A stretch of 64,000 nt of DNA, taken from Labilibacter marinus (GTDB lineage Bacteria > Bacteroidota > Bacteroidia > Bacteroidales > Marinilabiliaceae). The number at the start of each line of letters is the position of its first letter. The first letter of the stretch is position 1. Shown piece by piece: positions 1-64,000 of this stretch. A program made the translations under genes and the position numbers. Under the pieces are notes generated by a model that saw only the letters and a program-made list of their open reading frames with translations, was not told the origin of the DNA and did not search any database. Where the stretch lies: NCBI RefSeq assembly GCF_001659685.2, contig NZ_LXYE02000001.1, positions 310,001-374,000 on the forward strand, given 5' to 3'.

Positions 1-2
1 CT

Positions 3-1424
3 ATTACCCATTACCTCAATTATATAATAGATAATTCAAAACCAGAAGATTATTTTGTGTTTAATTTTGCAGGTTACTCAGATAGAGATTCAAATTTTAC
101 AACAGGTGTTAATGTAACCAATTTCTATACATATCGCGACAGCTTACTGTCGAAGGATTTGAATGATTCAGAAAAAATATCACTACATCAGCTGAGAGAT
201 TTATTAGAATTTATTCCAGCAAACAATCAACTGTTTCTTACGGAATCAGGAAATACAAAAGATTTTCAAAAAAACTTTATCAAAGCTCTAATTGAAAATA
301 ATCCAGATATTTCAAAACTCAGAAAAAGAAATAGGGTAATTATTTGTCCAAAAGAAGTAGGGTTTGATAATGTCAGTTGCGATGGGAATATAATACCTCA
401 TGGTCCACTCATTTATTTCTTAAGTTCTATTCCATCTTATCTAAATGTTTTTTACTTTTTTGATAAAGAAGAAAATGCAGAATTAGTTATTCATCAGGTA
501 CTCAAAAAACAGATTCAGTGCAAGGTGTTAGATAGGAGCTACTCAGATTTCTTTTTTGAGAAAAAATATTTCGAGGAGATGGAACATCTATTCCCATCAG
601 GTTCATTAAAATCAAGGGGAGCAGGAGTATTATCGCCTGTTAAAGACGAAACGATAAAAGGAATGGGTAAAAAGCATGCCTTAGTAATTGGTATTAATAA
701 TTATTCCAATGGAAATCCAATGTGGTCAAACCTAAATAATCCCACATACGATGCTGAGAAAATTGGACATGAATTAGAAACAGGCTATGGTTTTAAGGTA
801 GATTTATTGTTGGATGCCAATAACAAAGATATTTTCTCAAGCCTGAAAACTTATTCTGAAACCTTGGATGAAAATGACCAGTTATTTATTTTTATTGCAG
901 GACATGGCGATTTTGATAATGAATTTTTCCATGATGGTTTTATCGTAACCTCAAGTTCCAGACCTACAAATGACGACCAATATAGAAATACCTATATTTC
1001 ATTCTCTGAGATAGAAACCATAATTAATAATCTTCCTCCCAAACAAATTTTACTTTGTCTCGATGTATGTTTTGGCGGAGGTTTCGATGTAAAAGTGAAA
1101 CAAAATAGAAATAAACAAGATATTTATGAGGAACAAGAACTGGACGATTTTGTGTCTGATAAAATAGATTTAAAAACAAGGTTGTATATAACCTCTGGTA
1201 GTTTAAATGAAGTGCCTGATGGTTACGCGGGTAGGCATTCTCCTTTCGCTTATAAAATACTCGAAGCTTTACGCACCTCAGGAGGATCCAGAGGTTATCT
1301 TACTTCGAATCAGGTATTCAATTTTGTTGAAAGGTTGCCTTCAAAACCAATGTTTGGAAGTTTTGGAAGTAACGAACCTGGTAGTGCATTTCTGTTTATT
1401 TCAGAAGATGAGAATAAAGATTAA
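3..1424 (+). CDS. Caspase-like (C14) peptidase, 5' end missing
   Basis: The frame is already open at base 3, and the first start-like codon (GTG at 57) lies inside a conserved-looking strand, so the true start is left of the window. Numbered from that GTG, residues about 205-450 form a caspase/metacaspase fold: strand HALVIGINNY, catalytic His283 in IAGHGDF and catalytic Cys338 in LDVCFGG, ending in a HSPFAYKILEAL segment. Residues 1-180 look like a second, degenerate copy of the same fold: FNFAGY stands where the His loop should be and LFLTESGN where the Cys loop should be. Bacterial proteins of this family are cysteine peptidases often attached to other modules; the lost N-terminus may carry one. 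It converges on a sigma/anti-sigma pair on the other strand. Family is confident; substrate unknown. Confidence 0.88.
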   Translation: MTHYLNYIIDNSKPEDYFVFNFAGYSDRDSNFTTGVNVTNFYTYRDSLLSKDLNDSEKISLHQLRDLLEFIPANNQLFLTESGNTKDFQKNFIKALIENNPDISKLRKRNRVIICPKEVGFDNVSCDGNIIPHGPLIYFLSSIPSYLNVFYFFDKEENAELVIHQVLKKQIQCKVLDRSYSDFFFEKKYFEEMEHLFPSGSLKSRGAGVLSPVKDETIKGMGKKHALVIGINNYSNGNPMWSNLNNPTYDAEKIGHELETGYGFKVDLLLDANNKDIFSSLKTYSETLDENDQLFIFIAGHGDFDNEFFHDGFIVTSSSRPTNDDQYRNTYISFSEIETIINNLPPKQILLCLDVCFGGGFDVKVKQNRNKQDIYEEQELDDFVSDKIDLKTRLYITSGSLNEVPDGYAGRHSPFAYKILEALRTSGGSRGYLTSNQVFNFVERLPSKPMFGSFGSNEPGSAFLFISEDENKD

Positions 1425-1501
1425 TCGATTAATTTTGAATTGACATTAGGATATTTATTATTTTGAAATGGTATTTTAATGTTAATACTCCATTTTATAG
1501 T

Positions 1502-2293
1502 TTATTCTTGTAGATCATTAAGTAATGCATCTCTAGAATCGACGTTAACCCATTCATTTTGTACTTCGGTTTTTAGATATTTTATACAATTCTTTTGATC
1601 TCCTTTACCGAGATAACTCAGTGCTATTAACCAACTCACAGAGCCGTTATTATTTAAATAGTGTTTTTCTAGTGGTTTTAACATATCTAGTGCCTTGTCG
1701 TAAAGTTTTAACTCCATTAAACAAGTTCCTTCCATTAGTTTTGCTTTAGGGAAATTGTTTGGGTAAGCTTTATTAAAAGTAGTAAAGCTTTCTAAGGCTA
1801 ATGAAAAATCTTTTCGTTCGTATAGTACAACTGCTCTTTTAATCAATTCGAAATCTTTCTGGTTCAGATCGAAATAGTGCTCGTCGAGATTACCACCGCG
1901 GGCATTGATGGGGATTATAGATGGGTTATGCGAATAATATTTATGATATAGCTCTTTCGAATTATCTTTATTGGTAAGGAAAAATAAAGTGCCAACAAGA
2001 ATAACTATACTTGCGGCATACTTCATCCATGGTTGAATGAGTTTAACTTTTTGTATTCTAGGTGGATGATTAGCGTCAATTTCTTTAAGATTATCAATAA
2101 ACTCTTCTTTATAGATGTTTAGTAATCCTGAATGTAAATCTTTATGAATCTGAAATTTTTTGTTTAAAACTTCATCTTGGCTGATGTTTTTCTCAAAATC
2201 CTGCTTTTCATTAGTATCCATCTTATTTCTAAGATAATTATCAAACTCCTCTTCAAAAAAATGTTCATTTATGTCCATGCCATTGTTTTCCAT
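1502..2293 (-). CDS. Membrane anti-sigma-like protein with TPR domain
   Basis: 263 residues. A hydrophilic N-terminal part (about 1-88) is followed by one transmembrane segment (about 89-106, AASIVILVGTLFFL) and a C-terminal region of two to three TPR-like helical hairpins (about 145-255, with A/Y/L spacing around YERKDFSLALESF and LYDKALDMLKPLEKHY). It starts 12 bases after the stop of the ECF sigma gene on the same strand, so the two are probably one operon. This is the usual layout for a sigma factor and its membrane-bound regulator in Bacteroidota. I see no zinc-binding anti-sigma motif and no FecR domain, so anti-sigma function is inferred from position and topology; it could be a TPR scaffold. 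Confidence 0.7.
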   Translation of the reverse strand: MENNGMDINEHFFEEEFDNYLRNKMDTNEKQDFEKNISQDEVLNKKFQIHKDLHSGLLNIYKEEFIDNLKEIDANHPPRIQKVKLIQPWMKYAASIVILVGTLFFLTNKDNSKELYHKYYSHNPSIIPINARGGNLDEHYFDLNQKDFELIKRAVVLYERKDFSLALESFTTFNKAYPNNFPKAKLMEGTCLMELKLYDKALDMLKPLEKHYLNNNGSVSWLIALSYLGKGDQKNCIKYLKTEVQNEWVNVDSRDALLNDLQE

Positions 2294-2305
2294 AATTAGT
2301 TATAT

Positions 2306-2866
2306 TTAATTGTACAAGTCATTTTTATCAACATCAGATAGTACACGTTTTTTTAACTGATTAAAACATTTGTATTTCTGTGTTTTAACAGAATTTACAG
2401 TTGCGTAATTTAACTTGTCTTTTATTAACTCATTAGGCATGTTATCAAAGTAGAATAGTTTAAGCAGAGCCCTGCATTTATTTCCTAGTTCAAGTAGAGC
2501 TTTTCTAAGTACTTCTATCTTTTCACTATTAGAATCATCTATATGATCATATGTTTCACTTTTCTCAGACTTAAAGCTTATTTCATCAGTTCTTTTTGAT
2601 CTATTTAATTCATTTAGAAACAGATTTCTACCTATTTGGAATAGGTAAGTCTTTAATGAAGAAGTTAATTCCTGAAGTTTCCCTGTAATAATATTAAGAT
2701 GAAATGCATAAAATGCTTCGTGATAAACTTCTATCGCAATATCATTATTCACAGAATATTTTCTTTTAAGAAAAAATAGGAACTCATCTCGATATTTAAG
2801 ATATACTGATGCAATGACTTCCTTATTTCCAGTTTTTAATTCGTTTAAAACTTCTTTATTCGTCAT
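2306..2866 (-). CDS. ECF-type RNA polymerase sigma factor
   Basis: 186 residues, normal for an ECF sigma factor. Region 2 lies around residues 20-90 (YHEAFYAFHLNI, then LKTYLFQIGRNLFLNELNR, the -10 recognition helix). Region 4 lies around 115-175 (LLELGNKCRALLKLFYFDNM followed by a recognition helix near TVNSVKTQKYKC). It directs core RNA polymerase to a small set of promoters; the targets cannot be read here. The TPR-containing membrane protein immediately downstream probably controls it. The leader between this start and the divergent gene at 3023 is 156 bases. Confidence 0.88.
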   Translation of the reverse strand: MTNKEVLNELKTGNKEVIASVYLKYRDEFLFFLKRKYSVNNDIAIEVYHEAFYAFHLNIITGKLQELTSSLKTYLFQIGRNLFLNELNRSKRTDEISFKSEKSETYDHIDDSNSEKIEVLRKALLELGNKCRALLKLFYFDNMPNELIKDKLNYATVNSVKTQKYKCFNQLKKRVLSDVDKNDLYN

Positions 2867-3022
2867 GATTAATGCGCGTAAGATTTCCTTTAAAGCTTCT
2901 TGTTTACTTATGAATAGTTTAATGAGAGCAAGATAATTTAATAATTTGAAAAAATAATTCTCGTTTGGAGGTTACTTTTTAGGTTTTGAAATATAAACTC
3001 ATAAACAATAAAACTAAAAGGT

Positions 3023-3352
3023 ATGAAAACAGACAAGATTAACGGAAATAAAAGAATTAAGGTAGTGCTAATATTTGCAGTAATGATATTTGGAGTAAAC
3101 ACCTATGCTCAACGTGGGTGGAGTAGCGGTAATTTTTATAGCGAACGTGGTAATGTATGGAAGGAGTATAGTTGTGATAGAATGGCATACCGCACTGTTG
3201 TTTGGCATCAAGAGTATCATGAAGGGTATGTTCGTACTTGGCGATATAACCCTTATAACGGAAGATATTATTGGGCAAGCGAATGGCGTTCTGGTTATTT
3301 CTGGAACTATTCTTGGAGTCGTTGGTATCCTGTTCGCAGATGCAGATGGTAA
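3023..3352 (+). CDS. Small secreted Trp/Tyr/Arg-rich protein
   Basis: 109 residues with a clear signal peptide (cleavage after about VNTYAQ, residue 30). The roughly 79-residue mature part is dominated by Trp, Tyr, Arg and Ser, has two Cys (one in YSCDRMAY, one in RRCRW at the very end), and repeats aromatic-basic blocks such as WRYNPYNGRYYW. No family recognised. The frame with the signal peptide was preferred over two overlapping open frames in the same interval. The composition suggests a small beta-rich envelope-bound protein, but no function can be assigned. Confidence 0.65.
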   Translation: MKTDKINGNKRIKVVLIFAVMIFGVNTYAQRGWSSGNFYSERGNVWKEYSCDRMAYRTVVWHQEYHEGYVRTWRYNPYNGRYYWASEWRSGYFWNYSWSRWYPVRRCRW

Positions 3353-3388
3353 GGAAAGATTATTTTGAATTTTAAAAGTTAAATAATA

Positions 3389-3886
3389 ATGAGAAAACAG
3401 AATATTATGAAAACAGTATTTAAATTTTTAGTGGTAATAATGATTGGACTTATGAGTGTTTCATGTGACGAAGAACCAATTGAACCCGATAATAAACACG
3501 AGGAATGTATAGAAGGGAAGTATGATTTTTATAGAGTTTTGGCACAAACAAGTATTAATTGCTTCGACAACCAGTTTGGTTCTCTGTATCAAAATAGGGT
3601 TTTTACTGTGTTAAATATCGTTCAAAACCAGTATAAAACTTGCCGTGATGGTAGAGAGCAAATAGTTACGGAAGATATTATAAAGTTCAGAAATGTAACT
3701 GCACATAATGTGACTTTTGATTTTAGTATCTCACAAAATGTGAATGGAAATTTCAAACAATACCAAGGACATGTATCTGGCTTGAAAGGTGGAGAGGTGT
3801 ACGAAATAAATACAGGGGAAAATACATTTTATAATGTAAGTATGGGGCCGATAATGATACAAGGCAATAGTATTATATATAATTAA
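3389..3886 (+). CDS. Putative lipoprotein, unknown function
   Basis: 165 residues with a lipoprotein signal (hydrophobic stretch, then MSVSC followed by acidic DEEPIEPD, a composition compatible with surface export of Bacteroidota lipoproteins). A second ATG at 3407 (MKTVFKF) gives a more typical signal peptide and may be the true start. The mature domain has four further Cys and no motif I recognise. It lies 36 bases after the Trp/Tyr-rich protein in the same direction and may be co-transcribed with it. Confidence 0.65.
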   Translation: MRKQNIMKTVFKFLVVIMIGLMSVSCDEEPIEPDNKHEECIEGKYDFYRVLAQTSINCFDNQFGSLYQNRVFTVLNIVQNQYKTCRDGREQIVTEDIIKFRNVTAHNVTFDFSISQNVNGNFKQYQGHVSGLKGGEVYEINTGENTFYNVSMGPIMIQGNSIIYN

Positions 3887-4111
3887 TCTTCGTCTAAAAA
3901 TATTAACTGTTGTGTTATACGTATCAATAAATCGGTACTTTACGAAAGCAAACTCCTTGAACTTATTGACTCGCAAGCCTTGTATTTAAACTTTATAGTT
4001 CAACCACCTGACTTTACAGACAGACTCTAATTAGTTTAGGAATCTATTTAAATAATAGAGACCATCTCATCTTAGTAAAAAAAACAATTCATTATTTTAA
4101 TTTATTCCATT

Positions 4112-4984
4112 ATGAAAAATGTAAAATTCATTTATATAGTACTTATCGCATTTTGTTTATTCAGTTATACCAACCTAAAAGCCTCAGATGGCATCAAGTT
4201 TATAAAAAACGATTGGGAGAAAGCAAAGGCTCTGGCAAAAAAGGAAAATAAACCCATTTTTGTAGATGTGTATGCTACCTGGTGTGGTCCATGTAAAAAG
4301 TTATCAAACGAAACGTTCACAGATGAAGAAGTTGGTGAATTCTTCAATAGTGATTTTATCAACCTTAAAATTGATGGTGATGCAGATGAATCTCAAGCAT
4401 TTTTGCAAAAATACCCAATAGATGCATATCCAACGCTCTTCTTTATTTCGCCTCAAGGAGAAGTCATCAAGAATAAAACAGGTTTTATAGAAGCTGCAGA
4501 TTTATTGGTTATTGCAGATATTGTCCTTCACCCAGAAAATGACCCTATATTTAAGTTACAAAAGACAATTAGTACAGGAGTATTCAGTAAAAAGGAATTG
4601 TTTGAGTATATCATATTAGGAGCAAAAGATGATGAGTTAGATTGTAGTGCTGAAGCAGAAACGTATTTAGCTTACTATACACCCGAGGATTTAATAAAAA
4701 ATGATTCTGTTTTTGTAGCTTTTTACATTTACGATGATGATTATATGTCGGGTTATAATCAGTACCTAGCCAAAGAACATGATCAACTGCTTTATATATG
4801 GGAAGATTATGTAAGTAAAAAAGTGTATAAAGTACTTGAGCGTAATATTGAAAGAATAGCTATGAAGCAAGATAAAAAGGAGTTAAAGAAACTAAAGTCT
4901 TACGTAAGTCTTTGGGTTCCTAAAGAAGATAAGAAAGAGGTTTTTGGATTGCTGGATTCTTGTTTTGAAGAGTACTCAAATTGA
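4112..4984 (+). CDS. Exported thioredoxin-family protein
   Basis: 290 residues. The signal peptide ends near NLKAS (residue 25). A thioredoxin fold follows at about 30-135 with the redox pair Cys58/Cys61 in TWCGPCKK and the cis-proline at YPT (Pro107). The motif PIFVDVYATWCGPCKKL is typical of thioredoxin_7/DUF255-like periplasmic oxidoreductases. Residues 140-290 are an additional helical domain seen in Bacteroidota homologues. It probably reduces or isomerises disulfides in exported proteins; several Cys-containing exported proteins are encoded on either side. The 225 bases before it hold no gene that I can see. Confidence 0.85.
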   Translation: MKNVKFIYIVLIAFCLFSYTNLKASDGIKFIKNDWEKAKALAKKENKPIFVDVYATWCGPCKKLSNETFTDEEVGEFFNSDFINLKIDGDADESQAFLQKYPIDAYPTLFFISPQGEVIKNKTGFIEAADLLVIADIVLHPENDPIFKLQKTISTGVFSKKELFEYIILGAKDDELDCSAEAETYLAYYTPEDLIKNDSVFVAFYIYDDDYMSGYNQYLAKEHDQLLYIWEDYVSKKVYKVLERNIERIAMKQDKKELKKLKSYVSLWVPKEDKKEVFGLLDSCFEEYSN

Positions 4985-4997
4985 ATATTAACTTTAA

Positions 4998-5795
4998 ATG
5001 AATAAAACTAAACTCCTTGTATTGATCACAGCATACTTATTAGTTTCATTTGTCAGTATGCAAGCTCAGCATATAAAAGCCAATCCACATACTATTGGAA
5101 CTTTAATTTACAATACTCATGTTGATGTTGATTCAGCTCGATTTCCTTTTTTCTCCAATGGGAAGAATTATCAGTTAGAATTTGAAGTGAAGGATATAAA
5201 TGTAAATGAAAACGGCTTTAAGCAAGAGATAAATAGCGGAAGTGTTTGTGTACGCGTATTAGATAAGCAAAAAGTAATATGTGATACCTTAATTAATGGC
5301 GATTACCATATCGTTAGAGTAATTCGTATGACACCTCAAAAAAGGTATTCTGATTTATTGGTTTTAGCTGATTGGTCTGGAGGTGCTAGTTCGCCTCCAA
5401 CATATGAGTTTTACATCTTCAATAATCACCGATTTATTCGTTTAAAAATGCCATTACTGGTGTACATCGACGGTTATCAATTAGCAGATATTAATGTGGA
5501 TGGGATTATAGATGTAACAGGACTCGATTTTATGGATAAGTTAAATGATTTACTTCATACCGATAGGTTTACTAGAATTAGTCGTCCCAGATTTTACAAC
5601 TTTAATGAACAGGAAGGTAAAATGATAAATGTAGATTATCTTTTTATAGATGATCATGAAGTATTGGCGTATAAGAATGAGCTTTTAATGATTAAAGCTA
5701 CGACTAATGATGAACGAATAAAAATGGAAGTGCTTCAATTGTTAGAATATGAGAATGAGCAAAGGAGATTATATTTTAAAGTTAAAGCAAAATAG
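4998..5795 (+). CDS. Secreted protein, unknown function
   Basis: 265 residues with a signal peptide (LLVSFVSMQAQ, cleaved near residue 24). It follows the thioredoxin-like gene after 13 bases, so the two are probably co-transcribed. The mature part contains an acidic repeat-like stretch, LADINVDGIIDVTGLDFMD, resembling the D-x-N-x-D-G calcium-binding loops of FG-GAP/dockerin-type repeats. I do not recognise a named family. Two Cys in the mature domain (SVCVRV and KVICDTL) could be a substrate for the neighbouring redox protein; this is inference. Confidence 0.6.
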   Translation: MNKTKLLVLITAYLLVSFVSMQAQHIKANPHTIGTLIYNTHVDVDSARFPFFSNGKNYQLEFEVKDINVNENGFKQEINSGSVCVRVLDKQKVICDTLINGDYHIVRVIRMTPQKRYSDLLVLADWSGGASSPPTYEFYIFNNHRFIRLKMPLLVYIDGYQLADINVDGIIDVTGLDFMDKLNDLLHTDRFTRISRPRFYNFNEQEGKMINVDYLFIDDHEVLAYKNELLMIKATTNDERIKMEVLQLLEYENEQRRLYFKVKAK

Positions 5796-5853
5796 TGAAA
5801 ACGAGCATGTGTGTGTTTGAGAGTTACATGCAATAAATGAAAATAATATACGC

Positions 5854-6783
5854 ATGAAAATAAGAGTATTAATATCTCTAGCAGCAATCATGTTACTGTA
5901 TGTTCAACTTGCTGCTCAATCAAAAAAAAGATATACAAAAACAGAGTATATTCAACAATATAAAGATTTAGCAATAAAAGAAATGAAAAGGACTGGAGTG
6001 CCTGCGAGCATTACTATGGCACAAGCAGTGTTAGAGTCAAGATATGGCAATTCAATTTTGGCGCAAAGGTCAAATAATCACTTTGGAATAAAATGCCATA
6101 GCGATTGGAAGGGAAAAACAATTACCTATTCGGATGATAATCCTGATGACTGTTTTAGGGTATACAAAAAGGTTTACAATTCCTATATAGATCATTCCAA
6201 TTTTTTATTAAAGAATGCTAGATACGCAAGTTTGTTTGAGCTTAAAGTTACTGATTATAAAAATTGGGCTTTGGGTTTAAAAGAAGCAAATTACGCAACT
6301 GATCCGGCATACCCTTATAAACTGATTCGAATAATTGAGGAAGAAAGGCTCTTTTTATTAGATAAAAAAAGATGGAATAAAGTAACTGCACCAGAAAGTG
6401 CTATTGACGATTTTGAAATTATATTATTTAAAACACACGAAATAAAGTATAACAATGGTGTAAAATATATAAAAGTAGAAGATGGCGATTCATTTGGATC
6501 TATATCAGAGGAGTTTGGTTTGCGTGCGTGGGAGTTATATACATATAATGATTTAAAGGAAGATGCAAATATAAAAAGGTATCGTTATATATATATTCAA
6601 TCAAAAAGGAGTAAGGCACACCGTAAACATGTATATCATGTTGTAAAAGAAGGAGAGTCATTACATTATATTTCGCAAAAGTATGGTATAAAAGAAAAGA
6701 ATTTGCTAAAATATAATCATCTTAAAAAAGGTGAGCCCTTGCAAAAAGGAATTAAACTAAATTTACGCAGGAAGAAAAAGTAA
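5854..6783 (+). CDS. Peptidoglycan glucosaminidase (GH73) with LysM repeats
   Basis: 309 residues. Signal peptide to about residue 22 (LAAQS). The glucosaminidase domain (about 30-170) shows the family hallmark MAQAVLESRYGNS with the likely catalytic Glu61, then NNHFGIKCHSDWKG and YATDPAYPYKLIRIIEE. Two LysM-type modules follow: a degenerate one at about 204-250 and a clearer one at about 258-304 (YHVVKEGESLHYISQKYGI). The enzyme cleaves the glycan strand of peptidoglycan between GlcNAc and MurNAc in the periplasm and is usually needed for cell separation. A TonB-like gene follows after 3 bases. Confidence 0.9.
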   Translation: MKIRVLISLAAIMLLYVQLAAQSKKRYTKTEYIQQYKDLAIKEMKRTGVPASITMAQAVLESRYGNSILAQRSNNHFGIKCHSDWKGKTITYSDDNPDDCFRVYKKVYNSYIDHSNFLLKNARYASLFELKVTDYKNWALGLKEANYATDPAYPYKLIRIIEEERLFLLDKKRWNKVTAPESAIDDFEIILFKTHEIKYNNGVKYIKVEDGDSFGSISEEFGLRAWELYTYNDLKEDANIKRYRYIYIQSKRSKAHRKHVYHVVKEGESLHYISQKYGIKEKNLLKYNHLKKGEPLQKGIKLNLRRKKK

Positions 6784-6786
6784 CAC

Positions 6787-7533
6787 ATGAATAAAACATA
6801 TAACAAAAAAGCTACTATTGGTGCAGTATTATTTCATGCCATTTTATTCATTCTTCTTCTTATTGGAGGTTTTAAAATTATTCCTCAAGAAGAAGGAATC
6901 ATTGTTAGTCTGGGAGCCGAAGAAAAAGGAACTGGTTTAAAACAAAAAGCTTACGCAGCTCAAGAGCCTGATATTCCTATACCTACTAAGGTTTCTGTAA
7001 CTGTGCGCTCAAAACCTGCACCTGCAGTACAAGTAAAAGAAACACCCAAAGCTCAGGATTTTGAAGATGCACCTGAAATTAAAAGCGCAAAGCCTGAAGT
7101 AAAAAAGGTTAATGATGAGGAGGCAAAGAAGAATAAAGAAAAGATAAAGCAAAAAGAATTAAGTAAGAAAGTAGATCATCAGGTTTCCAATGCTTTTAAC
7201 AAAACGGTGAAAACCAGTACTACTTCCACTAATGTTAGTATAAATGGTAATGATACGGGCAGTGGAGTTAGTTTAAATGGTAGGTCTCTTCAGGGATCAT
7301 TGCCTCCACCCGAATATGTAGTTCAGGAAGAAGGTATTGTTGTGGTTCAGATTACTGTAAATAAAAAAGGCGATGTAACTAGCGCTGAATACCAAATGAA
7401 AGGTTCTACAACTCAGCATTCTGAACTTATAAAGGCGGCAATTACTGCAGCTAAAAAAGCTAAGTTTAATGTGGATAGTGATGCTCCTCGGGTTCAAAAA
7501 GGTACGATTACTTATCTGTTTGAGTTGAATTAA
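6787..7533 (+). CDS. TonB-family energy transducer
   Basis: 248 residues. A single N-terminal transmembrane helix (about 10-30, GAVLFHAILFILLLIGGF) is followed by a Pro/Lys/Glu-rich periplasmic linker (about 55-140) and a C-terminal TonB/TolA-like domain (about 170-248) with the pattern VVVQITVNKKGDVTSAEY and AAITAAKKAKFNV. This architecture transmits proton-motive force from ExbB/ExbD to outer-membrane receptors. No exbB or exbD is adjacent, so it is an orphan TonB. It starts 3 bases after the glucosaminidase stop and is surely co-transcribed with it. Which receptor it serves is unknown. Confidence 0.85.
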   Translation: MNKTYNKKATIGAVLFHAILFILLLIGGFKIIPQEEGIIVSLGAEEKGTGLKQKAYAAQEPDIPIPTKVSVTVRSKPAPAVQVKETPKAQDFEDAPEIKSAKPEVKKVNDEEAKKNKEKIKQKELSKKVDHQVSNAFNKTVKTSTTSTNVSINGNDTGSGVSLNGRSLQGSLPPPEYVVQEEGIVVVQITVNKKGDVTSAEYQMKGSTTQHSELIKAAITAAKKAKFNVDSDAPRVQKGTITYLFELN

Positions 7534-7582
7534 TATTAATAAGGCTATCGATAATACTATTAACCTTAAGGGAAAATGCTTA

Positions 7583-8104
7583 ATGAGAGTATTTTTAATT
7601 CTATTGTGTAGTTTACTGTTTCATATCTCGGTATTTACTCAGACAATAAATGTGGAAAAATCCTTTGTAGAATTTAAGGTGAAAAGCATGAAAGTTCATA
7701 CTATAAATGGTTCTTTTAAAGTGGTATCAGGTATTATACAATTGGATACTGTGAATCATTTTAATGAGATGTTAGTGTTACATATAAGTGCAAGTTCAAT
7801 TAATACGGGAATTGAAAAAAGGGATAGGGTATTAAAGGGTGAGTTTTATTTCAATACTGCGATGTACCCAACGGTTAGTTTTCTTTCTGAAAAAGTATTA
7901 AAAATTTCACAGAATAAGTGGGAGGCAAAAGGTATGTTAAATATTAAAGGGGTTGCTCATGTGGTTACTATTCCCTTTAGTATACAAAAGAATATTGCTA
8001 AAGGAAATATTTGCATCAATAGATTAGATTATGGAGTCGGTGGAACTGGAACATTTTTCGTTGATAAAGATGTTCAAATAAACTTCAAATGTGTAATAAA
8101 CTAG
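7583..8104 (+). CDS. YceI-family secreted protein
   Basis: 173 residues with a signal peptide (cleavage near VFTQ, residue 20). The mature part matches the YceI lipocalin-like barrel: VEFKVKSMKVHTINGSF near the start, SSINTGIEKRDRVLKGEFYF, MYPTVSF, then GMLNIKGVAHVVTIPF. YceI proteins bind isoprenoid or polyprenoid ligands in the periplasm. It follows the TonB gene after 49 bases in the same direction. Family assignment is secure; the ligand is unknown. Confidence 0.87.
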   Translation: MRVFLILLCSLLFHISVFTQTINVEKSFVEFKVKSMKVHTINGSFKVVSGIIQLDTVNHFNEMLVLHISASSINTGIEKRDRVLKGEFYFNTAMYPTVSFLSEKVLKISQNKWEAKGMLNIKGVAHVVTIPFSIQKNIAKGNICINRLDYGVGGTGTFFVDKDVQINFKCVIN

Positions 8105-8182
8105 GTCAGTTTTATTAATGTAAAATTGAATGAGTAATACATATTATTAAGAAGGTACTGTAAAATTTAAATAGAATGTTGT

Positions 8183-9073
8183 ATGATTCAAATCTGTATC
8201 GTATTAAAACCTAGGTTGTGTTTGCTATTATTGCTACTAAGTACTTTAACTCATGCTCAAACGTTAAAGATAGATAGCTATCCTAACGGTCAGAAGAAGG
8301 CTGTTGGCGATATAAAAGATGGTAAAAGGGATGGAGATTGGACTTGGTATTATTCCAATGGTAAGATTGCCAAAACACAGACTTATTATAAAGGTCAATT
8401 GCATGCAGAAGAAAGAGAATATAATGAACAGGGACAATTACTTAGTATTAGAAATTATTATAGAGGTACTAAAGCAGGTTATTGGGAGCAAAGAGATTCC
8501 TTAGGTAGGTTAGAATGGTATAGGGAATACGATTCCAATGGAAAGCAGAAAGGTGTTAGTAAATCTTTTTATAGTAATGGGAAGGTGAGGTGTGTCACAT
8601 ACGAAGCGAATAAAGATGGTTATAGTAGAGTACAGCATTTTTATAAAAATGGAGTGCTTGAATCAGAAGGTGAATATTACGATACGTATGCCAAAACCGG
8701 CGTTTGGATCTACTATTATAGCAATGGGAACATAAAAGAGAAGGGTTACTGTTATACAGGTCGTTGTTACGGTATTTATAAAAGTTATCGTTGGGAGCAT
8801 TATTATGAGTGCGGAAAACTTGAGAGCACCGGGTCATATTGTGATGATTATAGGGAAGGACAATGGTTGTTCTATTACAAGAATGGGAAGTTACGAGCAA
8901 AAGGTAGTTATATGACGATTAGAGATGAGGAGTATGGAGAATGTACACAAAGTTATAAAGATGGCCATTGGGAGGAGTTTTTTGAGAGTGGGGCGTTAAA
9001 ATCCTCAGGCAATTATTCCGAGGGGGAGAAAATTGGAGAATGGTTTTATTATAAAGATAGTAGGGATGAGTAA
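8183..9073 (+). CDS. Secreted MORN-repeat protein
   Basis: 296 residues with a signal peptide (LLLLLSTLTHAQ, cleaved near residue 26). The rest is about nine to ten MORN_2/YwqK-type repeats of roughly 23 residues with the core YYSNGKI..-..G(x)YWxxYYxNGxL, for example VWIYYYSNGNIKEKGY and GQWLFYYKNGKLRAKGSY. Such repeats form an open beta-meander used for protein contact or attachment; no enzymatic role is implied. The stop codon overlaps the ATG of the following (broken) CAP-domain gene, so the two were once translationally coupled. Confidence 0.85.
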   Translation: MIQICIVLKPRLCLLLLLLSTLTHAQTLKIDSYPNGQKKAVGDIKDGKRDGDWTWYYSNGKIAKTQTYYKGQLHAEEREYNEQGQLLSIRNYYRGTKAGYWEQRDSLGRLEWYREYDSNGKQKGVSKSFYSNGKVRCVTYEANKDGYSRVQHFYKNGVLESEGEYYDTYAKTGVWIYYYSNGNIKEKGYCYTGRCYGIYKSYRWEHYYECGKLESTGSYCDDYREGQWLFYYKNGKLRAKGSYMTIRDEEYGECTQSYKDGHWEEFFESGALKSSGNYSEGEKIGEWFYYKDSRDE

Positions 9074-9413
9074 GTTTTATAATTATCGGTTGTTTTATGT
9101 TTTTTTCCTGGTTACCGCATTAGGTATCGTTAATGCAACTGCACAGAATAAGAGTTTCTTTTCTGAAGAAAAGTTTATAGAACTGCTTGAAGAAGAAATA
9201 GGTCATCAAATAAATATTGCCAGAAGTAATCCTGGTGCTTACATAAAATATATGGAAGAATTAGGAAGGCTTGATTCTTCAAGATAGGAAACATGAGGAC
9301 ACCGAAAAGCAATATTTGAACCTGATTCAAAATGCTTTGGAGTTGGGTGGGTAGTTAAATCGTCATTTAAGCTTACGATTGCTGTAGAGTTTGGAGATAG
9401 ACCTTTGAATTAA
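9066..9413 (+). pseudogene. CAP/SCP-domain protein, internal deletion and stop codons
   Basis: Starts at ATG 9066 overlapping the stop of the MORN gene. The frame encodes a signal peptide (LGIVNATAQ) and the first helix of a CAP domain (INIARSNPGAYIKYMEEL), then hits TAG at 9285 and TGA at 9294. The same frame then reads on through a CAP signature GHRKAIFEPDSKCFGVGW and the C-terminal end FKLTIAVEFGDRPLN, finishing at TAA 9411-9413. An intact CAP domain is about 140 residues; here the central part is missing. The final TAA overlaps the ATG of the ankyrin gene, so the operon spacing is preserved. Confidence 0.75.
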
Positions 9414-10177
9414 TGAGAAAGTTAAAACTTGGTATGATAAAGTTTAAAATAGTTGTTGCCTTATGGCTTATAGGTTGTGTATATGTAATGAGTCAGAAAA
9501 CAGCTAACAAGTTATTAAAAGAAGAATTGCTTAAAGAGGCAACAAATCTTGATAGTATTAAAAAATATCTAGAAAATGGAGCTGATGTAAATGAAAGTAT
9601 TAATGCATGGGAAGATCGTCCTCTTCATATGGCAACGACTAAGGGCAATGCAGATCTTGTTAAACTGTTATTAAATAATGGAGCAAATATTGATTGTAAG
9701 AATGAAGGAGGAGAAACACCCTTATTAAAAGCCATCCATGAAGAGAATTATAAATTAGTGGCTCTATTGATAAATAATGGAGCTAATGTAAATAAACACG
9801 ATAGACATGCCAGTCCTTTACACTACGCTGTCTTACGAAATGATTACGCAATAGCCAAACTACTTGTTGATTCAGGTACAGAGATTAATTGTCAAACGGC
9901 GTCTTTATATACTCCATTATACTTTGCTGTTGAAAAAGGACATAGTAATTTGGTTGAGCTACTAATTCAAAGTGGTGCGGATGTAAATATGTCTGATTTC
10001 AAACAGATATCTCCGATATATCTTGCCGTACAAAATAGAGATGTTAATATGGTTAAAAAGTTACTCAACGCTGGAGAAAATACTAATACGCTAAACGTTA
10101 TGGGGGAGAGTCCGGTATCTATAGCCAAAAATAATGGCTATGATGAAATTTTAAAATTATTAAATATAAATAATTAG
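9413..10177 (+). CDS. Exported ankyrin-repeat protein
   Basis: 254 residues. A hydrophobic segment at about 12-26 (IVVALWLIGCVYVM) acts as signal peptide or anchor. From about residue 40 there are six ankyrin repeats with the canonical spacing (YLENGADVNES, RPLHMATTKGNADLVKLLL, NNGANIDCKNEGGETPL, NNGANVNKHDRHASPLHYA, QSGADVNMSDFKQISPIYLA, KNNGYDEILKLL). Ankyrin repeats bind proteins; the partner may be one of the envelope proteins of this cluster. The start codon overlaps the last base of the broken CAP gene (TAATG). Confidence 0.88.
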   Translation: MRKLKLGMIKFKIVVALWLIGCVYVMSQKTANKLLKEELLKEATNLDSIKKYLENGADVNESINAWEDRPLHMATTKGNADLVKLLLNNGANIDCKNEGGETPLLKAIHEENYKLVALLINNGANVNKHDRHASPLHYAVLRNDYAIAKLLVDSGTEINCQTASLYTPLYFAVEKGHSNLVELLIQSGADVNMSDFKQISPIYLAVQNRDVNMVKKLLNAGENTNTLNVMGESPVSIAKNNGYDEILKLLNINN

Positions 10178-10180
10178 AAT

Positions 10181-10654
10181 ATGTATTTTATTGGTTTACT
10201 ACTTTTAGTTATACATATTTTAGGTTTGTTTCTTTATAAAAAGAAATGGCAAAAATGGCTGTTTTTACCTGGTGCTGGGTGGTTGTTGTATGCCTGGCAC
10301 GTCTCAGATGTTCAGGTGGGTGCAATAAGAGCAGATGTAATTCTATTTGGCGGTCCTTTGTTTTTATTGTCGTTGTATCAGTTTGTATTTTTTATTATTA
10401 GATTGATATATGAAGATAAAAATAGTGCTATAGGTGATAAAATTGCAAAAAGTGGCCCATGGTCTATTGTAATATTTGTAGCTTTTATTGTGTTAGATTT
10501 TATGTTGTCGGCATATGGATTTACCATTTATTCCAAGGTGATTGTATTTGTTATGCTGTTAATTTCAGGTATAATTAAAATGAATTATCGTAAATATCGA
10601 ATAATTGGATTGATAGAATTTGTTTTGGCTATTATTGTTGTCATTGCAAGATAG
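10181..10654 (+). CDS. Small integral membrane protein, unknown
   Basis: 157 residues with four predicted transmembrane helices (about 2-20, 48-72, 91-112 and 116-156). Between helices 1 and 2 is a basic, Trp-rich loop, YKKKWQKWLFLPGAGW. No family recognised. It starts 3 bases after the ankyrin gene, so it is in the same operon. A decayed second copy lies about 900 bases downstream (11105-11345) and keeps the KWQKW loop. Confidence 0.65.
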   Translation: MYFIGLLLLVIHILGLFLYKKKWQKWLFLPGAGWLLYAWHVSDVQVGAIRADVILFGGPLFLLSLYQFVFFIIRLIYEDKNSAIGDKIAKSGPWSIVIFVAFIVLDFMLSAYGFTIYSKVIVFVMLLISGIIKMNYRKYRIIGLIEFVLAIIVVIAR

Positions 10655-10668
10655 GAGGTTAATAACAC

Positions 10669-10722
10669 ATGACCAATTTTAAAACAGCAGCTAAAAAAAT
10701 AGTAATTTTGGTAAGCCAATGA
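10669..10722 (+). CDS. 17-codon open frame coupled to the next gene
   Basis: ATG at 10669 lies 10 bases after an AGGAGGT sequence, an unusually good Shine-Dalgarno for this phylum. It encodes only 17 residues (MTNFKTAAKKIVILVSQ). Its TGA overlaps the next ATG at 10719 as ATGA. It may be a coupling leader or the 5' fragment of a frameshifted gene whose rest is the 64-residue frame. Confidence 0.25.
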   Translation: MTNFKTAAKKIVILVSQ

Positions 10723-10913
10723 AGATGCTATCCAATTATATCAAAAGTAGCAAAGAGCGTTACTATACAAAGAGCAGAAAACAAGCTTTTGATACTGCTA
10801 TAGGTTGCGTAGTCTCTATTGTTTATCCATTTGTAGCTGTGCCTCTTGAGGAAAGTGTTTTAGGAGGCATATTGGGGTTTCTTACATTACTTGCTGTACT
10901 TATATACTTTTAA
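10719..10913 (+). CDS. Small membrane protein, possibly a gene fragment
   Basis: 64 residues: a basic N-terminal half (about 1-22) and one or two hydrophobic segments (about 25-42, and 48-64 LGGILGFLTLLAVLIYF). No family recognised. It follows the four-helix membrane protein and sits in a stretch with several decayed coding remnants, so it may itself be the surviving piece of a longer gene. Confidence 0.4.
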   Translation: MKMLSNYIKSSKERYYTKSRKQAFDTAIGCVVSIVYPFVAVPLEESVLGGILGFLTLLAVLIYF

Positions 10914-10928
10914 AGAATATATATATAA

Positions 10929-11024
10929 TGGGGAGTTATTCTGGTTGTAATAATTGGTTTTGGTGTTTCTTTAATAACAGCAGCAATTCTATTGGCTGCA
11001 ATGTTGAGTGGATTTAAAGGTTAA
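10929..11024 (+). pseudogene. Relic of a membrane-helix coding sequence
   Basis: One frame between 10929 and the TAA at 11022-11024 reads a continuous hydrophobic helix (GVILVVIIGFGVSLITAAIL) but has no start codon and a stop just upstream. It looks like the 3' remnant of a small membrane protein gene. Call is by eye only. Confidence 0.3.
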
Positions 11025-11104
11025 TAATTATTGGTGGGCTTAAGTTTTTATGTGAGTACAGCAATAATTAGAATGTGTATTCCTTCAGTTTTCTACTTTT
11101 ATAT

Positions 11105-11345
11105 ATTGGTTTGTTTCTTTATGAAACGAAATGGCAAAAATGGGTTTCCCAGCAAGGAGTAGCTTGGATTTTATTTAGTTGCCTTTGTTTAAAAGGTTTT
11201 TATAATATTGTATAAGAGGATGTAAACCTTGTTTTTTTAGATAATATTTCCGTTATATCAGGTGGTGTTTTTATCATTAGATTAAAATATTATGACAGGA
11301 GTTGGGGGGAGAATTGTGTTGTTTTTGTGATAGTATATAACCATA
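11105..11345 (+). pseudogene. Degenerate copy of the membrane protein gene at 10181
   Basis: One frame reads GLFLYETKWQKWVSQQGVAW, matching GLFLYKKKWQKWLFLPGAGW of the intact neighbour, then stops at TAA 11213-11215. It continues in the same frame with GGVFIIRLKYYDRSWGE, matching the FIIRLIYEDK segment of the intact gene, and then a hydrophobic stretch. There is no usable start codon in frame. This is a decayed tandem duplicate. Confidence 0.6.
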
Positions 11346-11386
11346 ATATTTGCTTAATATTAAACTACAAAAGCAATGTTTTTTCG

Positions 11387-11394
11387 TATCTTTG
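11387..11394 (+). promoter_or_regulatory. Perfect -7 promoter box (TATCTTTG)
   Basis: TATCTTTG fits the Bacteroidota TAnnTTTG element exactly, inside GTATCTTTGTAC; the -33 region 20 bases upstream is poor. No coding frame follows before the hairpin at 11542, so it would drive a non-coding transcript of about 180 nt or a lost tRNA gene. Confidence 0.4.
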
Positions 11395-11428
11395 TACTAT
11401 ACAAAAGACCACAAATCAATACATTATA

Positions 11429-11528
11429 AGTCAAATGGCAGGTGTAGATTAAGTGTAACTTAACGGTTGTGATCTAAGTATGTTTTTGGTTTAATGAAGT
11501 TTAGAAGAAAAGATATTCGTCTCTCCAC
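11429..11528 (+). other. Possible decayed tRNA-Ser-like sequence
   Basis: About 100 bases starting with ATGGCAG and GATTAA, as in the D-arm region of bacterial tRNA-Ser, and ending in ATTCGTCTCTCCACC, which resembles a shortened T-loop plus the acceptor strand TCTCTCC of a tRNA-Ser. The 5' acceptor strand does not pair and the T-arm is incomplete, so it cannot be a working tRNA. It sits between a good -7 box and a terminator, the layout expected for a tRNA gene. Tentative. Confidence 0.25.
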
Positions 11529-11577
11529 CCCGACGAAAAGCAAAAAGCAGTTTCATTAATTTGAAGCTGCTTTTTTT
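11521..11577 (+). repeat. Left copy of island-flanking direct repeat, with terminator hairpin
   Basis: Contains CTCTCCACCCC, then GACGAAAAGC, then a hairpin: AAAAAGCAG (11542-11550) pairs with CTGCTTTTT (11567-11575), with an inner TTCA/TGAA pairing and a T run. A near-identical unit in the same orientation lies at 31483-31541, about 20 kb away. The hairpin can terminate transcription in both directions, including that of the AraC gene ending at 11588. Confidence 0.75.
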
Positions 11578-11587
11578 GTTTGCAAAA

Positions 11588-12466
11588 TTAAAGCACATTC
11601 TTTACTCCAGTAAAGTTTACTCTAAACTCGCTTGGTGTGCAATCTTGTCGTTTTTTAAATATCCTGTTAAAATTAGATATGTTGTTAAAGCCGCACTCGT
11701 AGCATATTTCCGATACGCTTTTGTTGGTTTCTATCAGGCTTCGTGTGGCTATGCCCAGTCGTATTTCGTTTACAAAATCTACAAACGACTTACCAGTTCT
11801 TTGTTTAATCAATCGGCTAAAAGAAGCTACCGACATACTGACTAGATGGGCGGCGTCTTCCACTTTGAGTTTGTTGGCATAGTTTTCTTTTATATAATTA
11901 TAAACGGTCTCAATTCGTTCGCTATTATGGAAATCGCTTTGGCGTTGAAAAGCGACATTGGTTAATAGCTGCTGATCTCTGGAAATGGCTAAATCGTACA
12001 AAAGTGATTGGAAAGCTAAAAAGCTATCAAAGCTTCTTTTTTTGCTTAATTCTAAAAGTTTTGGTTCTATTTGTTTAATGGTTTCTTGTGAAAATAGAAT
12101 GCCCTGATTGGCATTATTGAATAGCTCTTTGATCGGTTTAAGCAGGTTCCTATTAAATAAAGCTTCATCAAAAAGTTCACGCGGAAACTGAATGGTAATC
12201 TCGTGCATTATATTTTCCATGTTGTATTTTCCATTTTCCCAACCGTGATAAAGGTTTGGGCCTGCCATAACAAGTTCTTTGCCCTCTACAGTACCAATAT
12301 GGTCGCCAACAACTCTTTTGGCTCCATCGGCATGAGCGATATAGTTTATTTCAAATTCAGGATGAAAATGAATGGGGAAAGTAAAACCTTTTCTTTCTCT
12401 GTCGAATATTAAAAAACAATCATTGTCTTTTAATGGTGTTATCTCTCTATGGATAGAATCTTTCAT
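11588..12466 (-). CDS. AraC-family transcriptional regulator of the mannan locus
   Basis: 292 residues. The N-terminal cupin sensor domain (about 15-110) has FPIHFHPEFEINYI with the paired His of sugar-sensing AraC proteins. The C-terminal double helix-turn-helix (about 190-285) includes LKVEDAAHLVSMSVASFSRL and VSEICYECGFNNISNFNRIF. It is transcribed away from susC across a 329-base gap holding two inverted repeats with shared half-sites. The simplest reading is a mannan-oligosaccharide-responsive activator of the polysaccharide locus. In Bacteroidota such loci more often use hybrid two-component or SusR-type regulators; a lone AraC is a less common arrangement. Confidence 0.9.
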   Translation of the reverse strand: MKDSIHREITPLKDNDCFLIFDRERKGFTFPIHFHPEFEINYIAHADGAKRVVGDHIGTVEGKELVMAGPNLYHGWENGKYNMENIMHEITIQFPRELFDEALFNRNLLKPIKELFNNANQGILFSQETIKQIEPKLLELSKKRSFDSFLAFQSLLYDLAISRDQQLLTNVAFQRQSDFHNSERIETVYNYIKENYANKLKVEDAAHLVSMSVASFSRLIKQRTGKSFVDFVNEIRLGIATRSLIETNKSVSEICYECGFNNISNFNRIFKKRQDCTPSEFRVNFTGVKNVL

Positions 12467-12795
12467 GCTTTTGATTTAATATGTAAGTTGAAAGTGATAT
12501 AAAAGTATCACTAATAAATGAGAAAATAATACTAAAAAGTAAATAAGTATTAGCTTTTAGTGTGAATAATTGTAAATATTAGATGTCTTAAATGTGTGGT
12601 ATAAGTTGTTTAAGTATATTTAAATCAGTATTAAAGGTGCTGTTTGGTTATTTTTTAATTTGAGTAGTAGAGTTGCAAGTAGTGAATATGCATGTGTTTA
12701 AAAGTATCATTAAGTGATATAATAATACTTGATGTAGGGTAGGATTGAATATATGTTTGTATCGATGATTTATTTCCGGAAATCAGATTAATAGA
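12467..12795. promoter_or_regulatory. Divergent regulatory region araC / susC
   Basis: No gene seen. It holds two operator candidates: AGTGATA (12493-12499) and its perfect inverse TATCACT (12506-12512), and TATCA-N5-TGATA (12705-12719). Both share the words AAAGTATCA and AGTGATAT. The second lies 9 bases upstream of the -33 element of the susC promoter, the position expected for an activator. The first lies close to the regulator's own start and could serve autoregulation. Confidence 0.6.
12729..12759 (+). promoter_or_regulatory. susC operon promoter, TTG-N20-TATGTTTG
   Basis: -33 TTG at 12729-12731 and -7 TATGTTTG at 12752-12759 are spaced by exactly 20 bases, matching the Bacteroidota consensus. 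Transcription should start near 12766, about 60 bases before the preferred susC start codon. Confidence 0.65.
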
Positions 12796-12828
12796 ATGTA
12801 TAATTTAAATCTTACAAAACAGATGTTT

Positions 12829-15800
12829 ATGAAAAGGAATCTGCGATTATTCTTGACGCTGTTAATAATGTCTACCTGCTGGGTGGCATTTGCACAGGAG
12901 CGATCAATAAGCGGAGAGGTAGTTGATTCAAAAGGAGAATCGATGCCAGGAGTTTCTATTGTAGTAAAAGGAACTACCAATGGTACCATTACCAATATTG
13001 ATGGTAATTATGTTATAAGTAATGTATCGGAGGATGCAGTTTTAGTTTTTTCATTTATTGGTTTCGATAAGCAAGAAATTGAGGTAGCAGGTAAAGCTAC
13101 TATTGATGTTGCATTAAGTTCGTCGGTGCAAGATATTGACGAAGTTGTGGTGGTTGGTTATGGATCATTACGTAAAAGTGACTTAACTGGTGCTGTGGCC
13201 AAGGTTGGTGGTGAGGAGCTTAAGGGGCCGTCTACACCAGATGCGGTACAGGCCTTGCAAGGAAAAGTAGCAGGTGTAAATATTACGCCTACCTCAGGAG
13301 AGCCAGGAGCTGGTATGAATATTAGTATTCGTGGTACGGGTTCGTGGAGTAATTCGTCACCTTTATATGTGGTAGATGGATTTCCTATGGGTGATTTAAG
13401 CTCTGTAGATCCAGCTAACATTGAAAGTATTGAAATACTAAAGGATGCATCGGCAACAGCTATTTACGGTTCGCGTGGAGCTAATGGAGTTGTGCTTGTA
13501 TCTACCAAACAAGGTAAAGAAGGTAAGACACAATTTGAGGTTTCTGCATATGGAGGGGCACAATGGGCTTCTAATACCATTGATATGGTAACGGCTTCTG
13601 AGTTTGCTACTTTACGATTAGAGGCTTATTCTAACGACGGTGCTTCGGTACCATCGGATGAACAACGCATATTAAACGAAGTGATTGCTAATAATAGTAA
13701 GGGTACTGATTGGCAAGACGAAATGTTCAGGGTGGCACCTATTCAAAACTATTCTATTTCGGCTCGTGGAGGTAGTGAAAAAAGCACTTATAATCTGGGT
13801 GTTACTTATTTCAACCAGGAAGGTTTAATCAAGAATAGTGGCATGAAGAAGTTATATACTTACATCAATAACAAGTATAATTTTACTGAAAAAGTAAGCT
13901 TAGATGCCAATATTTCCTATTCTACTTACAAAAAGAATAATCATAATAATGACAGTTTTACGGGTGCTTTACCAGTGGGAATTCGTATGGATCCTTTAAC
14001 GCCAGCATGGGACGATTTTACCAATAATTATGGTTCGCGTTTTATGGGTGGTGTGGTTGTAACAAACCCTATGCGTGCTATTGATGCATCAAAAGATCAA
14101 ACACAAGGCGATCATCGTTTGGTATCTAATTTCACCTTAAATATTGATGATATTTTTGTGGAAGGATTAAGTTTTAGAACGATGGGAGCAGCTCAGCTAA
14201 CTTTCTTTAATTCTAAAAACTATTACGAAGAGTATTACATTGCTGTTGATCAGCGAAACGACTTAAGTTCGTTATACGAGCAACGTGGTAGCAATACGGC
14301 TTTAACATGGAATGGCTTTTTCAACTATGTAAAAAGAACAGGTAATCATAGTATCAATGCTACATTGGGATCAGAAGTGCAAGTGTTTAAATCGAGCAGT
14401 ATTTCTGGTACGCGTTACAACATACCAGGTGTGCAGGATTTAATGTATTTCGATCAGTCTAAAGATCCAGTTACCTTTCAATTGAATGGTGGTGGAGAAG
14501 AAAACAGAATACTATCTTATTTTGCACGTGCCAATTATTCTTTCAAGGATAGATACTTATTTACGGCAACTGTCCGTGCCGATGGTTCTTCTAAATTTCA
14601 CGAAGATCAACGTTGGGGATATTTCCCATCGTTCTCTGCAGGTTGGAATATCAAAGAAGAAGCCTTTATGCAAGATGTTGATGTGCTTTCCCGCTTAAAA
14701 TTTCGCGGAGGTTGGGGACAAGTAGGTAATGCCAACGCGGTAGGAGCCTGGAATTATTTGTCGCTAATGCGTTTGGGTTATACTTATGCATTTGATGGTT
14801 CTGCTGCAGAAGGAGCTAAAGCGGCTGTTTTAAGTAATCAAGATTTAAAGTGGGAGGTATCGGAGCAACTGAACTTAGGTTTAGACATTGGTTTATTCGA
14901 CCAACAATTAGATATTACTTTAGATTGGTTTGATAGACGTACCAACGATATGCAGATCAGTAAGCCAATTCCTTATTATGTTGGAGCCGGGCGACCAGTG
15001 GTGAATGCAGCTTCTATGAAAAATTCAGGTTTTGAATTTACCGTTGGCTGGAATCAACAAAAAGGTGATTTTAAATATGATATCAGCTTAAATGGTTCCT
15101 TAGTGAAGCAAGAAATAACTGACATGGCTGGAGGAGAAGCTATCTCTGGTGGACGTATGAATGGTTGGGCAGGAAATGCCGAGTTTACAACGAGAACAGA
15201 AACAGGTCGTGAAATTGGTTATTTCTATGGTATACAAACGGATGGGATTTTTACTTCCCAACAAGAGCTTGATGCGCATGTGAAGGATGGAAGTCCTATT
15301 CAGCCTAATGCTCAAATTGGAGATGTAAAATTTGTAGACGATAATGATGATGGAAAAATTGATGGTGAGGATCGTGCTTATTTAGGAAGTGCAGCACCTG
15401 ATTTTTCTGGAGGTTTAAATCTAGGCTTAGGATATAAAGGGCTTGATTTTAGAGCTTCTTTAATCGGTGTGTTTGGTAACGAAATTGTAAATGGTATCAA
15501 CTACTGGATTAATACTTCAGGCGTTCTTTCTAATTATCGTACGGATAGATTAGACCGTTGGTCTGCTGATAACCCAACAGGTATGGAGCCAAGAATGACT
15601 GTGGCAGATGCCAACCAAAATGGTCGTTTCTCAGATCGTTATGTAGAGGATGGTTCTTATGTGCGCCTACGTAATATCCAGTTAGGTTATACACTTCCAA
15701 AGTCTATTGTTGCACCATTAAAACTTTCCAAAGTGCGTGTTTATATGTCATGCGATAACTTGTTAACCTTGACTAGTTATTCGGGTTGGACACCAGAACT

Positions 15801-15897
15801 GGGAAACTTAGATGGTGCTAACCTTGCTCCGGGAGTAGATTACGCAACCTATCCAACGCCAGTTATTTTAACGGGTGGTATCAATGTTAACTTCTAA
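12829..15897 (+). CDS. SusC/RagA-family TonB-linked outer-membrane transporter
   Basis: 1022 residues from ATG 12829. This start gives a normal signal peptide (MKRNLRLFLTLLIM, cleaved after VAFAQ); an in-frame ATG at 12796 adds 11 residues before the basic n-region and is less likely. In order: carboxypeptidase-D-like regulatory domain (about 25-100, ISGEVVDSKGESMPGVSIVV), linker with VVVVGYGSLRKSDLTGAV, plug domain (about 110-215, with LQGKVAGVNI and ILKDASATAIYGSRGANGVV), then the 22-strand barrel to the C-terminus ending GGINVNF. It forms the importer with the next gene and moves manno-oligosaccharides into the periplasm using TonB energy. Confidence 0.95.
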   Translation: MKRNLRLFLTLLIMSTCWVAFAQERSISGEVVDSKGESMPGVSIVVKGTTNGTITNIDGNYVISNVSEDAVLVFSFIGFDKQEIEVAGKATIDVALSSSVQDIDEVVVVGYGSLRKSDLTGAVAKVGGEELKGPSTPDAVQALQGKVAGVNITPTSGEPGAGMNISIRGTGSWSNSSPLYVVDGFPMGDLSSVDPANIESIEILKDASATAIYGSRGANGVVLVSTKQGKEGKTQFEVSAYGGAQWASNTIDMVTASEFATLRLEAYSNDGASVPSDEQRILNEVIANNSKGTDWQDEMFRVAPIQNYSISARGGSEKSTYNLGVTYFNQEGLIKNSGMKKLYTYINNKYNFTEKVSLDANISYSTYKKNNHNNDSFTGALPVGIRMDPLTPAWDDFTNNYGSRFMGGVVVTNPMRAIDASKDQTQGDHRLVSNFTLNIDDIFVEGLSFRTMGAAQLTFFNSKNYYEEYYIAVDQRNDLSSLYEQRGSNTALTWNGFFNYVKRTGNHSINATLGSEVQVFKSSSISGTRYNIPGVQDLMYFDQSKDPVTFQLNGGGEENRILSYFARANYSFKDRYLFTATVRADGSSKFHEDQRWGYFPSFSAGWNIKEEAFMQDVDVLSRLKFRGGWGQVGNANAVGAWNYLSLMRLGYTYAFDGSAAEGAKAAVLSNQDLKWEVSEQLNLGLDIGLFDQQLDITLDWFDRRTNDMQISKPIPYYVGAGRPVVNAASMKNSGFEFTVGWNQQKGDFKYDISLNGSLVKQEITDMAGGEAISGGRMNGWAGNAEFTTRTETGREIGYFYGIQTDGIFTSQQELDAHVKDGSPIQPNAQIGDVKFVDDNDDGKIDGEDRAYLGSAAPDFSGGLNLGLGYKGLDFRASLIGVFGNEIVNGINYWINTSGVLSNYRTDRLDRWSADNPTGMEPRMTVADANQNGRFSDRYVEDGSYVRLRNIQLGYTLPKSIVAPLKLSKVRVYMSCDNLLTLTSYSGWTPELGNLDGANLAPGVDYATYPTPVILTGGINVNF

Positions 15898-15915
15898 ATT
15901 GAAAAGTAGATAGAG

Positions 15916-17574
15916 ATGAAAAAGTTATTATATATAAGTGCAATACTAACTGCGTTCATGGTTTCGGCTTGCTCCGATTTCTTAGAAGTAGACCCAATTG
16001 CACGTGAAACAGAAGAGAATTTCTTTGAAACGCCAGATAATGCCATACTTGCCATCAATGGTATTTATGATGTTATTGGTCAGTCAGAAGGTTCTGGTCC
16101 TGATGGACAATGGTTAACGCATAATTACGAGTTTTTCTTTGGAGATTTATTAGCTGATGATGCCGAGAAAGGATCAAAAGAAGCGGATTTACAGCCTATA
16201 CAAGATATGGTTGAGTGGAGATCTGGTACTTCAAATAGTGTATTAGAGTCTGTGTGGATTAAATGTTTTGATGGTATTTACAGAGCTAATGTAGCTTTAA
16301 AATGGTTACCACAAAGTTCTTTGGATGCAGAGTTAAAGTCCCGATTAGAAGGAGAGGCTTATTTCTTGAAAGGTTATTTTTATTTCTATATGGTTCGTGT
16401 ATTTGGCGGTGTGCCATTATTTGATGAGCCAGTAGGATCAGCAGAGTTCGGAAGTATTCCTCGCGCTTCATATCACGAAACTTTTGAGTATGCAGCTTTA
16501 CAATTTGAAAAAGCTATTGAACGCTTACCAAACAAATCGGAATATGCAAGCTCAGATATGGGACGTGCCACTTTAGGTGCAGCTCAAGGTTATCTAGCTC
16601 GTCTTCGTATGTATCAAATTGGCATGGATGCGGAGTCAACGGTAACTTATCAGGAAGTTAAAGACCTGACAACCGCTATTATGGGTTCAGGTCAATATTC
16701 TTTAATGACTAATTATGCACAACTGAATGAATTCGTAGGTGAAAATGCAAGTGAGTCTATATTCGAATTACAAATGATTGAAGGAAGTACGGCTAATGCA
16801 CCTGAAAAAACAGGAACTAATTTGAATCAGTTTACGGGTAACCGCGGTGATTGGGGATGGGGATTTCAAAATCCTACACAGGACCTAGTGGATGCTTTTG
16901 AAGACCAGGATCCTCGTTTAAGTTGTTCGGTTTATGGACCTGTATATAACGGAGGTGTTGTTCAAGGAATGGCCTACGACTATAAGCTAGAGGAAATGAT
17001 GACGCCGTATTTAAATAGAAAAACAGCTATGGCTGATGCGGAGAAACCGTCCATTACTAAAAGTAGTGCTTACAATATCCGTAAAATGCGTTATACCGAA
17101 ATTCTTTTGTTACATGCCGAGGTTGAAATTGAATTAGGTAATTATACAGTGGCCGAAGACATTATTGAGTCCATCCGAGCTCGTGCTCGCACAAGTACTA
17201 TGGCGCGCGGTTTTGCCGAAGGTCAGTTAAGCTATCCTTCAACAGGCTGGGGAGGTAACTTACCTTATTTAGGAGTGCCAGCAGAAAGAGATGCTGCCAT
17301 TGATTTATTGCTGAAAGAAAAACGTGTTGAAATGGCTAATGAGGGGCTACGTTTTTGGGATTTAGTTCGTCATGGTAAGTACTTAGATATGCTAGACCAC
17401 AAACAAGCAACTTTTACAAATAACGATGGCAACCTTCGTTACGAGAATGTGAGCTTGCGTGCAAACTGTGTAGAGAAATGTATCGATGGTAAAAATGGTG
17501 TACAAGTGCCATTAATGCCTATTCCAGAATCTGAAGTAAATGACTGGGGCTTAACTCAAAATAAAGGATACTAA
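15916..17574 (+). CDS. SusD/RagB-family surface lipoprotein
   Basis: 552 residues. Lipoprotein signal with Cys19 in MVSACSDFLEVDP. The SusD N-terminal TPR-like region shows DNAILAINGIYDVIG and GEAYFLKGYFYFYMVRVFGGVP, the best family signature. The C-terminal region carries KMRYTEILLLHAEVEIELGN and LLLKEKRVEMANEGLRFWDL. It acts as the lid over SusC, capturing mannan oligosaccharides at the cell surface. It is 18 bases after susC and part of the same transcript. Confidence 0.95.
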   Translation: MKKLLYISAILTAFMVSACSDFLEVDPIARETEENFFETPDNAILAINGIYDVIGQSEGSGPDGQWLTHNYEFFFGDLLADDAEKGSKEADLQPIQDMVEWRSGTSNSVLESVWIKCFDGIYRANVALKWLPQSSLDAELKSRLEGEAYFLKGYFYFYMVRVFGGVPLFDEPVGSAEFGSIPRASYHETFEYAALQFEKAIERLPNKSEYASSDMGRATLGAAQGYLARLRMYQIGMDAESTVTYQEVKDLTTAIMGSGQYSLMTNYAQLNEFVGENASESIFELQMIEGSTANAPEKTGTNLNQFTGNRGDWGWGFQNPTQDLVDAFEDQDPRLSCSVYGPVYNGGVVQGMAYDYKLEEMMTPYLNRKTAMADAEKPSITKSSAYNIRKMRYTEILLLHAEVEIELGNYTVAEDIIESIRARARTSTMARGFAEGQLSYPSTGWGGNLPYLGVPAERDAAIDLLLKEKRVEMANEGLRFWDLVRHGKYLDMLDHKQATFTNNDGNLRYENVSLRANCVEKCIDGKNGVQVPLMPIPESEVNDWGLTQNKGY

Positions 17575-17588
17575 TAAATTATACCGAA

Positions 17589-19307
17589 ATGAAAAATATA
17601 TTAAAATATAGCTTATTCTCCTTATTAATTGGCTTGTTAGTATTTACAACAGGGTGCGAGGAGAAAGAGTTGTCGCAAGACTATGATATAAACTGGCCAA
17701 TACCAGAGCTTACAGAAATTTCTGTTTCTGGTGATGTGGCAATAGGTTCGCAAATAACCGTTAAAGGAGCGCATTTTGCAGATGCTGTGGTTACTATCAA
17801 TGGTACCGAATGTAAGGTGATCAATGTAAATGGTACAGAGACGGAAATGTCGGTAGAGCTACCAAGAATCTTTGAACAAGGATTATTGCGTGTGGCTAAT
17901 GTGTTCAGTCGCTATAGCGAGAGCGATGAATTACTCAACCCTGTTTATCCCGAAGTAACCGTTACAAAGGTTAATGATATTCCGCAAGGACTTCAGTTTA
18001 AGGTGGAAGGTGAAAATGTTGATGTGATTACAGAAGTATATATCGATGGAGAGAGTGTGCCTATCTTAACACGTAAACCTTCGGAAATATTAATAAACTC
18101 TGGTGAAGTTGACCTAAAGCCTGGACAGCTTGTAACGGTTAGTTTTAAAAGCTTAGGGCCTAATGCTATTCCTGAAGTACCAAACGTAAATGTTACTTAT
18201 CCGTTTATCGAATACAAAGAATTAATTATTTGGGATTTTGAGGATGGAAACCATCTATATGTAGGAGAGCCAACGGCAACTGTTGAGGCTGGCGGATCTG
18301 ATTGTCCGGGTAATGTGGATAAGTTTTTCCAATTAAGAGCGCCTGGTTATGGTTGGGATAAAGCAACAGGAGAAATGACTTCTGATGAAGTACCTGATGT
18401 ATCTACCTTTGTAAATCCATACTTGACGTTTGTTGTGCGCACTCCAGTTGGTAGCGCTGGTTATTTCCAAATGGAAGACCAAAATGGTAATTGGCGTCAT
18501 TTTAACTATGGTTTCAGAACGGAAGGCGAATGGATGATTATTTCTCAACCTTTGAATGAAGGATGGGAAGGCGGCGAGTTTGATGCCAGAGCATTCAAAC
18601 CAAAGTTAGGCTTTAAAGCAGGTAATGCAGGAACACAGCAAGATGTTGATATTGCCTACATGAAAATTACTGAAGGAATGTACGACGGTGTGTTGGAGCC
18701 AGGTGATCCAATTGGTTCAACAGATATTCCTGCAAAGATTGATTTATTAACTTTTGAGGATACCGAAAACCATCCCGATCAGGTTAATAATGATATAACT
18801 ATTGGTTCGTTAGATAATACTTTGCGTCCAGCAGCCGATCAAATATCTGCTTTTAATGGTAGCCATTTTTATACGTTTGGTAACGATCCTGCTGCAGGTG
18901 GCTGGGGCGGTTACTGGGGTAATACCATCTCGGTAGATACTAAAACAACTGACTTATCTAAGTTTAAAGATCCGTATTTATCGATGGCTTTAAATACAGG
19001 AAAAGGCCTAGGGCAGCAATATATTATTGTTCGTATGTACCAATATGACGAACAGTTAGTTATGGTTCGTAAGTTCTTCCCGAATAACGATGGGCTTTGG
19101 ACTAATCATCAGTTTAGCTTATTTAACGAAGATCTTGAAAACTGGAGTGATGATTCTACAGAATTAGGTGCTCATTATAAGACCTTAAAAAGAATGAACC
19201 CAGCTGAAGCGATTGATAGAGTTGAAATCATTGTTTCTCGAAATGATCAAAACGAAGTTTTAATCAGTATGGATGAGTTCTCTATTACGGAAGGTCCTAG
19301 ATATTAA
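17589..19307 (+). CDS. Surface glycan-binding lipoprotein (SGBP, IPT/TIG type)
   Basis: 572 residues, lipoprotein signal with Cys23 (VFTTGCEEKE). IPT/TIG immunoglobulin-like domains at about 38-110 and 115-205 (ISVSGDVAIGSQITVKGAHF) are followed by a long C-terminal half made of two related beta-sandwich-like segments (WDFEDGNHLYVGEP near 215 and LLTFEDTENHPDQ near 388). This matches the second surface glycan-binding protein placed after SusD in many polysaccharide loci. It would hold mannan on the cell surface and has no catalytic role. It starts 14 bases after susD. Confidence 0.85.
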   Translation: MKNILKYSLFSLLIGLLVFTTGCEEKELSQDYDINWPIPELTEISVSGDVAIGSQITVKGAHFADAVVTINGTECKVINVNGTETEMSVELPRIFEQGLLRVANVFSRYSESDELLNPVYPEVTVTKVNDIPQGLQFKVEGENVDVITEVYIDGESVPILTRKPSEILINSGEVDLKPGQLVTVSFKSLGPNAIPEVPNVNVTYPFIEYKELIIWDFEDGNHLYVGEPTATVEAGGSDCPGNVDKFFQLRAPGYGWDKATGEMTSDEVPDVSTFVNPYLTFVVRTPVGSAGYFQMEDQNGNWRHFNYGFRTEGEWMIISQPLNEGWEGGEFDARAFKPKLGFKAGNAGTQQDVDIAYMKITEGMYDGVLEPGDPIGSTDIPAKIDLLTFEDTENHPDQVNNDITIGSLDNTLRPAADQISAFNGSHFYTFGNDPAAGGWGGYWGNTISVDTKTTDLSKFKDPYLSMALNTGKGLGQQYIIVRMYQYDEQLVMVRKFFPNNDGLWTNHQFSLFNEDLENWSDDSTELGAHYKTLKRMNPAEAIDRVEIIVSRNDQNEVLISMDEFSITEGPRY

Positions 19308-19332
19308 AAGCGATCTGAATTATTAATAATAC

Positions 19333-19360
19333 GCAAGCCAACTGATTACGGTTGGCTTGC
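19333..19360 (+). terminator. Stem-loop between SGBP and GH26 genes
   Basis: GCAAGCCAAC (19333-19342), an 8-base loop, then GTTGGCTTGC (19351-19360): a perfect 10-bp stem. It is not followed by a T run, so it more likely slows or partly terminates transcription, or protects the 3' end of the susCD-SGBP message, than acts as a full terminator. Confidence 0.6.
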
Positions 19361-19385
19361 ATTATCAACATTTTATTTATTCATC

Positions 19386-21335
19386 ATGAGGCAATTGTAT
19401 AAGCAAGTAATAGGCGCACTTTTAATTCTTATTACTGTAGTGGCGTGTAGCAAAGAGGAGGATACAAAAAGTAATTTGTCCGAATTAAATAGTTTCTCTG
19501 TGCAGGAGTTAATGATTACTTTTCAGCAAGATGCAGAGGGTAATTGGTACTCAAAAGCAAGCGAAGATGATGATTTGAGTGATTTAACAGCAGAATTTGA
19601 TATATCACCACTTGCCATGATGTTTATTGGCAATACTCCCCAAACTTCTGGATATAACAAAAACAACTTCAATAATCCAGTTACTTATACTGTACGTGCC
19701 GAAGACGGTACAAAAACAAATTATACAGTATCTATTTTTAAAGAAGCTTCTATTGCTTCATTTAGTATAAAAGAATTAAGCGATGTTGAGTTTATAATCA
19801 CATCAAATGATATTACAGCTACCGTTATAAATGGTACTGATTTAAGTGCATTAACCGCCATTTTTGAAGTAACTGAAGGAGCCAAACTATATGTGGATGG
19901 CGCGGAACAAGTATCTGGAACAACAGTCAATAATTTTGCAACACCACTGGTTTATAAATTGATAGAAACGGATGGAGCAGAGAAAGATTATACAGTTACG
20001 ATTACGGAAGCAGACAACCAAGCGCCTATAGCCGATGCGGGCGAAGATAAAACGATTTTGGTAAACCAAGGCCAGTCTAATGCGAATGTTCAATTGGATG
20101 GTTCGGGTTCCTCAGATGCCGAAGGTTCTATTGCTACTTACGAATGGAAAAAAGGGAGTACACTAATTGCTTCAGGAGTGAAACCAGAAATAACATTAGG
20201 AATTGGGTTGCATGAAATTGAGTTAATGGTGAGTGATGGGCAAGGAGCTACAGGTTCTGATGGTGTAACTATAATGGTGCAAGAGGCTGGCGTTTATACT
20301 CCAATAGATGGTGATGCAACACAGGCTACAAAAAACTTGTTAACTAATATGGGAGCCATGGCAATTAGCGAAAATTTTGCTTTTGGTCAGGAGTTTCCTA
20401 TGTCCTTTAAATTAAATGGGCTTAGAAACGATTTAAGCACTTCTGATTGTAAAGAAGTAAGTGGCGACCATCCGGGCGTATTCGGAATTGACCCGCATTA
20501 TATGATGTACAAAACAGCTGAACAGCGTCAGTTACACATTGATGAAGCCAAAGCGGCTTATGCCAATGGAGCCATTGTTACGTTTGATTTTCATCAGCAA
20601 AGTAAACACGACCATAAGATATATATGAGCGATATAACATCAGCCAATGACAAAAGCTTGATGTATGATATTGTAAATGATAATAATGAAGCCCGAGCAT
20701 GGTTTTATGATGAGTTGGATGATATATTAGGAATTATTAATGATGATTTAGGATTCCCTGTAGTATTCCGTTTGTATCACGAAATGGATGGAAATTGGTT
20801 TTGGTGGGGAAGTTCTGCTACTCACCATAATGCTCAGTTGTATATCGATTTTTATCGCCTTACAGTAGAATATATAAAGGAGCGTAGTAATCAAATACTA
20901 TTTGCATGGTCTCCTAATGGTCAGGTTCATACGCAATATTACCCAGGCGATTCTTTTGTTGATGTGGTAGGTTTTGATATTTACGAACCTAATGTAGCGG
21001 ACCTTAAAACTAAGCTCATCGATTTATCAATATTTGCTTTGAATCATAACAAGGTGGCTATTCTGGCCGAAACGGGTTACCGCAACGACTTTATTAATAA
21101 TGCATCTGGTTTTTGGGGCGACGTGATTTTAGAATCCATAAAACAAGGAGGAAGTGAAGTGAGAATAGCGTGGGTGCTCTCTTGGTTTAATGCTCCCTGG
21201 CACGCTAATCAAAGTGATTTATTTATTCCAGACGAAAATAGTCCTCAAAGCGCTAAGGATAAGTTTATCGATTTTAAGAACGACGGTAAAACGCTTTTTA
21301 TGGATGATGTTAAAGTCTTAAATATGTATGAGTAG
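19386..21335 (+). CDS. GH26 endo-beta-1,4-mannanase, multidomain lipoprotein
   Basis: 649 residues. Lipoprotein signal with Cys21 (TVVACSKEED). Two Ig-like repeats (about 30-205) share the end motif TYTVRAEDGTKTNYTVSI / ETDGAEKDYTVTI. A PKD domain follows (about 213-300, IADAGEDKTI to LMVSDGQGATG), then the GH26 catalytic barrel (about 305-645). The acid/base is Glu466 in RLYHEMDGNWFWWG; the nucleophile is Glu562 in LAETGYR. It hydrolyses internal beta-1,4-mannosidic bonds at the cell surface, with the N-terminal domains acting as spacer. It opens the enzyme part of the operon. Confidence 0.93.
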   Translation: MRQLYKQVIGALLILITVVACSKEEDTKSNLSELNSFSVQELMITFQQDAEGNWYSKASEDDDLSDLTAEFDISPLAMMFIGNTPQTSGYNKNNFNNPVTYTVRAEDGTKTNYTVSIFKEASIASFSIKELSDVEFIITSNDITATVINGTDLSALTAIFEVTEGAKLYVDGAEQVSGTTVNNFATPLVYKLIETDGAEKDYTVTITEADNQAPIADAGEDKTILVNQGQSNANVQLDGSGSSDAEGSIATYEWKKGSTLIASGVKPEITLGIGLHEIELMVSDGQGATGSDGVTIMVQEAGVYTPIDGDATQATKNLLTNMGAMAISENFAFGQEFPMSFKLNGLRNDLSTSDCKEVSGDHPGVFGIDPHYMMYKTAEQRQLHIDEAKAAYANGAIVTFDFHQQSKHDHKIYMSDITSANDKSLMYDIVNDNNEARAWFYDELDDILGIINDDLGFPVVFRLYHEMDGNWFWWGSSATHHNAQLYIDFYRLTVEYIKERSNQILFAWSPNGQVHTQYYPGDSFVDVVGFDIYEPNVADLKTKLIDLSIFALNHNKVAILAETGYRNDFINNASGFWGDVILESIKQGGSEVRIAWVLSWFNAPWHANQSDLFIPDENSPQSAKDKFIDFKNDGKTLFMDDVKVLNMYE

Positions 21336-21532
21336 TAGGATAGAAGCTTTAGCTCAACGGAGCAATAGTTCAGTGCAATGCATAGGAAACTTAGAAAAGG
21401 AATAAATCGGCGCAATAAACCTGTGAAGTGAAGAAATAGGTTGAAACGCAAAAATTCAAACAAATACAATTTTACGTTAAAAGAAAAATGAAACCAGTGT
21501 CCTTGAGATGCTGTGTTTTTAAACTGAAAATA

Positions 21533-22639
21533 ATGTCTATAAAACAATTAACAATCACGGTTCTAATAGCCATCGTCACATTTATCTCTTGTAATAATAC
21601 AACGGATAAAGCGAGCGAAATCAATCCAATTTTCACTCATCTAAATAAAATAAAAGGACAAGGTATTTTATTTGGACATCAGGATGACCTAGCATACGGA
21701 ATGCATTGGAGCTACAGTAAAGGAGGTTCTGATGTGAAAGGTGTATCGGGCGATTATCCAGCTTTATTTGGATGGGAACTTGGCGGAATAGAAGAAGATA
21801 GAGAAGTGAACTTAGATAGTGTTCCTTTTGATGCCATGAAGCGTTTAGCTATCTATGGGCATGAAAAAGGAGGTGTTAATACTTTTAGCTGGCACCCATT
21901 TTCACCAATTGATAGCATCAGTTCATGGAATGGAGATGCAGTGGTAGTTAAGCATATTCTACCAGGTGGTTCGCATCATCAGGCTTTTAAAAATCAATTA
22001 GATAAGGTGGCTCAATTTCTTAACGAGCTAAAAGATAATACTGGACAATCCATACCATTTATATTTCGTCCTTGGCACGAGATGGATGGCGGATGGTTTT
22101 GGTGGGGTACCAAGGCCTGTACGCCTGAGGAATTGAAGCTCCTGTTTCGATTTACTGTAGCGTATCTTAGAAATGAAAAAGGAATGTCGCAAATGTTGGT
22201 AGCCTATTCTCCTGACAGAAATTTTGATACAAAAAATGAATACCTGACTTGGTATCCTGGTGATGATGTGGTTGAGATTCTAGGCATGGATAATTACTGG
22301 GATTTTAAACAGGAGAATGGAGAACAAGATGTGATTAAAAAACTGCATGTTGTTATCGAAACAGCCAATGAAAAAGGCAAACTATCCGCATTAACCGAAA
22401 CAGGATTATCTAATGTAACAGACTCTTTATGGTTTACACAAAAGCTCGGAGTAGTGCTTAGCGATTCATTGGTTAAAAAAGAATTAAGCTATGCCATGGT
22501 ATGGAGAAATGATCCCAAAGTACATTTCTTTTTTCCCTACCCAGGTCACCCCGCAGCCCCTGATGCCAAAGTAATGTTAGAGGCCAATCACATACTATTA
22601 TTAAACGACTATATTGACTTATTAAAGAAGAATTTATAA
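21533..22639 (+). CDS. GH26 beta-mannanase, single-domain lipoprotein
   Basis: 368 residues from ATG 21533, chosen because it gives a proper lipoprotein signal (MSIKQLTITVLIAI, then TFISC); an upstream in-frame ATG at 21488 adds 15 unlikely residues. Only the GH26 domain is present: GHQDDLAYGMHW near the start, acid/base Glu183 in FRPWHEMDGGWFWWG and nucleophile Glu289 in LTETGLS. It is close to BfManA-type GH26 enzymes that release mannobiose. Together with the larger GH26 and the GH5 enzyme it gives three mannanases in one locus. Its stop overlaps the next ATG (TAATG). Confidence 0.93.
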   Translation: MSIKQLTITVLIAIVTFISCNNTTDKASEINPIFTHLNKIKGQGILFGHQDDLAYGMHWSYSKGGSDVKGVSGDYPALFGWELGGIEEDREVNLDSVPFDAMKRLAIYGHEKGGVNTFSWHPFSPIDSISSWNGDAVVVKHILPGGSHHQAFKNQLDKVAQFLNELKDNTGQSIPFIFRPWHEMDGGWFWWGTKACTPEELKLLFRFTVAYLRNEKGMSQMLVAYSPDRNFDTKNEYLTWYPGDDVVEILGMDNYWDFKQENGEQDVIKKLHVVIETANEKGKLSALTETGLSNVTDSLWFTQKLGVVLSDSLVKKELSYAMVWRNDPKVHFFFPYPGHPAAPDAKVMLEANHILLLNDYIDLLKKNL

Positions 22640-23820
22640 TGGAGAAGCTATCATTTGAGGAAAGGTTGAGCAAGATTAAAGCCGACCATAACGCACTGAT
22701 TGAAAAAACGAATAAAGAAAAATTTAGCACCAATGGCATATATGCTCGTTACGAAAACCCAATTGTAAGCAGAGATCATATTCCGTTGAGTTGGCGCTAC
22801 GATTTAAATAAGGAAACAAATCCGTTTTTAATGGAACGTATTGGTTTTAATGCGGCATTTAATGCAGGAGCTATCAAGCTAAATGGTAAATATTTATTGG
22901 TGGTAAGAGTGGAAGGGAACGATAGAAAATCATTTTTTGCTGTTGCGGAAAGTCCCAATGGTATCGATAATTTTAAATTTTGGGATAGACCAATAACACT
23001 TCCTCAAAATGATAAGCCTGATACCAATGTGTATGATATGCGTTTAACCCAGCACGATGATGGTTATATTTACGGAGTTTTTTGCACCGAGCGAAAAGAC
23101 CCTAATGCACCAGAAGGTGATACATCAACCGCTATGGCTGAAGCGGGTATTGCACGTACTAAGGATTTAAAAACATGGGAGCGTTTGCCCGATTTAATAT
23201 CTACCACAGGACAGCAACGTAATGTTGTACTTTTTCCGCATTTAATCGAAGGCAAATACGCTTTTTATACCCGTCCTCAGGATGGATTTATTGATACAGG
23301 TAAAGGTGGTGGAGTAGGTTTTGGATTATCTGAATCAATTGAAAAACCGGAAGTGAAGGAAGAACTTATAGTTGACCCGAAGACTTATCATACCATCTAT
23401 GAGGTGAAGAATGGTTTAGGGCCTGCTCCAATTAAAACAGAATATGGTTGGCTGCAATTAGCTCATGGTGTTCGTAATACGGCAGCAGGTTTAAGATATA
23501 CGCTTTATATGTTTATGACCGATTTAGAAAAACCTTGGGTAGTAACGCATAAGCCACACGGACATTTTATAGCACCTTTACAAGAAGAACGAATTGGAGA
23601 TGTATCTAATGTGGTGTTTTCAAATGGTTGGATTAAGGATGACGATGGGCAGGTGAAGATATATTATGCATCATCAGATACAAGAATGCACGTGGCGACT
23701 TCAACAGTGGAACAGTTACTAGATTACTGTATGAATTCGCCTCAAGATAAACTACACTCACATTTGTCTGTAGAAACTATTAACGAATTAATTGATAAGA
23801 ATTATAGTTTATGTAAGTAG
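22639..23820 (+). CDS. 4-O-beta-D-mannosyl-D-glucose phosphorylase (GH130)
   Basis: 393 residues, no signal peptide, so cytoplasmic. Five-bladed propeller of GH130 subfamily 1: NPIVSRDHIPLSWRYD, RIGFNAAFNAGAIKL, the probable acid Asp133 in NVYDMRLTQHDDG, TTGQQRNVVLFPH and GGGVGFGLSESIEKP. Known members phosphorolyse mannosyl-glucose to alpha-mannose-1-phosphate and glucose (EC 2.4.1.281). Translational overlap with the GH26 gene upstream and the epimerase gene downstream reproduces the mannobiose pathway described in Bacteroides fragilis. Length is normal for the family. Confidence 0.93.
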   Translation: MEKLSFEERLSKIKADHNALIEKTNKEKFSTNGIYARYENPIVSRDHIPLSWRYDLNKETNPFLMERIGFNAAFNAGAIKLNGKYLLVVRVEGNDRKSFFAVAESPNGIDNFKFWDRPITLPQNDKPDTNVYDMRLTQHDDGYIYGVFCTERKDPNAPEGDTSTAMAEAGIARTKDLKTWERLPDLISTTGQQRNVVLFPHLIEGKYAFYTRPQDGFIDTGKGGGVGFGLSESIEKPEVKEELIVDPKTYHTIYEVKNGLGPAPIKTEYGWLQLAHGVRNTAAGLRYTLYMFMTDLEKPWVVTHKPHGHFIAPLQEERIGDVSNVVFSNGWIKDDDGQVKIYYASSDTRMHVATSTVEQLLDYCMNSPQDKLHSHLSVETINELIDKNYSLCK

Positions 23821-23825
23821 TTTTT

Positions 23826-23851
23826 AGGGAACACCTCATGGGGTGTTCTCT
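23826..23851 (+). terminator. Hairpin after the GH130 gene
   Basis: GAACACC (23829-23835), loop TCATGG, then GGTGTTC (23842-23848), followed by an AT-rich stretch. It probably attenuates rather than ends transcription, because the epimerase follows directly in the same direction. Confidence 0.5.
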
Positions 23852-23888
23852 AATTATTTATTCTATTTACTAAAACAATAAATAAAAT

Positions 23889-25109
23889 ATGAATATAATA
23901 GCTGATAACTCAATAAGGACTGAGTTGAAAAAGTTAGGTCAGGAGGTGACGCAAGAATTAATTAGGCTTTTGAATTATTGGGCCAATGAAACGCGGGACG
24001 AAAAAAACGGAGGTTTTATTGGGCAGATAGACCACTTTGGTAATATAAATGAGAAAGCTACCAAAGGTATGGTTTTAAATGCCCGTATTTTATGGACCTT
24101 TTCCTCTGCTTATCGAGTTACAGGAAAAAAGTCATATGAAAAACTGGCAGATGTTGCTTACCATTATTTAATGCAAAATTTTTGGGATAAGGAAGAAGGT
24201 GGTTTTTATTGGTCTGTTGATTATTTAGGAGCGGTAGAGAACTCTCGAAAACAAGCCTATGCCCAAGGTTTTGGTGTTTACGGTTTAGCAGAATATCATA
24301 GGGCAACGGGCCATCAGGAAGCCCTAGAATATGCGAAAGAGCTTTACTTTATTATAGAAGAAAAATATTGGGATAAAGACTTTGGAGGTTATATAGAAGC
24401 CTTGGGTAAGGATTGGCAAAATCTTGAGGATATGAGGTTGAGCGATAAAGATGCCAATATGCCCAAATCAATGAATACTCATCTTCATTTATTAGAGCCG
24501 TACGCCTGTTTATATAGGGTTTGGCCTAATCATTCATTAAAAGCAAGTATTAAGTCATTACTCCATATTTTTCAGGATAAAATAATCGATAAAAAAAGTG
24601 GTCACTTCAATCTATTTTTTGAAATGGACTGGACAATTAAATCAAAAGCTATTTCCTTTGGTCATGATATTGAAGGAGCCTGGTTGATGCATGAAGCAGC
24701 AGAGTTAATTGACGATGAAGAGCTGCTTATAAACATACAGAAAACTGCTCTTAATTTAGTTGATATCACCATAAAAGAGGGCTGTGATACAGATGGTGCT
24801 TTATTTAATGAGCAAGAAGAGCATCATTTAGATAGTGACAAACACTGGTGGCCTCAAGCCGAAGCTATGGTTGGTTTGGTAGATGCCTGGCAAATAAATG
24901 GCAACACTGCATATCTAATTAGCATGGAGAAAATATGGAAGTTTATTAAAGATAAACTCATCGATAAAGGACATGGAGAATGGTATTGGAGGGTAGATAA
25001 AAATGGTGATCCTATTACATGTGAAGATAAAGTGGGTTTTTGGAAATGCCCGTATCACAATGGACGTGCATTAATGGAGGTTTCTGAACGAATTAATAGG
25101 TGCAAATAA
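23889..25109 (+). CDS. Cellobiose/mannobiose 2-epimerase (AGE family)
   Basis: 406 residues, no signal, cytoplasmic (alpha/alpha)6 barrel. Motifs: GGFIGQIDHFGNINEKATKG, SFGHDIEGAW with His259, KHWWPQAEAMVGL, and CPYHNGRALMEV with His390, the two His positions used in catalysis by characterised cellobiose 2-epimerases. In this operon the natural substrate is beta-1,4-mannobiose, which it converts to mannosyl-glucose for the GH130 phosphorylase encoded just upstream. EC 5.1.3.11 by family and context. Confidence 0.92.
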   Translation: MNIIADNSIRTELKKLGQEVTQELIRLLNYWANETRDEKNGGFIGQIDHFGNINEKATKGMVLNARILWTFSSAYRVTGKKSYEKLADVAYHYLMQNFWDKEEGGFYWSVDYLGAVENSRKQAYAQGFGVYGLAEYHRATGHQEALEYAKELYFIIEEKYWDKDFGGYIEALGKDWQNLEDMRLSDKDANMPKSMNTHLHLLEPYACLYRVWPNHSLKASIKSLLHIFQDKIIDKKSGHFNLFFEMDWTIKSKAISFGHDIEGAWLMHEAAELIDDEELLINIQKTALNLVDITIKEGCDTDGALFNEQEEHHLDSDKHWWPQAEAMVGLVDAWQINGNTAYLISMEKIWKFIKDKLIDKGHGEWYWRVDKNGDPITCEDKVGFWKCPYHNGRALMEVSERINRCK

Positions 25110-25121
25110 AAACTAATAAAG

Positions 25122-25331
25122 ATGGTGTCGTGGGATGGGATTAATTTAATAATTCAGCGTGTAGAAAGTATAAATCTAGTCACTGTATTTAATGAATCAG
25201 GGCAATGTATATATGAAAATTCACCTCAGGAAGTAATTGGAATATCGGCTAAATTAGCCAATGATAAACGACTTTTAGTGGTGCTGAATTTTAAATTTAG
25301 CGATAGTAAGAGTTACGTACTAAAGGCGTAA
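25122..25331 (+). CDS. 69-residue frame resembling a T9SS C-terminal sorting domain
   Basis: Begins 12 bases after the epimerase stop. The sequence pattern INLVTVFNESGQCIYE, then ISAKLANDKRLLVVL, ending SKSYVLKA, looks like the beta-sandwich C-terminal domain that marks T9SS cargo. Here it has no cargo and no signal peptide, so it is more likely the 3' end of a gene lost by rearrangement than a working protein. Could also be a genuine small protein. Confidence 0.4.
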   Translation: MVSWDGINLIIQRVESINLVTVFNESGQCIYENSPQEVIGISAKLANDKRLLVVLNFKFSDSKSYVLKA

Positions 25332-25409
25332 AAAAAAGAATCAATAAGCGTGTTGTAATAAGCAAAAAAATGGGGTACTTAAAATTCCTTGTTTGTAAAT
25401 CAAAATATT

Positions 25410-26786
25410 ATGTCAGAAAAACTACATATTAAAGAAAAAATAGGCTACGGATTTGGAGATTTTGCATCCTCTATGTTCTGGAAGATTTTTGCCATGTACT
25501 TAACTTTCTTCTATACAGATGTGGTGGAGTTGAGTCCTGAATCGGTGGCTATGATGTTTATAATGGTTCGCCTTTGGGATGGTTTAAACGACCCCTTGAT
25601 GGGAATCATTGCCGACCGAACCAATACCTCAAAAGGCAAGTTTCGTCCATTTTTATTATGGGTAGCTATACCATTTGGTGTCATCGGAATTCTGACTTTT
25701 TCGGTGCCTGATATTGGTCCCTCTGGAAAATTGATTTATGCCTACATTACTTACACCTTAATGATGATGGTGTATACAGCTATTAATGTACCGTATGGCT
25801 CGTTAATGGCAGTGATGACGGATGATCCTAAAGAGAGAACGAGCTTGGCTTCATTCAGGTTTATCGGAGCTTACTCAGGAGGAATAGCCATGACAGCTTC
25901 TGCTCCTTATATACTCGATTTCTTTAAAAATGCAGGTGCTTCTGATGCCAAAAGTTATTCATATATGGTGGTGATATACGCCATTGTTGCTGCTTTCTTT
26001 TTTGTAATGACTTACCTATGGACCAAAGAAAGAGTAAAAGCGCTAAAAAAAAATAATTCTATAGGAAGTGATTTAAAAGATTTAGCCAAGAATGTACAAT
26101 GGTTTATTATGCTAGGAGCGGGAATTTTAATGCTGGTATTCTTAACATTCCGAGAATCGAGTATTATGTATTATTTCAAATACTTTGTGCAAGATCAAAG
26201 TTTAGCGTTTTTTGGTGATGTAAGCTGGGGTAAATTATCAGGTGCTTATATGACAATTTGGTTGGTGGCGAATATGGTTGGTGTTTTATTGGCTATACCA
26301 GTTTCTAATATATTAGGTAAAAAAACTACATTTATTGTAGCCATGTTCATATCCGCAATTTTAAGTATATTAATGTATTGGTTAAACCCACAGCAAGTAT
26401 ATTTAATTTTTGCACTTAATTTTATTAACGGCGTAAGTGCGGGCATTGTGTTACCCCTAGTTTGGTCGATGTATGCCGATATTGCGGATTACTCCGAATG
26501 GAAAACAGGAAGGCGAGCCACAGGGTTATTATTCTCGTCTTCGTCCATGTCGCAAAAGTTAGGTTTGATGGCAGGAGGAGCATTACCATTGTATATTCTT
26601 GCTTCTTATGGTTTTGAAGCTAATGCGGAACAAACAGAGCAATCGTTGGAAGGAATCAAGTTAATGATTAGTATTTTTCCTGGCCTCACGGCTGCTTTAT
26701 CTGGCGCCTTACTGTTGTTATATAAGTTAAATGATAAGTTCATGGCAAAAGTTACGGACGAACTAGCGAGTAAACGAGAAGGATAG
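25410..26786 (+). CDS. GPH-family sugar:cation symporter
   Basis: 458 residues from ATG 25410 (MSEKLHIKEKIGYGFGD); the frame also has an upstream TTG, which is unlikely. Twelve transmembrane helices. Signatures of the glycoside-pentoside-hexuronide group include KIGYGFGDFASSMFWK, RLWDGLNDPLMGIIADRT, KGKFRPFLLW and MYADIADYSEWKTGRRATG. In the B. fragilis-type mannan pathway the same position encodes the inner-membrane mannobiose transporter, and I infer that role here. Substrate not proven. Confidence 0.9.
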   Translation: MSEKLHIKEKIGYGFGDFASSMFWKIFAMYLTFFYTDVVELSPESVAMMFIMVRLWDGLNDPLMGIIADRTNTSKGKFRPFLLWVAIPFGVIGILTFSVPDIGPSGKLIYAYITYTLMMMVYTAINVPYGSLMAVMTDDPKERTSLASFRFIGAYSGGIAMTASAPYILDFFKNAGASDAKSYSYMVVIYAIVAAFFFVMTYLWTKERVKALKKNNSIGSDLKDLAKNVQWFIMLGAGILMLVFLTFRESSIMYYFKYFVQDQSLAFFGDVSWGKLSGAYMTIWLVANMVGVLLAIPVSNILGKKTTFIVAMFISAILSILMYWLNPQQVYLIFALNFINGVSAGIVLPLVWSMYADIADYSEWKTGRRATGLLFSSSSMSQKLGLMAGGALPLYILASYGFEANAEQTEQSLEGIKLMISIFPGLTAALSGALLLLYKLNDKFMAKVTDELASKREG

Positions 26787-26823
26787 CTTATACACGTCTT
26801 CGATATAAATTAGAGATTAATGA

Positions 26824-26904
26824 TATATCAAACTCAGGTTATTAAAAGTAAAGGCCACGGATAGTAAAGGGCAAACATTTACCTCTCATAAATCATTGAA
26901 ATAA
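26824..26904 (+). pseudogene. Relic of a second T9SS-type C-terminal domain
   Basis: Between the symporter and the sulfatase one frame reads LRLLKVKATDSKGQTFTSHK and ends SLK at TAA 26902-26904. The pattern (LLKVKA..DSKGQTFTSHKSLK) is typical for the last strands of a T9SS sorting domain. No start codon and no cargo precede it. It looks like the tail of a deleted gene. Confidence 0.4.
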
Positions 26905-26922
26905 AAAATTAACTTTCCCTTA

Positions 26923-28692
26923 ATGAAAAAATCTTTTCAATTTATAGTCTTCGTATTGTTATTACTCGGTACATTCAGTTGTCATGTGCCCATGCATGAT
27001 GAAGTTAAATCACCTAATGTTTTGTTAATTATTACCGACGATCAAGCATATGGCGATTTATCTATGAATGGGAATTCATGGGTTGAAACCCCCGTTATCG
27101 ACAAGCTTGCGAGTGAAGGAGCTTATGCTAACCATTTTTATGTAAGTCCTGTTTGTGCGCCAACCAGAGCCAGTTTATTAACAGGACGCTATCATCAGCG
27201 AACTGGTGTTACTGGAGTTACTCGCGGACGTGAAGACATGCGTCTGGATGAAGTAACGGTGGCAGATGTTTTCAAATCTGCTGGTTATGCAACCGGAATA
27301 TTTGGTAAATGGCATAATGGAGCACATTATCCTTATCATCCAATGGGACGTGGTTTCGATGAGTTTGTGGGTTTTACCTCAGGTCATTGGAGCAATTATT
27401 TTAACACTACCATCGAAAAGAATGGTAAACCTTATAAAACGAATGGTTATTTACCTGATGTTCTAACAGATGAAGCCATCTCATTTATCAATAAATCAAA
27501 TCAGGAAGGGAAGCCATTTTTCTGTTATTTACCATATCAAACTCCGCATACACCTTTGCAAGTGCCTGATAAGTATTTTGATAAATATAAGAGCAAGGGG
27601 GTAGATGATTTTAATGCATGTATTTATGGGATGTGCGAAAATATAGATGATAATGTTGGTAAACTCCTATCTACTCTTGATAATTTACAAATAAGAGAAA
27701 ATACGGTAGTCATTTATTTATCAGATAATGGGCCTTTGAATTACCGTTTTAACAATGAGTTAAAAGGTAGAAAAGGCCAAGTGGATGAAGGTGGCGTCCG
27801 TGTGCCGTTTATTATTAATTGGGCAAAGCAAATTAAAAAAGGAGTTATCATAGATGAGGCACTGGCACACATAGATATATTACCCACTTTATTATCCTTA
27901 ACTAATATTAAATATAGTTTCGATAAACCTTTAGATGGAGAGAGTTTTAAAAGCCTTTTGGAGGGAGATAAAGCATTCCCGAAACGATATTTGTTTAATG
28001 AGTTCTTTGGAAGAAAACGCGTGTTAGCCGACCCTTATCTGATGGTGGAAAATTCTTTGTATGACATACGTAAGGATGCCAGTCAAAAAGATGACCTAAG
28101 CCATGAAAAACCTGAGTTATATGATTCTTTGAAAAATGCTTTTGATACTTGGTTTCAAGAAGTCTCACCTAAGCAAATAGAGGAAAAATTTATACCTGTT
28201 GGTTATAACGATTACCCCAAAACAATTTTGCCAGCTCACGAAGCGGATTTGTTTCCTCCGTTTGAAGCGCGAAAAGACAGACGTCATACAGGTATTGCCT
28301 ATCATAGTTTGTATGGCTGGGCACACGATTGGATTGATTTCTGGACAAACACAGAAGCCTATGCGCAATGGCAGATTGAGGTGATTGATTCAGGTGAGTA
28401 TGAATTAGAAATATATTATGCGCTTGCACCAGAGGATGTAGGTACTAATCTGCAAATTCAAATTGGAGAACAATCCGTCGAATTTGCAATAGATATACCG
28501 TTTGAGCATGAGGCTTTTAAGAATTATGATAGGGTGGTGAGAGAACAGGAGGCGCCTGAAACAAACTGGAACAGACTGAATGTAGGTAAACTAAATCTTA
28601 CAACAGGAAAATATAAGGTGCAGGTTCATGCGTTGGAAATTAAGGGCAGTAAAACAATTGAGTTAAAAGAACTTCATTTAATAAAGAATTAA
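26923..28692 (+). CDS. S1-family sulfatase with C-terminal beta domain, lipoprotein
   Basis: 589 residues. Lipoprotein signal (LGTFSCHV). The alkaline-phosphatase-like catalytic domain (about 30-410) has NVLLIITDDQAYGDL, the formylglycine site Cys78 in VCAPTRASLLTGRY, GIFGKWHNGAH and YLSDNGPLN. The motif is C-x-P-T-R, which lacks the commoner Ser/Ala at position four. Residues about 445-589 form an extra beta-sandwich-like, possibly carbohydrate-binding, domain (YAQWQIEVIDSGEYELEIYY). It removes sulfate esters from glycans after activation by a maturase not present in this window. A sulfatase in a mannan locus is uncommon and hints at a sulfated mannan. Confidence 0.9.
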   Translation: MKKSFQFIVFVLLLLGTFSCHVPMHDEVKSPNVLLIITDDQAYGDLSMNGNSWVETPVIDKLASEGAYANHFYVSPVCAPTRASLLTGRYHQRTGVTGVTRGREDMRLDEVTVADVFKSAGYATGIFGKWHNGAHYPYHPMGRGFDEFVGFTSGHWSNYFNTTIEKNGKPYKTNGYLPDVLTDEAISFINKSNQEGKPFFCYLPYQTPHTPLQVPDKYFDKYKSKGVDDFNACIYGMCENIDDNVGKLLSTLDNLQIRENTVVIYLSDNGPLNYRFNNELKGRKGQVDEGGVRVPFIINWAKQIKKGVIIDEALAHIDILPTLLSLTNIKYSFDKPLDGESFKSLLEGDKAFPKRYLFNEFFGRKRVLADPYLMVENSLYDIRKDASQKDDLSHEKPELYDSLKNAFDTWFQEVSPKQIEEKFIPVGYNDYPKTILPAHEADLFPPFEARKDRRHTGIAYHSLYGWAHDWIDFWTNTEAYAQWQIEVIDSGEYELEIYYALAPEDVGTNLQIQIGEQSVEFAIDIPFEHEAFKNYDRVVREQEAPETNWNRLNVGKLNLTTGKYKVQVHALEIKGSKTIELKELHLIKN

Positions 28693-28706
28693 ACTAAGAG
28701 AATTTT

Positions 28707-29957
28707 ATGGTGTTTTTGAATAAATATAGTTTGTTATTTCTGGTTGGATTAGTCTTGTTGTCTTGTGCACAATCAAAGGTGAAAAAGGAGAATACATATG
28801 ATTCCTCGATTAAGAATTCTATTTCATTTTTCGATAAAGCTTTTGATAATAGTCGAGGAGTATATTTGTCGGAAGTTGACTTTTTGGGAGATACCATATC
28901 ATCTAAAATTCATACGGTTGCTTTGAGCCGTTTAATTTATGGCTTGGCCTACTCTTCAAAATACTTTCCTGAGAATTTAAAGCGAGCTGAACGTTTGGCT
29001 AAGTTTCAAATGTCAAGAATGTTGGAAAAAGACAGTGTTGGACTTTACTTTATTCCTGAAGTAGGAGAAGGAAAAATCAGTCAATCCGAAAGTTTGGATA
29101 TCTGGCAACAAGCATATGGCTTATGCGGACTTACAGAGCTTTATCGTTCTAGTAAGGACGCTGGATTATTAGCTGAAATACATCACCTTAATGAGGCATT
29201 TATAGAACGCTTTAGAGACACAGAGAATGGAGGTTTTTATAGCGAGTATAATCTTAATTCTGGTGTAGTTTCAGGAACAAAGACCATTCAGTCGTTGATG
29301 TATCCCATAACCGCTTATATGGCTAATTTATGGTTGGCTGATAAAACAAATCGTCTCAAGTACGAAGAGATTATCAAAGAACACTTATCGATTGCTTACA
29401 GTAAGGTTTGGAATGATTCCATAGGTTGGGTAAATACAAAGTTCGACGACAAGTGGAACCCTATGATTGAATCAAAAGAAAAAGCCTGGGTAACGCCAGG
29501 ACATAACTTTCAGTTTGCGGCTTTAATGCTTCGAAGTGCAAAATGGCCTTTTGTTTCTGTTGAAAATCAAGTGAAATATGAAAAAATGGGCACAAGCATC
29601 CTTAAAGAAACATTAACAAAAGATATCTGGATAAACGATTCTATTACTAAAGGATTTTATGGAGGAATCAATCCATTAACCAATAAGGTGCTGGATAAGA
29701 ATCGTTCCTGGTGGCAGCATTGTGAAGCTTTAATTGCCTTGTCTTTTTGTCCGGAATTAAAAGAAGAGTTCGAATCCATCAAGCAATTCTATTTTGATTC
29801 TTTTGTAGATGTTAAAAATGGAGGAGAAATTGCCAATATCGATTTAGAAGGGAAGCCAATCATCGAACCCAAAGGCCAAAAAGGAAAATCAGTTTATCAT
29901 CATATCGAAATGTTAAGAGTATTAAACGAAACCGGCATGGCCGGAGCAAATAATTAG
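28707..29957 (+). CDS. Exported AGE-fold lipoprotein (epimerase-like)
   Basis: 416 residues. Lipoprotein signal with Cys20 (GLVLLSCAQS). The rest is an (alpha/alpha)6 barrel related to the cellobiose 2-epimerase encoded upstream: GGFYSEYNLNSGVVSGTKT, TPGHNFQFAALML with His266, SWWQHCEALIALS and VYHHIEMLRVLNE with His398/His399. The two His positions used by AGE enzymes appear conserved, so it may be catalytic outside the cytoplasm, which is unusual for a family known from cytoplasmic enzymes. It could be an epimerase or isomerase on surface oligosaccharides, or a glycosidase-like relative. It starts 14 bases after the sulfatase. Confidence 0.75.
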   Translation: MVFLNKYSLLFLVGLVLLSCAQSKVKKENTYDSSIKNSISFFDKAFDNSRGVYLSEVDFLGDTISSKIHTVALSRLIYGLAYSSKYFPENLKRAERLAKFQMSRMLEKDSVGLYFIPEVGEGKISQSESLDIWQQAYGLCGLTELYRSSKDAGLLAEIHHLNEAFIERFRDTENGGFYSEYNLNSGVVSGTKTIQSLMYPITAYMANLWLADKTNRLKYEEIIKEHLSIAYSKVWNDSIGWVNTKFDDKWNPMIESKEKAWVTPGHNFQFAALMLRSAKWPFVSVENQVKYEKMGTSILKETLTKDIWINDSITKGFYGGINPLTNKVLDKNRSWWQHCEALIALSFCPELKEEFESIKQFYFDSFVDVKNGGEIANIDLEGKPIIEPKGQKGKSVYHHIEMLRVLNETGMAGANN

Positions 29958-30108
29958 GTCATCTAGAAGTATATCTATCTCACCAAAACGGAAATTGAAG
30001 ATTACACTAGTTATCATGTTTTTGCTAATTTTTAAAGATATAAATAAATCAAAAAAAACTCAGTGCCCCTGTGTCTCTGTGTTCTTTTGTCCCGGAAAAC
30101 TAACTAAA

Positions 30109-31389
30109 ATGAAAAACTACCTGTATTATTTAACTACTTGGATAGCTGCCACAATTGTTCTATTCTCATGTCAACAAGCTGATTTGCCAAATGAATTCGT
30201 ACAGGTTAAAGACGGCTCATTTCTTCTAAACAATAAACCTTATCATTTTAAAGGAGCTAATTATTGGCAAGGGATGAACCTTGGAGCTCCTGCATCAGGT
30301 GATAGAGACAGGTTAAGACGCGAGTTGGATCAGCTGAAGGAAATAGGTGTTTCAAACCTTAGGGTGTTAGCGGCAAGTGAAGCTGACACCTCAATGCGTT
30401 TTGCGATTCATCCCGCTTTACAGACAGCGCCAGGAGTATATAATAAGGATATTTGGCAAGGCTTAGATTTTTTATTAGATGAAATGTCTAAACGAGATAT
30501 GAAGGCTGTAATGGTGTTGAGTAATTTTTGGACTTGGAGTGGTGGATTTCCACAATACATAAAATGGGCCGATGGTGTGCCTATTCCCTATCCTCAGGAT
30601 GAAGCCCATTCGTGGGATGAGTTTCAGCAATTTTCTGCAGGTTTTTATTCCAATAGCATGGCGCAGGATATGCTGATTAGTCACATTGAAAAAGTGATTA
30701 ATCGTGTAAACTCAATTTCTGGCTTATCCTATAAAGATGACCCAACGATTATGGCTTGGCAATTGGCCAATGAACCTAGAGGTATAAATGTGCCTGAAAA
30801 GTTTAGAGCATGGACTGCTAATACTTCGGCTTATATAAAATCGTTGGATAAAAACCATTTGGTAGGCCTAGGAACTGAAGGTAATACAGCAGGAATAATG
30901 GCTGGAGTAAATGTATTGTTAGATAATGATGATATTAATATCGATTATATAACGATGCATATTTGGGCGCAAAACTGGGGTTGGTTTAAGCCTGGCGATG
31001 GGGAAAAAGTTTTTGAAGAAACATTGCAAAAAGTAGATGCTTATTGGAATGATCATGTAAAGGTCGCTAAAAAACTAAATAAGCCTATTGTGTTGGAGGA
31101 ATTTGGTATTGCCCGCGATAGCTCTTCATATTTACCTGCTGCAACAAGCTATTGGCGCGACAAATATTTTGAATATCTATTTAAAAAAGTAAAAGAATCT
31201 GTAGCAGCTAATGAGCCTGTAAAAGGTTTTAATTTCTGGAGTTACTCAGGGGAGGGAAGACCATCACGACCTGGTGAATATTGGCAAAAAGGAGATGTAC
31301 TTTTAGGTGACCCTCCGCATGAGTTACAAGGATGGTATGGTGTGTATGATACAGATAGTACTACGCTTAATCTGATAAAGAAGTATTGA
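30109..31389 (+). CDS. GH5 endo-beta-1,4-mannanase, lipoprotein
   Basis: 426 residues from ATG 30109, chosen for its lipoprotein signal (IAATIVLFSCQQAD). The same frame is open back to 29995, but that part is repeat-like sequence with codons unlike a gene. GH5 barrel (about 32-425): FKGANYWQGMNLGAP, LSNFWTWSGGFPQYI, acid/base Glu222 in QLANEPRG, MHIWAQNWGW, and nucleophile Glu331 in IVLEEFGIARD. This pattern fits subfamily 7 mannanases. It closes the mannan operon. Confidence 0.92.
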   Translation: MKNYLYYLTTWIAATIVLFSCQQADLPNEFVQVKDGSFLLNNKPYHFKGANYWQGMNLGAPASGDRDRLRRELDQLKEIGVSNLRVLAASEADTSMRFAIHPALQTAPGVYNKDIWQGLDFLLDEMSKRDMKAVMVLSNFWTWSGGFPQYIKWADGVPIPYPQDEAHSWDEFQQFSAGFYSNSMAQDMLISHIEKVINRVNSISGLSYKDDPTIMAWQLANEPRGINVPEKFRAWTANTSAYIKSLDKNHLVGLGTEGNTAGIMAGVNVLLDNDDINIDYITMHIWAQNWGWFKPGDGEKVFEETLQKVDAYWNDHVKVAKKLNKPIVLEEFGIARDSSSYLPAATSYWRDKYFEYLFKKVKESVAANEPVKGFNFWSYSGEGRPSRPGEYWQKGDVLLGDPPHELQGWYGVYDTDSTTLNLIKKY

Positions 31390-31482
31390 GTTTCTCTATT
31401 AATCTTAAAATGAATTAGGAAAAACTTATGAATGTTGGAAGTAGGTGTTGTGATTTAGATATTTAAAGGAATGAGTTCGAAC

Positions 31483-31541
31483 CTCTCCATCCCAAACGAA
31501 AAGCAAAAAAGCAGTTTCATTAATTTGAAGCTGCTTTTTTT
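31483..31541 (+). repeat. Right copy of island-flanking direct repeat, with terminator hairpin
   Basis: CTCTCCATCCCAAACGAAAAGC followed by the hairpin AAAAAAGCAG (31505-31514) / CTGCTTTTTT (31531-31540) with the same loop bases as the copy at 11521-11577. It is preceded by GAGTTCGAAC, a tRNA T-loop-like sequence, and by GTTGTGATTTA, matching GTTGTGATCTA upstream of the left copy. The hairpin lies between the convergent genes ending at 31389 and 31567 and probably terminates both. Confidence 0.75.
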
Positions 31542-31566
31542 CAATTATCAGTGTAATTATTTCATG

Positions 31567-32643
31567 CTACAAACCAAACCTATATTGGATACCTGTTAAA
31601 ACAAAATCATTTCCTGTTCCTTTGCCAAACTCTCCTCTAATGGTAAGGTTTTTGTTTATTTCGAGGTTATATCCAAACTGTACACTCCAATTGTTAATGA
31701 TATCCTTTTTAATACCATAGTCTACATCAGAAGCTATAATGTTCTCAAAAGCAGTTCCTAATTCTCCGAGAATCTTATTTTGTTGTTCAAGAAGCTCTAT
31801 CTGTTTTTGTTCAAGCGGTTTGTTAGGATCTAGCCCTGCTATCTTTTGGTTATTAGAGTCAATTTTATCATCTATAGCAGGGAGTGCATTGCTACCGAGA
31901 TTAGGTAAGGCTTGTTGAATTGCGATAGAACCAAAGTTGCCATCGTTATCCATAAAACCTCTGTACATACCTCCTACGTATAGTGCTAACATAGAGTTTT
32001 TTCCTACTTTTATTCGATCTCCAACTCTAGCAGAGACTACAGCAAGCCTGGCTGGTGTTTTCAATAATTCAGAATGCGACCAAGTCATGTTAGCATCTAT
32101 AGAGAAAAAGTAGTCACGATATAATTTACCAACTACTGTTGTACCAATACCATAGCTATTGGCAGCGAAATCTACTGAGCTTTTTATTTCGGGAAGAGCT
32201 AATATAAGATTTCCCTCTTCATCAAACCATGTCGGTTTTAGTGAAACCTCAGTAGTACCTGTGTTGTTAGCATATATGCCATACATATTTAAAAATGGTA
32301 ATATCCAAACATCGGCTCTAAGATTCATTCCATTTGATCGAGCTATTGTGTTGGTGAAATTTAAATTATCCAATGTTACGTGTTCAGAAATAAGCTGATT
32401 AAGTGGAGAATTGGGGTCGTTACCAATGGTCATGTCAAAGGATGAAATCTCAAGATCCATTCTGTTGTATACGTAATTTACATTTAAGCCATAAGGTAGT
32501 TGTATTTTGTAACCACGTTCCGAAGCTTGTTTGCCTAAAATAGGCATGCTGTAGGGCCAATCATAAGATTGACGGGTCGTATCAATTTGCCCATGCGAAA
32601 TAATTGATATTGAGAAGAAAACAATAAATAAAAACTTTTTCAT
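31567..32643 (-). CDS. Outer-membrane beta-barrel protein, unknown
   Basis: 358 residues with a signal peptide (cleaved after SIISHGQ, residue 19). The mature part alternates hydrophobic and polar residues and ends TGIQYRFGL, typical of the last strand of a Bacteroidota outer-membrane barrel. A charged, probably coiled-coil insertion at about 265-300 (LEQKQIELLEQQNKILGELG) projects from the barrel. No named family recognised. It converges on the mannan operon and is not obviously part of it. Confidence 0.65.
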   Translation of the reverse strand: MKKFLFIVFFSISIISHGQIDTTRQSYDWPYSMPILGKQASERGYKIQLPYGLNVNYVYNRMDLEISSFDMTIGNDPNSPLNQLISEHVTLDNLNFTNTIARSNGMNLRADVWILPFLNMYGIYANNTGTTEVSLKPTWFDEEGNLILALPEIKSSVDFAANSYGIGTTVVGKLYRDYFFSIDANMTWSHSELLKTPARLAVVSARVGDRIKVGKNSMLALYVGGMYRGFMDNDGNFGSIAIQQALPNLGSNALPAIDDKIDSNNQKIAGLDPNKPLEQKQIELLEQQNKILGELGTAFENIIASDVDYGIKKDIINNWSVQFGYNLEINKNLTIRGEFGKGTGNDFVLTGIQYRFGL

Positions 32644-32914
32644 TATTAAGGATTTGATGATTACGTAATTCGTTAAAAATGTTTAATATGCTGCCGTATA
32701 CTCAGAAGCATGTAAACATATAACATTCAATATAGGCATTTTGATTAAGCCTGTATGAATAATTATTTACAAAACTAGTTAAAATGCTTTTGAAAAAACA
32801 TCTTCAGAAGACTGTTAATTCATCAAGCTTCCTTAAGTAAAGTATTATAAAGTTAGGTTTATTGTATCTGAGAGCAATTGCGAAAATTATTAAAGTTGAA
32901 AATGATTCAAGTCT
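32644..32914. other. Intergenic region without recognised features
   Basis: About 270 AT-rich bases between two minus-strand genes. It must hold the promoter of the barrel gene, but I see no clear consensus boxes, repeats or small frames. Confidence 0.5.
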
Positions 32915-34321
32915 CTACTGTAGCCAACTTTTCTCAATTTCTTCTATGGTTCTTCCTTTGGTTTCTGGCATCCAATAGCGAACAACAGGGAATAAAAGAA
33001 GTAATTCTCCAGCAAATATTAAGAATATTATACCAGTGCTCATACTTTCTCTCATAACAGGGAATAGGAAGTTGATGGTAGCACTGGCAGCCCAAATGGT
33101 AAAGGTTGATATGGCAATGGCTTTTCCCCTTACTTTATTCGGAAAAATTTCGGAAACAAATACGTACTTAACGGGACCTAGAGCCATGGCAAAAAAGGCA
33201 ACAAATAAATTGATGGCTATTACAATAGGCCAGCCTGTTTGACTTGTAGAGAATAAATACCATATAAAAATATGCGCGAAAAATGTACCAATAATACCAA
33301 CGGTAAGCAGTTTTTTTCTTCCTGCAGAATCCACAAAGCGTAGTGCAAATATGGTGGCTATAAAGTTAACAATGGCTATGGTAGCAAAACCACCTAAAGA
33401 ATCACCTAAAGCAAAACCTGCTTCTTCAAATATTTGTGGGCCGTAGTAAAACACAACGGATACTCCACAGGCTTCGGATAGAAAACAGATAAGCACGGCT
33501 ATTATTAATGGCGTTCTTAATTTTTTGGTAAATAAATCAGAGAATTTTACGTTGGATTCTTCTTTTACAGTACTTTCTATTTCTTCACCAATTTCTTCTG
33601 CTCGCTTTGCGGGGTTAAAATATTTCAGAATCTTTACAGCTTCAGTCTTCCTTTCTTGTTGCATTAACCATCTTGGACTTTCAGGAATGAAAAAGGCTGT
33701 AGCCATAAATATTAAACCAGGTATTGCTTCTGCTAAATACATGGCTCTCCAGTTTTCTGTAACGAGTAGGTATTTCTTCCAAGTAGCTATGTCGCTAGTC
33801 TGGTTATTCTCGGCATAGGTGAATATACCCCAATTGGCAAATACACACATAATAATACCAATGGTTATGGTTAATTGAAATAAAGTAACCATCCTGCCTC
33901 GATATTGCTCTGGCGATATCTCCGATATATATAAAGGGCAAACCATAGTTGCGGCACCAATTCCCAATCCTCCGATAAGCCGGGCCGAAATTAATTCTGG
34001 AACCGACTGGGCAACGCCGCTCCAAATAGCAGAAATCAATAATACAAATGCAGCTGTCATCAAGGTCTTTTTGCGACCCAATTTATCTGCAACCCAACCT
34101 GCAAGTCCTGAACCAACCATACATGCCCATAAAACACAGCTCACGTAAAATCCTAGTTCGGCAGATGAAAATGTAAATTGTGTTTCAACTTGCGAGATGG
34201 TTCCTGATACTACCACGGCATCATATCCGAATAAAAGACCGCCACAGGCAGCAACTATACTTACAAACCATAAGTATACTATTGATTTTTTTTCAGGTGA
34301 TTTAATAGAGTTGTTAGTCAT
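32915..34321 (-). CDS. Sugar-porter MFS transporter (sugar:H+ symporter type)
   Basis: 468 residues, twelve transmembrane helices. Sugar-porter signatures: [14 protein letters not shown] in helix 1, [13 protein letters not shown] in loop 2-3, [10 protein letters not shown] at the central loop, [15 protein letters not shown] in loop 8-9 and [12 protein letters not shown] after helix 12. Substrates of the family are monosaccharides and polyols. It diverges from the AraC gene at 34429, with a shared operator 89 bases upstream of its start. The same operator precedes the glycyl radical enzyme gene, so transporter and enzyme are probably one regulon and handle the same sugar or polyol. Substrate unknown. 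Confidence 0.92.
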
Positions 34322-34409
34322 GCAAATAGTTTGCTTATTTAAAGATGTATTTTATCGATTACAAAAAAAAGCTATAGCAGATAGAATAAATTTAACTAAC
34401 ATTGCAAAT

Positions 34410-34424
34410 ACTTGGATAATCTTA
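34410..34424 (-). promoter_or_regulatory. Operator copy 1 upstream of the MFS transporter
   Basis: On the minus strand TAAGATTATCCAAGT, followed 11 bases after its TCCAAG by TTAGT. An identical 15-mer in the same orientation relative to its gene lies at 35263-35277. This copy is 89 bases upstream of the transporter start and only 4 bases before the AraC start codon, so it could also mediate autorepression. Confidence 0.7.
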
Positions 34425-34428
34425 TTAT

Positions 34429-35250
34429 ATGTCAGTAAACTTTAATTCAAATATTAAGCTACTAAATGGTGGTGCGTATTGCGGAGCTAGTGATTGGAAT
34501 AAATCAGCCAACGATATTGATAATTGTTTTAAGTTGTACTTTTTAAGGAGTGGCAAGGTTGAATTTTATAGTAATAATAAGGTTTATACAATTGAAGGTC
34601 CTAATTTGTATTTAATTAATGGTTATGCAATCAGTTCACAAAAATGTATCGATAAATTTGTAGTGGATTGGCTTCATTTTATACCAGAGTCTGTATATTT
34701 CAACCACCTTTTACGCTCAACATCTTGTGTAACTATCCTAAATATTAATGAGTTTACCTCGTTTCAGCCCTTATTTAAAAAGTATAATCCATATTTTTTG
34801 TGTAGGATGAGTAACGACCAAGAAAGAATTACGAAGCTTGAAATTCAATCTTTTTTGCAGTTTGCTTTGGCTAAGGTATTTTACTCTATTGATACAAAGT
34901 TATTTGAAACCAATAATACTATTCTTCGTTTGTTGCCAGCTCTCGAATATATTGCACAAAACTATACATCTGAAATTCGATTAAGCAAATTAGCCGAAAT
35001 TTGTTTTTTGTCGCCTAATTACTTTCATCGTTTATTTACAAAGAATTTTGAAGTTTCTCCTTTGGTGTATATTCGACAAATGCGATTAGAGGAAGCTATA
35101 AGGCAATTGGTTTATACCACCAAAAATGTGAAAGAAATAGCTTTTTTCTTAGGTTATGAAGATGAAGCTTATTTCTCTCGGACATTCTCTAACGTATATA
35201 AAATAAGTCCTGGTAGGTATCGAAAAGAAAATCGCAAAAAATTGCCTTAA
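34429..35250 (+). CDS. AraC-family regulator of the glycyl radical enzyme unit
   Basis: 273 residues. N-terminal AraC_binding-type cupin (about 30-100, SGKVEFYSNNKVYTIEGPNL) and C-terminal double helix-turn-helix (about 165-265) with IRLSKLAEICFLSPNYFHRL and VKEIAFFLGYEDEAYFSRTF, ending KISPGRYRKEN. It lies between the divergent MFS gene and the glycyl radical enzyme gene, each of which has the same 15-bp motif upstream. It most likely activates both in response to the transported compound. Confidence 0.9.
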   Translation: MSVNFNSNIKLLNGGAYCGASDWNKSANDIDNCFKLYFLRSGKVEFYSNNKVYTIEGPNLYLINGYAISSQKCIDKFVVDWLHFIPESVYFNHLLRSTSCVTILNINEFTSFQPLFKKYNPYFLCRMSNDQERITKLEIQSFLQFALAKVFYSIDTKLFETNNTILRLLPALEYIAQNYTSEIRLSKLAEICFLSPNYFHRLFTKNFEVSPLVYIRQMRLEEAIRQLVYTTKNVKEIAFFLGYEDEAYFSRTFSNVYKISPGRYRKENRKKLP

Positions 35251-35262
35251 TATTAGATAAGG

Positions 35263-35297
35263 TAAGATTATCCAAGTTTTAGAAAAATTAGTCCAAG
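35263..35297 (+). promoter_or_regulatory. Operator copy 2 upstream of the glycyl radical enzyme
   Basis: TAAGATTATCCAAGT at 35263-35277, then TTAGT and a second TCCAAG at 35292-35297. The two TCCAAG half-sites are 21 bases apart, two helical turns, the usual spacing of AraC-type direct repeats. It ends 81 bases before the enzyme start if only the 15-mer is counted. Confidence 0.7.
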
Positions 35298-35358
35298 GCG
35301 TACTTGTTTCTTATGTCCGACCTTTGTCAAGGAATTTATAATTAATTTCTTAATAAAG

Positions 35359-37632
35359 ATGAAGGAATCTAAAGTTCGGAAAAAATTTGTACCTGATAAT
35401 AGGATGCAAGCCTTAATTGATAGGCGTTTACAATTGGTTGTTGGTCAAAAACGACATGTGTTATGTGATAATGCTGAGTTCCTTGTATATCATTGGTCAG
35501 GAAAAGCATCAACGTTTGCTCCAGCTACAGGAGAGCATGCGGATAAAGAAAGTAGAATAGAGATTGGCGACCATAGTGCCAGGGTGGATAATGGGATGGA
35601 TTTTCCTTTTACGCAAGAAATACCTTCTCGTAAAAATAATAGTTTCGAATTATCAGCTTTAAACTGGGCCAAAGACTATGCCTTTTTTATCGACCACAGT
35701 CCGGCAGAAGTTTATGCGAACGAAGCATTGGTGGGTGAATTTCATTGGCAATTGGATGAGGCGCGACACTTTCAATATCCTGATGAACAAAAGGAAGCTG
35801 GGTTTTTAGCACGAGAGCTAGGAGCAGGAGGAATTAGCTTTGCGCATACTTGCCCCGATTTAAGTATTGGTTTAAAATTAGGATGGACTGGATTACTTGA
35901 TAAAGTAAGAAAGTACAAGAAGCAATATCAGGAAAAAGGAGAGAGTGAAAGAGTCGAGTACTTAGCAGGATCTGAGTTAGTCATTGAATCCATCATCCGT
36001 TATATACAACGCCATGTGGATAAGGTGAAAGAACTTGCTGCTAGTGAGATAAATAATGATCAGCTCAATATTTATTTATCTATTGCTGAAACTTGTGAAG
36101 CAATTGCGACCAGAGCCCCTCAAACCTTAAAAGAAGCGGTGCAATGGATTTGGATGTTTCAGGTAGTGGAGCGTATGCATGGTCATGGCAATGGTTATGG
36201 AAGAACAGATCAGTTATTAATTGATTTTTATAAGTCTGACATGGAAAAAGGTATCCTTACACGTCAGGAAGCTCGCGAACTGGTAGGGGAGATGTATATT
36301 AAATATGGTAGTTACACAGCTTTGGGCGGTCGTTTACAAGATGGTAGTGATGCAACTAACGAGATGAGCTGGGTGTGTTTAGAAGCCTACGATCTAGTAG
36401 GTGGAATTAATCATTTGGGTGTAATGTGGCATCCGGAAATGGATAAAGAATTTTATGCATATGCCAATGATATTTTAACCCGCCATGGTTGTGGGGTTCC
36501 TACTTTGGTTAATTATGATGTATTAAAAGCCAGTGAAGTACGATCAGGGTATAAACCTGAGGATGCTTGGAATATTGCCTACAGTGGGTGTCAATGGTAC
36601 TGTGGAGTAGGAACGGAATATAATGATCAGGATGTAAATAGTTTGGTGTTGCTTAAACCAATGCAACGTGCCATTGAATTGGGAATCGAGCAAAAGATTG
36701 ATTCATTTGGGGCTCTGTGGAATATTTATAATGAAGAAGTAGATAAAACTGCCAATGCGTTAGTGGATTTTAAGAATGCAACTTACAACTGGCAAGCAAA
36801 GGTATGGCCAGAGATGGTAACCACTTTTTGTATGCACGATTGTATTGAGAAGGGGCGTGATTGCACGGATATTGATGCCGTGAGGTATAATTATACTTCA
36901 GTAAATGTTTTGGGAGTTCCTAATGTATCTGATTCGCTTTATGCTATAAAAAAACTAGTTTTTGAAGATAAAACATACACCCTTGCTCAAATGCAAGCGG
37001 CTATTGAGTCGGATTGGGAAGGCCAAGAAATCATGCGTCAGCATTTTCTGAATTGCTCTAAGTTCGGAAATGATGAAGATGCCAGTGATGATATGGCAAT
37101 TCAAGTTTCTGAAAATGTGCGTGAGATTCTGGAAAGTAAGAAAAATATAAAGGGTTTTAATTTCCGACCTTCCTTGTTTCAATATATGGGACATACCTAT
37201 GCTGGTCCTATGTTAGGCGCAACTCCAGATGGCCGAAAAGCCTCAGAGCCCATTGCACATGGTATGAACCCAATGCATGGAAGGAATCATAAAGGCATTG
37301 CTGCTACGGTGGAATCTTTCTGTAAACTTGATTTTTCTAAATATCAGGGAGGCTCATTTCAATTAGAGTTAACACCTAATTTCTTTAAAACAGGTTCTGA
37401 TTCAGGAAAACTAATGGATAGCTTTTCGCAAAACTTTTTTAATAAAGGAGGTGTGCAGATTAATTTTAATCTAGTGGATTTTAAAGTTCTTGAAGAGGCA
37501 ATGAATGATAATGAAAATCCAATTTATCATGATATTAATGTAAAAGTTACCGGGTACTCGAGTCATTTTGTGACTATGGATAAAAAATTTCAGAAAGAGT
37601 TTATAGAGAGAGTTAATTATCAGAATTTATAA
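35359..37632 (+). CDS. Glycyl radical enzyme of the PFL/diol-dehydratase superfamily, unknown substrate
   Basis: 757 residues, near the usual length. The glycyl radical loop near the C-terminus is VKVTGYSSHFV with Gly732. The superfamily motifs FGNDEDASDD and GATPDGRKASEPIAHGMNP are present. The thiyl site reads SGCQWYCGVG with Cys411 and Cys415. Dehydratases and choline lyase have GCVE, where the Glu two after Cys acts as base; pyruvate formate-lyase has CC. Neither pattern is here, so I do not assign a known reaction. Oxygen-sensitive and cytoplasmic. Its activase follows after 15 bases, and the same operator controls a sugar-porter transporter, so the substrate may be a sugar, polyol or derived acid. 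Confidence 0.9.
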   Translation: MKESKVRKKFVPDNRMQALIDRRLQLVVGQKRHVLCDNAEFLVYHWSGKASTFAPATGEHADKESRIEIGDHSARVDNGMDFPFTQEIPSRKNNSFELSALNWAKDYAFFIDHSPAEVYANEALVGEFHWQLDEARHFQYPDEQKEAGFLARELGAGGISFAHTCPDLSIGLKLGWTGLLDKVRKYKKQYQEKGESERVEYLAGSELVIESIIRYIQRHVDKVKELAASEINNDQLNIYLSIAETCEAIATRAPQTLKEAVQWIWMFQVVERMHGHGNGYGRTDQLLIDFYKSDMEKGILTRQEARELVGEMYIKYGSYTALGGRLQDGSDATNEMSWVCLEAYDLVGGINHLGVMWHPEMDKEFYAYANDILTRHGCGVPTLVNYDVLKASEVRSGYKPEDAWNIAYSGCQWYCGVGTEYNDQDVNSLVLLKPMQRAIELGIEQKIDSFGALWNIYNEEVDKTANALVDFKNATYNWQAKVWPEMVTTFCMHDCIEKGRDCTDIDAVRYNYTSVNVLGVPNVSDSLYAIKKLVFEDKTYTLAQMQAAIESDWEGQEIMRQHFLNCSKFGNDEDASDDMAIQVSENVREILESKKNIKGFNFRPSLFQYMGHTYAGPMLGATPDGRKASEPIAHGMNPMHGRNHKGIAATVESFCKLDFSKYQGGSFQLELTPNFFKTGSDSGKLMDSFSQNFFNKGGVQINFNLVDFKVLEEAMNDNENPIYHDINVKVTGYSSHFVTMDKKFQKEFIERVNYQNL

Positions 37633-37647
37633 AGGATAAAGCTTTTA

Positions 37648-38592
37648 ATGAATAAAGGTCTTATTTATAAAATAGACAGACTTAATACGCATAACGGTTC
37701 TGGTTTTAGGACCGTTATTTATTTTAAAGGATGTCCTTTGCACTGCAGTTGGTGCCATAATCCAGAAGGTATTAACCCAAAACCTGAAGTTTGGATTAAT
37801 TCGTTAAAATGTATGGGTTGTGGAACATGTATATCACAATGTCCAGAACAAGCTTTAGGATTAATTGAGAAGGGAGTTTATCTAAATAGAGAAAAATGCA
37901 CGGGTTGTCAACTATGTGTAAATCCTTGTCCTACTATAGCAATTGAACCATTGGGGGCATATTATACAGTGGATGACTTAATGAAAATTATCCTTCAGGA
38001 TAAGATGTTATTTGAAACATCAGGAGGTGGAGTAACTGTTACCGGAGGAGAGCCAGGAATGCAGTCGGACTTTGTGGTTGAATTATTAAAGGCGTGTCAA
38101 GATGTTGGAGTAAATACTGCTTTGGATACCTCTGGAGTTGTATCATTACCTTCTTTAGGTAAGATGTTACAGTATTGTAATACTGTATTCGTCGATATTA
38201 AATTGTTCGATGATCAAGCATCTAAGTATTATACAGGATTGCCATTAAAGAAATTAAAGGAAACAATTAAGTATTTAAACAATTATAAAAAGGATACTCA
38301 AAATTTAAATATAGAAATTCGTACGCCGCTAATACCAGGAGTGAATGACGATAATGAAAGTCTAAAAAAGATTGCGAGTTTTATTCAGAAAACATTTACT
38401 CATGCACCCAAATGGGAGCTTTGTATGTTTAATGATTTGTGTGAAGATAAATATAATCGCATGAACATGGCTTGGGGTTTCAAAGGAAAAAAGCATGCTG
38501 CTAAAGATTATGAACGAATTAATCATCTTAAAGAGTCATTACCTATCGATGTAACAATTAGTGGATTTGTAGAAAGAAATAATAAGGACTGA
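37648..38592 (+). CDS. Glycyl radical enzyme activating enzyme (radical SAM)
   Basis: 314 residues. Radical SAM cluster CxxxCxxC in KGCPLHCSWCHNPEG (Cys29, 33, 36). Two extra [4Fe-4S] ferredoxin motifs lie between about residues 54 and 95 (CMGCGTCISQCP and CTGCQLCVNPCP), as in activases of diol dehydratase-type enzymes and unlike the pyruvate formate-lyase activase, which lacks them. GGGVTVTGGEP binds SAM. It abstracts a hydrogen from Gly732 of the enzyme encoded just upstream. Same transcript. Confidence 0.95.
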   Translation: MNKGLIYKIDRLNTHNGSGFRTVIYFKGCPLHCSWCHNPEGINPKPEVWINSLKCMGCGTCISQCPEQALGLIEKGVYLNREKCTGCQLCVNPCPTIAIEPLGAYYTVDDLMKIILQDKMLFETSGGGVTVTGGEPGMQSDFVVELLKACQDVGVNTALDTSGVVSLPSLGKMLQYCNTVFVDIKLFDDQASKYYTGLPLKKLKETIKYLNNYKKDTQNLNIEIRTPLIPGVNDDNESLKKIASFIQKTFTHAPKWELCMFNDLCEDKYNRMNMAWGFKGKKHAAKDYERINHLKESLPIDVTISGFVERNNKD

Positions 38593-38619
38593 ATATTTTT
38601 AGTATTCAAATATGTGGGC

Positions 38620-38829
38620 TTATTGTCTCTTGTCTTTTTTTAGATATTTGATGTTCTTTTTTACAAGTATAAATGTTAGGCTAAAGAATCCTAAAAAGCT
38701 TATTGTTGAAAATATTATTCTCCAAGTTTCATTAGAATCGAAACTCTTAATCGTTATGAATAAAGACCATATTAAAATTCCTATGATTGGGATAAATGAT
38801 GATATAAATTTCTTTTTGGAATCAGTCAT
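38620..38829 (-). CDS. Small two-helix membrane protein
   Basis: 69 residues with two hydrophobic helices (about 12-27 IPIIGILIWSLFITI and 39-57 IFSTISFLGFFSLTFILV) and a Lys-rich C-terminus (VKKNIKYLKKDKRQ), a positive-inside pattern. It lies 24 bases downstream of the TonB receptor gene in the same direction and may be its operon partner. A frame on the other strand covers the same bases but has no coherent topology. Unknown function. Confidence 0.5.
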   Translation of the reverse strand: MTDSKKKFISSFIPIIGILIWSLFITIKSFDSNETWRIIFSTISFLGFFSLTFILVKKNIKYLKKDKRQ

Positions 38830-38853
38830 GCTAGCTAAAATATTTAATGAGTA

Positions 38854-41637
38854 TTAAAAGTCATCTTTAGCATTTCCACGAAGCTTGAAGTTATAAGTAA
38901 CAGTAAATATTGGTTGTCCGTAAATAGACATTTGGTATCCTTTAACTTTACCTCCTTCGCTTCTGAAAAATACGGAATAAGGATTTTTTCGTCCTAATAC
39001 ATTGTACACCGCGAATGTCCATGAGCTATGATTCATTTTTTTGCGAATCAAATTCCCGTGTAATGTTGCAGCAATATCCCACCTCATGTAATCTTCCATT
39101 CTCAGTGCATTTCTTTCGGTATAGTAAGGTCTTATTGAGTTTTTAAATTTGTAGTATGCTATGGGAGCCGTAAAAGGTCGACCGCTGCTATACATAAAGC
39201 TGGAGGATAAGTTAACTCTTCTGCCAGCTTTGTAATTAGCGGTTAGCTTAAAGTCGTGTGGTTTATCATAATTAGCAGGATAATAATCACCGTTATTTAT
39301 TTCCTCTTGCTTAAATGGGGTGGAAGATTTGTGCAATATACGGGAATAGGTATAATTAACCCATCCTGTAAATTTACCCATCTTTTTTTCCATCATTAAT
39401 TCAACACCATAGGCCTTGCCATCTCCATTTATAATGTCAGTTTCTAAATGTTCATTCATCACTAACTTTGCGCCCCCTTTGTAATCAATGATGTTATCAA
39501 GTTTTTTGTAATATGTTTCTGCCGTAAATTCGTATTTCTCACCAATTTTCTGGTAAAATCCGATAGAGTATTGGTCACTTCTTAATGGTTTTAAATATTG
39601 ATCAGAGAGTTTCCATATGTCAGTAGGAGATATAGTGGCAGTGTTGGAAATCATCTGAATGTATTGGTGCATTCTGGAAACTCCCAGTTTAATTGAGCTA
39701 CGATTACTAAGAGCAAAATTTGCGGATAAACGAAATTCTGGGTTCGAATAAAACAGAACTAAGTCACCCGACTTATATGTTGTAGTATCTGTTATGTTTT
39801 CAGTATGTAGAGGTTGATCATTAGTATAGTTAAATTGGGTTTTGGGACCAAAGTTTGCATATGTAGTAAATCTTATTCCTGCAGATACTGATAGAAAATG
39901 TGTCAGGTTAAATTGATCGCTTAGGTATAGTGAAGTTTCAATTGCTCTCTCATCTTCTAGCTTTTCAGGCAGTATGGTAGACTCTTCACCAAAGGGGGTT
40001 CTTTCACCAGGGCTTAGGTCGTACCACGTGCTATTCAGTCCAAAGTCAATTTTATGATTTGATGCTGTGTGGTAGGTGAAGTCAGTCTTTATCGAATATT
40101 GGTTGAGTTTATATTTTACTTCATTATATGTAGTGGGCTTAACATTTGAAGACATGTTATAATTGTATTGACTCATGTTTGCCGAAAAGGAAGAAAAAAG
40201 TTTTGGACTGAAAGTTTTATGCCACTTAATAGATGATGCTAAAGTGTTGTAGCTAAACCCTTCTTCTTGATGATAATCAAAATCATCATGGCTATAGTAA
40301 CCAGATATGTATAAACTATTCTTATCGTTTAAGTCAAAAGAGAAATTACCTTGTAAATCATGGAAATTAGCATTACTATTCTTAAGCTTCACATCGTCGA
40401 GTAATTTTAATACCCAGTTTGAATAGGTGGATCTTGCACCTAAGATAAATGAACTTTTGTCTTTTTTAATTGGACCATCTACAACTAGTCTTCCTGAGAC
40501 AGGGCTAATGCCTCCTGATATTTTGGTTTGTTTCCTATTACCATCTTTTAAGGTTATATCCATAACAGAAGATGCTCGTCCTCCGTATTTGGCCGGAACA
40601 CCACTTTTGTATAAGGTAACATCTTTAACTAAGTCTGCATTAAAACCTGAGAAGAATCCAAAGAAGTGTGAGGTGTTCATGATTGGGGTTTCGTTAAGTA
40701 ATACCAGATTTTGATCTGAACTACCACCGCGTACATTAAAACCTGCCGATGCTTCGCTCACCGCTTGTACTCCGGGTAATAATAGTGTTCCTTTGATGAT
40801 GTCAGCTTCACCAAAACCAGAAGGCATACGTTTTAATGATTTAATGCTGATTTTCTCCACACCCATTTCTAGGTTTTTTACCTTATCATCAGCGGTCGCT
40901 TTAACTGTAATTTCGTTAATTGAAGTAGGTTTACTTTTTAGCTCGATGTTTAATACCCCATCCGAATAAATATTTACATTTCTGTGGGTTGTACGCATAC
41001 CTAATGAGCGATATTCAATTTTATATTGCCCCTTTGGTACCGTTAGTGTATATGCTCCATAAGCATTAGAAACACTTCCTTTCTGAATCTTGTCAATATA
41101 AACAACTGTTCCAACTAAAGATTCTCCTGTTTCAATATCTTTAACAACACCATTTATTGTAGCTGTTTTTTTGTTTTTGTTAGCGGAAGGGCTTCCTATG
41201 TTATATGTTTTATATTCTTTGTTTATAAGTGTTTTTTCAAGGTTGGCTCTTGGTAAAGGCGCGTATTCAATGGTGTCGGTATTTTTAGTAATGTTAGTTT
41301 TTAAATATTCATGGTAGCTTTTCGCATAGTTCGATTTTATTGCATAATCTTTTGTGAATAATATAGTGCTTTCATCTAGAAAGAAATAGGCTAAATGATT
41401 AGATTTTGCAAGATGATTAAGTGCTTTAATAAAAGGTTTTTCTAAAATGCCACGCTCTAAGGTTGGGATTTTAATCCATTCCGTTTTGTAAAAAATACGT
41501 GCATTATTATTTTTCTCTAATATTGAAATGGCTTCACTAAAACTTAGGGAATCCTTTCGTATAGGACTTGTGATTTCTTGCGCAGAAATACTATGAAAAA
41601 GTGAGGTCAGTATAATATAAAACAAAATTTTCTTCAT
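38854..41637 (-). CDS. TonB-dependent receptor with STN-like and carboxypeptidase-D-like domains
   Basis: 927 residues. Signal peptide to about residue 19 (SLFHSISAQ). An STN/secretin-like domain (about 25-95, SFSEAISILEKNNNARIFYK) precedes a carboxypeptidase-like repeat (about 160-235, INGVVKDIETGESLVGTVV), the plug (about 240-370, VRGGSSDQNLVLLNETPI) and the barrel, ending TVTYNFKL before a short polar tail. STN domains are the usual contact for signalling through a membrane anti-sigma factor, but none is encoded here. It overlaps the preceding gene by one base (TAATG). Substrate unknown; the DUF4249 lipoproteins across the divergent promoter are probable partners. Confidence 0.92.
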   Translation of the reverse strand: MKKILFYIILTSLFHSISAQEITSPIRKDSLSFSEAISILEKNNNARIFYKTEWIKIPTLERGILEKPFIKALNHLAKSNHLAYFFLDESTILFTKDYAIKSNYAKSYHEYLKTNITKNTDTIEYAPLPRANLEKTLINKEYKTYNIGSPSANKNKKTATINGVVKDIETGESLVGTVVYIDKIQKGSVSNAYGAYTLTVPKGQYKIEYRSLGMRTTHRNVNIYSDGVLNIELKSKPTSINEITVKATADDKVKNLEMGVEKISIKSLKRMPSGFGEADIIKGTLLLPGVQAVSEASAGFNVRGGSSDQNLVLLNETPIMNTSHFFGFFSGFNADLVKDVTLYKSGVPAKYGGRASSVMDITLKDGNRKQTKISGGISPVSGRLVVDGPIKKDKSSFILGARSTYSNWVLKLLDDVKLKNSNANFHDLQGNFSFDLNDKNSLYISGYYSHDDFDYHQEEGFSYNTLASSIKWHKTFSPKLFSSFSANMSQYNYNMSSNVKPTTYNEVKYKLNQYSIKTDFTYHTASNHKIDFGLNSTWYDLSPGERTPFGEESTILPEKLEDERAIETSLYLSDQFNLTHFLSVSAGIRFTTYANFGPKTQFNYTNDQPLHTENITDTTTYKSGDLVLFYSNPEFRLSANFALSNRSSIKLGVSRMHQYIQMISNTATISPTDIWKLSDQYLKPLRSDQYSIGFYQKIGEKYEFTAETYYKKLDNIIDYKGGAKLVMNEHLETDIINGDGKAYGVELMMEKKMGKFTGWVNYTYSRILHKSSTPFKQEEINNGDYYPANYDKPHDFKLTANYKAGRRVNLSSSFMYSSGRPFTAPIAYYKFKNSIRPYYTERNALRMEDYMRWDIAATLHGNLIRKKMNHSSWTFAVYNVLGRKNPYSVFFRSEGGKVKGYQMSIYGQPIFTVTYNFKLRGNAKDDF

Positions 41638-42401
41638 TATATATCACTTTTTAAAGACGTGGTATTAATAAAATGAAGAAGATCCGTAAAGTCATCTTTT
41701 GTCATTTTTTTATAACTAGTATTATATGTTGTCATTTTTTTACGAATGCTTTTGCGTTTTAACCAAAACTGTTTAAGTAAGGCTCTTTTACTGTTTATTT
41801 TTGAATATACCCCCTCTTTATAAATGATTAAGTCATGCTTAAATATAAAATTATCGTAACCTTTACTAGAGTTAGTACTTACCTTATTTTTCAATAACAA
41901 CTTCACTTCTTCATTATTATACAATATTTCATAAAAACCATTATGGAAGTTATTATAATTAATGTCAATATTAATTAGTTTACTTTTGTCTTCTCCCGAT
42001 TCAATGTAGATTGAATCAATATTGCTTTTGTTTAATTGTATATATATTGAATTGGAGTTTAAATTCTGGGTCTTTAATACTACTTCATCTTTTAATACAT
42101 CATACATCAAATATAAATTAGAATATTCAAACCCTTTAAGGAAAACTGACCCTTTGCAAAGTCTAGAATATAAGAAAGGAGCTGGTAGATTAGGTGGGTA
42201 TATTATTTTATATTCTCGTCCATATATGTACTCTAAGTCTTCGTATGATAGGGTTTTGTGTTTTTTAGTTACATTTTCTTGATTCTCGTTGTATTTTGAA
42301 TTAAGTTGTAAAGAGGTGTTTTGAATGGATTTAGATTGGGCCTTTACAGTCATTGTGCATAGGACATAAATAAATAGGGGGATGATAAATTTCACAGGCA
42401 T
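41637..42401 (-). CDS. Secreted protein of unknown function, receptor-coupled
   Basis: 254 residues with a signal peptide (CTMTVKAQ, residue 22). Rich in Asn, Ser, Lys and Tyr; a conserved-looking segment YEDLEYIYGREYKIIYPPN lies at about 52-70. The C-terminal third is very basic (LLKQFWLKRKSIRKKM). No family recognised. Its TAA overlaps the ATG of the TonB receptor gene, so the two are translationally coupled and the protein probably acts with the receptor. Divergent from the DUF4249 genes. Confidence 0.65.
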   Translation of the reverse strand: MPVKFIIPLFIYVLCTMTVKAQSKSIQNTSLQLNSKYNENQENVTKKHKTLSYEDLEYIYGREYKIIYPPNLPAPFLYSRLCKGSVFLKGFEYSNLYLMYDVLKDEVVLKTQNLNSNSIYIQLNKSNIDSIYIESGEDKSKLINIDINYNNFHNGFYEILYNNEEVKLLLKNKVSTNSSKGYDNFIFKHDLIIYKEGVYSKINSKRALLKQFWLKRKSIRKKMTTYNTSYKKMTKDDFTDLLHFINTTSLKSDI

Positions 42402-42586
42402 ATTTAATTGGCAACTATAAATGATGAAATATTTATTGTTATAGAAAAACTAAATGATTTATAATTATTTTATAAAAATAAACAAAATTTAGTTTTTTTA
42501 GTAGTAAATAGGAGAAACTATTCTATTTTTATGAAAAATATATAATTACTTAAATTGTAAAAAGACTAAATATTATAAAACATAAA

Positions 42587-43783
42587 ATGAAATTATATGT
42601 AATTCACATCTTGTTGATTTTTCTTTTTATTACATCGTGTATTGAGCCGTACCAAATAAATACAGAAGGAGAAGGTAAGTTTTTAGTAGTAGATGGGTTA
42701 GTAACCAATAGGGAGGGACCATATTCGGTATTGCTCAATTATTCTACACCAACATATACACCAAAATTCGAAAATGTTGCGAATGCTGAGGTGAAAATTG
42801 TAGAAGATTTAGATGAGGTTTATGTTTTAAATTATGTAGATAATGGAAAGTATCAAACAGATCCAAACTTTAGAGCAATAATTGGGAAGTCTTATAAATT
42901 ACAGATTGATATAGATACAAAGCATTATGAATCTGATTTATGTTTATTAAGAGAGCCTAGCTGTATTGATAATATTTCCATGCAAAAGAAAACTAAATTC
43001 GGGGGAGGCTATGGTGATGACGTATTGCAGCTTTTAGTAGATGCGAATGTTTGTTCTGAGGATGAAACTTGTTTAAGGTGGGATGTGAAAGAGGATTGGA
43101 AAATTCACCTTAGAAATCCAGAGTTTTTTTATATGGTAAATGATAGCACATTCGGTTGGACAAAGGATGTTATAACTGACTGTTATAAGAGTGATAAGAT
43201 TGACCGGATAGTTATTCAATCGTTTCAAAATCAAGCAGTAAGAAGTCTGGTAGCTAAGGGTGTGGCTTCTGTTTCTCCCTATATTTCGGATAGGTTTTTA
43301 ACGCGATATAGGGCTACAATAAACCAATACTCAATTTCTAAGCAAGAATACCATTTTTGGGATATGTTAAGGTCTTCGACTGAAAACAGCGAGGATTTTT
43401 TTGGTAGGCAGCCTTATAGTGTATACGGTAACATCAGTTGCATAACCAATCCTGATGAGAATGTATTGGGTTATTTTCAGGTTGCTGGCGTTACAAGTAA
43501 GGAAATATATGTTGATAGAGGTGATATTAGTCGTTTAGGTTTAGGAGTGTACAGTTATAGGCCTTGTGCTGTGGATACCATTCTCGTTTCGGATGAATAT
43601 AGTTTATATGAAGAATATATAAAAAAGATAAGGTCTAATGAGTGGATTTATAGCCAGAACTACTATACAGAAACTGCAAAGCCTGTTTTATTAGGTATTA
43701 CATTTTTAAGTGCTGAGTGTGGAAAGTGCTCTAAAAATAATGCACGTGTTGAACCTCCTTTGGGATGGGTAGATAATGATTAA
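42587..43783 (+). CDS. DUF4249 lipoprotein, copy 1
   Basis: 398 residues with lipoprotein signal, Cys18 (LFITSCIEPYQI). The mature start (GEGKFLVVDGLVTNREGPY, then an Ig-like VANAEVKIVEDL) is characteristic of DUF4249, a Bacteroidota surface lipoprotein family found beside TonB receptors. The C-terminus has a CxxC pair in SAECGKCSKNNARVEPP. The next gene is a close paralogue. Probable extracellular lid or binding partner of the receptor encoded on the other strand. Confidence 0.85.
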   Translation: MKLYVIHILLIFLFITSCIEPYQINTEGEGKFLVVDGLVTNREGPYSVLLNYSTPTYTPKFENVANAEVKIVEDLDEVYVLNYVDNGKYQTDPNFRAIIGKSYKLQIDIDTKHYESDLCLLREPSCIDNISMQKKTKFGGGYGDDVLQLLVDANVCSEDETCLRWDVKEDWKIHLRNPEFFYMVNDSTFGWTKDVITDCYKSDKIDRIVIQSFQNQAVRSLVAKGVASVSPYISDRFLTRYRATINQYSISKQEYHFWDMLRSSTENSEDFFGRQPYSVYGNISCITNPDENVLGYFQVAGVTSKEIYVDRGDISRLGLGVYSYRPCAVDTILVSDEYSLYEEYIKKIRSNEWIYSQNYYTETAKPVLLGITFLSAECGKCSKNNARVEPPLGWVDND

Positions 43784-43898
43784 ATAGGGCGTTTTGATGT
43801 ATAGGTATTTAGGTAGTAGGGTTCGCTGAAAATGAAGAATCTCGAACGAGAATAAATACCTTATGTAACTATAACTTGACAAAAAGGATAAAAATAAA

Positions 43899-45098
43899 AT
43901 GAAAATATATGTAATTAACTTAATGCTGGGTTTTCTTTTTATTACTTCATGTATTGATCCTTATCAGATAAATAGCAAAGGGGAAGGAAAGTACTTAATA
44001 GTTGATGGATTAGTGACCAATAGAGAGGGACCTTATTCGGTATTGCTCACATATTCTACGCCTCGATTTTCACCAATTAATGAAAAAGTGACGAATGCAA
44101 GTGTTAAAATTATTGACGATACAGGGGAGGAGCATCATTTAATATACCAAAACGATGGAAAGTATCAAACCAATCCTGACTTTAGAGCAAAGATTGGGAA
44201 ATCGTATAGGTTACTTATTGAGAATGATTCAAAGCGTTATGAATCTGATCTGTGTTTGCTGCGTGAACCTTCGTGTATTGATAATATTTCGATTCAAAAA
44301 AAGACCAAACCAGGAGAGTATTATAAAAACGATGTTTTGCAACTAAAAGTGGATGCGAGTATTTGTTCGGATAAAGAAACCTGTTTAAGATGGGATGTTA
44401 ATGAGGATTGGAAGATTCATCTTAGAAATCCAGATTATTTTTATATGGTCGATGATACAACATTTGGATGGCATGACGATGTGATAAAGGAATGTTATAA
44501 ATATGATAAGATTGAAGGCATTGTAATAAAGTCATTTCAAAATCAAGCAGAAAAAATTGTAACGGATAAATTGGTTGCTTCCATTTCTACATATACTTCG
44601 GATAGATTTTTTACACGCTATCGTGCAACGATAAATCAATACTCTATCTCACCTAAGGAATATAGTTTTTGGAATAGGTTAAAAGAAACGTCAGAAGAGC
44701 AAGAGGATTTCTTTGGTAAGCAACCTTATAGTGTTTATGGTAATGTAAAATGTATTGATAACCCAGAGGAGCAGGTGTTAGGTTATTTTCAAGTTGCAGG
44801 TGTTGCAAGCCGAGAAATATATATAGGCAGAGGTGATATTAGTAATTTAGGTTTAGGGGTATATAGTTATGAGCCTTGTGCTGTAGATACCTTGTTTGCA
44901 TCTGATGAATATAGTATATATGAAAAGTATTTGTTGAAGATTAGAAGCGATGAGTGGGTTCTAAGTAGTGGATTCTATAAGGAGGAATCTTTACCTCCAA
45001 CTCTCGAATTGCTTGGAGTTGTATTTATTGGTGCTGAGTGTGGAAAGTGTTCTAGAAATAATGCTCGGGTTGAACCTCCAATGGGCTGGATGGAATAA
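43899..45098 (+). CDS. DUF4249 lipoprotein, copy 2
   Basis: 399 residues, same architecture as copy 1: lipoprotein signal (FITSCIDPYQI), GEGKYLIVDGLVTNREGPYS, and C-terminal GAECGKCSRNNARVEPP. Long identical stretches, for example FRAKIGKSYRL against FRAIIGKSYKL and VYGNVKC against VYGNISC, show a recent tandem duplication. The last 40 residues before the CxxC differ most. The 115-base spacer contains no feature I recognise. Confidence 0.85.
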   Translation: MKIYVINLMLGFLFITSCIDPYQINSKGEGKYLIVDGLVTNREGPYSVLLTYSTPRFSPINEKVTNASVKIIDDTGEEHHLIYQNDGKYQTNPDFRAKIGKSYRLLIENDSKRYESDLCLLREPSCIDNISIQKKTKPGEYYKNDVLQLKVDASICSDKETCLRWDVNEDWKIHLRNPDYFYMVDDTTFGWHDDVIKECYKYDKIEGIVIKSFQNQAEKIVTDKLVASISTYTSDRFFTRYRATINQYSISPKEYSFWNRLKETSEEQEDFFGKQPYSVYGNVKCIDNPEEQVLGYFQVAGVASREIYIGRGDISNLGLGVYSYEPCAVDTLFASDEYSIYEKYLLKIRSDEWVLSSGFYKEESLPPTLELLGVVFIGAECGKCSRNNARVEPPMGWME

Positions 45099-45147
45099 TT
45101 TAATAAATGATTAGTAGATACTGATATAATTTTTTTATTTTTTTGTG

Positions 45148-47385
45148 ATGAGATTTTTTAAATTGTTGACTTGTATTGCCATTAGTTTATGCTATAGTGT
45201 TATTTTATATGCTCAGGAAAGTATAGATATTAGAACAGATAGAGATTATTATATCGCGGGGGAGTCAGTATGGTTAAAACTAGATTTTTTTGTTGAAGGT
45301 GAATTTAAGGATACAAGTATTAGTAATGTGGCATACGTTGAGGTTCTTAATAAATATAAAAACCCAGTTTTAAGAAAAACATTTCATGTAAATGCGGGTA
45401 AGGTTGAGTCGCAATTTGTATTGCCTGATAGCATTAAATCAGGTAATTATCAGATACGTGCCTACTCTAGTTGGATGAAGAACTATAATTCAAAGTTTTA
45501 TGCACGTAAATCTATTTCGGTAGTTAATCCTTTTAAGTCAGGTAAGTACCCAAAAACAGAATTTGCCTTTGTTGATGATACTGTCATATTTTATCCAGAA
45601 GGAGGTGCTTGGATAGCAGAGCATGAAAATCAGGTTTTATTTCAAGTGGTAGATAAACATGGTTTACCAAAAGAATTAGAAACTTACCTTACAAACCAAT
45701 ATGACGATACGCTTGATGTTGTAAAAACGAATGCATCCGGTTATGCAAAGGTGCATATTAAGCCATTAGAGAGTGTTAGATACTATATAAGTTATTCATC
45801 TGATTCTTTATCTTTTTCTCAGGAAATTCTAATGCCGGTAATAAGTAAATATGGTATACGCTTAAAAAATATTAATGCAAGTAGTGTTGTGTTCGAGGCT
45901 TTAGGAAATGATTTTCGAGGTTATTTAGATGTTGTTAATTCAAAAGGTGATTCAATTACAAGTATACGTTCTAGAAATAATTTGTTTGAACTGAATAAGC
46001 GGGGATTACCTATGGGTTATTTGTGTGCGTACCTATATAATGACAATGATACCTTGTTAGGGGCTCGATATTTTACAGTAAAAGATGAGGAACGCTCAAA
46101 AAAACTGGAAATTAAAATTACGGATAATGGATTTATATGTCGAGAAGGAGTAGAAGTAACTATTGAAAATGCTAGGCAGTTAAAGCAAAAGAGTGTTTCT
46201 GTTGTTCAAAAAGAATTGGTTCATCAGTCGTCTGTTATTCAAAATATTTATAGCCCTAACGCTATTTCATACAATTTATTGACAAGCTGGACTAGTAACG
46301 AAGTTGGTTTAAATGATTTATTACAGTGTTTTAGAGTTATTAATCCTGTAAATATTACAACTTTTGAGGACTTTCATTGGCCTGAAGTTGATGGACAATA
46401 TTTATCTGGAACTTTAATAGATGCTGAGAGCAATAAAGCAATAGAAGGTGTTTCTTTAATACTGAATGTGGTAGGTAGTACCTCGCAAATGGATATTGCT
46501 ACAACGGATTCTTTAGGTAAATTTAGGTTTGTGGTTAATCAGTTTGGAGAAAAAGAAATCGTTATTCAGCCTTTACTTACGCAAAATGCGGATGGTTTTA
46601 AGTATATTATTGAGCTGGATGAAAACTATTGTAATGTGTTTAAAGATGTTTCTATTTCAAGATTTCACATGACTAAAGAGAAAGCAAATGCAATTAATAG
46701 CGCATTTGTTAATATGCAAGTTAATTCGGTTTATAGTGTTGTAAATAGTATTGTTAAGAACGAAAAAGGTATTGGTGTATCATTTTATAATTTTCCAGAA
46801 TATACAATTCCTATATCTAAGTATATTGAGCTATCATCAATAGAAGAAATAATTAAAGAAATAGTTCCATTGGTGTTTCTACAAAAAAAGAAAGGTGAAT
46901 ATTCCATTTATATTGAGGAGCCAGAAGGTATTAATAAAAGTGAAGGGGGTACATTTATATTGGTGGATGGTGTGTATATTAAGGATGTAGATAAGTTGTT
47001 GCAAGTCCAGGCTGAGGATGTTGAGAGGATTGAGGTAATTAATTTAAATTACTATTATAAAGGTCATGAGTTGGGTAGGATATTATCTGTGTATACAAAG
47101 AAAAACGATTTAAGTACTCTCGTTTTTGATGATCAAATCTTTAGGCAGTCTCATGATTTTTTTAGTGGGGATTATAGTTTTTTAGCCACAGATTATTCAA
47201 AAGAAGATGTAAATAAAAAACATTTGCCTGACTATAGGAATGTGTTGTATTGGAACCCTAGATTAGAGGAGGATAAGTTTTCGTTCTACACTTCCGACCA
47301 TAAAGGAAATTATACTATAGTTGTGGAAGGTATCAATGCACATGGTGTAGCAGAGCGTTATGAAAAAAGTTTTCAGGTGGAGTGA
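45148..47385 (+). CDS. MG2/plug-domain exported protein
   Basis: 745 residues from ATG 45148; the GTG three bases earlier is less likely. Signal peptide cleaved after LYAQ (about residue 22). An MG2 macroglobulin-like domain lies at about 24-125 (IRTDRDYYIAGESVWLKLDF, GNYQIRAYSSWMKNY), then further Ig-like segments. A carboxypeptidase-D-like repeat sits at about 425-490 (GTLIDAESNKAIEGVSLI) and a TonB-plug-like segment at about 605-650 (FILVDGVYIKDVDKLL, EDVERIEVINLNYYYKG). It has a plug but no barrel. Such proteins accompany DUF4249 genes. It probably assists the receptor at the outer membrane; mechanism unknown. Confidence 0.75.
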   Translation: MRFFKLLTCIAISLCYSVILYAQESIDIRTDRDYYIAGESVWLKLDFFVEGEFKDTSISNVAYVEVLNKYKNPVLRKTFHVNAGKVESQFVLPDSIKSGNYQIRAYSSWMKNYNSKFYARKSISVVNPFKSGKYPKTEFAFVDDTVIFYPEGGAWIAEHENQVLFQVVDKHGLPKELETYLTNQYDDTLDVVKTNASGYAKVHIKPLESVRYYISYSSDSLSFSQEILMPVISKYGIRLKNINASSVVFEALGNDFRGYLDVVNSKGDSITSIRSRNNLFELNKRGLPMGYLCAYLYNDNDTLLGARYFTVKDEERSKKLEIKITDNGFICREGVEVTIENARQLKQKSVSVVQKELVHQSSVIQNIYSPNAISYNLLTSWTSNEVGLNDLLQCFRVINPVNITTFEDFHWPEVDGQYLSGTLIDAESNKAIEGVSLILNVVGSTSQMDIATTDSLGKFRFVVNQFGEKEIVIQPLLTQNADGFKYIIELDENYCNVFKDVSISRFHMTKEKANAINSAFVNMQVNSVYSVVNSIVKNEKGIGVSFYNFPEYTIPISKYIELSSIEEIIKEIVPLVFLQKKKGEYSIYIEEPEGINKSEGGTFILVDGVYIKDVDKLLQVQAEDVERIEVINLNYYYKGHELGRILSVYTKKNDLSTLVFDDQIFRQSHDFFSGDYSFLATDYSKEDVNKKHLPDYRNVLYWNPRLEEDKFSFYTSDHKGNYTIVVEGINAHGVAERYEKSFQVE

Positions 47386-47468
47386 GGTGACAAAGGTATT
47401 ATGCTACCTGTAGTATATTATACCTATTTATCTGCACCCAACTATCTTTTTATTTACCCATTAATTTT

Positions 47469-47476
47469 TACCTTTG
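47469..47476 (+). promoter_or_regulatory. -7 box (TACCTTTG) of the pyrG promoter
   Basis: TACCTTTG matches TAnnTTTG exactly, 50 bases upstream of the GTG start of CTP synthase. The -33 region is a run of T without a clear TTG. Confidence 0.5.
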
Positions 47477-47514
47477 TATCTTTATTTTTGGCAAGAATTT
47501 TTAGTTTAATTTAA

Positions 47515-49128
<1,614 letters not shown>

Positions 49129-49163
49129 TATTTCTTTAATTAAAACACGAAATAACATTTAAG

Positions 49164-51029
49164 ATGGATAAAAATTCCGTTACGGGTATGATATTGATCG
49201 CCGCTATTTTAGGGGTGTTCTTTTGGATGAATAAACCCAGCGAAGAGGAAATAGCAGCGCAAAAAATACGTCAGGATTCAATTGCTCAAGTTAAAGCATT
49301 GGAGGCTGAAAAGATTGTTGCGCTTGAACTTAAAAAAGAAAAGCAAGAGCAAGCAGAAGCTGCTGCGGTTAATGATACTGTTTATCAGAAAAAAATGGCC
49401 GATAAATATGGTCTATTTGCTGATGTTGTTAAAGGTGAAAGCAAATTATTTACTTTAGAAAATAACTTGGTTAAAATTAAGTTTACCAATAAAGGAGCTA
49501 AAGTTTATTCTGTAGAACTTAAGGATTTTACCAACTTTAAAGATGAGCCATTGATTCTGTTTGATGGTGACGATAATGTTTTTGGTTTCAACTTTACGCA
49601 CAACCTACGTAATTTAAATACGAATAATCTATTTTTTCAAGTAGATGAATCAGCCAGTAACGATTCTACTTTAAGATTCAAACTTTCTTTGGGAGATAAT
49701 GAGTTTTTAGCTTTCGATTATACTTTGCCTGTTAACTCTTACATGTTAGATTATAATATTGTAAGAAATAATGTAGAAGAATTAATTACTAGTGGTTCTG
49801 GTGCTGGATTTGAGTTAGACTGGAAAACTAATTTAATAGCGCAAGAAAAAGGGCGTAAGTTTGAGAGTCAGTATTCGGGTGCGGTATATAAGTACGACCA
49901 GGATGTTGTTGAAGAAATTGCAGGAAAATCGGATGAGGAAGAGTTCAGAACACCAGTAAAATGGTTAGCTTTTAAAGATCAGTTCTTCTCATCAGTACTT
50001 GTTGCTAAAAATAACTTTTCTGCAGGTAGCATTAATACACATATTTATCCAGAAGAAGAGAATTCTCCTTTTATTGCTACAAATACGGCAAAGCTTACCA
50101 TTCAAAATGATGGAGCTGCCAAAAGCGTTCAATCGTTCCAATTTTATTTTGGTCCAAATCAATATAAAACACTTAAGCAGTACGAAGGTTTAGAGTTACA
50201 AGAAATCATCAATCTAGGATGGTGGATGTTCGGAGCGATTAACAAGTATGCTATTATTCCAATCTTTAACTGGTTAGAAGGTGGTATTGCGAGTTATGGT
50301 CTGATTATTTTGATACTGACCTTAATTCTTAAGCTTGTTCTTTTCCCATTGACGTATAAATCATATATGTCTACCGCTAAAATGAGAGTTTTAAAACCTC
50401 AAATTGATGCGATTAACGAAAAGATTCCTTCAGATAAAGCGATGGAACGTCAGCAGGCAACAATGGCATTGTATCGCAAAGCAGGAGTAAGTCCGTTAGG
50501 TGGGTGTTTACCAATGTTATTGCAGATGCCTATCTTATTTGCCATGTTCCGTTTCTTCCCGGTTTCTATTGAGCTAAGACATGAGAGCTTTTTATGGGCA
50601 ACAGATTTATCTAGTTACGATTCTATAATTGACTTACCTTGGAATATACCTTTTTATGGTGACCATGTTAGTTTATTCTGTTTGTTGATGTCAATCACCA
50701 ATATAGTATATACAAAAATGAATCAAGAGATGACTCAATCATCTGCGCAAATGCCTGGTATGAAAGGTATGATGTATATGATGCCTGTTATGTTCTTAGT
50801 GTTCTTTAATAATTACGCAGCAGGTTTAAGTTATTACTATTTTGTATCTACCTTAATTACTATTTTACAAACGATTTTAATTCGTCGATTTGTAGATGAG
50901 GATGCTATTTTAGCAAAGCTGACTGCCAACCAAAAGAAACCAAAGAAGAAAAGTGGTTTCCAGGCACGTTTAGAGGATATGCAAAAGCAACAGCAGTTGC
51001 AGCAACAAAAAAAGAAGAAGAAAAAATAA
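49164..51029 (+). CDS. yidC: Membrane protein insertase YidC
   Basis: 621 residues. N-terminal membrane helix (about 6-22, GMILIAAILGVFFW), periplasmic beta-sandwich domain (about 80-345) typical of Gram-negative YidC, then the five-helix insertase core (about 350-590): GLIILILTLILKLVLFPL, AGVSPLGGCLPMLLQMPI, KGMMYMMPVMFLVFFNNYAA. The C-terminus is a Lys/Gln-rich tail (KKKKKK) that can contact ribosomes. It inserts and folds inner-membrane proteins with or without SecYEG. 35 bases after pyrG. Confidence 0.97.
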   Translation: MDKNSVTGMILIAAILGVFFWMNKPSEEEIAAQKIRQDSIAQVKALEAEKIVALELKKEKQEQAEAAAVNDTVYQKKMADKYGLFADVVKGESKLFTLENNLVKIKFTNKGAKVYSVELKDFTNFKDEPLILFDGDDNVFGFNFTHNLRNLNTNNLFFQVDESASNDSTLRFKLSLGDNEFLAFDYTLPVNSYMLDYNIVRNNVEELITSGSGAGFELDWKTNLIAQEKGRKFESQYSGAVYKYDQDVVEEIAGKSDEEEFRTPVKWLAFKDQFFSSVLVAKNNFSAGSINTHIYPEEENSPFIATNTAKLTIQNDGAAKSVQSFQFYFGPNQYKTLKQYEGLELQEIINLGWWMFGAINKYAIIPIFNWLEGGIASYGLIILILTLILKLVLFPLTYKSYMSTAKMRVLKPQIDAINEKIPSDKAMERQQATMALYRKAGVSPLGGCLPMLLQMPILFAMFRFFPVSIELRHESFLWATDLSSYDSIIDLPWNIPFYGDHVSLFCLLMSITNIVYTKMNQEMTQSSAQMPGMKGMMYMMPVMFLVFFNNYAAGLSYYYFVSTLITILQTILIRRFVDEDAILAKLTANQKKPKKKSGFQARLEDMQKQQQLQQQKKKKKK

Positions 51030-51060
51030 GCGGAAGTAATAAAGCTTATCAAAAAAATAT

Positions 51061-51097
51061 AAAGTTGGAAGTGGTTTATCTGCTTCCAACTTTTTTG
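51061..51097 (+). terminator. Rho-independent terminator after yidC
   Basis: AAAGTTGGAAG (51061-51071), loop TGGTTTATCTG, then CTTCCAACTTT (51083-51093) followed by TTT. An 11-bp stem with a T run, 32 bases after the yidC stop. Confidence 0.85.
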
Positions 51098-51114
51098 TTT
51101 ATAAATGGTTTACG

Positions 51115-51290
51115 ATTTAACCCAAAATATGCATTAAAACATCTATTCCGCAATCAAACTACTTCAAAACAAAACGTTACACTTATTTAAAAGCCTCACC
51201 ATAGCGGTGCTATGGCTGTGTTTTGTAAATGCTTGTTTTATTGTAGTTTGAATGCTCATGACAATGCCTTAACGCATAATTCGGGTTTAA
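51115..51290. repeat. Long imperfect palindrome (MITE- or REP-like element)
   Basis: About 175 bases fold back on themselves. Outer arms: TTTAACCC (51116) with GGGTTTAA (51283) and ATGCATTAA with TTAACGCAT. Middle: CAAACTAC (51155) with GTAGTTTG (51243). Centre: a perfect CCATAGC-GGT-GCTATGG at 51199-51215. No coding frame. It looks like a non-autonomous element or a large repeated hairpin; copies elsewhere cannot be checked here. Confidence 0.6.
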
Positions 51291-51336
51291 GCACTTGAGG
51301 TTTTATCGCAGAGACTTTTAACTTAAAAGCATATTG

Positions 51337-52326
51337 CTATCCCAATCCTTCCATTAATTTCAATTTCCAGATATTTTCCAAATTAAAATTTTCAGTAATG
51401 TTTGGGATGATTTCCTTGATAGGATCTAAAATAGAGTTTTCAATCAAGTGAGCAGGAGGAACGATAACTTTTAATGATAAGGGTTTAATTTCAATGGTCG
51501 CTTTATTACCTAACGAAACAGGCTCGCCATCTATATGAGCACTTAAAGCTGAGTCATGTTCAATCTCTATCTTTTGAGCTCTAACTACTTCGTCATTATC
51601 ATTTTTATTAATCGATTTATCCAATAAACTAAAAACCATGGCTGGTGCATTAATTTTCGGAAAATCGTGTATAATACTTACATCAATTAAGCCATCATCA
51701 ATTTTTGCATTAGGCGCGATATGAATATTATTACCGTACTGCGATGAATTGGCAAAGCTGATTAAAAATGCTTTTCGAGTATATTCTTGTCCATCAATTT
51801 TCAAATGGTAGGTTTCCGATTGATAGCCGCCAAATTCTGATGTAATTAATTGCAGATAGCCCAATGGACCTCTTAGTTTCCTTCCTTCAAAATTATGGCT
51901 TATATGAGCATCAAAACCGATGCCTGCAACGTTTACTGAGCAAAACTGATTTACTTTCATGGTATCAATTTTTTTCTCAATAAAATAATTCAGACTTTGA
52001 ACCGCCTTTTGCAAGCGCATAGGTATTTGCATGTATCTGGCCAAGCCATTACCCGATCCAGTAGGAACGATGGCTAAAGCTGTATCTGTACCAACTAATT
52101 TTGAAGAAACCTCATTTACAGTGCCATCACCACCCACAGCCACAACAGCATCGTATTTACCTACCGCTTTTCCAGCTAATTCTCGCGCATGCCCTCTAAA
52201 CTCAGTATAACTGATGTCAACGGAAAGCTTATGGCTGTCTAATTCAGATTCGATATACTTCTCAATTGTCTTTTGTTTTCCTATTCCAGAAACTGGATTG
52301 ATAAGAAAAAGAATCCTTTTTGTCAT
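51337..52326 (-). CDS. Diacylglycerol kinase-family lipid kinase (YegS/DagK-like)
   Basis: 329 residues. The catalytic domain shows LFLINPVSGIGKQK near the start, VVAVGGDGTVNEVSSKL (GGDGT nucleotide-binding loop, about 63-80) and VPTGSGNGLARYM. The C-terminal lipid-kinase domain has VNVAGIGFDAHISHNF and NIHIAPNAKIDDGLIDV. It phosphorylates diacylglycerol or a related lipid such as sphingosine-type bases, which many Bacteroidota contain; the substrate cannot be decided from sequence. Cytoplasmic face of the membrane. Confidence 0.92.
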   Translation of the reverse strand: MTKRILFLINPVSGIGKQKTIEKYIESELDSHKLSVDISYTEFRGHARELAGKAVGKYDAVVAVGGDGTVNEVSSKLVGTDTALAIVPTGSGNGLARYMQIPMRLQKAVQSLNYFIEKKIDTMKVNQFCSVNVAGIGFDAHISHNFEGRKLRGPLGYLQLITSEFGGYQSETYHLKIDGQEYTRKAFLISFANSSQYGNNIHIAPNAKIDDGLIDVSIIHDFPKINAPAMVFSLLDKSINKNDNDEVVRAQKIEIEHDSALSAHIDGEPVSLGNKATIEIKPLSLKVIVPPAHLIENSILDPIKEIIPNITENFNLENIWKLKLMEGLG

Positions 52327-52442
52327 TGTTGCGTATGGTATTAGTGTTTGCTAATCTACAAAACAATACCGATATACAGGAATGTTTTTTTTAGTATCAA
52401 AAAAGAGTTAGTTTTAAGTATTAAAATATTAATTATTACCGT

Positions 52443-53138
52443 ATGGATGCACTTTTACAATTTGACACGCAGTTGTTTCAGCTGATTAACTTTTTTCATA
52501 GTAAATATGAGGATAATGCATTTTGGTTAATTTCCAGTACTATTATTTGGGTACCGATGTATTTAGTTATTATTTATACATTTATTAAAAGTCAAAAATT
52601 ACAAAGTTGGATAACTATTGTTGCTGTATTATTATTAATTGTTTTGTGCGACAGAATTTCTACCGATATTTTTAAATATGGTTTTGAACGGTTAAGACCA
52701 TCTCACGACCCTGATTTAATGGGTATCGTAAAAAACGTATTTGGATATAAAGGTGGTAAGTTTGGATTTGTTTCTTCACATGCCACCAATACAATGGGTA
52801 TAGCGGTATTTACATCCTTAATATTTAGAAATAAGGTGTTTTCAATATTTATATTAATATGGTCGCTCGTAGTAGGTTATTCTCGTATATATTTAGGCGT
52901 TCATTTTCCTGGTGATGTATTGGGTGGTTTTATGCTAGGAGCGCTTTTAGGTTACCTTGTATATAAACTTTATGCATTGGTTATTCCAAGGTTTGTGCGA
53001 TTGACTTATTTTAATAGAAAAGGATTACGAAGGGGGATTGCTGAACAGTTTGAACAAGGAGCAGTTTATCAAATCGTTTTTACAGGAGTTGTTTCTTTTA
53101 TTTTAATATTATTAGCTGCAAAAGTAATGTTGGTTTAA
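52443..53138 (+). CDS. PAP2-family membrane phosphatase
   Basis: 231 residues, about six transmembrane helices. All three PAP2 motifs are present: KYGFERLRPSH (about 78-88), FVSSHATNTMG (about 108-118) and YSRIYLGVHFPGDVLGG (about 145-161), with the catalytic His in SSHA and GVHFPGD. Likely substrates are undecaprenyl pyrophosphate or phosphatidic acid and related lipid phosphates at the periplasmic face. It is divergent from the lipid kinase gene, a suggestive functional pairing. Confidence 0.92.
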   Translation: MDALLQFDTQLFQLINFFHSKYEDNAFWLISSTIIWVPMYLVIIYTFIKSQKLQSWITIVAVLLLIVLCDRISTDIFKYGFERLRPSHDPDLMGIVKNVFGYKGGKFGFVSSHATNTMGIAVFTSLIFRNKVFSIFILIWSLVVGYSRIYLGVHFPGDVLGGFMLGALLGYLVYKLYALVIPRFVRLTYFNRKGLRRGIAEQFEQGAVYQIVFTGVVSFILILLAAKVMLV

Positions 53139-53163
53139 AATTGTATTCGTTATTTATATATGT

Positions 53164-53194
53164 AAAGCTTCAATTTTTATTGAGGCTTTTTTTG
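53164..53194 (+). terminator. Terminator after the PAP2 gene
   Basis: AAAGCTTCAA (53164-53173), AT-rich loop, TTGAGGCTTT (53180-53189) then a T run. Confidence 0.8.
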
Positions 53195-53431
53195 TGTTAA
53201 AATTCAAAAAATGACATAGTAACGATAAAATGATAGGAAGGTGATAATAGGGTTTGATCACTCATGTTCAAATATTTTCTAAAAAAAAACATAAGCTCTC
53301 CATATGCTGTAGTTTATAGGAATTCATGTATTATTTAACTGATAAACATGTTATTTCAAGCTTAAGCCTATTTTAATTTTCAAATTTATTCGCTATATTT
53401 AAAACACTTCAAATTTTAAATTTTATAGCTT
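53195..53431. other. Intergenic region before the small HTH gene
   Basis: About 237 AT-rich bases. It probably carries the promoter of the next gene, but no clear consensus boxes, repeats or frames were found. Confidence 0.4.
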
Positions 53432-53701
53432 ATGAGCACTACGATCACTTTCAATCAGCTAAGAAAGCTTAAAGACAGCCTGCCAAACGGCAGCATGAGA
53501 ACTATCGCAGAAGAATTAGAATTAAATGTAGAAACCGTTCGGAATTATTTTGGAGGGAAAAATTACGAAAGAGGTAGAAGTGTAGGTATTCATATGGAAC
53601 CGGGCCCCGATGGAGGTATTGTAGAACTTGACGATACAACTATTTTAGAATATGCTAAGGATATCTTAGAAGGTAAAAAAGGTGTTCACGCATATAACTA
53701 A
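53432..53701 (+). CDS. Small helix-turn-helix DNA-binding protein
   Basis: 89 residues. A helix-turn-helix lies at about 18-42 (NGSMRTIAEELELNVETVRN) followed by YFGGKNYERGRS, and an acidic C-terminal half. It resembles the short DNA-binding proteins conserved as single genes in Bacteroidota. It has its own long leader and terminator, so it is a monocistronic unit, consistent with an abundant regulator or nucleoid-associated protein; function not established. Confidence 0.75.
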   Translation: MSTTITFNQLRKLKDSLPNGSMRTIAEELELNVETVRNYFGGKNYERGRSVGIHMEPGPDGGIVELDDTTILEYAKDILEGKKGVHAYN

Positions 53702-53722
53702 TCGCTTGTAAAAAGAATAAAT

Positions 53723-53751
53723 AAAAAAAGGTGCTATAAGCACCTTTTTTT
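53723..53751. terminator. Bidirectional terminator
   Basis: AAAAAAAGGTGC-TATAA-GCACCTTTTTTT: a 12-bp symmetric stem between the HTH gene (plus) and nhaA (minus), with A and T runs allowing termination of both. Confidence 0.9.
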
Positions 53752-53772
53752 ATGGAATATAATGAAGTAATA

Positions 53773-55143
53773 CTATTTCACTTTTTCTCCTCTGTTCATG
53801 ATGTCTTCATCACGTTTTAAAGAATACTTTAATAAGTAGAATCCTGCAAACCCAGCAACGATAGACCCAATGAAAATACCTATTTTAGCTTGATTTAATA
53901 TTTCTGCTGAGTTGGTATATGCTAAACTGGCTATAAATATTGACATGGTAAAACCTATACCTCCTAATAAACCTAATCCAGCAAATGATAACCATGAGGA
54001 TCCCTTAGGTTTAATTGAAATACCTAATCTTACTGCAAGCCATGAGAATAAGGTTATTCCTATTACTTTACCCATAACTAAGCTGATGGCAATAGCAATA
54101 GACACTAGGCCTAGAACTTCTCCACCCTCATGACCAGCGCTTAGAACAACCCCTGCGTTAGCCAAGGCAAATACAGGTAGTACAAATACACTGATAAAAC
54201 CATGAAACTGATGCTCGATATATTGTAAAGGGCTACGCACTTTGCTAACCGCATATTCTAAATCACTCACGGCGTGTAATTGTTCATCGGTTAACACAAT
54301 TTCATGCGTGTGTTTAGGAACCTGCTTAAACTTATTTAAACCTCTTTCAATACGAGGTAAAAAGTTATCTATATGTACTTTTGGTCTGGCAGGAATAGTA
54401 AAGGCAATAAGTACCCCTGCTATGGTGGCATGCAGTCCAGACCCAGGACCATCTACCCCTGATACAATAAATAAATACCAGATAACAAAGCCTAGGAAAG
54501 TATAAAGTCTTAAATCTTGAATGTTACGTAGGTTGGCAAATACTAATATTGCTAATAGACCAGCTGCTACCATTAAATAAGTCCATTGTAACTCACCACC
54601 ATAAAATAGAGCAATAACTACTACGGCTCCTAAGTCATCCACAATAGCCAGGGCTGTTAAAAAAACCTTTAAGCTTAAAGGAACTCGTTTTCCTAACATA
54701 CCCAGTATCCCTAATGAAAAGGCGATGTCAGTAGCCATTGGAATTCCCCATCCAGCACTAGATTCTCCTTCTAAACCAAACATGAAAAAGAAAATAATTG
54801 GAACAACCATACCTCCAACTGCGGCAAATATCGGCAAAGAGGCTTGCTTAAATGAGCTTAACTCACCTGCTAAAAACTCTCTTTTTATTTCTAATCCAAC
54901 TACAAAAAAGAAGATGGCCATTAATCCGTCATTGATCCAATGGTGCCAGCTCATTTTTAAATGGAACATATTTACGTCTATCGAAAGGATATCATGCCAT
55001 GTGTGCTCGTAAAAATGATGATCGATATTAGCCCATATAACGGCTATAAATGTGGCTATCATTAAAAGTGCGCTTCCTCCTGTTATGGCTTTGAAAAACC
55101 GTTGAAAGAAACTCTGATCTTTTTTAACTTCAGTCTGTGTCAT
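53773..55143 (-). CDS. nhaA: Na+/H+ antiporter NhaA
   Basis: 456 residues, about twelve transmembrane helices. Family signatures: WHHWINDGLMAIFFFVVGLE, MATDIAFSLGILGMLGKRVP and TALAIVDDLGAVVVIALFY with the ion-binding Asp pair, then GLLGGIGFTMSIFIASLAY. It exchanges sodium for protons across the inner membrane, supporting pH and salt tolerance, in line with a saline habitat. A longer loop with HTHEIVLTDEQLHAV (about 280-300) is seen between central helices. Confidence 0.96.
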   Translation of the reverse strand: MTQTEVKKDQSFFQRFFKAITGGSALLMIATFIAVIWANIDHHFYEHTWHDILSIDVNMFHLKMSWHHWINDGLMAIFFFVVGLEIKREFLAGELSSFKQASLPIFAAVGGMVVPIIFFFMFGLEGESSAGWGIPMATDIAFSLGILGMLGKRVPLSLKVFLTALAIVDDLGAVVVIALFYGGELQWTYLMVAAGLLAILVFANLRNIQDLRLYTFLGFVIWYLFIVSGVDGPGSGLHATIAGVLIAFTIPARPKVHIDNFLPRIERGLNKFKQVPKHTHEIVLTDEQLHAVSDLEYAVSKVRSPLQYIEHQFHGFISVFVLPVFALANAGVVLSAGHEGGEVLGLVSIAIAISLVMGKVIGITLFSWLAVRLGISIKPKGSSWLSFAGLGLLGGIGFTMSIFIASLAYTNSAEILNQAKIGIFIGSIVAGFAGFYLLKYSLKRDEDIMNRGEKVK

Positions 55144-55185
55144 CTTATATCAATTATTTATTCTTTTTTAAGCGTTTAGTATCCC

Positions 55186-55920
55186 TTACTTGGGAAGGCC
55201 TTTGGTCTTTAAAAATGATTCGGCTATTTCAAGTTTCTCAGGCGTACCGATGTCAAACCAGTATTCGTCCCAATTATCCCAACCATATATTTTATTCTCT
55301 TTAGATAAGTCAAGATAGCCATTGGTGATGGAAAACTTACGTACTTCTCCTAATTTAGACAATATTTCGGGGTTGATGATATGAATACCTGAAAAAGCTA
55401 AAGATTTTCGTTTACTTGTTTCAATGGTAATTCGTTCTTCTTTGGTGGATATATTCTCCCATCCGGAAAGGCGATTATCATCATCGAATATAAAATATCT
55501 TGCTGTACTACGGTCTTTTACCATCAGGGTTGCAATACCTCCCTTTTGCTGATGATATTTTAGCATCTTGTTAAGATCAATTCCAGTAAGTACATCCGAA
55601 TTGTATAATATAATAGGTTGGTCTGCAATAAATAAAGGAGCGGCTTTTAATAAGCCCCCACCTGTTTCAAGTAATTGATCAGATTCATCCGAAATGATTA
55701 AATCAACAGAAGGGTAATTTAAAGTGCTAACGAACTGTTTAATTTGCTCGGGGTGATGATGCACATTTATAACAACACGAGTAACGCCCACTTCTATTAG
55801 TTTTTCGATAGCGTGCTGAAGCATAGGCTTTCCATTTACTTCAACTAATGCCTTGGGTTTACTTTTAGTAATAGTAGCTAAACGAGTGCCCAGTCCAGCT
55901 GCAAAAATAAGTGCATTCAT
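55186..55920 (-). CDS. Sugar-phosphate nucleotidyltransferase, MurU-like
   Basis: 244 residues, single nucleotidyltransferase domain. The nucleotide-binding signature is FAAGLGTRLATITKSKPKAL, then VNGKPMLQHAIEKL and a metal-binding Asp in LYNSDVLTGID. The short length and the motif order match N-acetylmuramate-1-phosphate uridylyltransferase (MurU) and mannose-1-phosphate guanylyltransferase-like enzymes. A kinase related to AmgK is encoded just upstream on the same strand, favouring a cell-wall sugar recycling role (MurNAc-1-P to UDP-MurNAc). The exact sugar is inferred from context. Confidence 0.8.
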   Translation of the reverse strand: MNALIFAAGLGTRLATITKSKPKALVEVNGKPMLQHAIEKLIEVGVTRVVINVHHHPEQIKQFVSTLNYPSVDLIISDESDQLLETGGGLLKAAPLFIADQPIILYNSDVLTGIDLNKMLKYHQQKGGIATLMVKDRSTARYFIFDDDNRLSGWENISTKEERITIETSKRKSLAFSGIHIINPEILSKLGEVRKFSITNGYLDLSKENKIYGWDNWDEYWFDIGTPEKLEIAESFLKTKGLPK

Positions 55921-56058
55921 TCAATTTATTGCTTTGTTGTTTAATGTGCAATAATAAGAAAATTAAAGATAATCAGTATAAAAGGTGGGGCAGAAGTAAC
56001 TAATAAAAGCAATAATAATAGTAGGAGTACGCTAAAAAATGATGATGTAATAATAAAA

Positions 56059-56096
56059 GCGACTTATATCCATTGATTTTAATAGGTATAAGTCGC
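56059..56096 (-). terminator. Terminator after the small Cys-rich gene
   Basis: GCGACTTATA (56059-56068) pairs with TATAAGTCGC (56087-56096) around an 18-base loop; read on the minus strand it is followed by TTTTATTATTA. It ends the kinase and Cys-rich gene transcript. Confidence 0.65.
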
Positions 56097-56111
56097 GTTG
56101 TATTTCTTAAG

Positions 56112-56249
56112 TTATTGTTTCTCTGGCTTACAGAGTTTTTTTTCTTTGTTAGAAGTTAATTTGCATTTTTTGCATTGAAATTTGTCGTCACTGTCCATCT
56201 CAACTCCCTTATCGCACTTTTTTACTTTCTTACACTTCTTCGATCCCAT
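56112..56249 (-). CDS. 45-residue Cys/Lys-rich protein
   Basis: ATG at 56249, one base after the stop of the kinase-RapZ gene, so translation is probably coupled. 45 residues with five Cys (KKCKKVKKC near the start, QCKKCKL, KLCKP) and a net positive charge. The CxxC pair plus flanking Cys suggest a small zinc- or metal-binding protein. A terminator follows at 56059-56096. No family recognised. Confidence 0.6.
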   Translation of the reverse strand: MGSKKCKKVKKCDKGVEMDSDDKFQCKKCKLTSNKEKKLCKPEKQ

Positions 56250-56250
56250 T

Positions 56251-57675
56251 TTAGGCTTTTTTAATTTCCTGCTCTACGTGTCGAAGCTTAACGCTTACAG
56301 GATACTTTTGTTGTATGTATTTAGTTAGCTGCTCGGCACTATATACCGACCTATGCTGTCCACCTGTACAACCAAAATTCACCATTAAATGTTTAAAATT
56401 TCTCGAAATATACTTTTCAACAGATTTAGAAACAACCGAAAAAACATCATCTAAAAACTCTTTCATTTCAGGCTCCTTTTCAAAAAACTTAATCACGGCT
56501 TCGTCCTTGCCTGTTATTTGTTTGTATTCTTCGTATCTGCCAGGGTTGTGTATTGCACGACAATCAAACACAAAACCACCACCATTTCCACTCATATCAA
56601 AAGGAATACCTCGTTTAAACGAAAAGCTATTAATGGTAACAGTTAAAGCGTTTATTCTTAATAGTTTTTCATTGGTAGTTAATGCCTCTAATACTCTACT
56701 AAGCTCAGGGATTTGAATAGGTAAAGGATGACTTTTGAGCAAGTAAGATATGTTTTTAAGCGCATATGGTATACTCTTTAAAAAATGCTCTTTTTTCTCG
56801 TAGAAGCCTCTAAATCCGTATGCTCCCATGGCTTGCATAATGCGTATATATACATAACCTGTAAAATGATTCTGGAAGGAACTCTCATCTACCTCTTTGT
56901 GTTTTTTTAAGGTGTCGATGTAATGGCTGTATAATTGTTCTCTAACTTCCACTGGTATATCCGCTTTCCCGTCGTAAAGTAAAGAAGCTAAGTCGTATTG
57001 CAAAGCACCCTTTCTTCCTCCTTGATAATCAATAAACCAGGGTTCTCCATTTTTCACCATCACGTTTCTCGATTGAAAATCGCGATATAAAAAGTAATGG
57101 TGCTCAGCCTCTAAAAGAAAGTCCATGAGGCTCTTAAAATCTTCTTCGAGAGCTTGTTCATCAAACGGTACCTGAGCCAATTTTAAAAAGTAGTATTTAA
57201 AATAATGCAAATCCCATTGCATCGATTGTCTGTCAAAAGCTTTACGCGGATAGCAAAGATCAAAATCTAAATCTTCTGATCCTTTAAGCTGAAATAGCAC
57301 CAACTCCTCAATGGTCTTTTTATATATGTCCATTAAAGATTCTGAGAATTCTCCCTCAACTCTGTTGGCCTGCAAAAAATCGAAAAGGGTGGTGTTTCCT
57401 AAATCTTCTACCAGGTAAATATCTTGTTCCATATCCTGGTCGAATACTTTACCTACCTTTAAACTTTTACTCTTAAAATGCTCAGAAAATCCAATAAAAG
57501 CTGCATTTTCTTTTTTATCGGAATTAAAAACCCCTAAGGCACTTTTTCCGCCTCCAGTAAAGCGAACATATTCTCTGTAAGATCCTGATGGAGGAAGCAT
57601 TTCTGTAGTTTCTATCTGCTCGCCAGTAAAGCGAGTAAACATTTTGCTGAGTTGTTCTATTTTATTTAAATCCAT
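56251..57675 (-). CDS. Sugar kinase (AmgK-like) fused to RapZ C-terminal domain
   Basis: 474 residues from ATG 57675; a TTG start four codons upstream is unlikely. Residues about 1-325 are an aminoglycoside-phosphotransferase-type kinase: GSYREYVRF, the catalytic loop YRDFQSRNVMV and the metal site FIDYQGGRKGALQYDLASLL. This fold includes AmgK, which phosphorylates MurNAc/GlcNAc at the anomeric position. Residues about 340-470 match the RapZ C-terminal domain (SFKRGIPFDMSGNGGGFVFD, NFGCTGGQHRSVYSAEQL), which in E. coli RapZ binds glucosamine-6-phosphate. The RapZ ATPase domain is absent. With the MurU-like gene it forms a probable cell-wall recycling pair. Confidence 0.82.
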   Translation of the reverse strand: MDLNKIEQLSKMFTRFTGEQIETTEMLPPSGSYREYVRFTGGGKSALGVFNSDKKENAAFIGFSEHFKSKSLKVGKVFDQDMEQDIYLVEDLGNTTLFDFLQANRVEGEFSESLMDIYKKTIEELVLFQLKGSEDLDFDLCYPRKAFDRQSMQWDLHYFKYYFLKLAQVPFDEQALEEDFKSLMDFLLEAEHHYFLYRDFQSRNVMVKNGEPWFIDYQGGRKGALQYDLASLLYDGKADIPVEVREQLYSHYIDTLKKHKEVDESSFQNHFTGYVYIRIMQAMGAYGFRGFYEKKEHFLKSIPYALKNISYLLKSHPLPIQIPELSRVLEALTTNEKLLRINALTVTINSFSFKRGIPFDMSGNGGGFVFDCRAIHNPGRYEEYKQITGKDEAVIKFFEKEPEMKEFLDDVFSVVSKSVEKYISRNFKHLMVNFGCTGGQHRSVYSAEQLTKYIQQKYPVSVKLRHVEQEIKKA

Positions 57676-57739
57676 TATTACTATCAATTATTTCGGTATG
57701 ATTCATATTTCATCCTCATTTCAATCGAGTGATGAATAA

Positions 57740-58189
57740 TTACTCTAGTCTTTGTAGAATCTTTTCAAATTTTCTAGACACTCTTTTATCATTCAACGAA
57801 ATTAAGATAATCCCTGTAAAAGGTTTATTAATATGCAAGTTCTCAGGAACTTTGTCCATAATTAATATGCTTTCTAACTTTTCGTATGTTATCAATTGTG
57901 ATATTTTTTTTCTTGAAGCATAACCTAGTTCTGTTTCAAATACTCTACCTGCAATAAGAATAACAGGAGTTGCTATTTTGTCAGAATCTAAATCTATTTC
58001 AAGATTTGAGGAATCTAAAAAACGCTTATAAATATAATTCCATTGCGTTTTTTTATTTGAGTTTTTCACTTTGTTAAGCCAAAGGTTATTTTGTGAATGA
58101 CTCATATATAGGCTTCTGTCATTTTCTTGTGCAGAAGACTTGAAAGTGCTCAAAATGAAAATCGTAATGTATATTAAAAAATATTTCAT
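57740..58189 (-). CDS. Small secreted protein, possibly plug-like
   Basis: 149 residues with a signal peptide (STFKSSAQ, residue 20). The second half (PVILIAGRVFETELGY, then YEKLESILIMDKVPEN and TGIILISL) has the rhythm of a TonB-receptor plug segment (a named variable, then a residue pair specifying a link, then a closing strand), but it stands alone. It lies 15 bases after the AddB-like gene and 52 before the kinase gene. Unknown function. Confidence 0.5.
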   Translation of the reverse strand: MKYFLIYITIFILSTFKSSAQENDRSLYMSHSQNNLWLNKVKNSNKKTQWNYIYKRFLDSSNLEIDLDSDKIATPVILIAGRVFETELGYASRKKISQLITYEKLESILIMDKVPENLHINKPFTGIILISLNDKRVSRKFEKILQRLE

Positions 58190-58204
58190 GATTTTGTAAA
58201 TATC

Positions 58205-61096
58205 CTATTTCCCACAAATACTTTTATAGCTACAAGATAAGCAGCTATCGGTATATTCGGTTTGCGAAAAGGCAATATCTTTATTAAAAAGATCGGCCAA
58301 ATGTTGTTTTAATTCATTAATATATTCTTCCTCTACGGTTTGTAAAGTCAAGGTTTCGTTATTACTTGGTGTTCCTTTTTTAAGCGAATAATCAGGAGAG
58401 GTAAAAATCTTTTTAATCCATACCACTCCTGGATAATAGGATGAAATATCTGATTTGCTTTGTTTTAAAATATAGCTGTATAACAAAGTTTGAAAAATAG
58501 CCTTTTTAGCCTTGTGTTTACTTTGTAAAAATAATTCTTCTACTTTACTAAAGTGCTCGTCGCCTGCACCCGTTTTGTAGTCAATTACCCTAATATTATT
58601 ATCTTTTTCATCTAACCTATCAATCGTACCACCCAGGCAAATTGTTTTATCGCCTACTATAATGTTTGCATCCACCAATTTCTCTAATCCTTTTAAATAA
58701 AAGGGCGCATGCTTTTGTTCTACCTGTAAAAACTGCTGCACATATTTTTTAATGATATCAAATACTAATATGTTTTTACCCTGAATATCCTTAAAGTCAC
58801 TTTGATTTAAATCGTGGTTGAAATAATTACTAAAGCTTTTGTGCAGTGCCTGATTAATGGTGTTTTTATCCAGTCTTAATTTTTTAATGTCCTCAGGAAG
58901 TACCTCTTTACCCACGAATGGTTTATATATTTCTTCCACGGTTTCATGAAATAGAGTCCCAAAAATTCTGGGGTCAATATCTTCTGAAATTTCGTCAGGT
59001 TCTGCAGCTTTTAGCACGTATTTGTAATAGAATCTCAAAGGGCACTCAAAATAGGTACTTAAGGCACTAGGCGATAACTTACGAGTACCGTCTTGCAAAT
59101 ATTGGTTGAGTACCGACATTACTTTTTCATCCTTATCTACAAAATAGCTCTGAGAAGGGGATATATTAATATTATCAACTGCTGTAGAAAAGCTGAGTTT
59201 ATCGGCAGGGTACTCATATTTAAGCTGGAATAAGAAACGACTCATTTCTCCGGTTTGCATTCCTTGTGCCGACGAATTATATAACATCTGTACCTTTTTA
59301 GCACGATGAATTAATCGGTAAAAATAATAAGCGAAGATGGCATCCTGATGCTCGATAGTAGGCAACATAAAGGCCTTACGCAAACTGTATGGAATTAATG
59401 AATTGCTTGCTCCTGTCTGTGGAAAAACACCCTCATTCATATTGAGAATGATAAGATTCTCAAAATCTAAAGCACGAGTTTCTAGAATACCCATTACCTG
59501 TAAGCCCTTTAAAGGTTCTCCACTAAAAGGAATGCTTTTTAACTCAGCAGCACGTTTAAATAGTTTAATCCAGGTATCCGGACTAATTTCTACCTTCAGC
59601 TTTTTAATGAGATCAGCCAGTTGGGTAATGGTTAAATGCAGCTGGTAAATAAATTCCTTTTCAATAACCTGGTCGTTGTCGTTCTTTTGCAGACCACTAT
59701 ATATGAGCTGTAATAAATCGATTAAGTAAGTAGAGAAGTTTTCGCTCTTTTCTACCACTTTAAATATGGTGTTTAAAAGTTTACTTTTATCTAATTCATT
59801 GGCCTCAATGTAGGTTTTGTTTTGCTTGGTTATTGAGTAGGCAAGCTTTTTATGCAGCTCGGGGCTGATAGGTTCAATATACTGATGACTCAGGATAGGT
59901 AACACATTTCTAAAATAAAACCAGGTTTTACCCGCTTTAGTCTTCCTTCCGTTTTTTTGCAAGTCAAAAACCAATTCAAGTAAACCATAGGCAGGTGTAT
60001 TCTTAATGGGGTAACCCATCGTAATATTCACCTTTTCAATTTCATCGGGGATGGAATGTAATACAGGTAATAGTATGGTTTCATCCGTTAGTATAACCGC
60101 AGTTCGTAATGCAGAATCTAATTGAGAAGAATTACTTTCTGCAGGAATATCTTGTAAGTATTGGTGTACTATCTGTGTTTGCGCAGTATCCGTAGCAACC
60201 GAAGTAATCTTTATTTCAGGTAACTCTTTATTTGCAGGGAAATCCCAATCATGCGGAGGTGGAAATTTCTCCAGATTTTCTTCGATAAATCGAATGGCCT
60301 CATGCTCTTTCATTCGTTCATGAGGGTTGGAACCTGTATTTTTATTTTGTAGTAACCAAGGAGTATAATCCCAAATAAAATCGGCTTTGTTACCAATAGC
60401 CAAGTGATGAAACAACTTTTTCTCGCAGCTATTTAAAGCATTAAAGGCAACAAATATAATTTTGGGGTATTTTATATTTAGCGGTTTCTTTTGATCAATG
60501 TCATCGGCTATGGAGCGATATACTGCCCCTTCGTAGGTCATGTTTTTTTCTAGTAAACGCTTATTAAATAGGCGGTAAACTTCATAGAGTTTTTCCCATA
60601 CCTTAATAAATTCTGTTTGATGATCGGATAGCTTGTGCGGATTAAAGGAATGCCAAAAGCTTTTTATGGTTTCTATTTGCTCTTCGCTTAAAAAGCTATA
60701 ATCATCTTCAATTTCTTTGATGGAAAGAAGGTTCGAAAAAACTTGTTCGGCATTGGCCCTATATTTATCAATGTCATCAAAATCATTTAAGATAATTTCG
60801 CCCCAAGGCAAAAACTCATCAAAACTGGTTCCAGTTTTATATACTTCTTCATACACTTGATACAGCTCAAAAACCAAAGTAATTTTGTCGGCTATTTGAT
60901 GAGAAGTAAAATCCTGAACAAATTCATTTATAGTTATTGTTCTTGGCGACCAAAGTGGCTCTGAGATGAGCGTACTAAGGTGCTGTTGAAAAAAAAGTCC
61001 TGCTCTTCTACCGGGAAATACAAAACAAAACTCCGATATGTTGGTTTGATATTTATTAAAATAGTACTGAGCAAGTTGTTGAATAAAATTTGTCAT
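58205..61096 (-). CDS. AddB-like PD-(D/E)XK nuclease/helicase-fold protein
   Basis: 963 residues. The N-terminal part resembles an inactive UvrD-type helicase fold (FCFVFPGRRAGLFFQQHL). The C-terminal RecB-family nuclease (about 690-960) has GTLFHETVEEIYKPF, the catalytic IRVIDYKTGAGDEH and the iron-sulfur Cys set: one Cys in FECPLRFYYKYVL and three in SCLSCSYKSICGK. This is the AddB layout, in which AddB and AddA process double-strand breaks for recombination. No addA is adjacent. Annotation pipelines often call these PD-(D/E)XK nuclease family proteins. Confidence 0.87.
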   Translation of the reverse strand: MTNFIQQLAQYYFNKYQTNISEFCFVFPGRRAGLFFQQHLSTLISEPLWSPRTITINEFVQDFTSHQIADKITLVFELYQVYEEVYKTGTSFDEFLPWGEIILNDFDDIDKYRANAEQVFSNLLSIKEIEDDYSFLSEEQIETIKSFWHSFNPHKLSDHQTEFIKVWEKLYEVYRLFNKRLLEKNMTYEGAVYRSIADDIDQKKPLNIKYPKIIFVAFNALNSCEKKLFHHLAIGNKADFIWDYTPWLLQNKNTGSNPHERMKEHEAIRFIEENLEKFPPPHDWDFPANKELPEIKITSVATDTAQTQIVHQYLQDIPAESNSSQLDSALRTAVILTDETILLPVLHSIPDEIEKVNITMGYPIKNTPAYGLLELVFDLQKNGRKTKAGKTWFYFRNVLPILSHQYIEPISPELHKKLAYSITKQNKTYIEANELDKSKLLNTIFKVVEKSENFSTYLIDLLQLIYSGLQKNDNDQVIEKEFIYQLHLTITQLADLIKKLKVEISPDTWIKLFKRAAELKSIPFSGEPLKGLQVMGILETRALDFENLIILNMNEGVFPQTGASNSLIPYSLRKAFMLPTIEHQDAIFAYYFYRLIHRAKKVQMLYNSSAQGMQTGEMSRFLFQLKYEYPADKLSFSTAVDNINISPSQSYFVDKDEKVMSVLNQYLQDGTRKLSPSALSTYFECPLRFYYKYVLKAAEPDEISEDIDPRIFGTLFHETVEEIYKPFVGKEVLPEDIKKLRLDKNTINQALHKSFSNYFNHDLNQSDFKDIQGKNILVFDIIKKYVQQFLQVEQKHAPFYLKGLEKLVDANIIVGDKTICLGGTIDRLDEKDNNIRVIDYKTGAGDEHFSKVEELFLQSKHKAKKAIFQTLLYSYILKQSKSDISSYYPGVVWIKKIFTSPDYSLKKGTPSNNETLTLQTVEEEYINELKQHLADLFNKDIAFSQTEYTDSCLSCSYKSICGK

Positions 61097-61267
61097 GAAG
61101 ATATTTGCGATGATTCTTTATACAAAAGAATAAAAATTAATAGTTTTTACAGCTAAAAAGTTAAGATTTCATGCATGTTTGAGAATCATGAATACTTAAA
61201 ATACATATATTGCATTTTATAATCAGAAATTAATTGGCGCACATAGCGGTTTATCATATATAAGTCC

Positions 61268-64000
61268 ATGGAAGAATTTTCATTTGTTGGTAATAGTGAC
61301 ATAGAAGCAATAGAAGAGCTTTACCAAAATTATTTAAATGATCCCGAATCTGTTGATGAAAGCTTCAGATTGTTTTTTAAAGGGTTTGACTTCGCTCGTA
61401 AAAATTACGAGACCTCAACAGGAGGATTAGTGAGTAAAGAATTTAATGTAGCCAACCTTATTCATGGGTATAGGCAAAGGGGACATCTTTTTACGCATAC
61501 CAATCCAGTTCGTTCGCGCCGTCAGTATTATCCTACTTTGGATATAGAAAATTTTGGTTTAGAAAAGGCCGATTTAGAAACTGAGTTTGAAGCAGGTGCT
61601 AAATTAGGTATGGGTAAGGCAAAGCTAAAGGACATTATAGCTCACCTGCAAAAGACATATTGCGAATCCATCGGTGTAGAGTACTTGTATATCCGCCATC
61701 CAGAAGTGGTTGAGTGGATGAAGAAAAGGATGGAATCGGTATGTAATACGCCTTCTTTTTCGGAGGCAAAGAAAAAGGTAATCTACGATCAACTAAACGT
61801 TGCGGCCGGCTTCGAGGGTTTTATCCATAAAAAATTTGTTGGACAAAAGCGTTTCTCCTTAGAAGGTAGTGAGGTGATTATTCCAGGCTTACATGCTTTA
61901 ATTCGCAAGGGTGCCGAAATGGGTGTTAAAGAGGTGATGATTGGTATGGCGCACCGTGGACGATTAAATGTGCTGGCCAATATCCTGAAAAAGCCTTATG
62001 AAAATATTTTTAAGGAATTTGTGGGTGATGAATATGCTGAAGGTATTTCGCTGGGTGATGTAAAGTATCACTTGGGTTATCAAAACGATATTTTAACTGA
62101 TGATGGAAACAAAGTACGTGTTAATTTAGCACCAAATCCATCACATCTCGAAACGGTAGGACCAATTATTGAAGGTCTCACACGTTCTATCATCAACAAT
62201 AAATACGAAGAAGATTATAATAAGGCCATTCCTGTTTTAATTCATGGAGATGCTGCCATTGCTGGGCAAGGTGTAGTATACGAGGTGATTCAAATGAGTC
62301 AGCTGAAAGGATATAAAACAGGAGGTACTATTCATATTGTAGTGAATAACCAAGTGGGTTTTACCACTAATTATTTAGATGCCCGTTCGAGTACTTATTG
62401 TACCGATGTGGGTAAGGTAACGCGTAGTCCTGTTTTTCATGTAAATGGAGATGATGCTGAGGCAATGGTTTATGCCTTAGAATTGGCTGTTGAGTTCCGC
62501 CAGACCTTTAATGCCGATGTATTCATAGATGTATTAGCTTATCGTAAATACGGCCATAACGAAGGTGATGAACCCAGATTTACACAACCAACTTTATATA
62601 AGGCCATCGCTAAACATCCTAATGTAAGAGATGTGTATGGACAAAAGTTATTAGAGGATAAGGTATATAAGCAGGAGGAGTTAAGTGCCCTCCAAAATGG
62701 ATTTGATGTTTATTTAGATAAACAATTAGATGATTCTAAGAATATAGATAAAGTAGTCATTCAACGTTTTCTGGAAGATTACTGGAAAGGATTTAGATAT
62801 TCAGAGCCAAGTGATTTTATTGAGTCAACTGAAACCGGAGTAGAGAATAAAACTTTACTTGAATTAGGAGAAAAGTTAACCGACCTGCCTAAGGATTTGC
62901 CATTCTTTAAAAAGGTTCATAAAATCATGAGCGATCGTAAAAAGATGATTGAGAACGATCGTTTGGATTGGGCCATGGGAGAACAATTGGCTTATGCTAC
63001 TTTAGTTACTGAAGGTCATCAAGTCAGGTTAAGTGGTCAGGATTGTGTGAGAGGAACCTTTGCACACAGACATGCTGGATTAACTATCCAAGACTCAGAG
63101 CAGTTATATTTTCCGTTAAAGAATTTATCAGAAGAACAAGCTCGTTTTAACGTTTATAATTCGCATTTATCGGAATACGGAGTAATGGGTTTTGATTATG
63201 GATATGCCTTAGCTACGCCTAATGGATTAACCATTTGGGAAGCGCAATTTGGTGATTTTTATAATGTAGCTCAGGTAATTATCGACCAGTATATTAGTTC
63301 GGCAGAGGAAAAGTGGGGTTTGATGAATGGCTTGGTTTTATACCTACCGCATGGTTTCGAAGGACAGGGGCCTGAGCATTCGAGTGCACGTATTGAGCGC
63401 TTTTTGTCTTTGGCTGCCAATAATAATATGCAGGTGGTTAATTGTACTACACCTGCTAACTTTTTTCATGTATTACGCAGACAGGTAAAACGAGATATTC
63501 GCTTGCCATTGATTGTGTTTACACCTAAGAGTTTGCTAAGGCATCCTAAATGTGTATCAAAAATGGATGAGTTGGCAACCGGTAAATTCCAAGAGGTGAT
63601 TGATGATAATAATGTGGATACGGATAAAGTTAGAAGAGTCGTATTCTGCACCGGAAAAATATATTTTGACTTATTGGCCCGTAAGGAGGAATTAGATGCA
63701 ACGGATATTGCTTTGGTTAGAATTGAGCAAATGCATCCATTCCCCGAAAAGCAGTTAAATGGCATTGTAGCTAAATATAAAAATGCCATCCTACATCTTT
63801 GGGTACAAGAAGAACCTGAAAATATGGGTGCTTGGAAGTACATCAGGGGTATGTTTAAAACAGTTAAGCTTATTCCTGTGGCACGTTTAGCCAGTGGTAG
63901 TCCTGCAACAGGATTAAATGGTTTGCATATGGTTGGACAAAAGGAAATTGTAGATAAGATATTTAAGAAATGTCATTGTGACCTGAAAAATAAGTATTGT
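61268..64000 (+). CDS. sucA: 2-oxoglutarate dehydrogenase E1 component, 3' end outside window
   Basis: The frame opens at ATG 61268 (MEEFSFVGNSDIEAIEELYQ) and stays open for 911 codons to the last base. Thiamine-diphosphate enzyme: MIGMAHRGRLNVLANIL, VNLAPNPSHLETVGP, IHGDAAIAGQGVVYEV, YRKYGHNEGDEPRFTQP, then the transketolase-like pyrimidine domain (VRLSGQDCVRGTFAHRHA) and LVLYLPHGFEGQGPEHSSAR. It decarboxylates 2-oxoglutarate in the TCA cycle, passing the succinyl group to E2 (SucB). Little of the C-terminus should be missing given family length. Divergent from the AddB-like gene with a 171-base spacer. Confidence 0.96.
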   Translation, partial: MEEFSFVGNSDIEAIEELYQNYLNDPESVDESFRLFFKGFDFARKNYETSTGGLVSKEFNVANLIHGYRQRGHLFTHTNPVRSRRQYYPTLDIENFGLEKADLETEFEAGAKLGMGKAKLKDIIAHLQKTYCESIGVEYLYIRHPEVVEWMKKRMESVCNTPSFSEAKKKVIYDQLNVAAGFEGFIHKKFVGQKRFSLEGSEVIIPGLHALIRKGAEMGVKEVMIGMAHRGRLNVLANILKKPYENIFKEFVGDEYAEGISLGDVKYHLGYQNDILTDDGNKVRVNLAPNPSHLETVGPIIEGLTRSIINNKYEEDYNKAIPVLIHGDAAIAGQGVVYEVIQMSQLKGYKTGGTIHIVVNNQVGFTTNYLDARSSTYCTDVGKVTRSPVFHVNGDDAEAMVYALELAVEFRQTFNADVFIDVLAYRKYGHNEGDEPRFTQPTLYKAIAKHPNVRDVYGQKLLEDKVYKQEELSALQNGFDVYLDKQLDDSKNIDKVVIQRFLEDYWKGFRYSEPSDFIESTETGVENKTLLELGEKLTDLPKDLPFFKKVHKIMSDRKKMIENDRLDWAMGEQLAYATLVTEGHQVRLSGQDCVRGTFAHRHAGLTIQDSEQLYFPLKNLSEEQARFNVYNSHLSEYGVMGFDYGYALATPNGLTIWEAQFGDFYNVAQVIIDQYISSAEEKWGLMNGLVLYLPHGFEGQGPEHSSARIERFLSLAANNNMQVVNCTTPANFFHVLRRQVKRDIRLPLIVFTPKSLLRHPKCVSKMDELATGKFQEVIDDNNVDTDKVRRVVFCTGKIYFDLLARKEELDATDIALVRIEQMHPFPEKQLNGIVAKYKNAILHLWVQEEPENMGAWKYIRGMFKTVKLIPVARLASGSPATGLNGLHMVGQKEIVDKIFKKCHCDLKNKYC

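Follow-up and report, generated by a model that had tools for sequence, protein, structure and literature searches.

What reaction is catalysed by a glycyl radical enzyme (GRE) in which the thiyl-radical loop reads SGCQWYCGVG and whose gene lies close to those of a sugar transporter and an AraC-family regulator? The question is raised by one locus in the window, the whole 64 kb stretch of DNA that was analysed. The enzyme is best read as a member of a distinct GRE lineage that is rare and scattered by horizontal transfer. This lineage is linked to fucosidases and sugar-type permeases, and there is about an even chance that its members initiate anaerobic degradation of L-fucose or L-galactose as the free sugar, possibly through C-O elimination.

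The locus and its enzyme

Four genes make up the locus, and their ORFs and their Pfam and NCBIfam matches agree with the places and kinds that an earlier note on this DNA had given them. The sugar-porter MFS transporter (32915 to 34321, minus strand, 468 residues) matches Sugar_tr with an E-value of 4.8e-101 and scores 327 bits on the sugar-porter subfamily model TIGR00879, above the cut-off of 237.8. It is divergent from the AraC-family regulator (34429 to 35250, plus strand, 273 residues; HTH_18, PF12833, E 2.8e-22), and the 107 bp between the two genes (34322 to 34428) may be a shared control region. The GRE (35359 to 37632, plus strand, 757 residues) begins 108 bp after the regulator and has both the PFL-like domain (PF02901, E 5.9e-92) and the Gly_radical domain (PF01228, E 2.9e-15). 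After a gap of 15 bp, on the same strand, comes its radical-SAM activase (37648 to 38592, plus strand, 314 residues), which carries a ferredoxin-like insert, matches Radical_SAM (E 8.9e-15) and, in two stretches, Fer4, and reaches 265.7 bits on the glycyl-radical activase model TIGR02494, whose cut-off is 174.35. The four genes had been taken as one unit. For the GRE and the activase, a single unit is well supported, whereas the transporter and the regulator may be, rather than are, under the same control.

A mannan-type locus adjoins these genes (19386 to 31389), with two GH26 enzymes, one GH130, two proteins of the 2-epimerase family, an MFS_2 sugar transporter, a sulfatase and a GH5-like protein. 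A gene for a 358-residue protein, the divergent transporter and the regulator separate the mannan genes from the GRE. At 42587 to 45098, two neighbouring and similar DUF4249 proteins (398 and 399 residues) appear to be a tandem duplication.

The GRE has the features of its superfamily, a PFL-like barrel and a glycine-radical domain. The glycyl loop, KVTGYS (37543 to 37560, plus strand; residues 729 to 734, with G732 as the presumed radical site), differs from the RVAGYS of most references; loop and scaffold are present, as had been claimed. The enzyme falls under the cut-offs of all 11 NCBIfam models that it matched, and far under them for the GRE models: 318.7 bits against 678.2 for TIGR01774 (PFL2-3 subfamily), 260.3 against 1100 for NF043068 (HypD, trans-4-hydroxy-L-proline dehydratase), 246.5 against 1109 for NF007437 (formate C-acetyltransferase, PflD-type), 217 and 213.5 against 1000 for two sulfopropanediol dehydratase models, 187.2 against 1050 for CutC, 202.6 and 175.7 against 1100 and 1150 for the indoleacetate and hydroxyphenylacetate decarboxylases, and 108.7 against 994.2 for pyruvate formate-lyase (PFL; TIGR01255). 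For comparison, another non-equivalog GRE, in L033, one of the homologous loci described below, reaches 585.6 to 766.8 bits on six of those models. Isethionate sulfite-lyase and the benzylsuccinate and alkylsuccinate synthases have no row in these results and no place in the tree described below, and their PDB chains match the window GRE only at the superfamily level. The PFL-like domain could suggest a diverged PFL, or some other known GRE activity whose motif has drifted, but this is very improbable, given the low score on the PFL model, a GCQW sequence with no Cys-Cys pair, a proper PFL elsewhere in the same genome (1096.3 bits), and a motif that is conserved across phyla.

The thiyl-radical loop (36583 to 36612, plus strand; residues 409 to 418) has C411 as the thiyl residue, followed by W413 and C415, and is indeed neither the GCVE nor the CC type. 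SGCQWYC, which replaces GCVE, is found in 28 of 28 family members that cover the site, the window included, so the motif is not a matter of chance; the 29th member (L040) ends before the motif, and the count excludes L033_10, which is a GRE of another kind. In the alignment with glycerol dehydratase 1r8w, W413, which is Trp in all 28 members, sits where the dehydratase-type references have Glu, and this Glu at Cys+2 is kept in all seven of the dehydratase- or lyase-type references aligned. C415 is equally invariant (28/28) and is present in none of the ten reference GREs. H163, H276 and D425 align with residues of 1r8w, and we take H163 and D425 to be the active-site His and Asp on the leaving-group side of glycerol dehydratase. 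The predicted model of the enzyme has the full GRE fold; among the folds nearest to it are those of 1,2-propanediol and glycerol dehydratases, and PflD ties with glycerol dehydratase. Since residues 731 to 741, in the glycyl loop, have pLDDT values under 50, the model is unfit for active-site geometry.

A tree was built from 24 long family members and ten reference GREs: PflB, PflD and YbiW of E. coli, four HypD enzymes (those of L007, L008 and L009, named by NCBIfam, and likewise that of L014), the PFL of the window genome, the second GRE of L033 and the diverged GRE of L006. The family forms one clade with a support of 1.000. It groups with the L006 enzyme (0.998), apart from YbiW, PflD and HypD (0.981), and lies outside PFL; because the L006 branch is very long, the placement of that enzyme beside the family is less sure. 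Scores under the cut-offs and a separate clade both bear out the earlier view that the GRE stands outside the characterised families compared. In literature searches on GREs with sugars, fucose, rhamnose, alpha-L-fucosidase, YbiW/PflD and networks, the titles and abstract beginnings of the matches listed describe neither the family nor a GRE with Trp at Cys+2, in its own deep clade and in fucosidase operons; a search for GREs with anhydroglucitol gave no match.

Distribution and gene partners of the lineage

A contig search with a three-sequence alignment found at least 28 homologous loci, with 56 to 86% identity in the best segment. Both search patterns were short and almost exact, which makes the list a lower bound. 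The records are labelled Bacteroidetes, Verrucomicrobia/Spartobacteria, Spirochaetes, Clostridiales, Phycisphaerales and others, and the 28 loci (L015 to L042) together with the window make up the 29 loci considered here. Draws of whole genomes at E 1e-150 gave one match in 395 from the phylum, three in 393 from the order and two in 344 from the order of Diplocloster; the sole match of these draws outside the known loci (G848) is partial and has an internal stop. A family that is both rare and spread over phyla suggests horizontal transfer. The names of the records of L028, L029, L032, L034, L040 and L041 point to anaerobes that may be host-associated. Two loci have irregular genes: the GRE ORF of L022 (846 to 2831) is only 661 residues long and the activase of L017 (12318 to 13282) is divided into two ORFs, each by assembly error or true decay. 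In L033, from one Phycisphaerales MAG, two GREs of different lineages lie close together (7572 to 9995 and 11857 to 14340).

Neighbouring ORFs were called mechanically by script, which may miss weak or overlapping ORFs, and the activase count was mended by tblastn. Downstream of the GRE, 25 of the 29 loci (the window and 24 of the 28 others) have an activase. In the other four, the contigs of L034, L037 and L040 end inside the GRE, and that of L015 ends inside a GH29 gene after the GRE; the idea that all four contigs simply stop inside the GRE was rejected, since L015 continues into GH29. The AraC cluster is present in 16 loci, and a transporter of a sugar-type family in 19, as was expected if homologues of the GRE lie near sugar transporters. 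These transporters are FucP-like MFS permeases in ten loci, sugar-porters in three, RhaT in three (two of which also have a FucP-like permease), ribose-type ABC systems in four and an SSF symporter, its substrate unassigned, in one. The window's own sugar-porter cluster occurs in only three of the 29 loci (the window, L016 and L042), with other transporter families elsewhere. The proposed linkage of MFS, AraC and GRE is thus conserved in part: the regulator recurs, the transporter type changes, and the conserved unit is the GRE with its activase. Beyond the activase, regulator and transporter, most loci have no other enzyme in common.

Some other neighbours recur in smaller sets of loci. Proteins of the URO-D family, which includes corrinoid methyltransferases, are found near the GRE in L017, L019, L026, L030 and L036, whose records come from more than one phylum. 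In L018, L019, L021 and L022, the activase is followed by a PhyH-type oxygenase, an odd position given that the GRE is oxygen-sensitive. A xylose-isomerase-like TIM barrel, for which no PDB relative was found by sequence at E 0.01, follows the activase in L018, L021 and L022 and lies upstream of the AraC gene in L042.

The most telling partners of the GRE family are GH29 alpha-L-fucosidases, which are encoded in 11 of the 29 loci, several of them in apparent operons with the GRE. One cluster (c4) has 21 distinct members in ten loci, all 21 matching PF01120, against 1.10 genes and 1.06 loci expected from the GH29 number and the size of each genome (the window row used 22 kb). The Poisson probability is about 1e-8 if positions are independent, a significance that is overstated since GH29 genes cluster. 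In the 11th locus (L025), a GH29 gene outside the 21 lies between GRE and activase, with gaps of 50 and 21 bp. The fragment in L015, also outside the 21, starts 38 bp after the GRE and slightly strengthens the link. Four of the FucP-like permeases were scanned with NCBIfam; two reach the cut-off of TIGR00885, none that of NF007524, and two pass neither, a caveat that weakens the link slightly. In a census of 210 called neighbours of at least 230 residues in L015 to L042, which shows the 25 commonest families per set, GH29 is counted 19 times, the GH95 catalytic domain five times, and GH3 and porphyranase twice each; no other glycoside hydrolase among those listed comes close to GH29. The GH29 genes lie on differing sides of the GRE in differing branches, and their link with it has thus probably arisen repeatedly. 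GH29 is absent from 18 of the 29 loci, and the window has no GH29 match in its whole 64 kb. Among the 29 distinct genomes, 25 have GH29 genes; those of L030, L032, L036 and L037 have none.

The GRE of the window adjoins the mannan locus, with its two GH26 enzymes, GH130, 2-epimerase-family proteins and GH5-like protein, and a related GRE in L073 has a GH47 gene beside it and a GH92 fragment nearby. Mannose or a mannan-derived sugar is nevertheless an improbable substrate: three genes stand between the mannan genes and the window GRE, and GH26, GH130, GH47 and GH92 are absent among the neighbour families listed for the other 28 loci.

Substrate and reaction

The earlier proposal of a sugar, polyol or derived acid as substrate gains support from the GH29 partners and can be narrowed, as a first guess, to an L-fuco- or L-galacto-configured monosaccharide. 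From gene context, this class is the probable one; an acid or polyol made from L-fucose or L-galactose is possible. L-fucose and L-galactose are indistinguishable from the gene context here. Towards L-galactose, L027_12 is 62% identical to BpGH29, the alpha-L-galactosidase of B. plebeius (PMC12316285), and L016 has two porphyranases. Towards L-fucose, the TIGR00885 cut-off is reached twice, and the small GH29 of L025, which is 60% identical to L021_18, is far from the L-galactosidase (41 bits); closest to it are 4zrx, named as an F5/8 type C domain protein (120.5 bits), and the alpha-1,3/4-fucosidase 3ues (101.5 bits). The first four GH29 neighbours to be compared with the PDB all had the exo-alpha-L-galactosidase BpGH29 on top. 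This preference carries no weight, because BpGH29 is also favoured over fucosidase 4ni3 by 18 of the 19 GH29 genes taken as controls from elsewhere in such genomes (the controls came from the top of the genome list, 14 of them from the window genome). With L025 also lacking BpGH29 near the top, the view that the neighbours are exo-alpha-L-galactosidases and the sugar therefore L-galactose was rejected.

The N-terminal domain of L-fucose isomerase is found in 23 of 31 genome handles; as the pairs G016/G057 and G017/G065 each stand for a single genome, this makes 21 of 29 distinct genomes. The GRE is therefore not simply a replacement of the isomerase, and that reading was rejected. The window genome itself has 28 GH29 genes and no L-fucose isomerase match. 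Pontiella sulfatireligans (L042) is reported to grow on L-fucose, and the authors of that report could identify fucK in neither of their strains (PMC7356697).

Our preferred explanation is a radical entry into the breakdown of the free sugar. An exported enzyme of the alpha-L-fucosidase type would free L-fucose or L-galactose, which have the same ring configuration, and a permease would import the sugar, the sugar-porter in the window and FucP-like, RhaT or ABC systems elsewhere. The AraC regulator would sense the imported sugar. Once the activase had generated the radical at G732, C411 would become the thiyl radical and abstract hydrogen from one of the free sugar's ring carbons. The neighbouring hydroxyl would then be eliminated by C-O cleavage like that of diol dehydratases, with the assistance of H163 and D425, while W413 would take the position of the usual Glu base and stack on the ring of the sugar. 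The product would be a deoxy-keto sugar or a deoxy-aldonolactone. C-O elimination is a tentative, largely conjectural part of this scheme, with clearly less than even chances, and the loss of Glu weakens a plain diol-dehydratase mechanism.

The same loss of Glu, together with the invariant C415 that all ten references lack, suits a different chemistry on the same sugar, that of a radical epimerase, isomerase or C-C lyase in which C415 would serve as nucleophile or as a further donor of hydrogen. The want of another enzyme common to most loci also fits such a self-sufficient single step. This chemistry is unlikely, since the leaving-group residues H163 and D425, in the roles that we assume for them, are kept and the related GRE of L006 has Ser rather than Cys at the position of C415.

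Equally unlikely is a downstream product as the substrate, a sugar acid, a ketose or a 1,2-diol such as 1,2-propanediol from fucose. The 1,2-propanediol and glycerol dehydratases are among the nearest folds, and Pontiella sulfatireligans, which carries the GRE gene (L042), is reported to ferment L-fucose to acetate, ethanol, H2 and 1,2-propanediol (PMC7356697). The same report states that it excretes 1,2-propanediol and does not grow on it (PMC7356697). Further points against a downstream substrate are the Glu at Cys+2 in all seven dehydratase- and lyase-type references, the absence of microcompartment and aldehyde dehydrogenase families among the neighbour families listed, and a permease in the operon that would import the sugar itself.

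To our knowledge, the known bacterial routes for L-fucose begin with isomerisation or oxidation. The polysaccharides of algae are rich in both L-fucose and L-galactose, and gut mucus is rich in fucose. A radical route, if true, would give the GRE superfamily a sugar reaction not yet described for it, and it could explain fucosidase-rich genomes that have no L-fucose isomerase match, such as that of the window.

Relation to other glycyl radical enzymes

One close likeness is to the GRE of L006, which is the same as that of L070 (9282 to 11435), and its 64% identical relative in L073 (9346 to 11496). These enzymes read GCNW, with Trp at Cys+2, and have Asp at the position of D425; in L070, an activase, an AraC regulator and a RhaT permease adjoin the gene. 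They differ from the family in that the GCNW GRE is 25.6% identical to the window GRE and has a rhamnose-type permease or mannosidase context, not fucosidases; in L073, GH47 adjoins the gene and the GH92 fragment is some 5.5 kb away. The L006 enzyme has no NCBIfam match at E 1e-120, and a search of viral contigs found no GCNW GRE. A further GRE, in L072 (8338 to 10653), has the thiyl motif LGCGEIVID and the glycyl loop RIGGFS; its surroundings include an SSF transporter and further genes of carbohydrate type. More speculatively, the GC(Q/N)W enzymes might be a functional branch that attacks free, unphosphorylated hexoses by glycyl radical, with Trp stacking on the ring in place of Glu, each clade having one sugar, L-fucose or L-galactose here and a sugar of the mannose or rhamnose type for the GCNW enzymes. 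Through such a branch, sugars would enter anaerobic breakdown by a radical step that needs no phosphorylation.

The window GRE is 23% identical to the B12-independent glycerol dehydratase 1r8w and to the 1,2-propanediol dehydratases 5i2a and 9rco. These have the Glu of GCVE where the window GRE has Trp, and the context of fucosidases and sugar permeases sets the family apart from them. HypD shares the GRE fold and is found in several relatives of the window genome, but its model score and its separate clade distinguish it.

GREs that act on sugar-derived compounds are already known, as YbiW and PflD cleave anhydro-hexitol 6-phosphates (PMC12441222), and structures 8id0 and 8id7 are, by title, GREs for sugar-derived compounds. 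YbiW and PflD are 25% identical to the window GRE and keep Glu at Cys+2. Their substrates are phosphorylated anhydro compounds imported by PTS (PMC12441222); pflD of E. coli adjoins PTS genes, whereas PTS is absent among the neighbour families listed for the GRE family. They resemble the window GRE in that the activase adjoins the gene and in acting on sugar-derived substrates, as the window GRE probably does.
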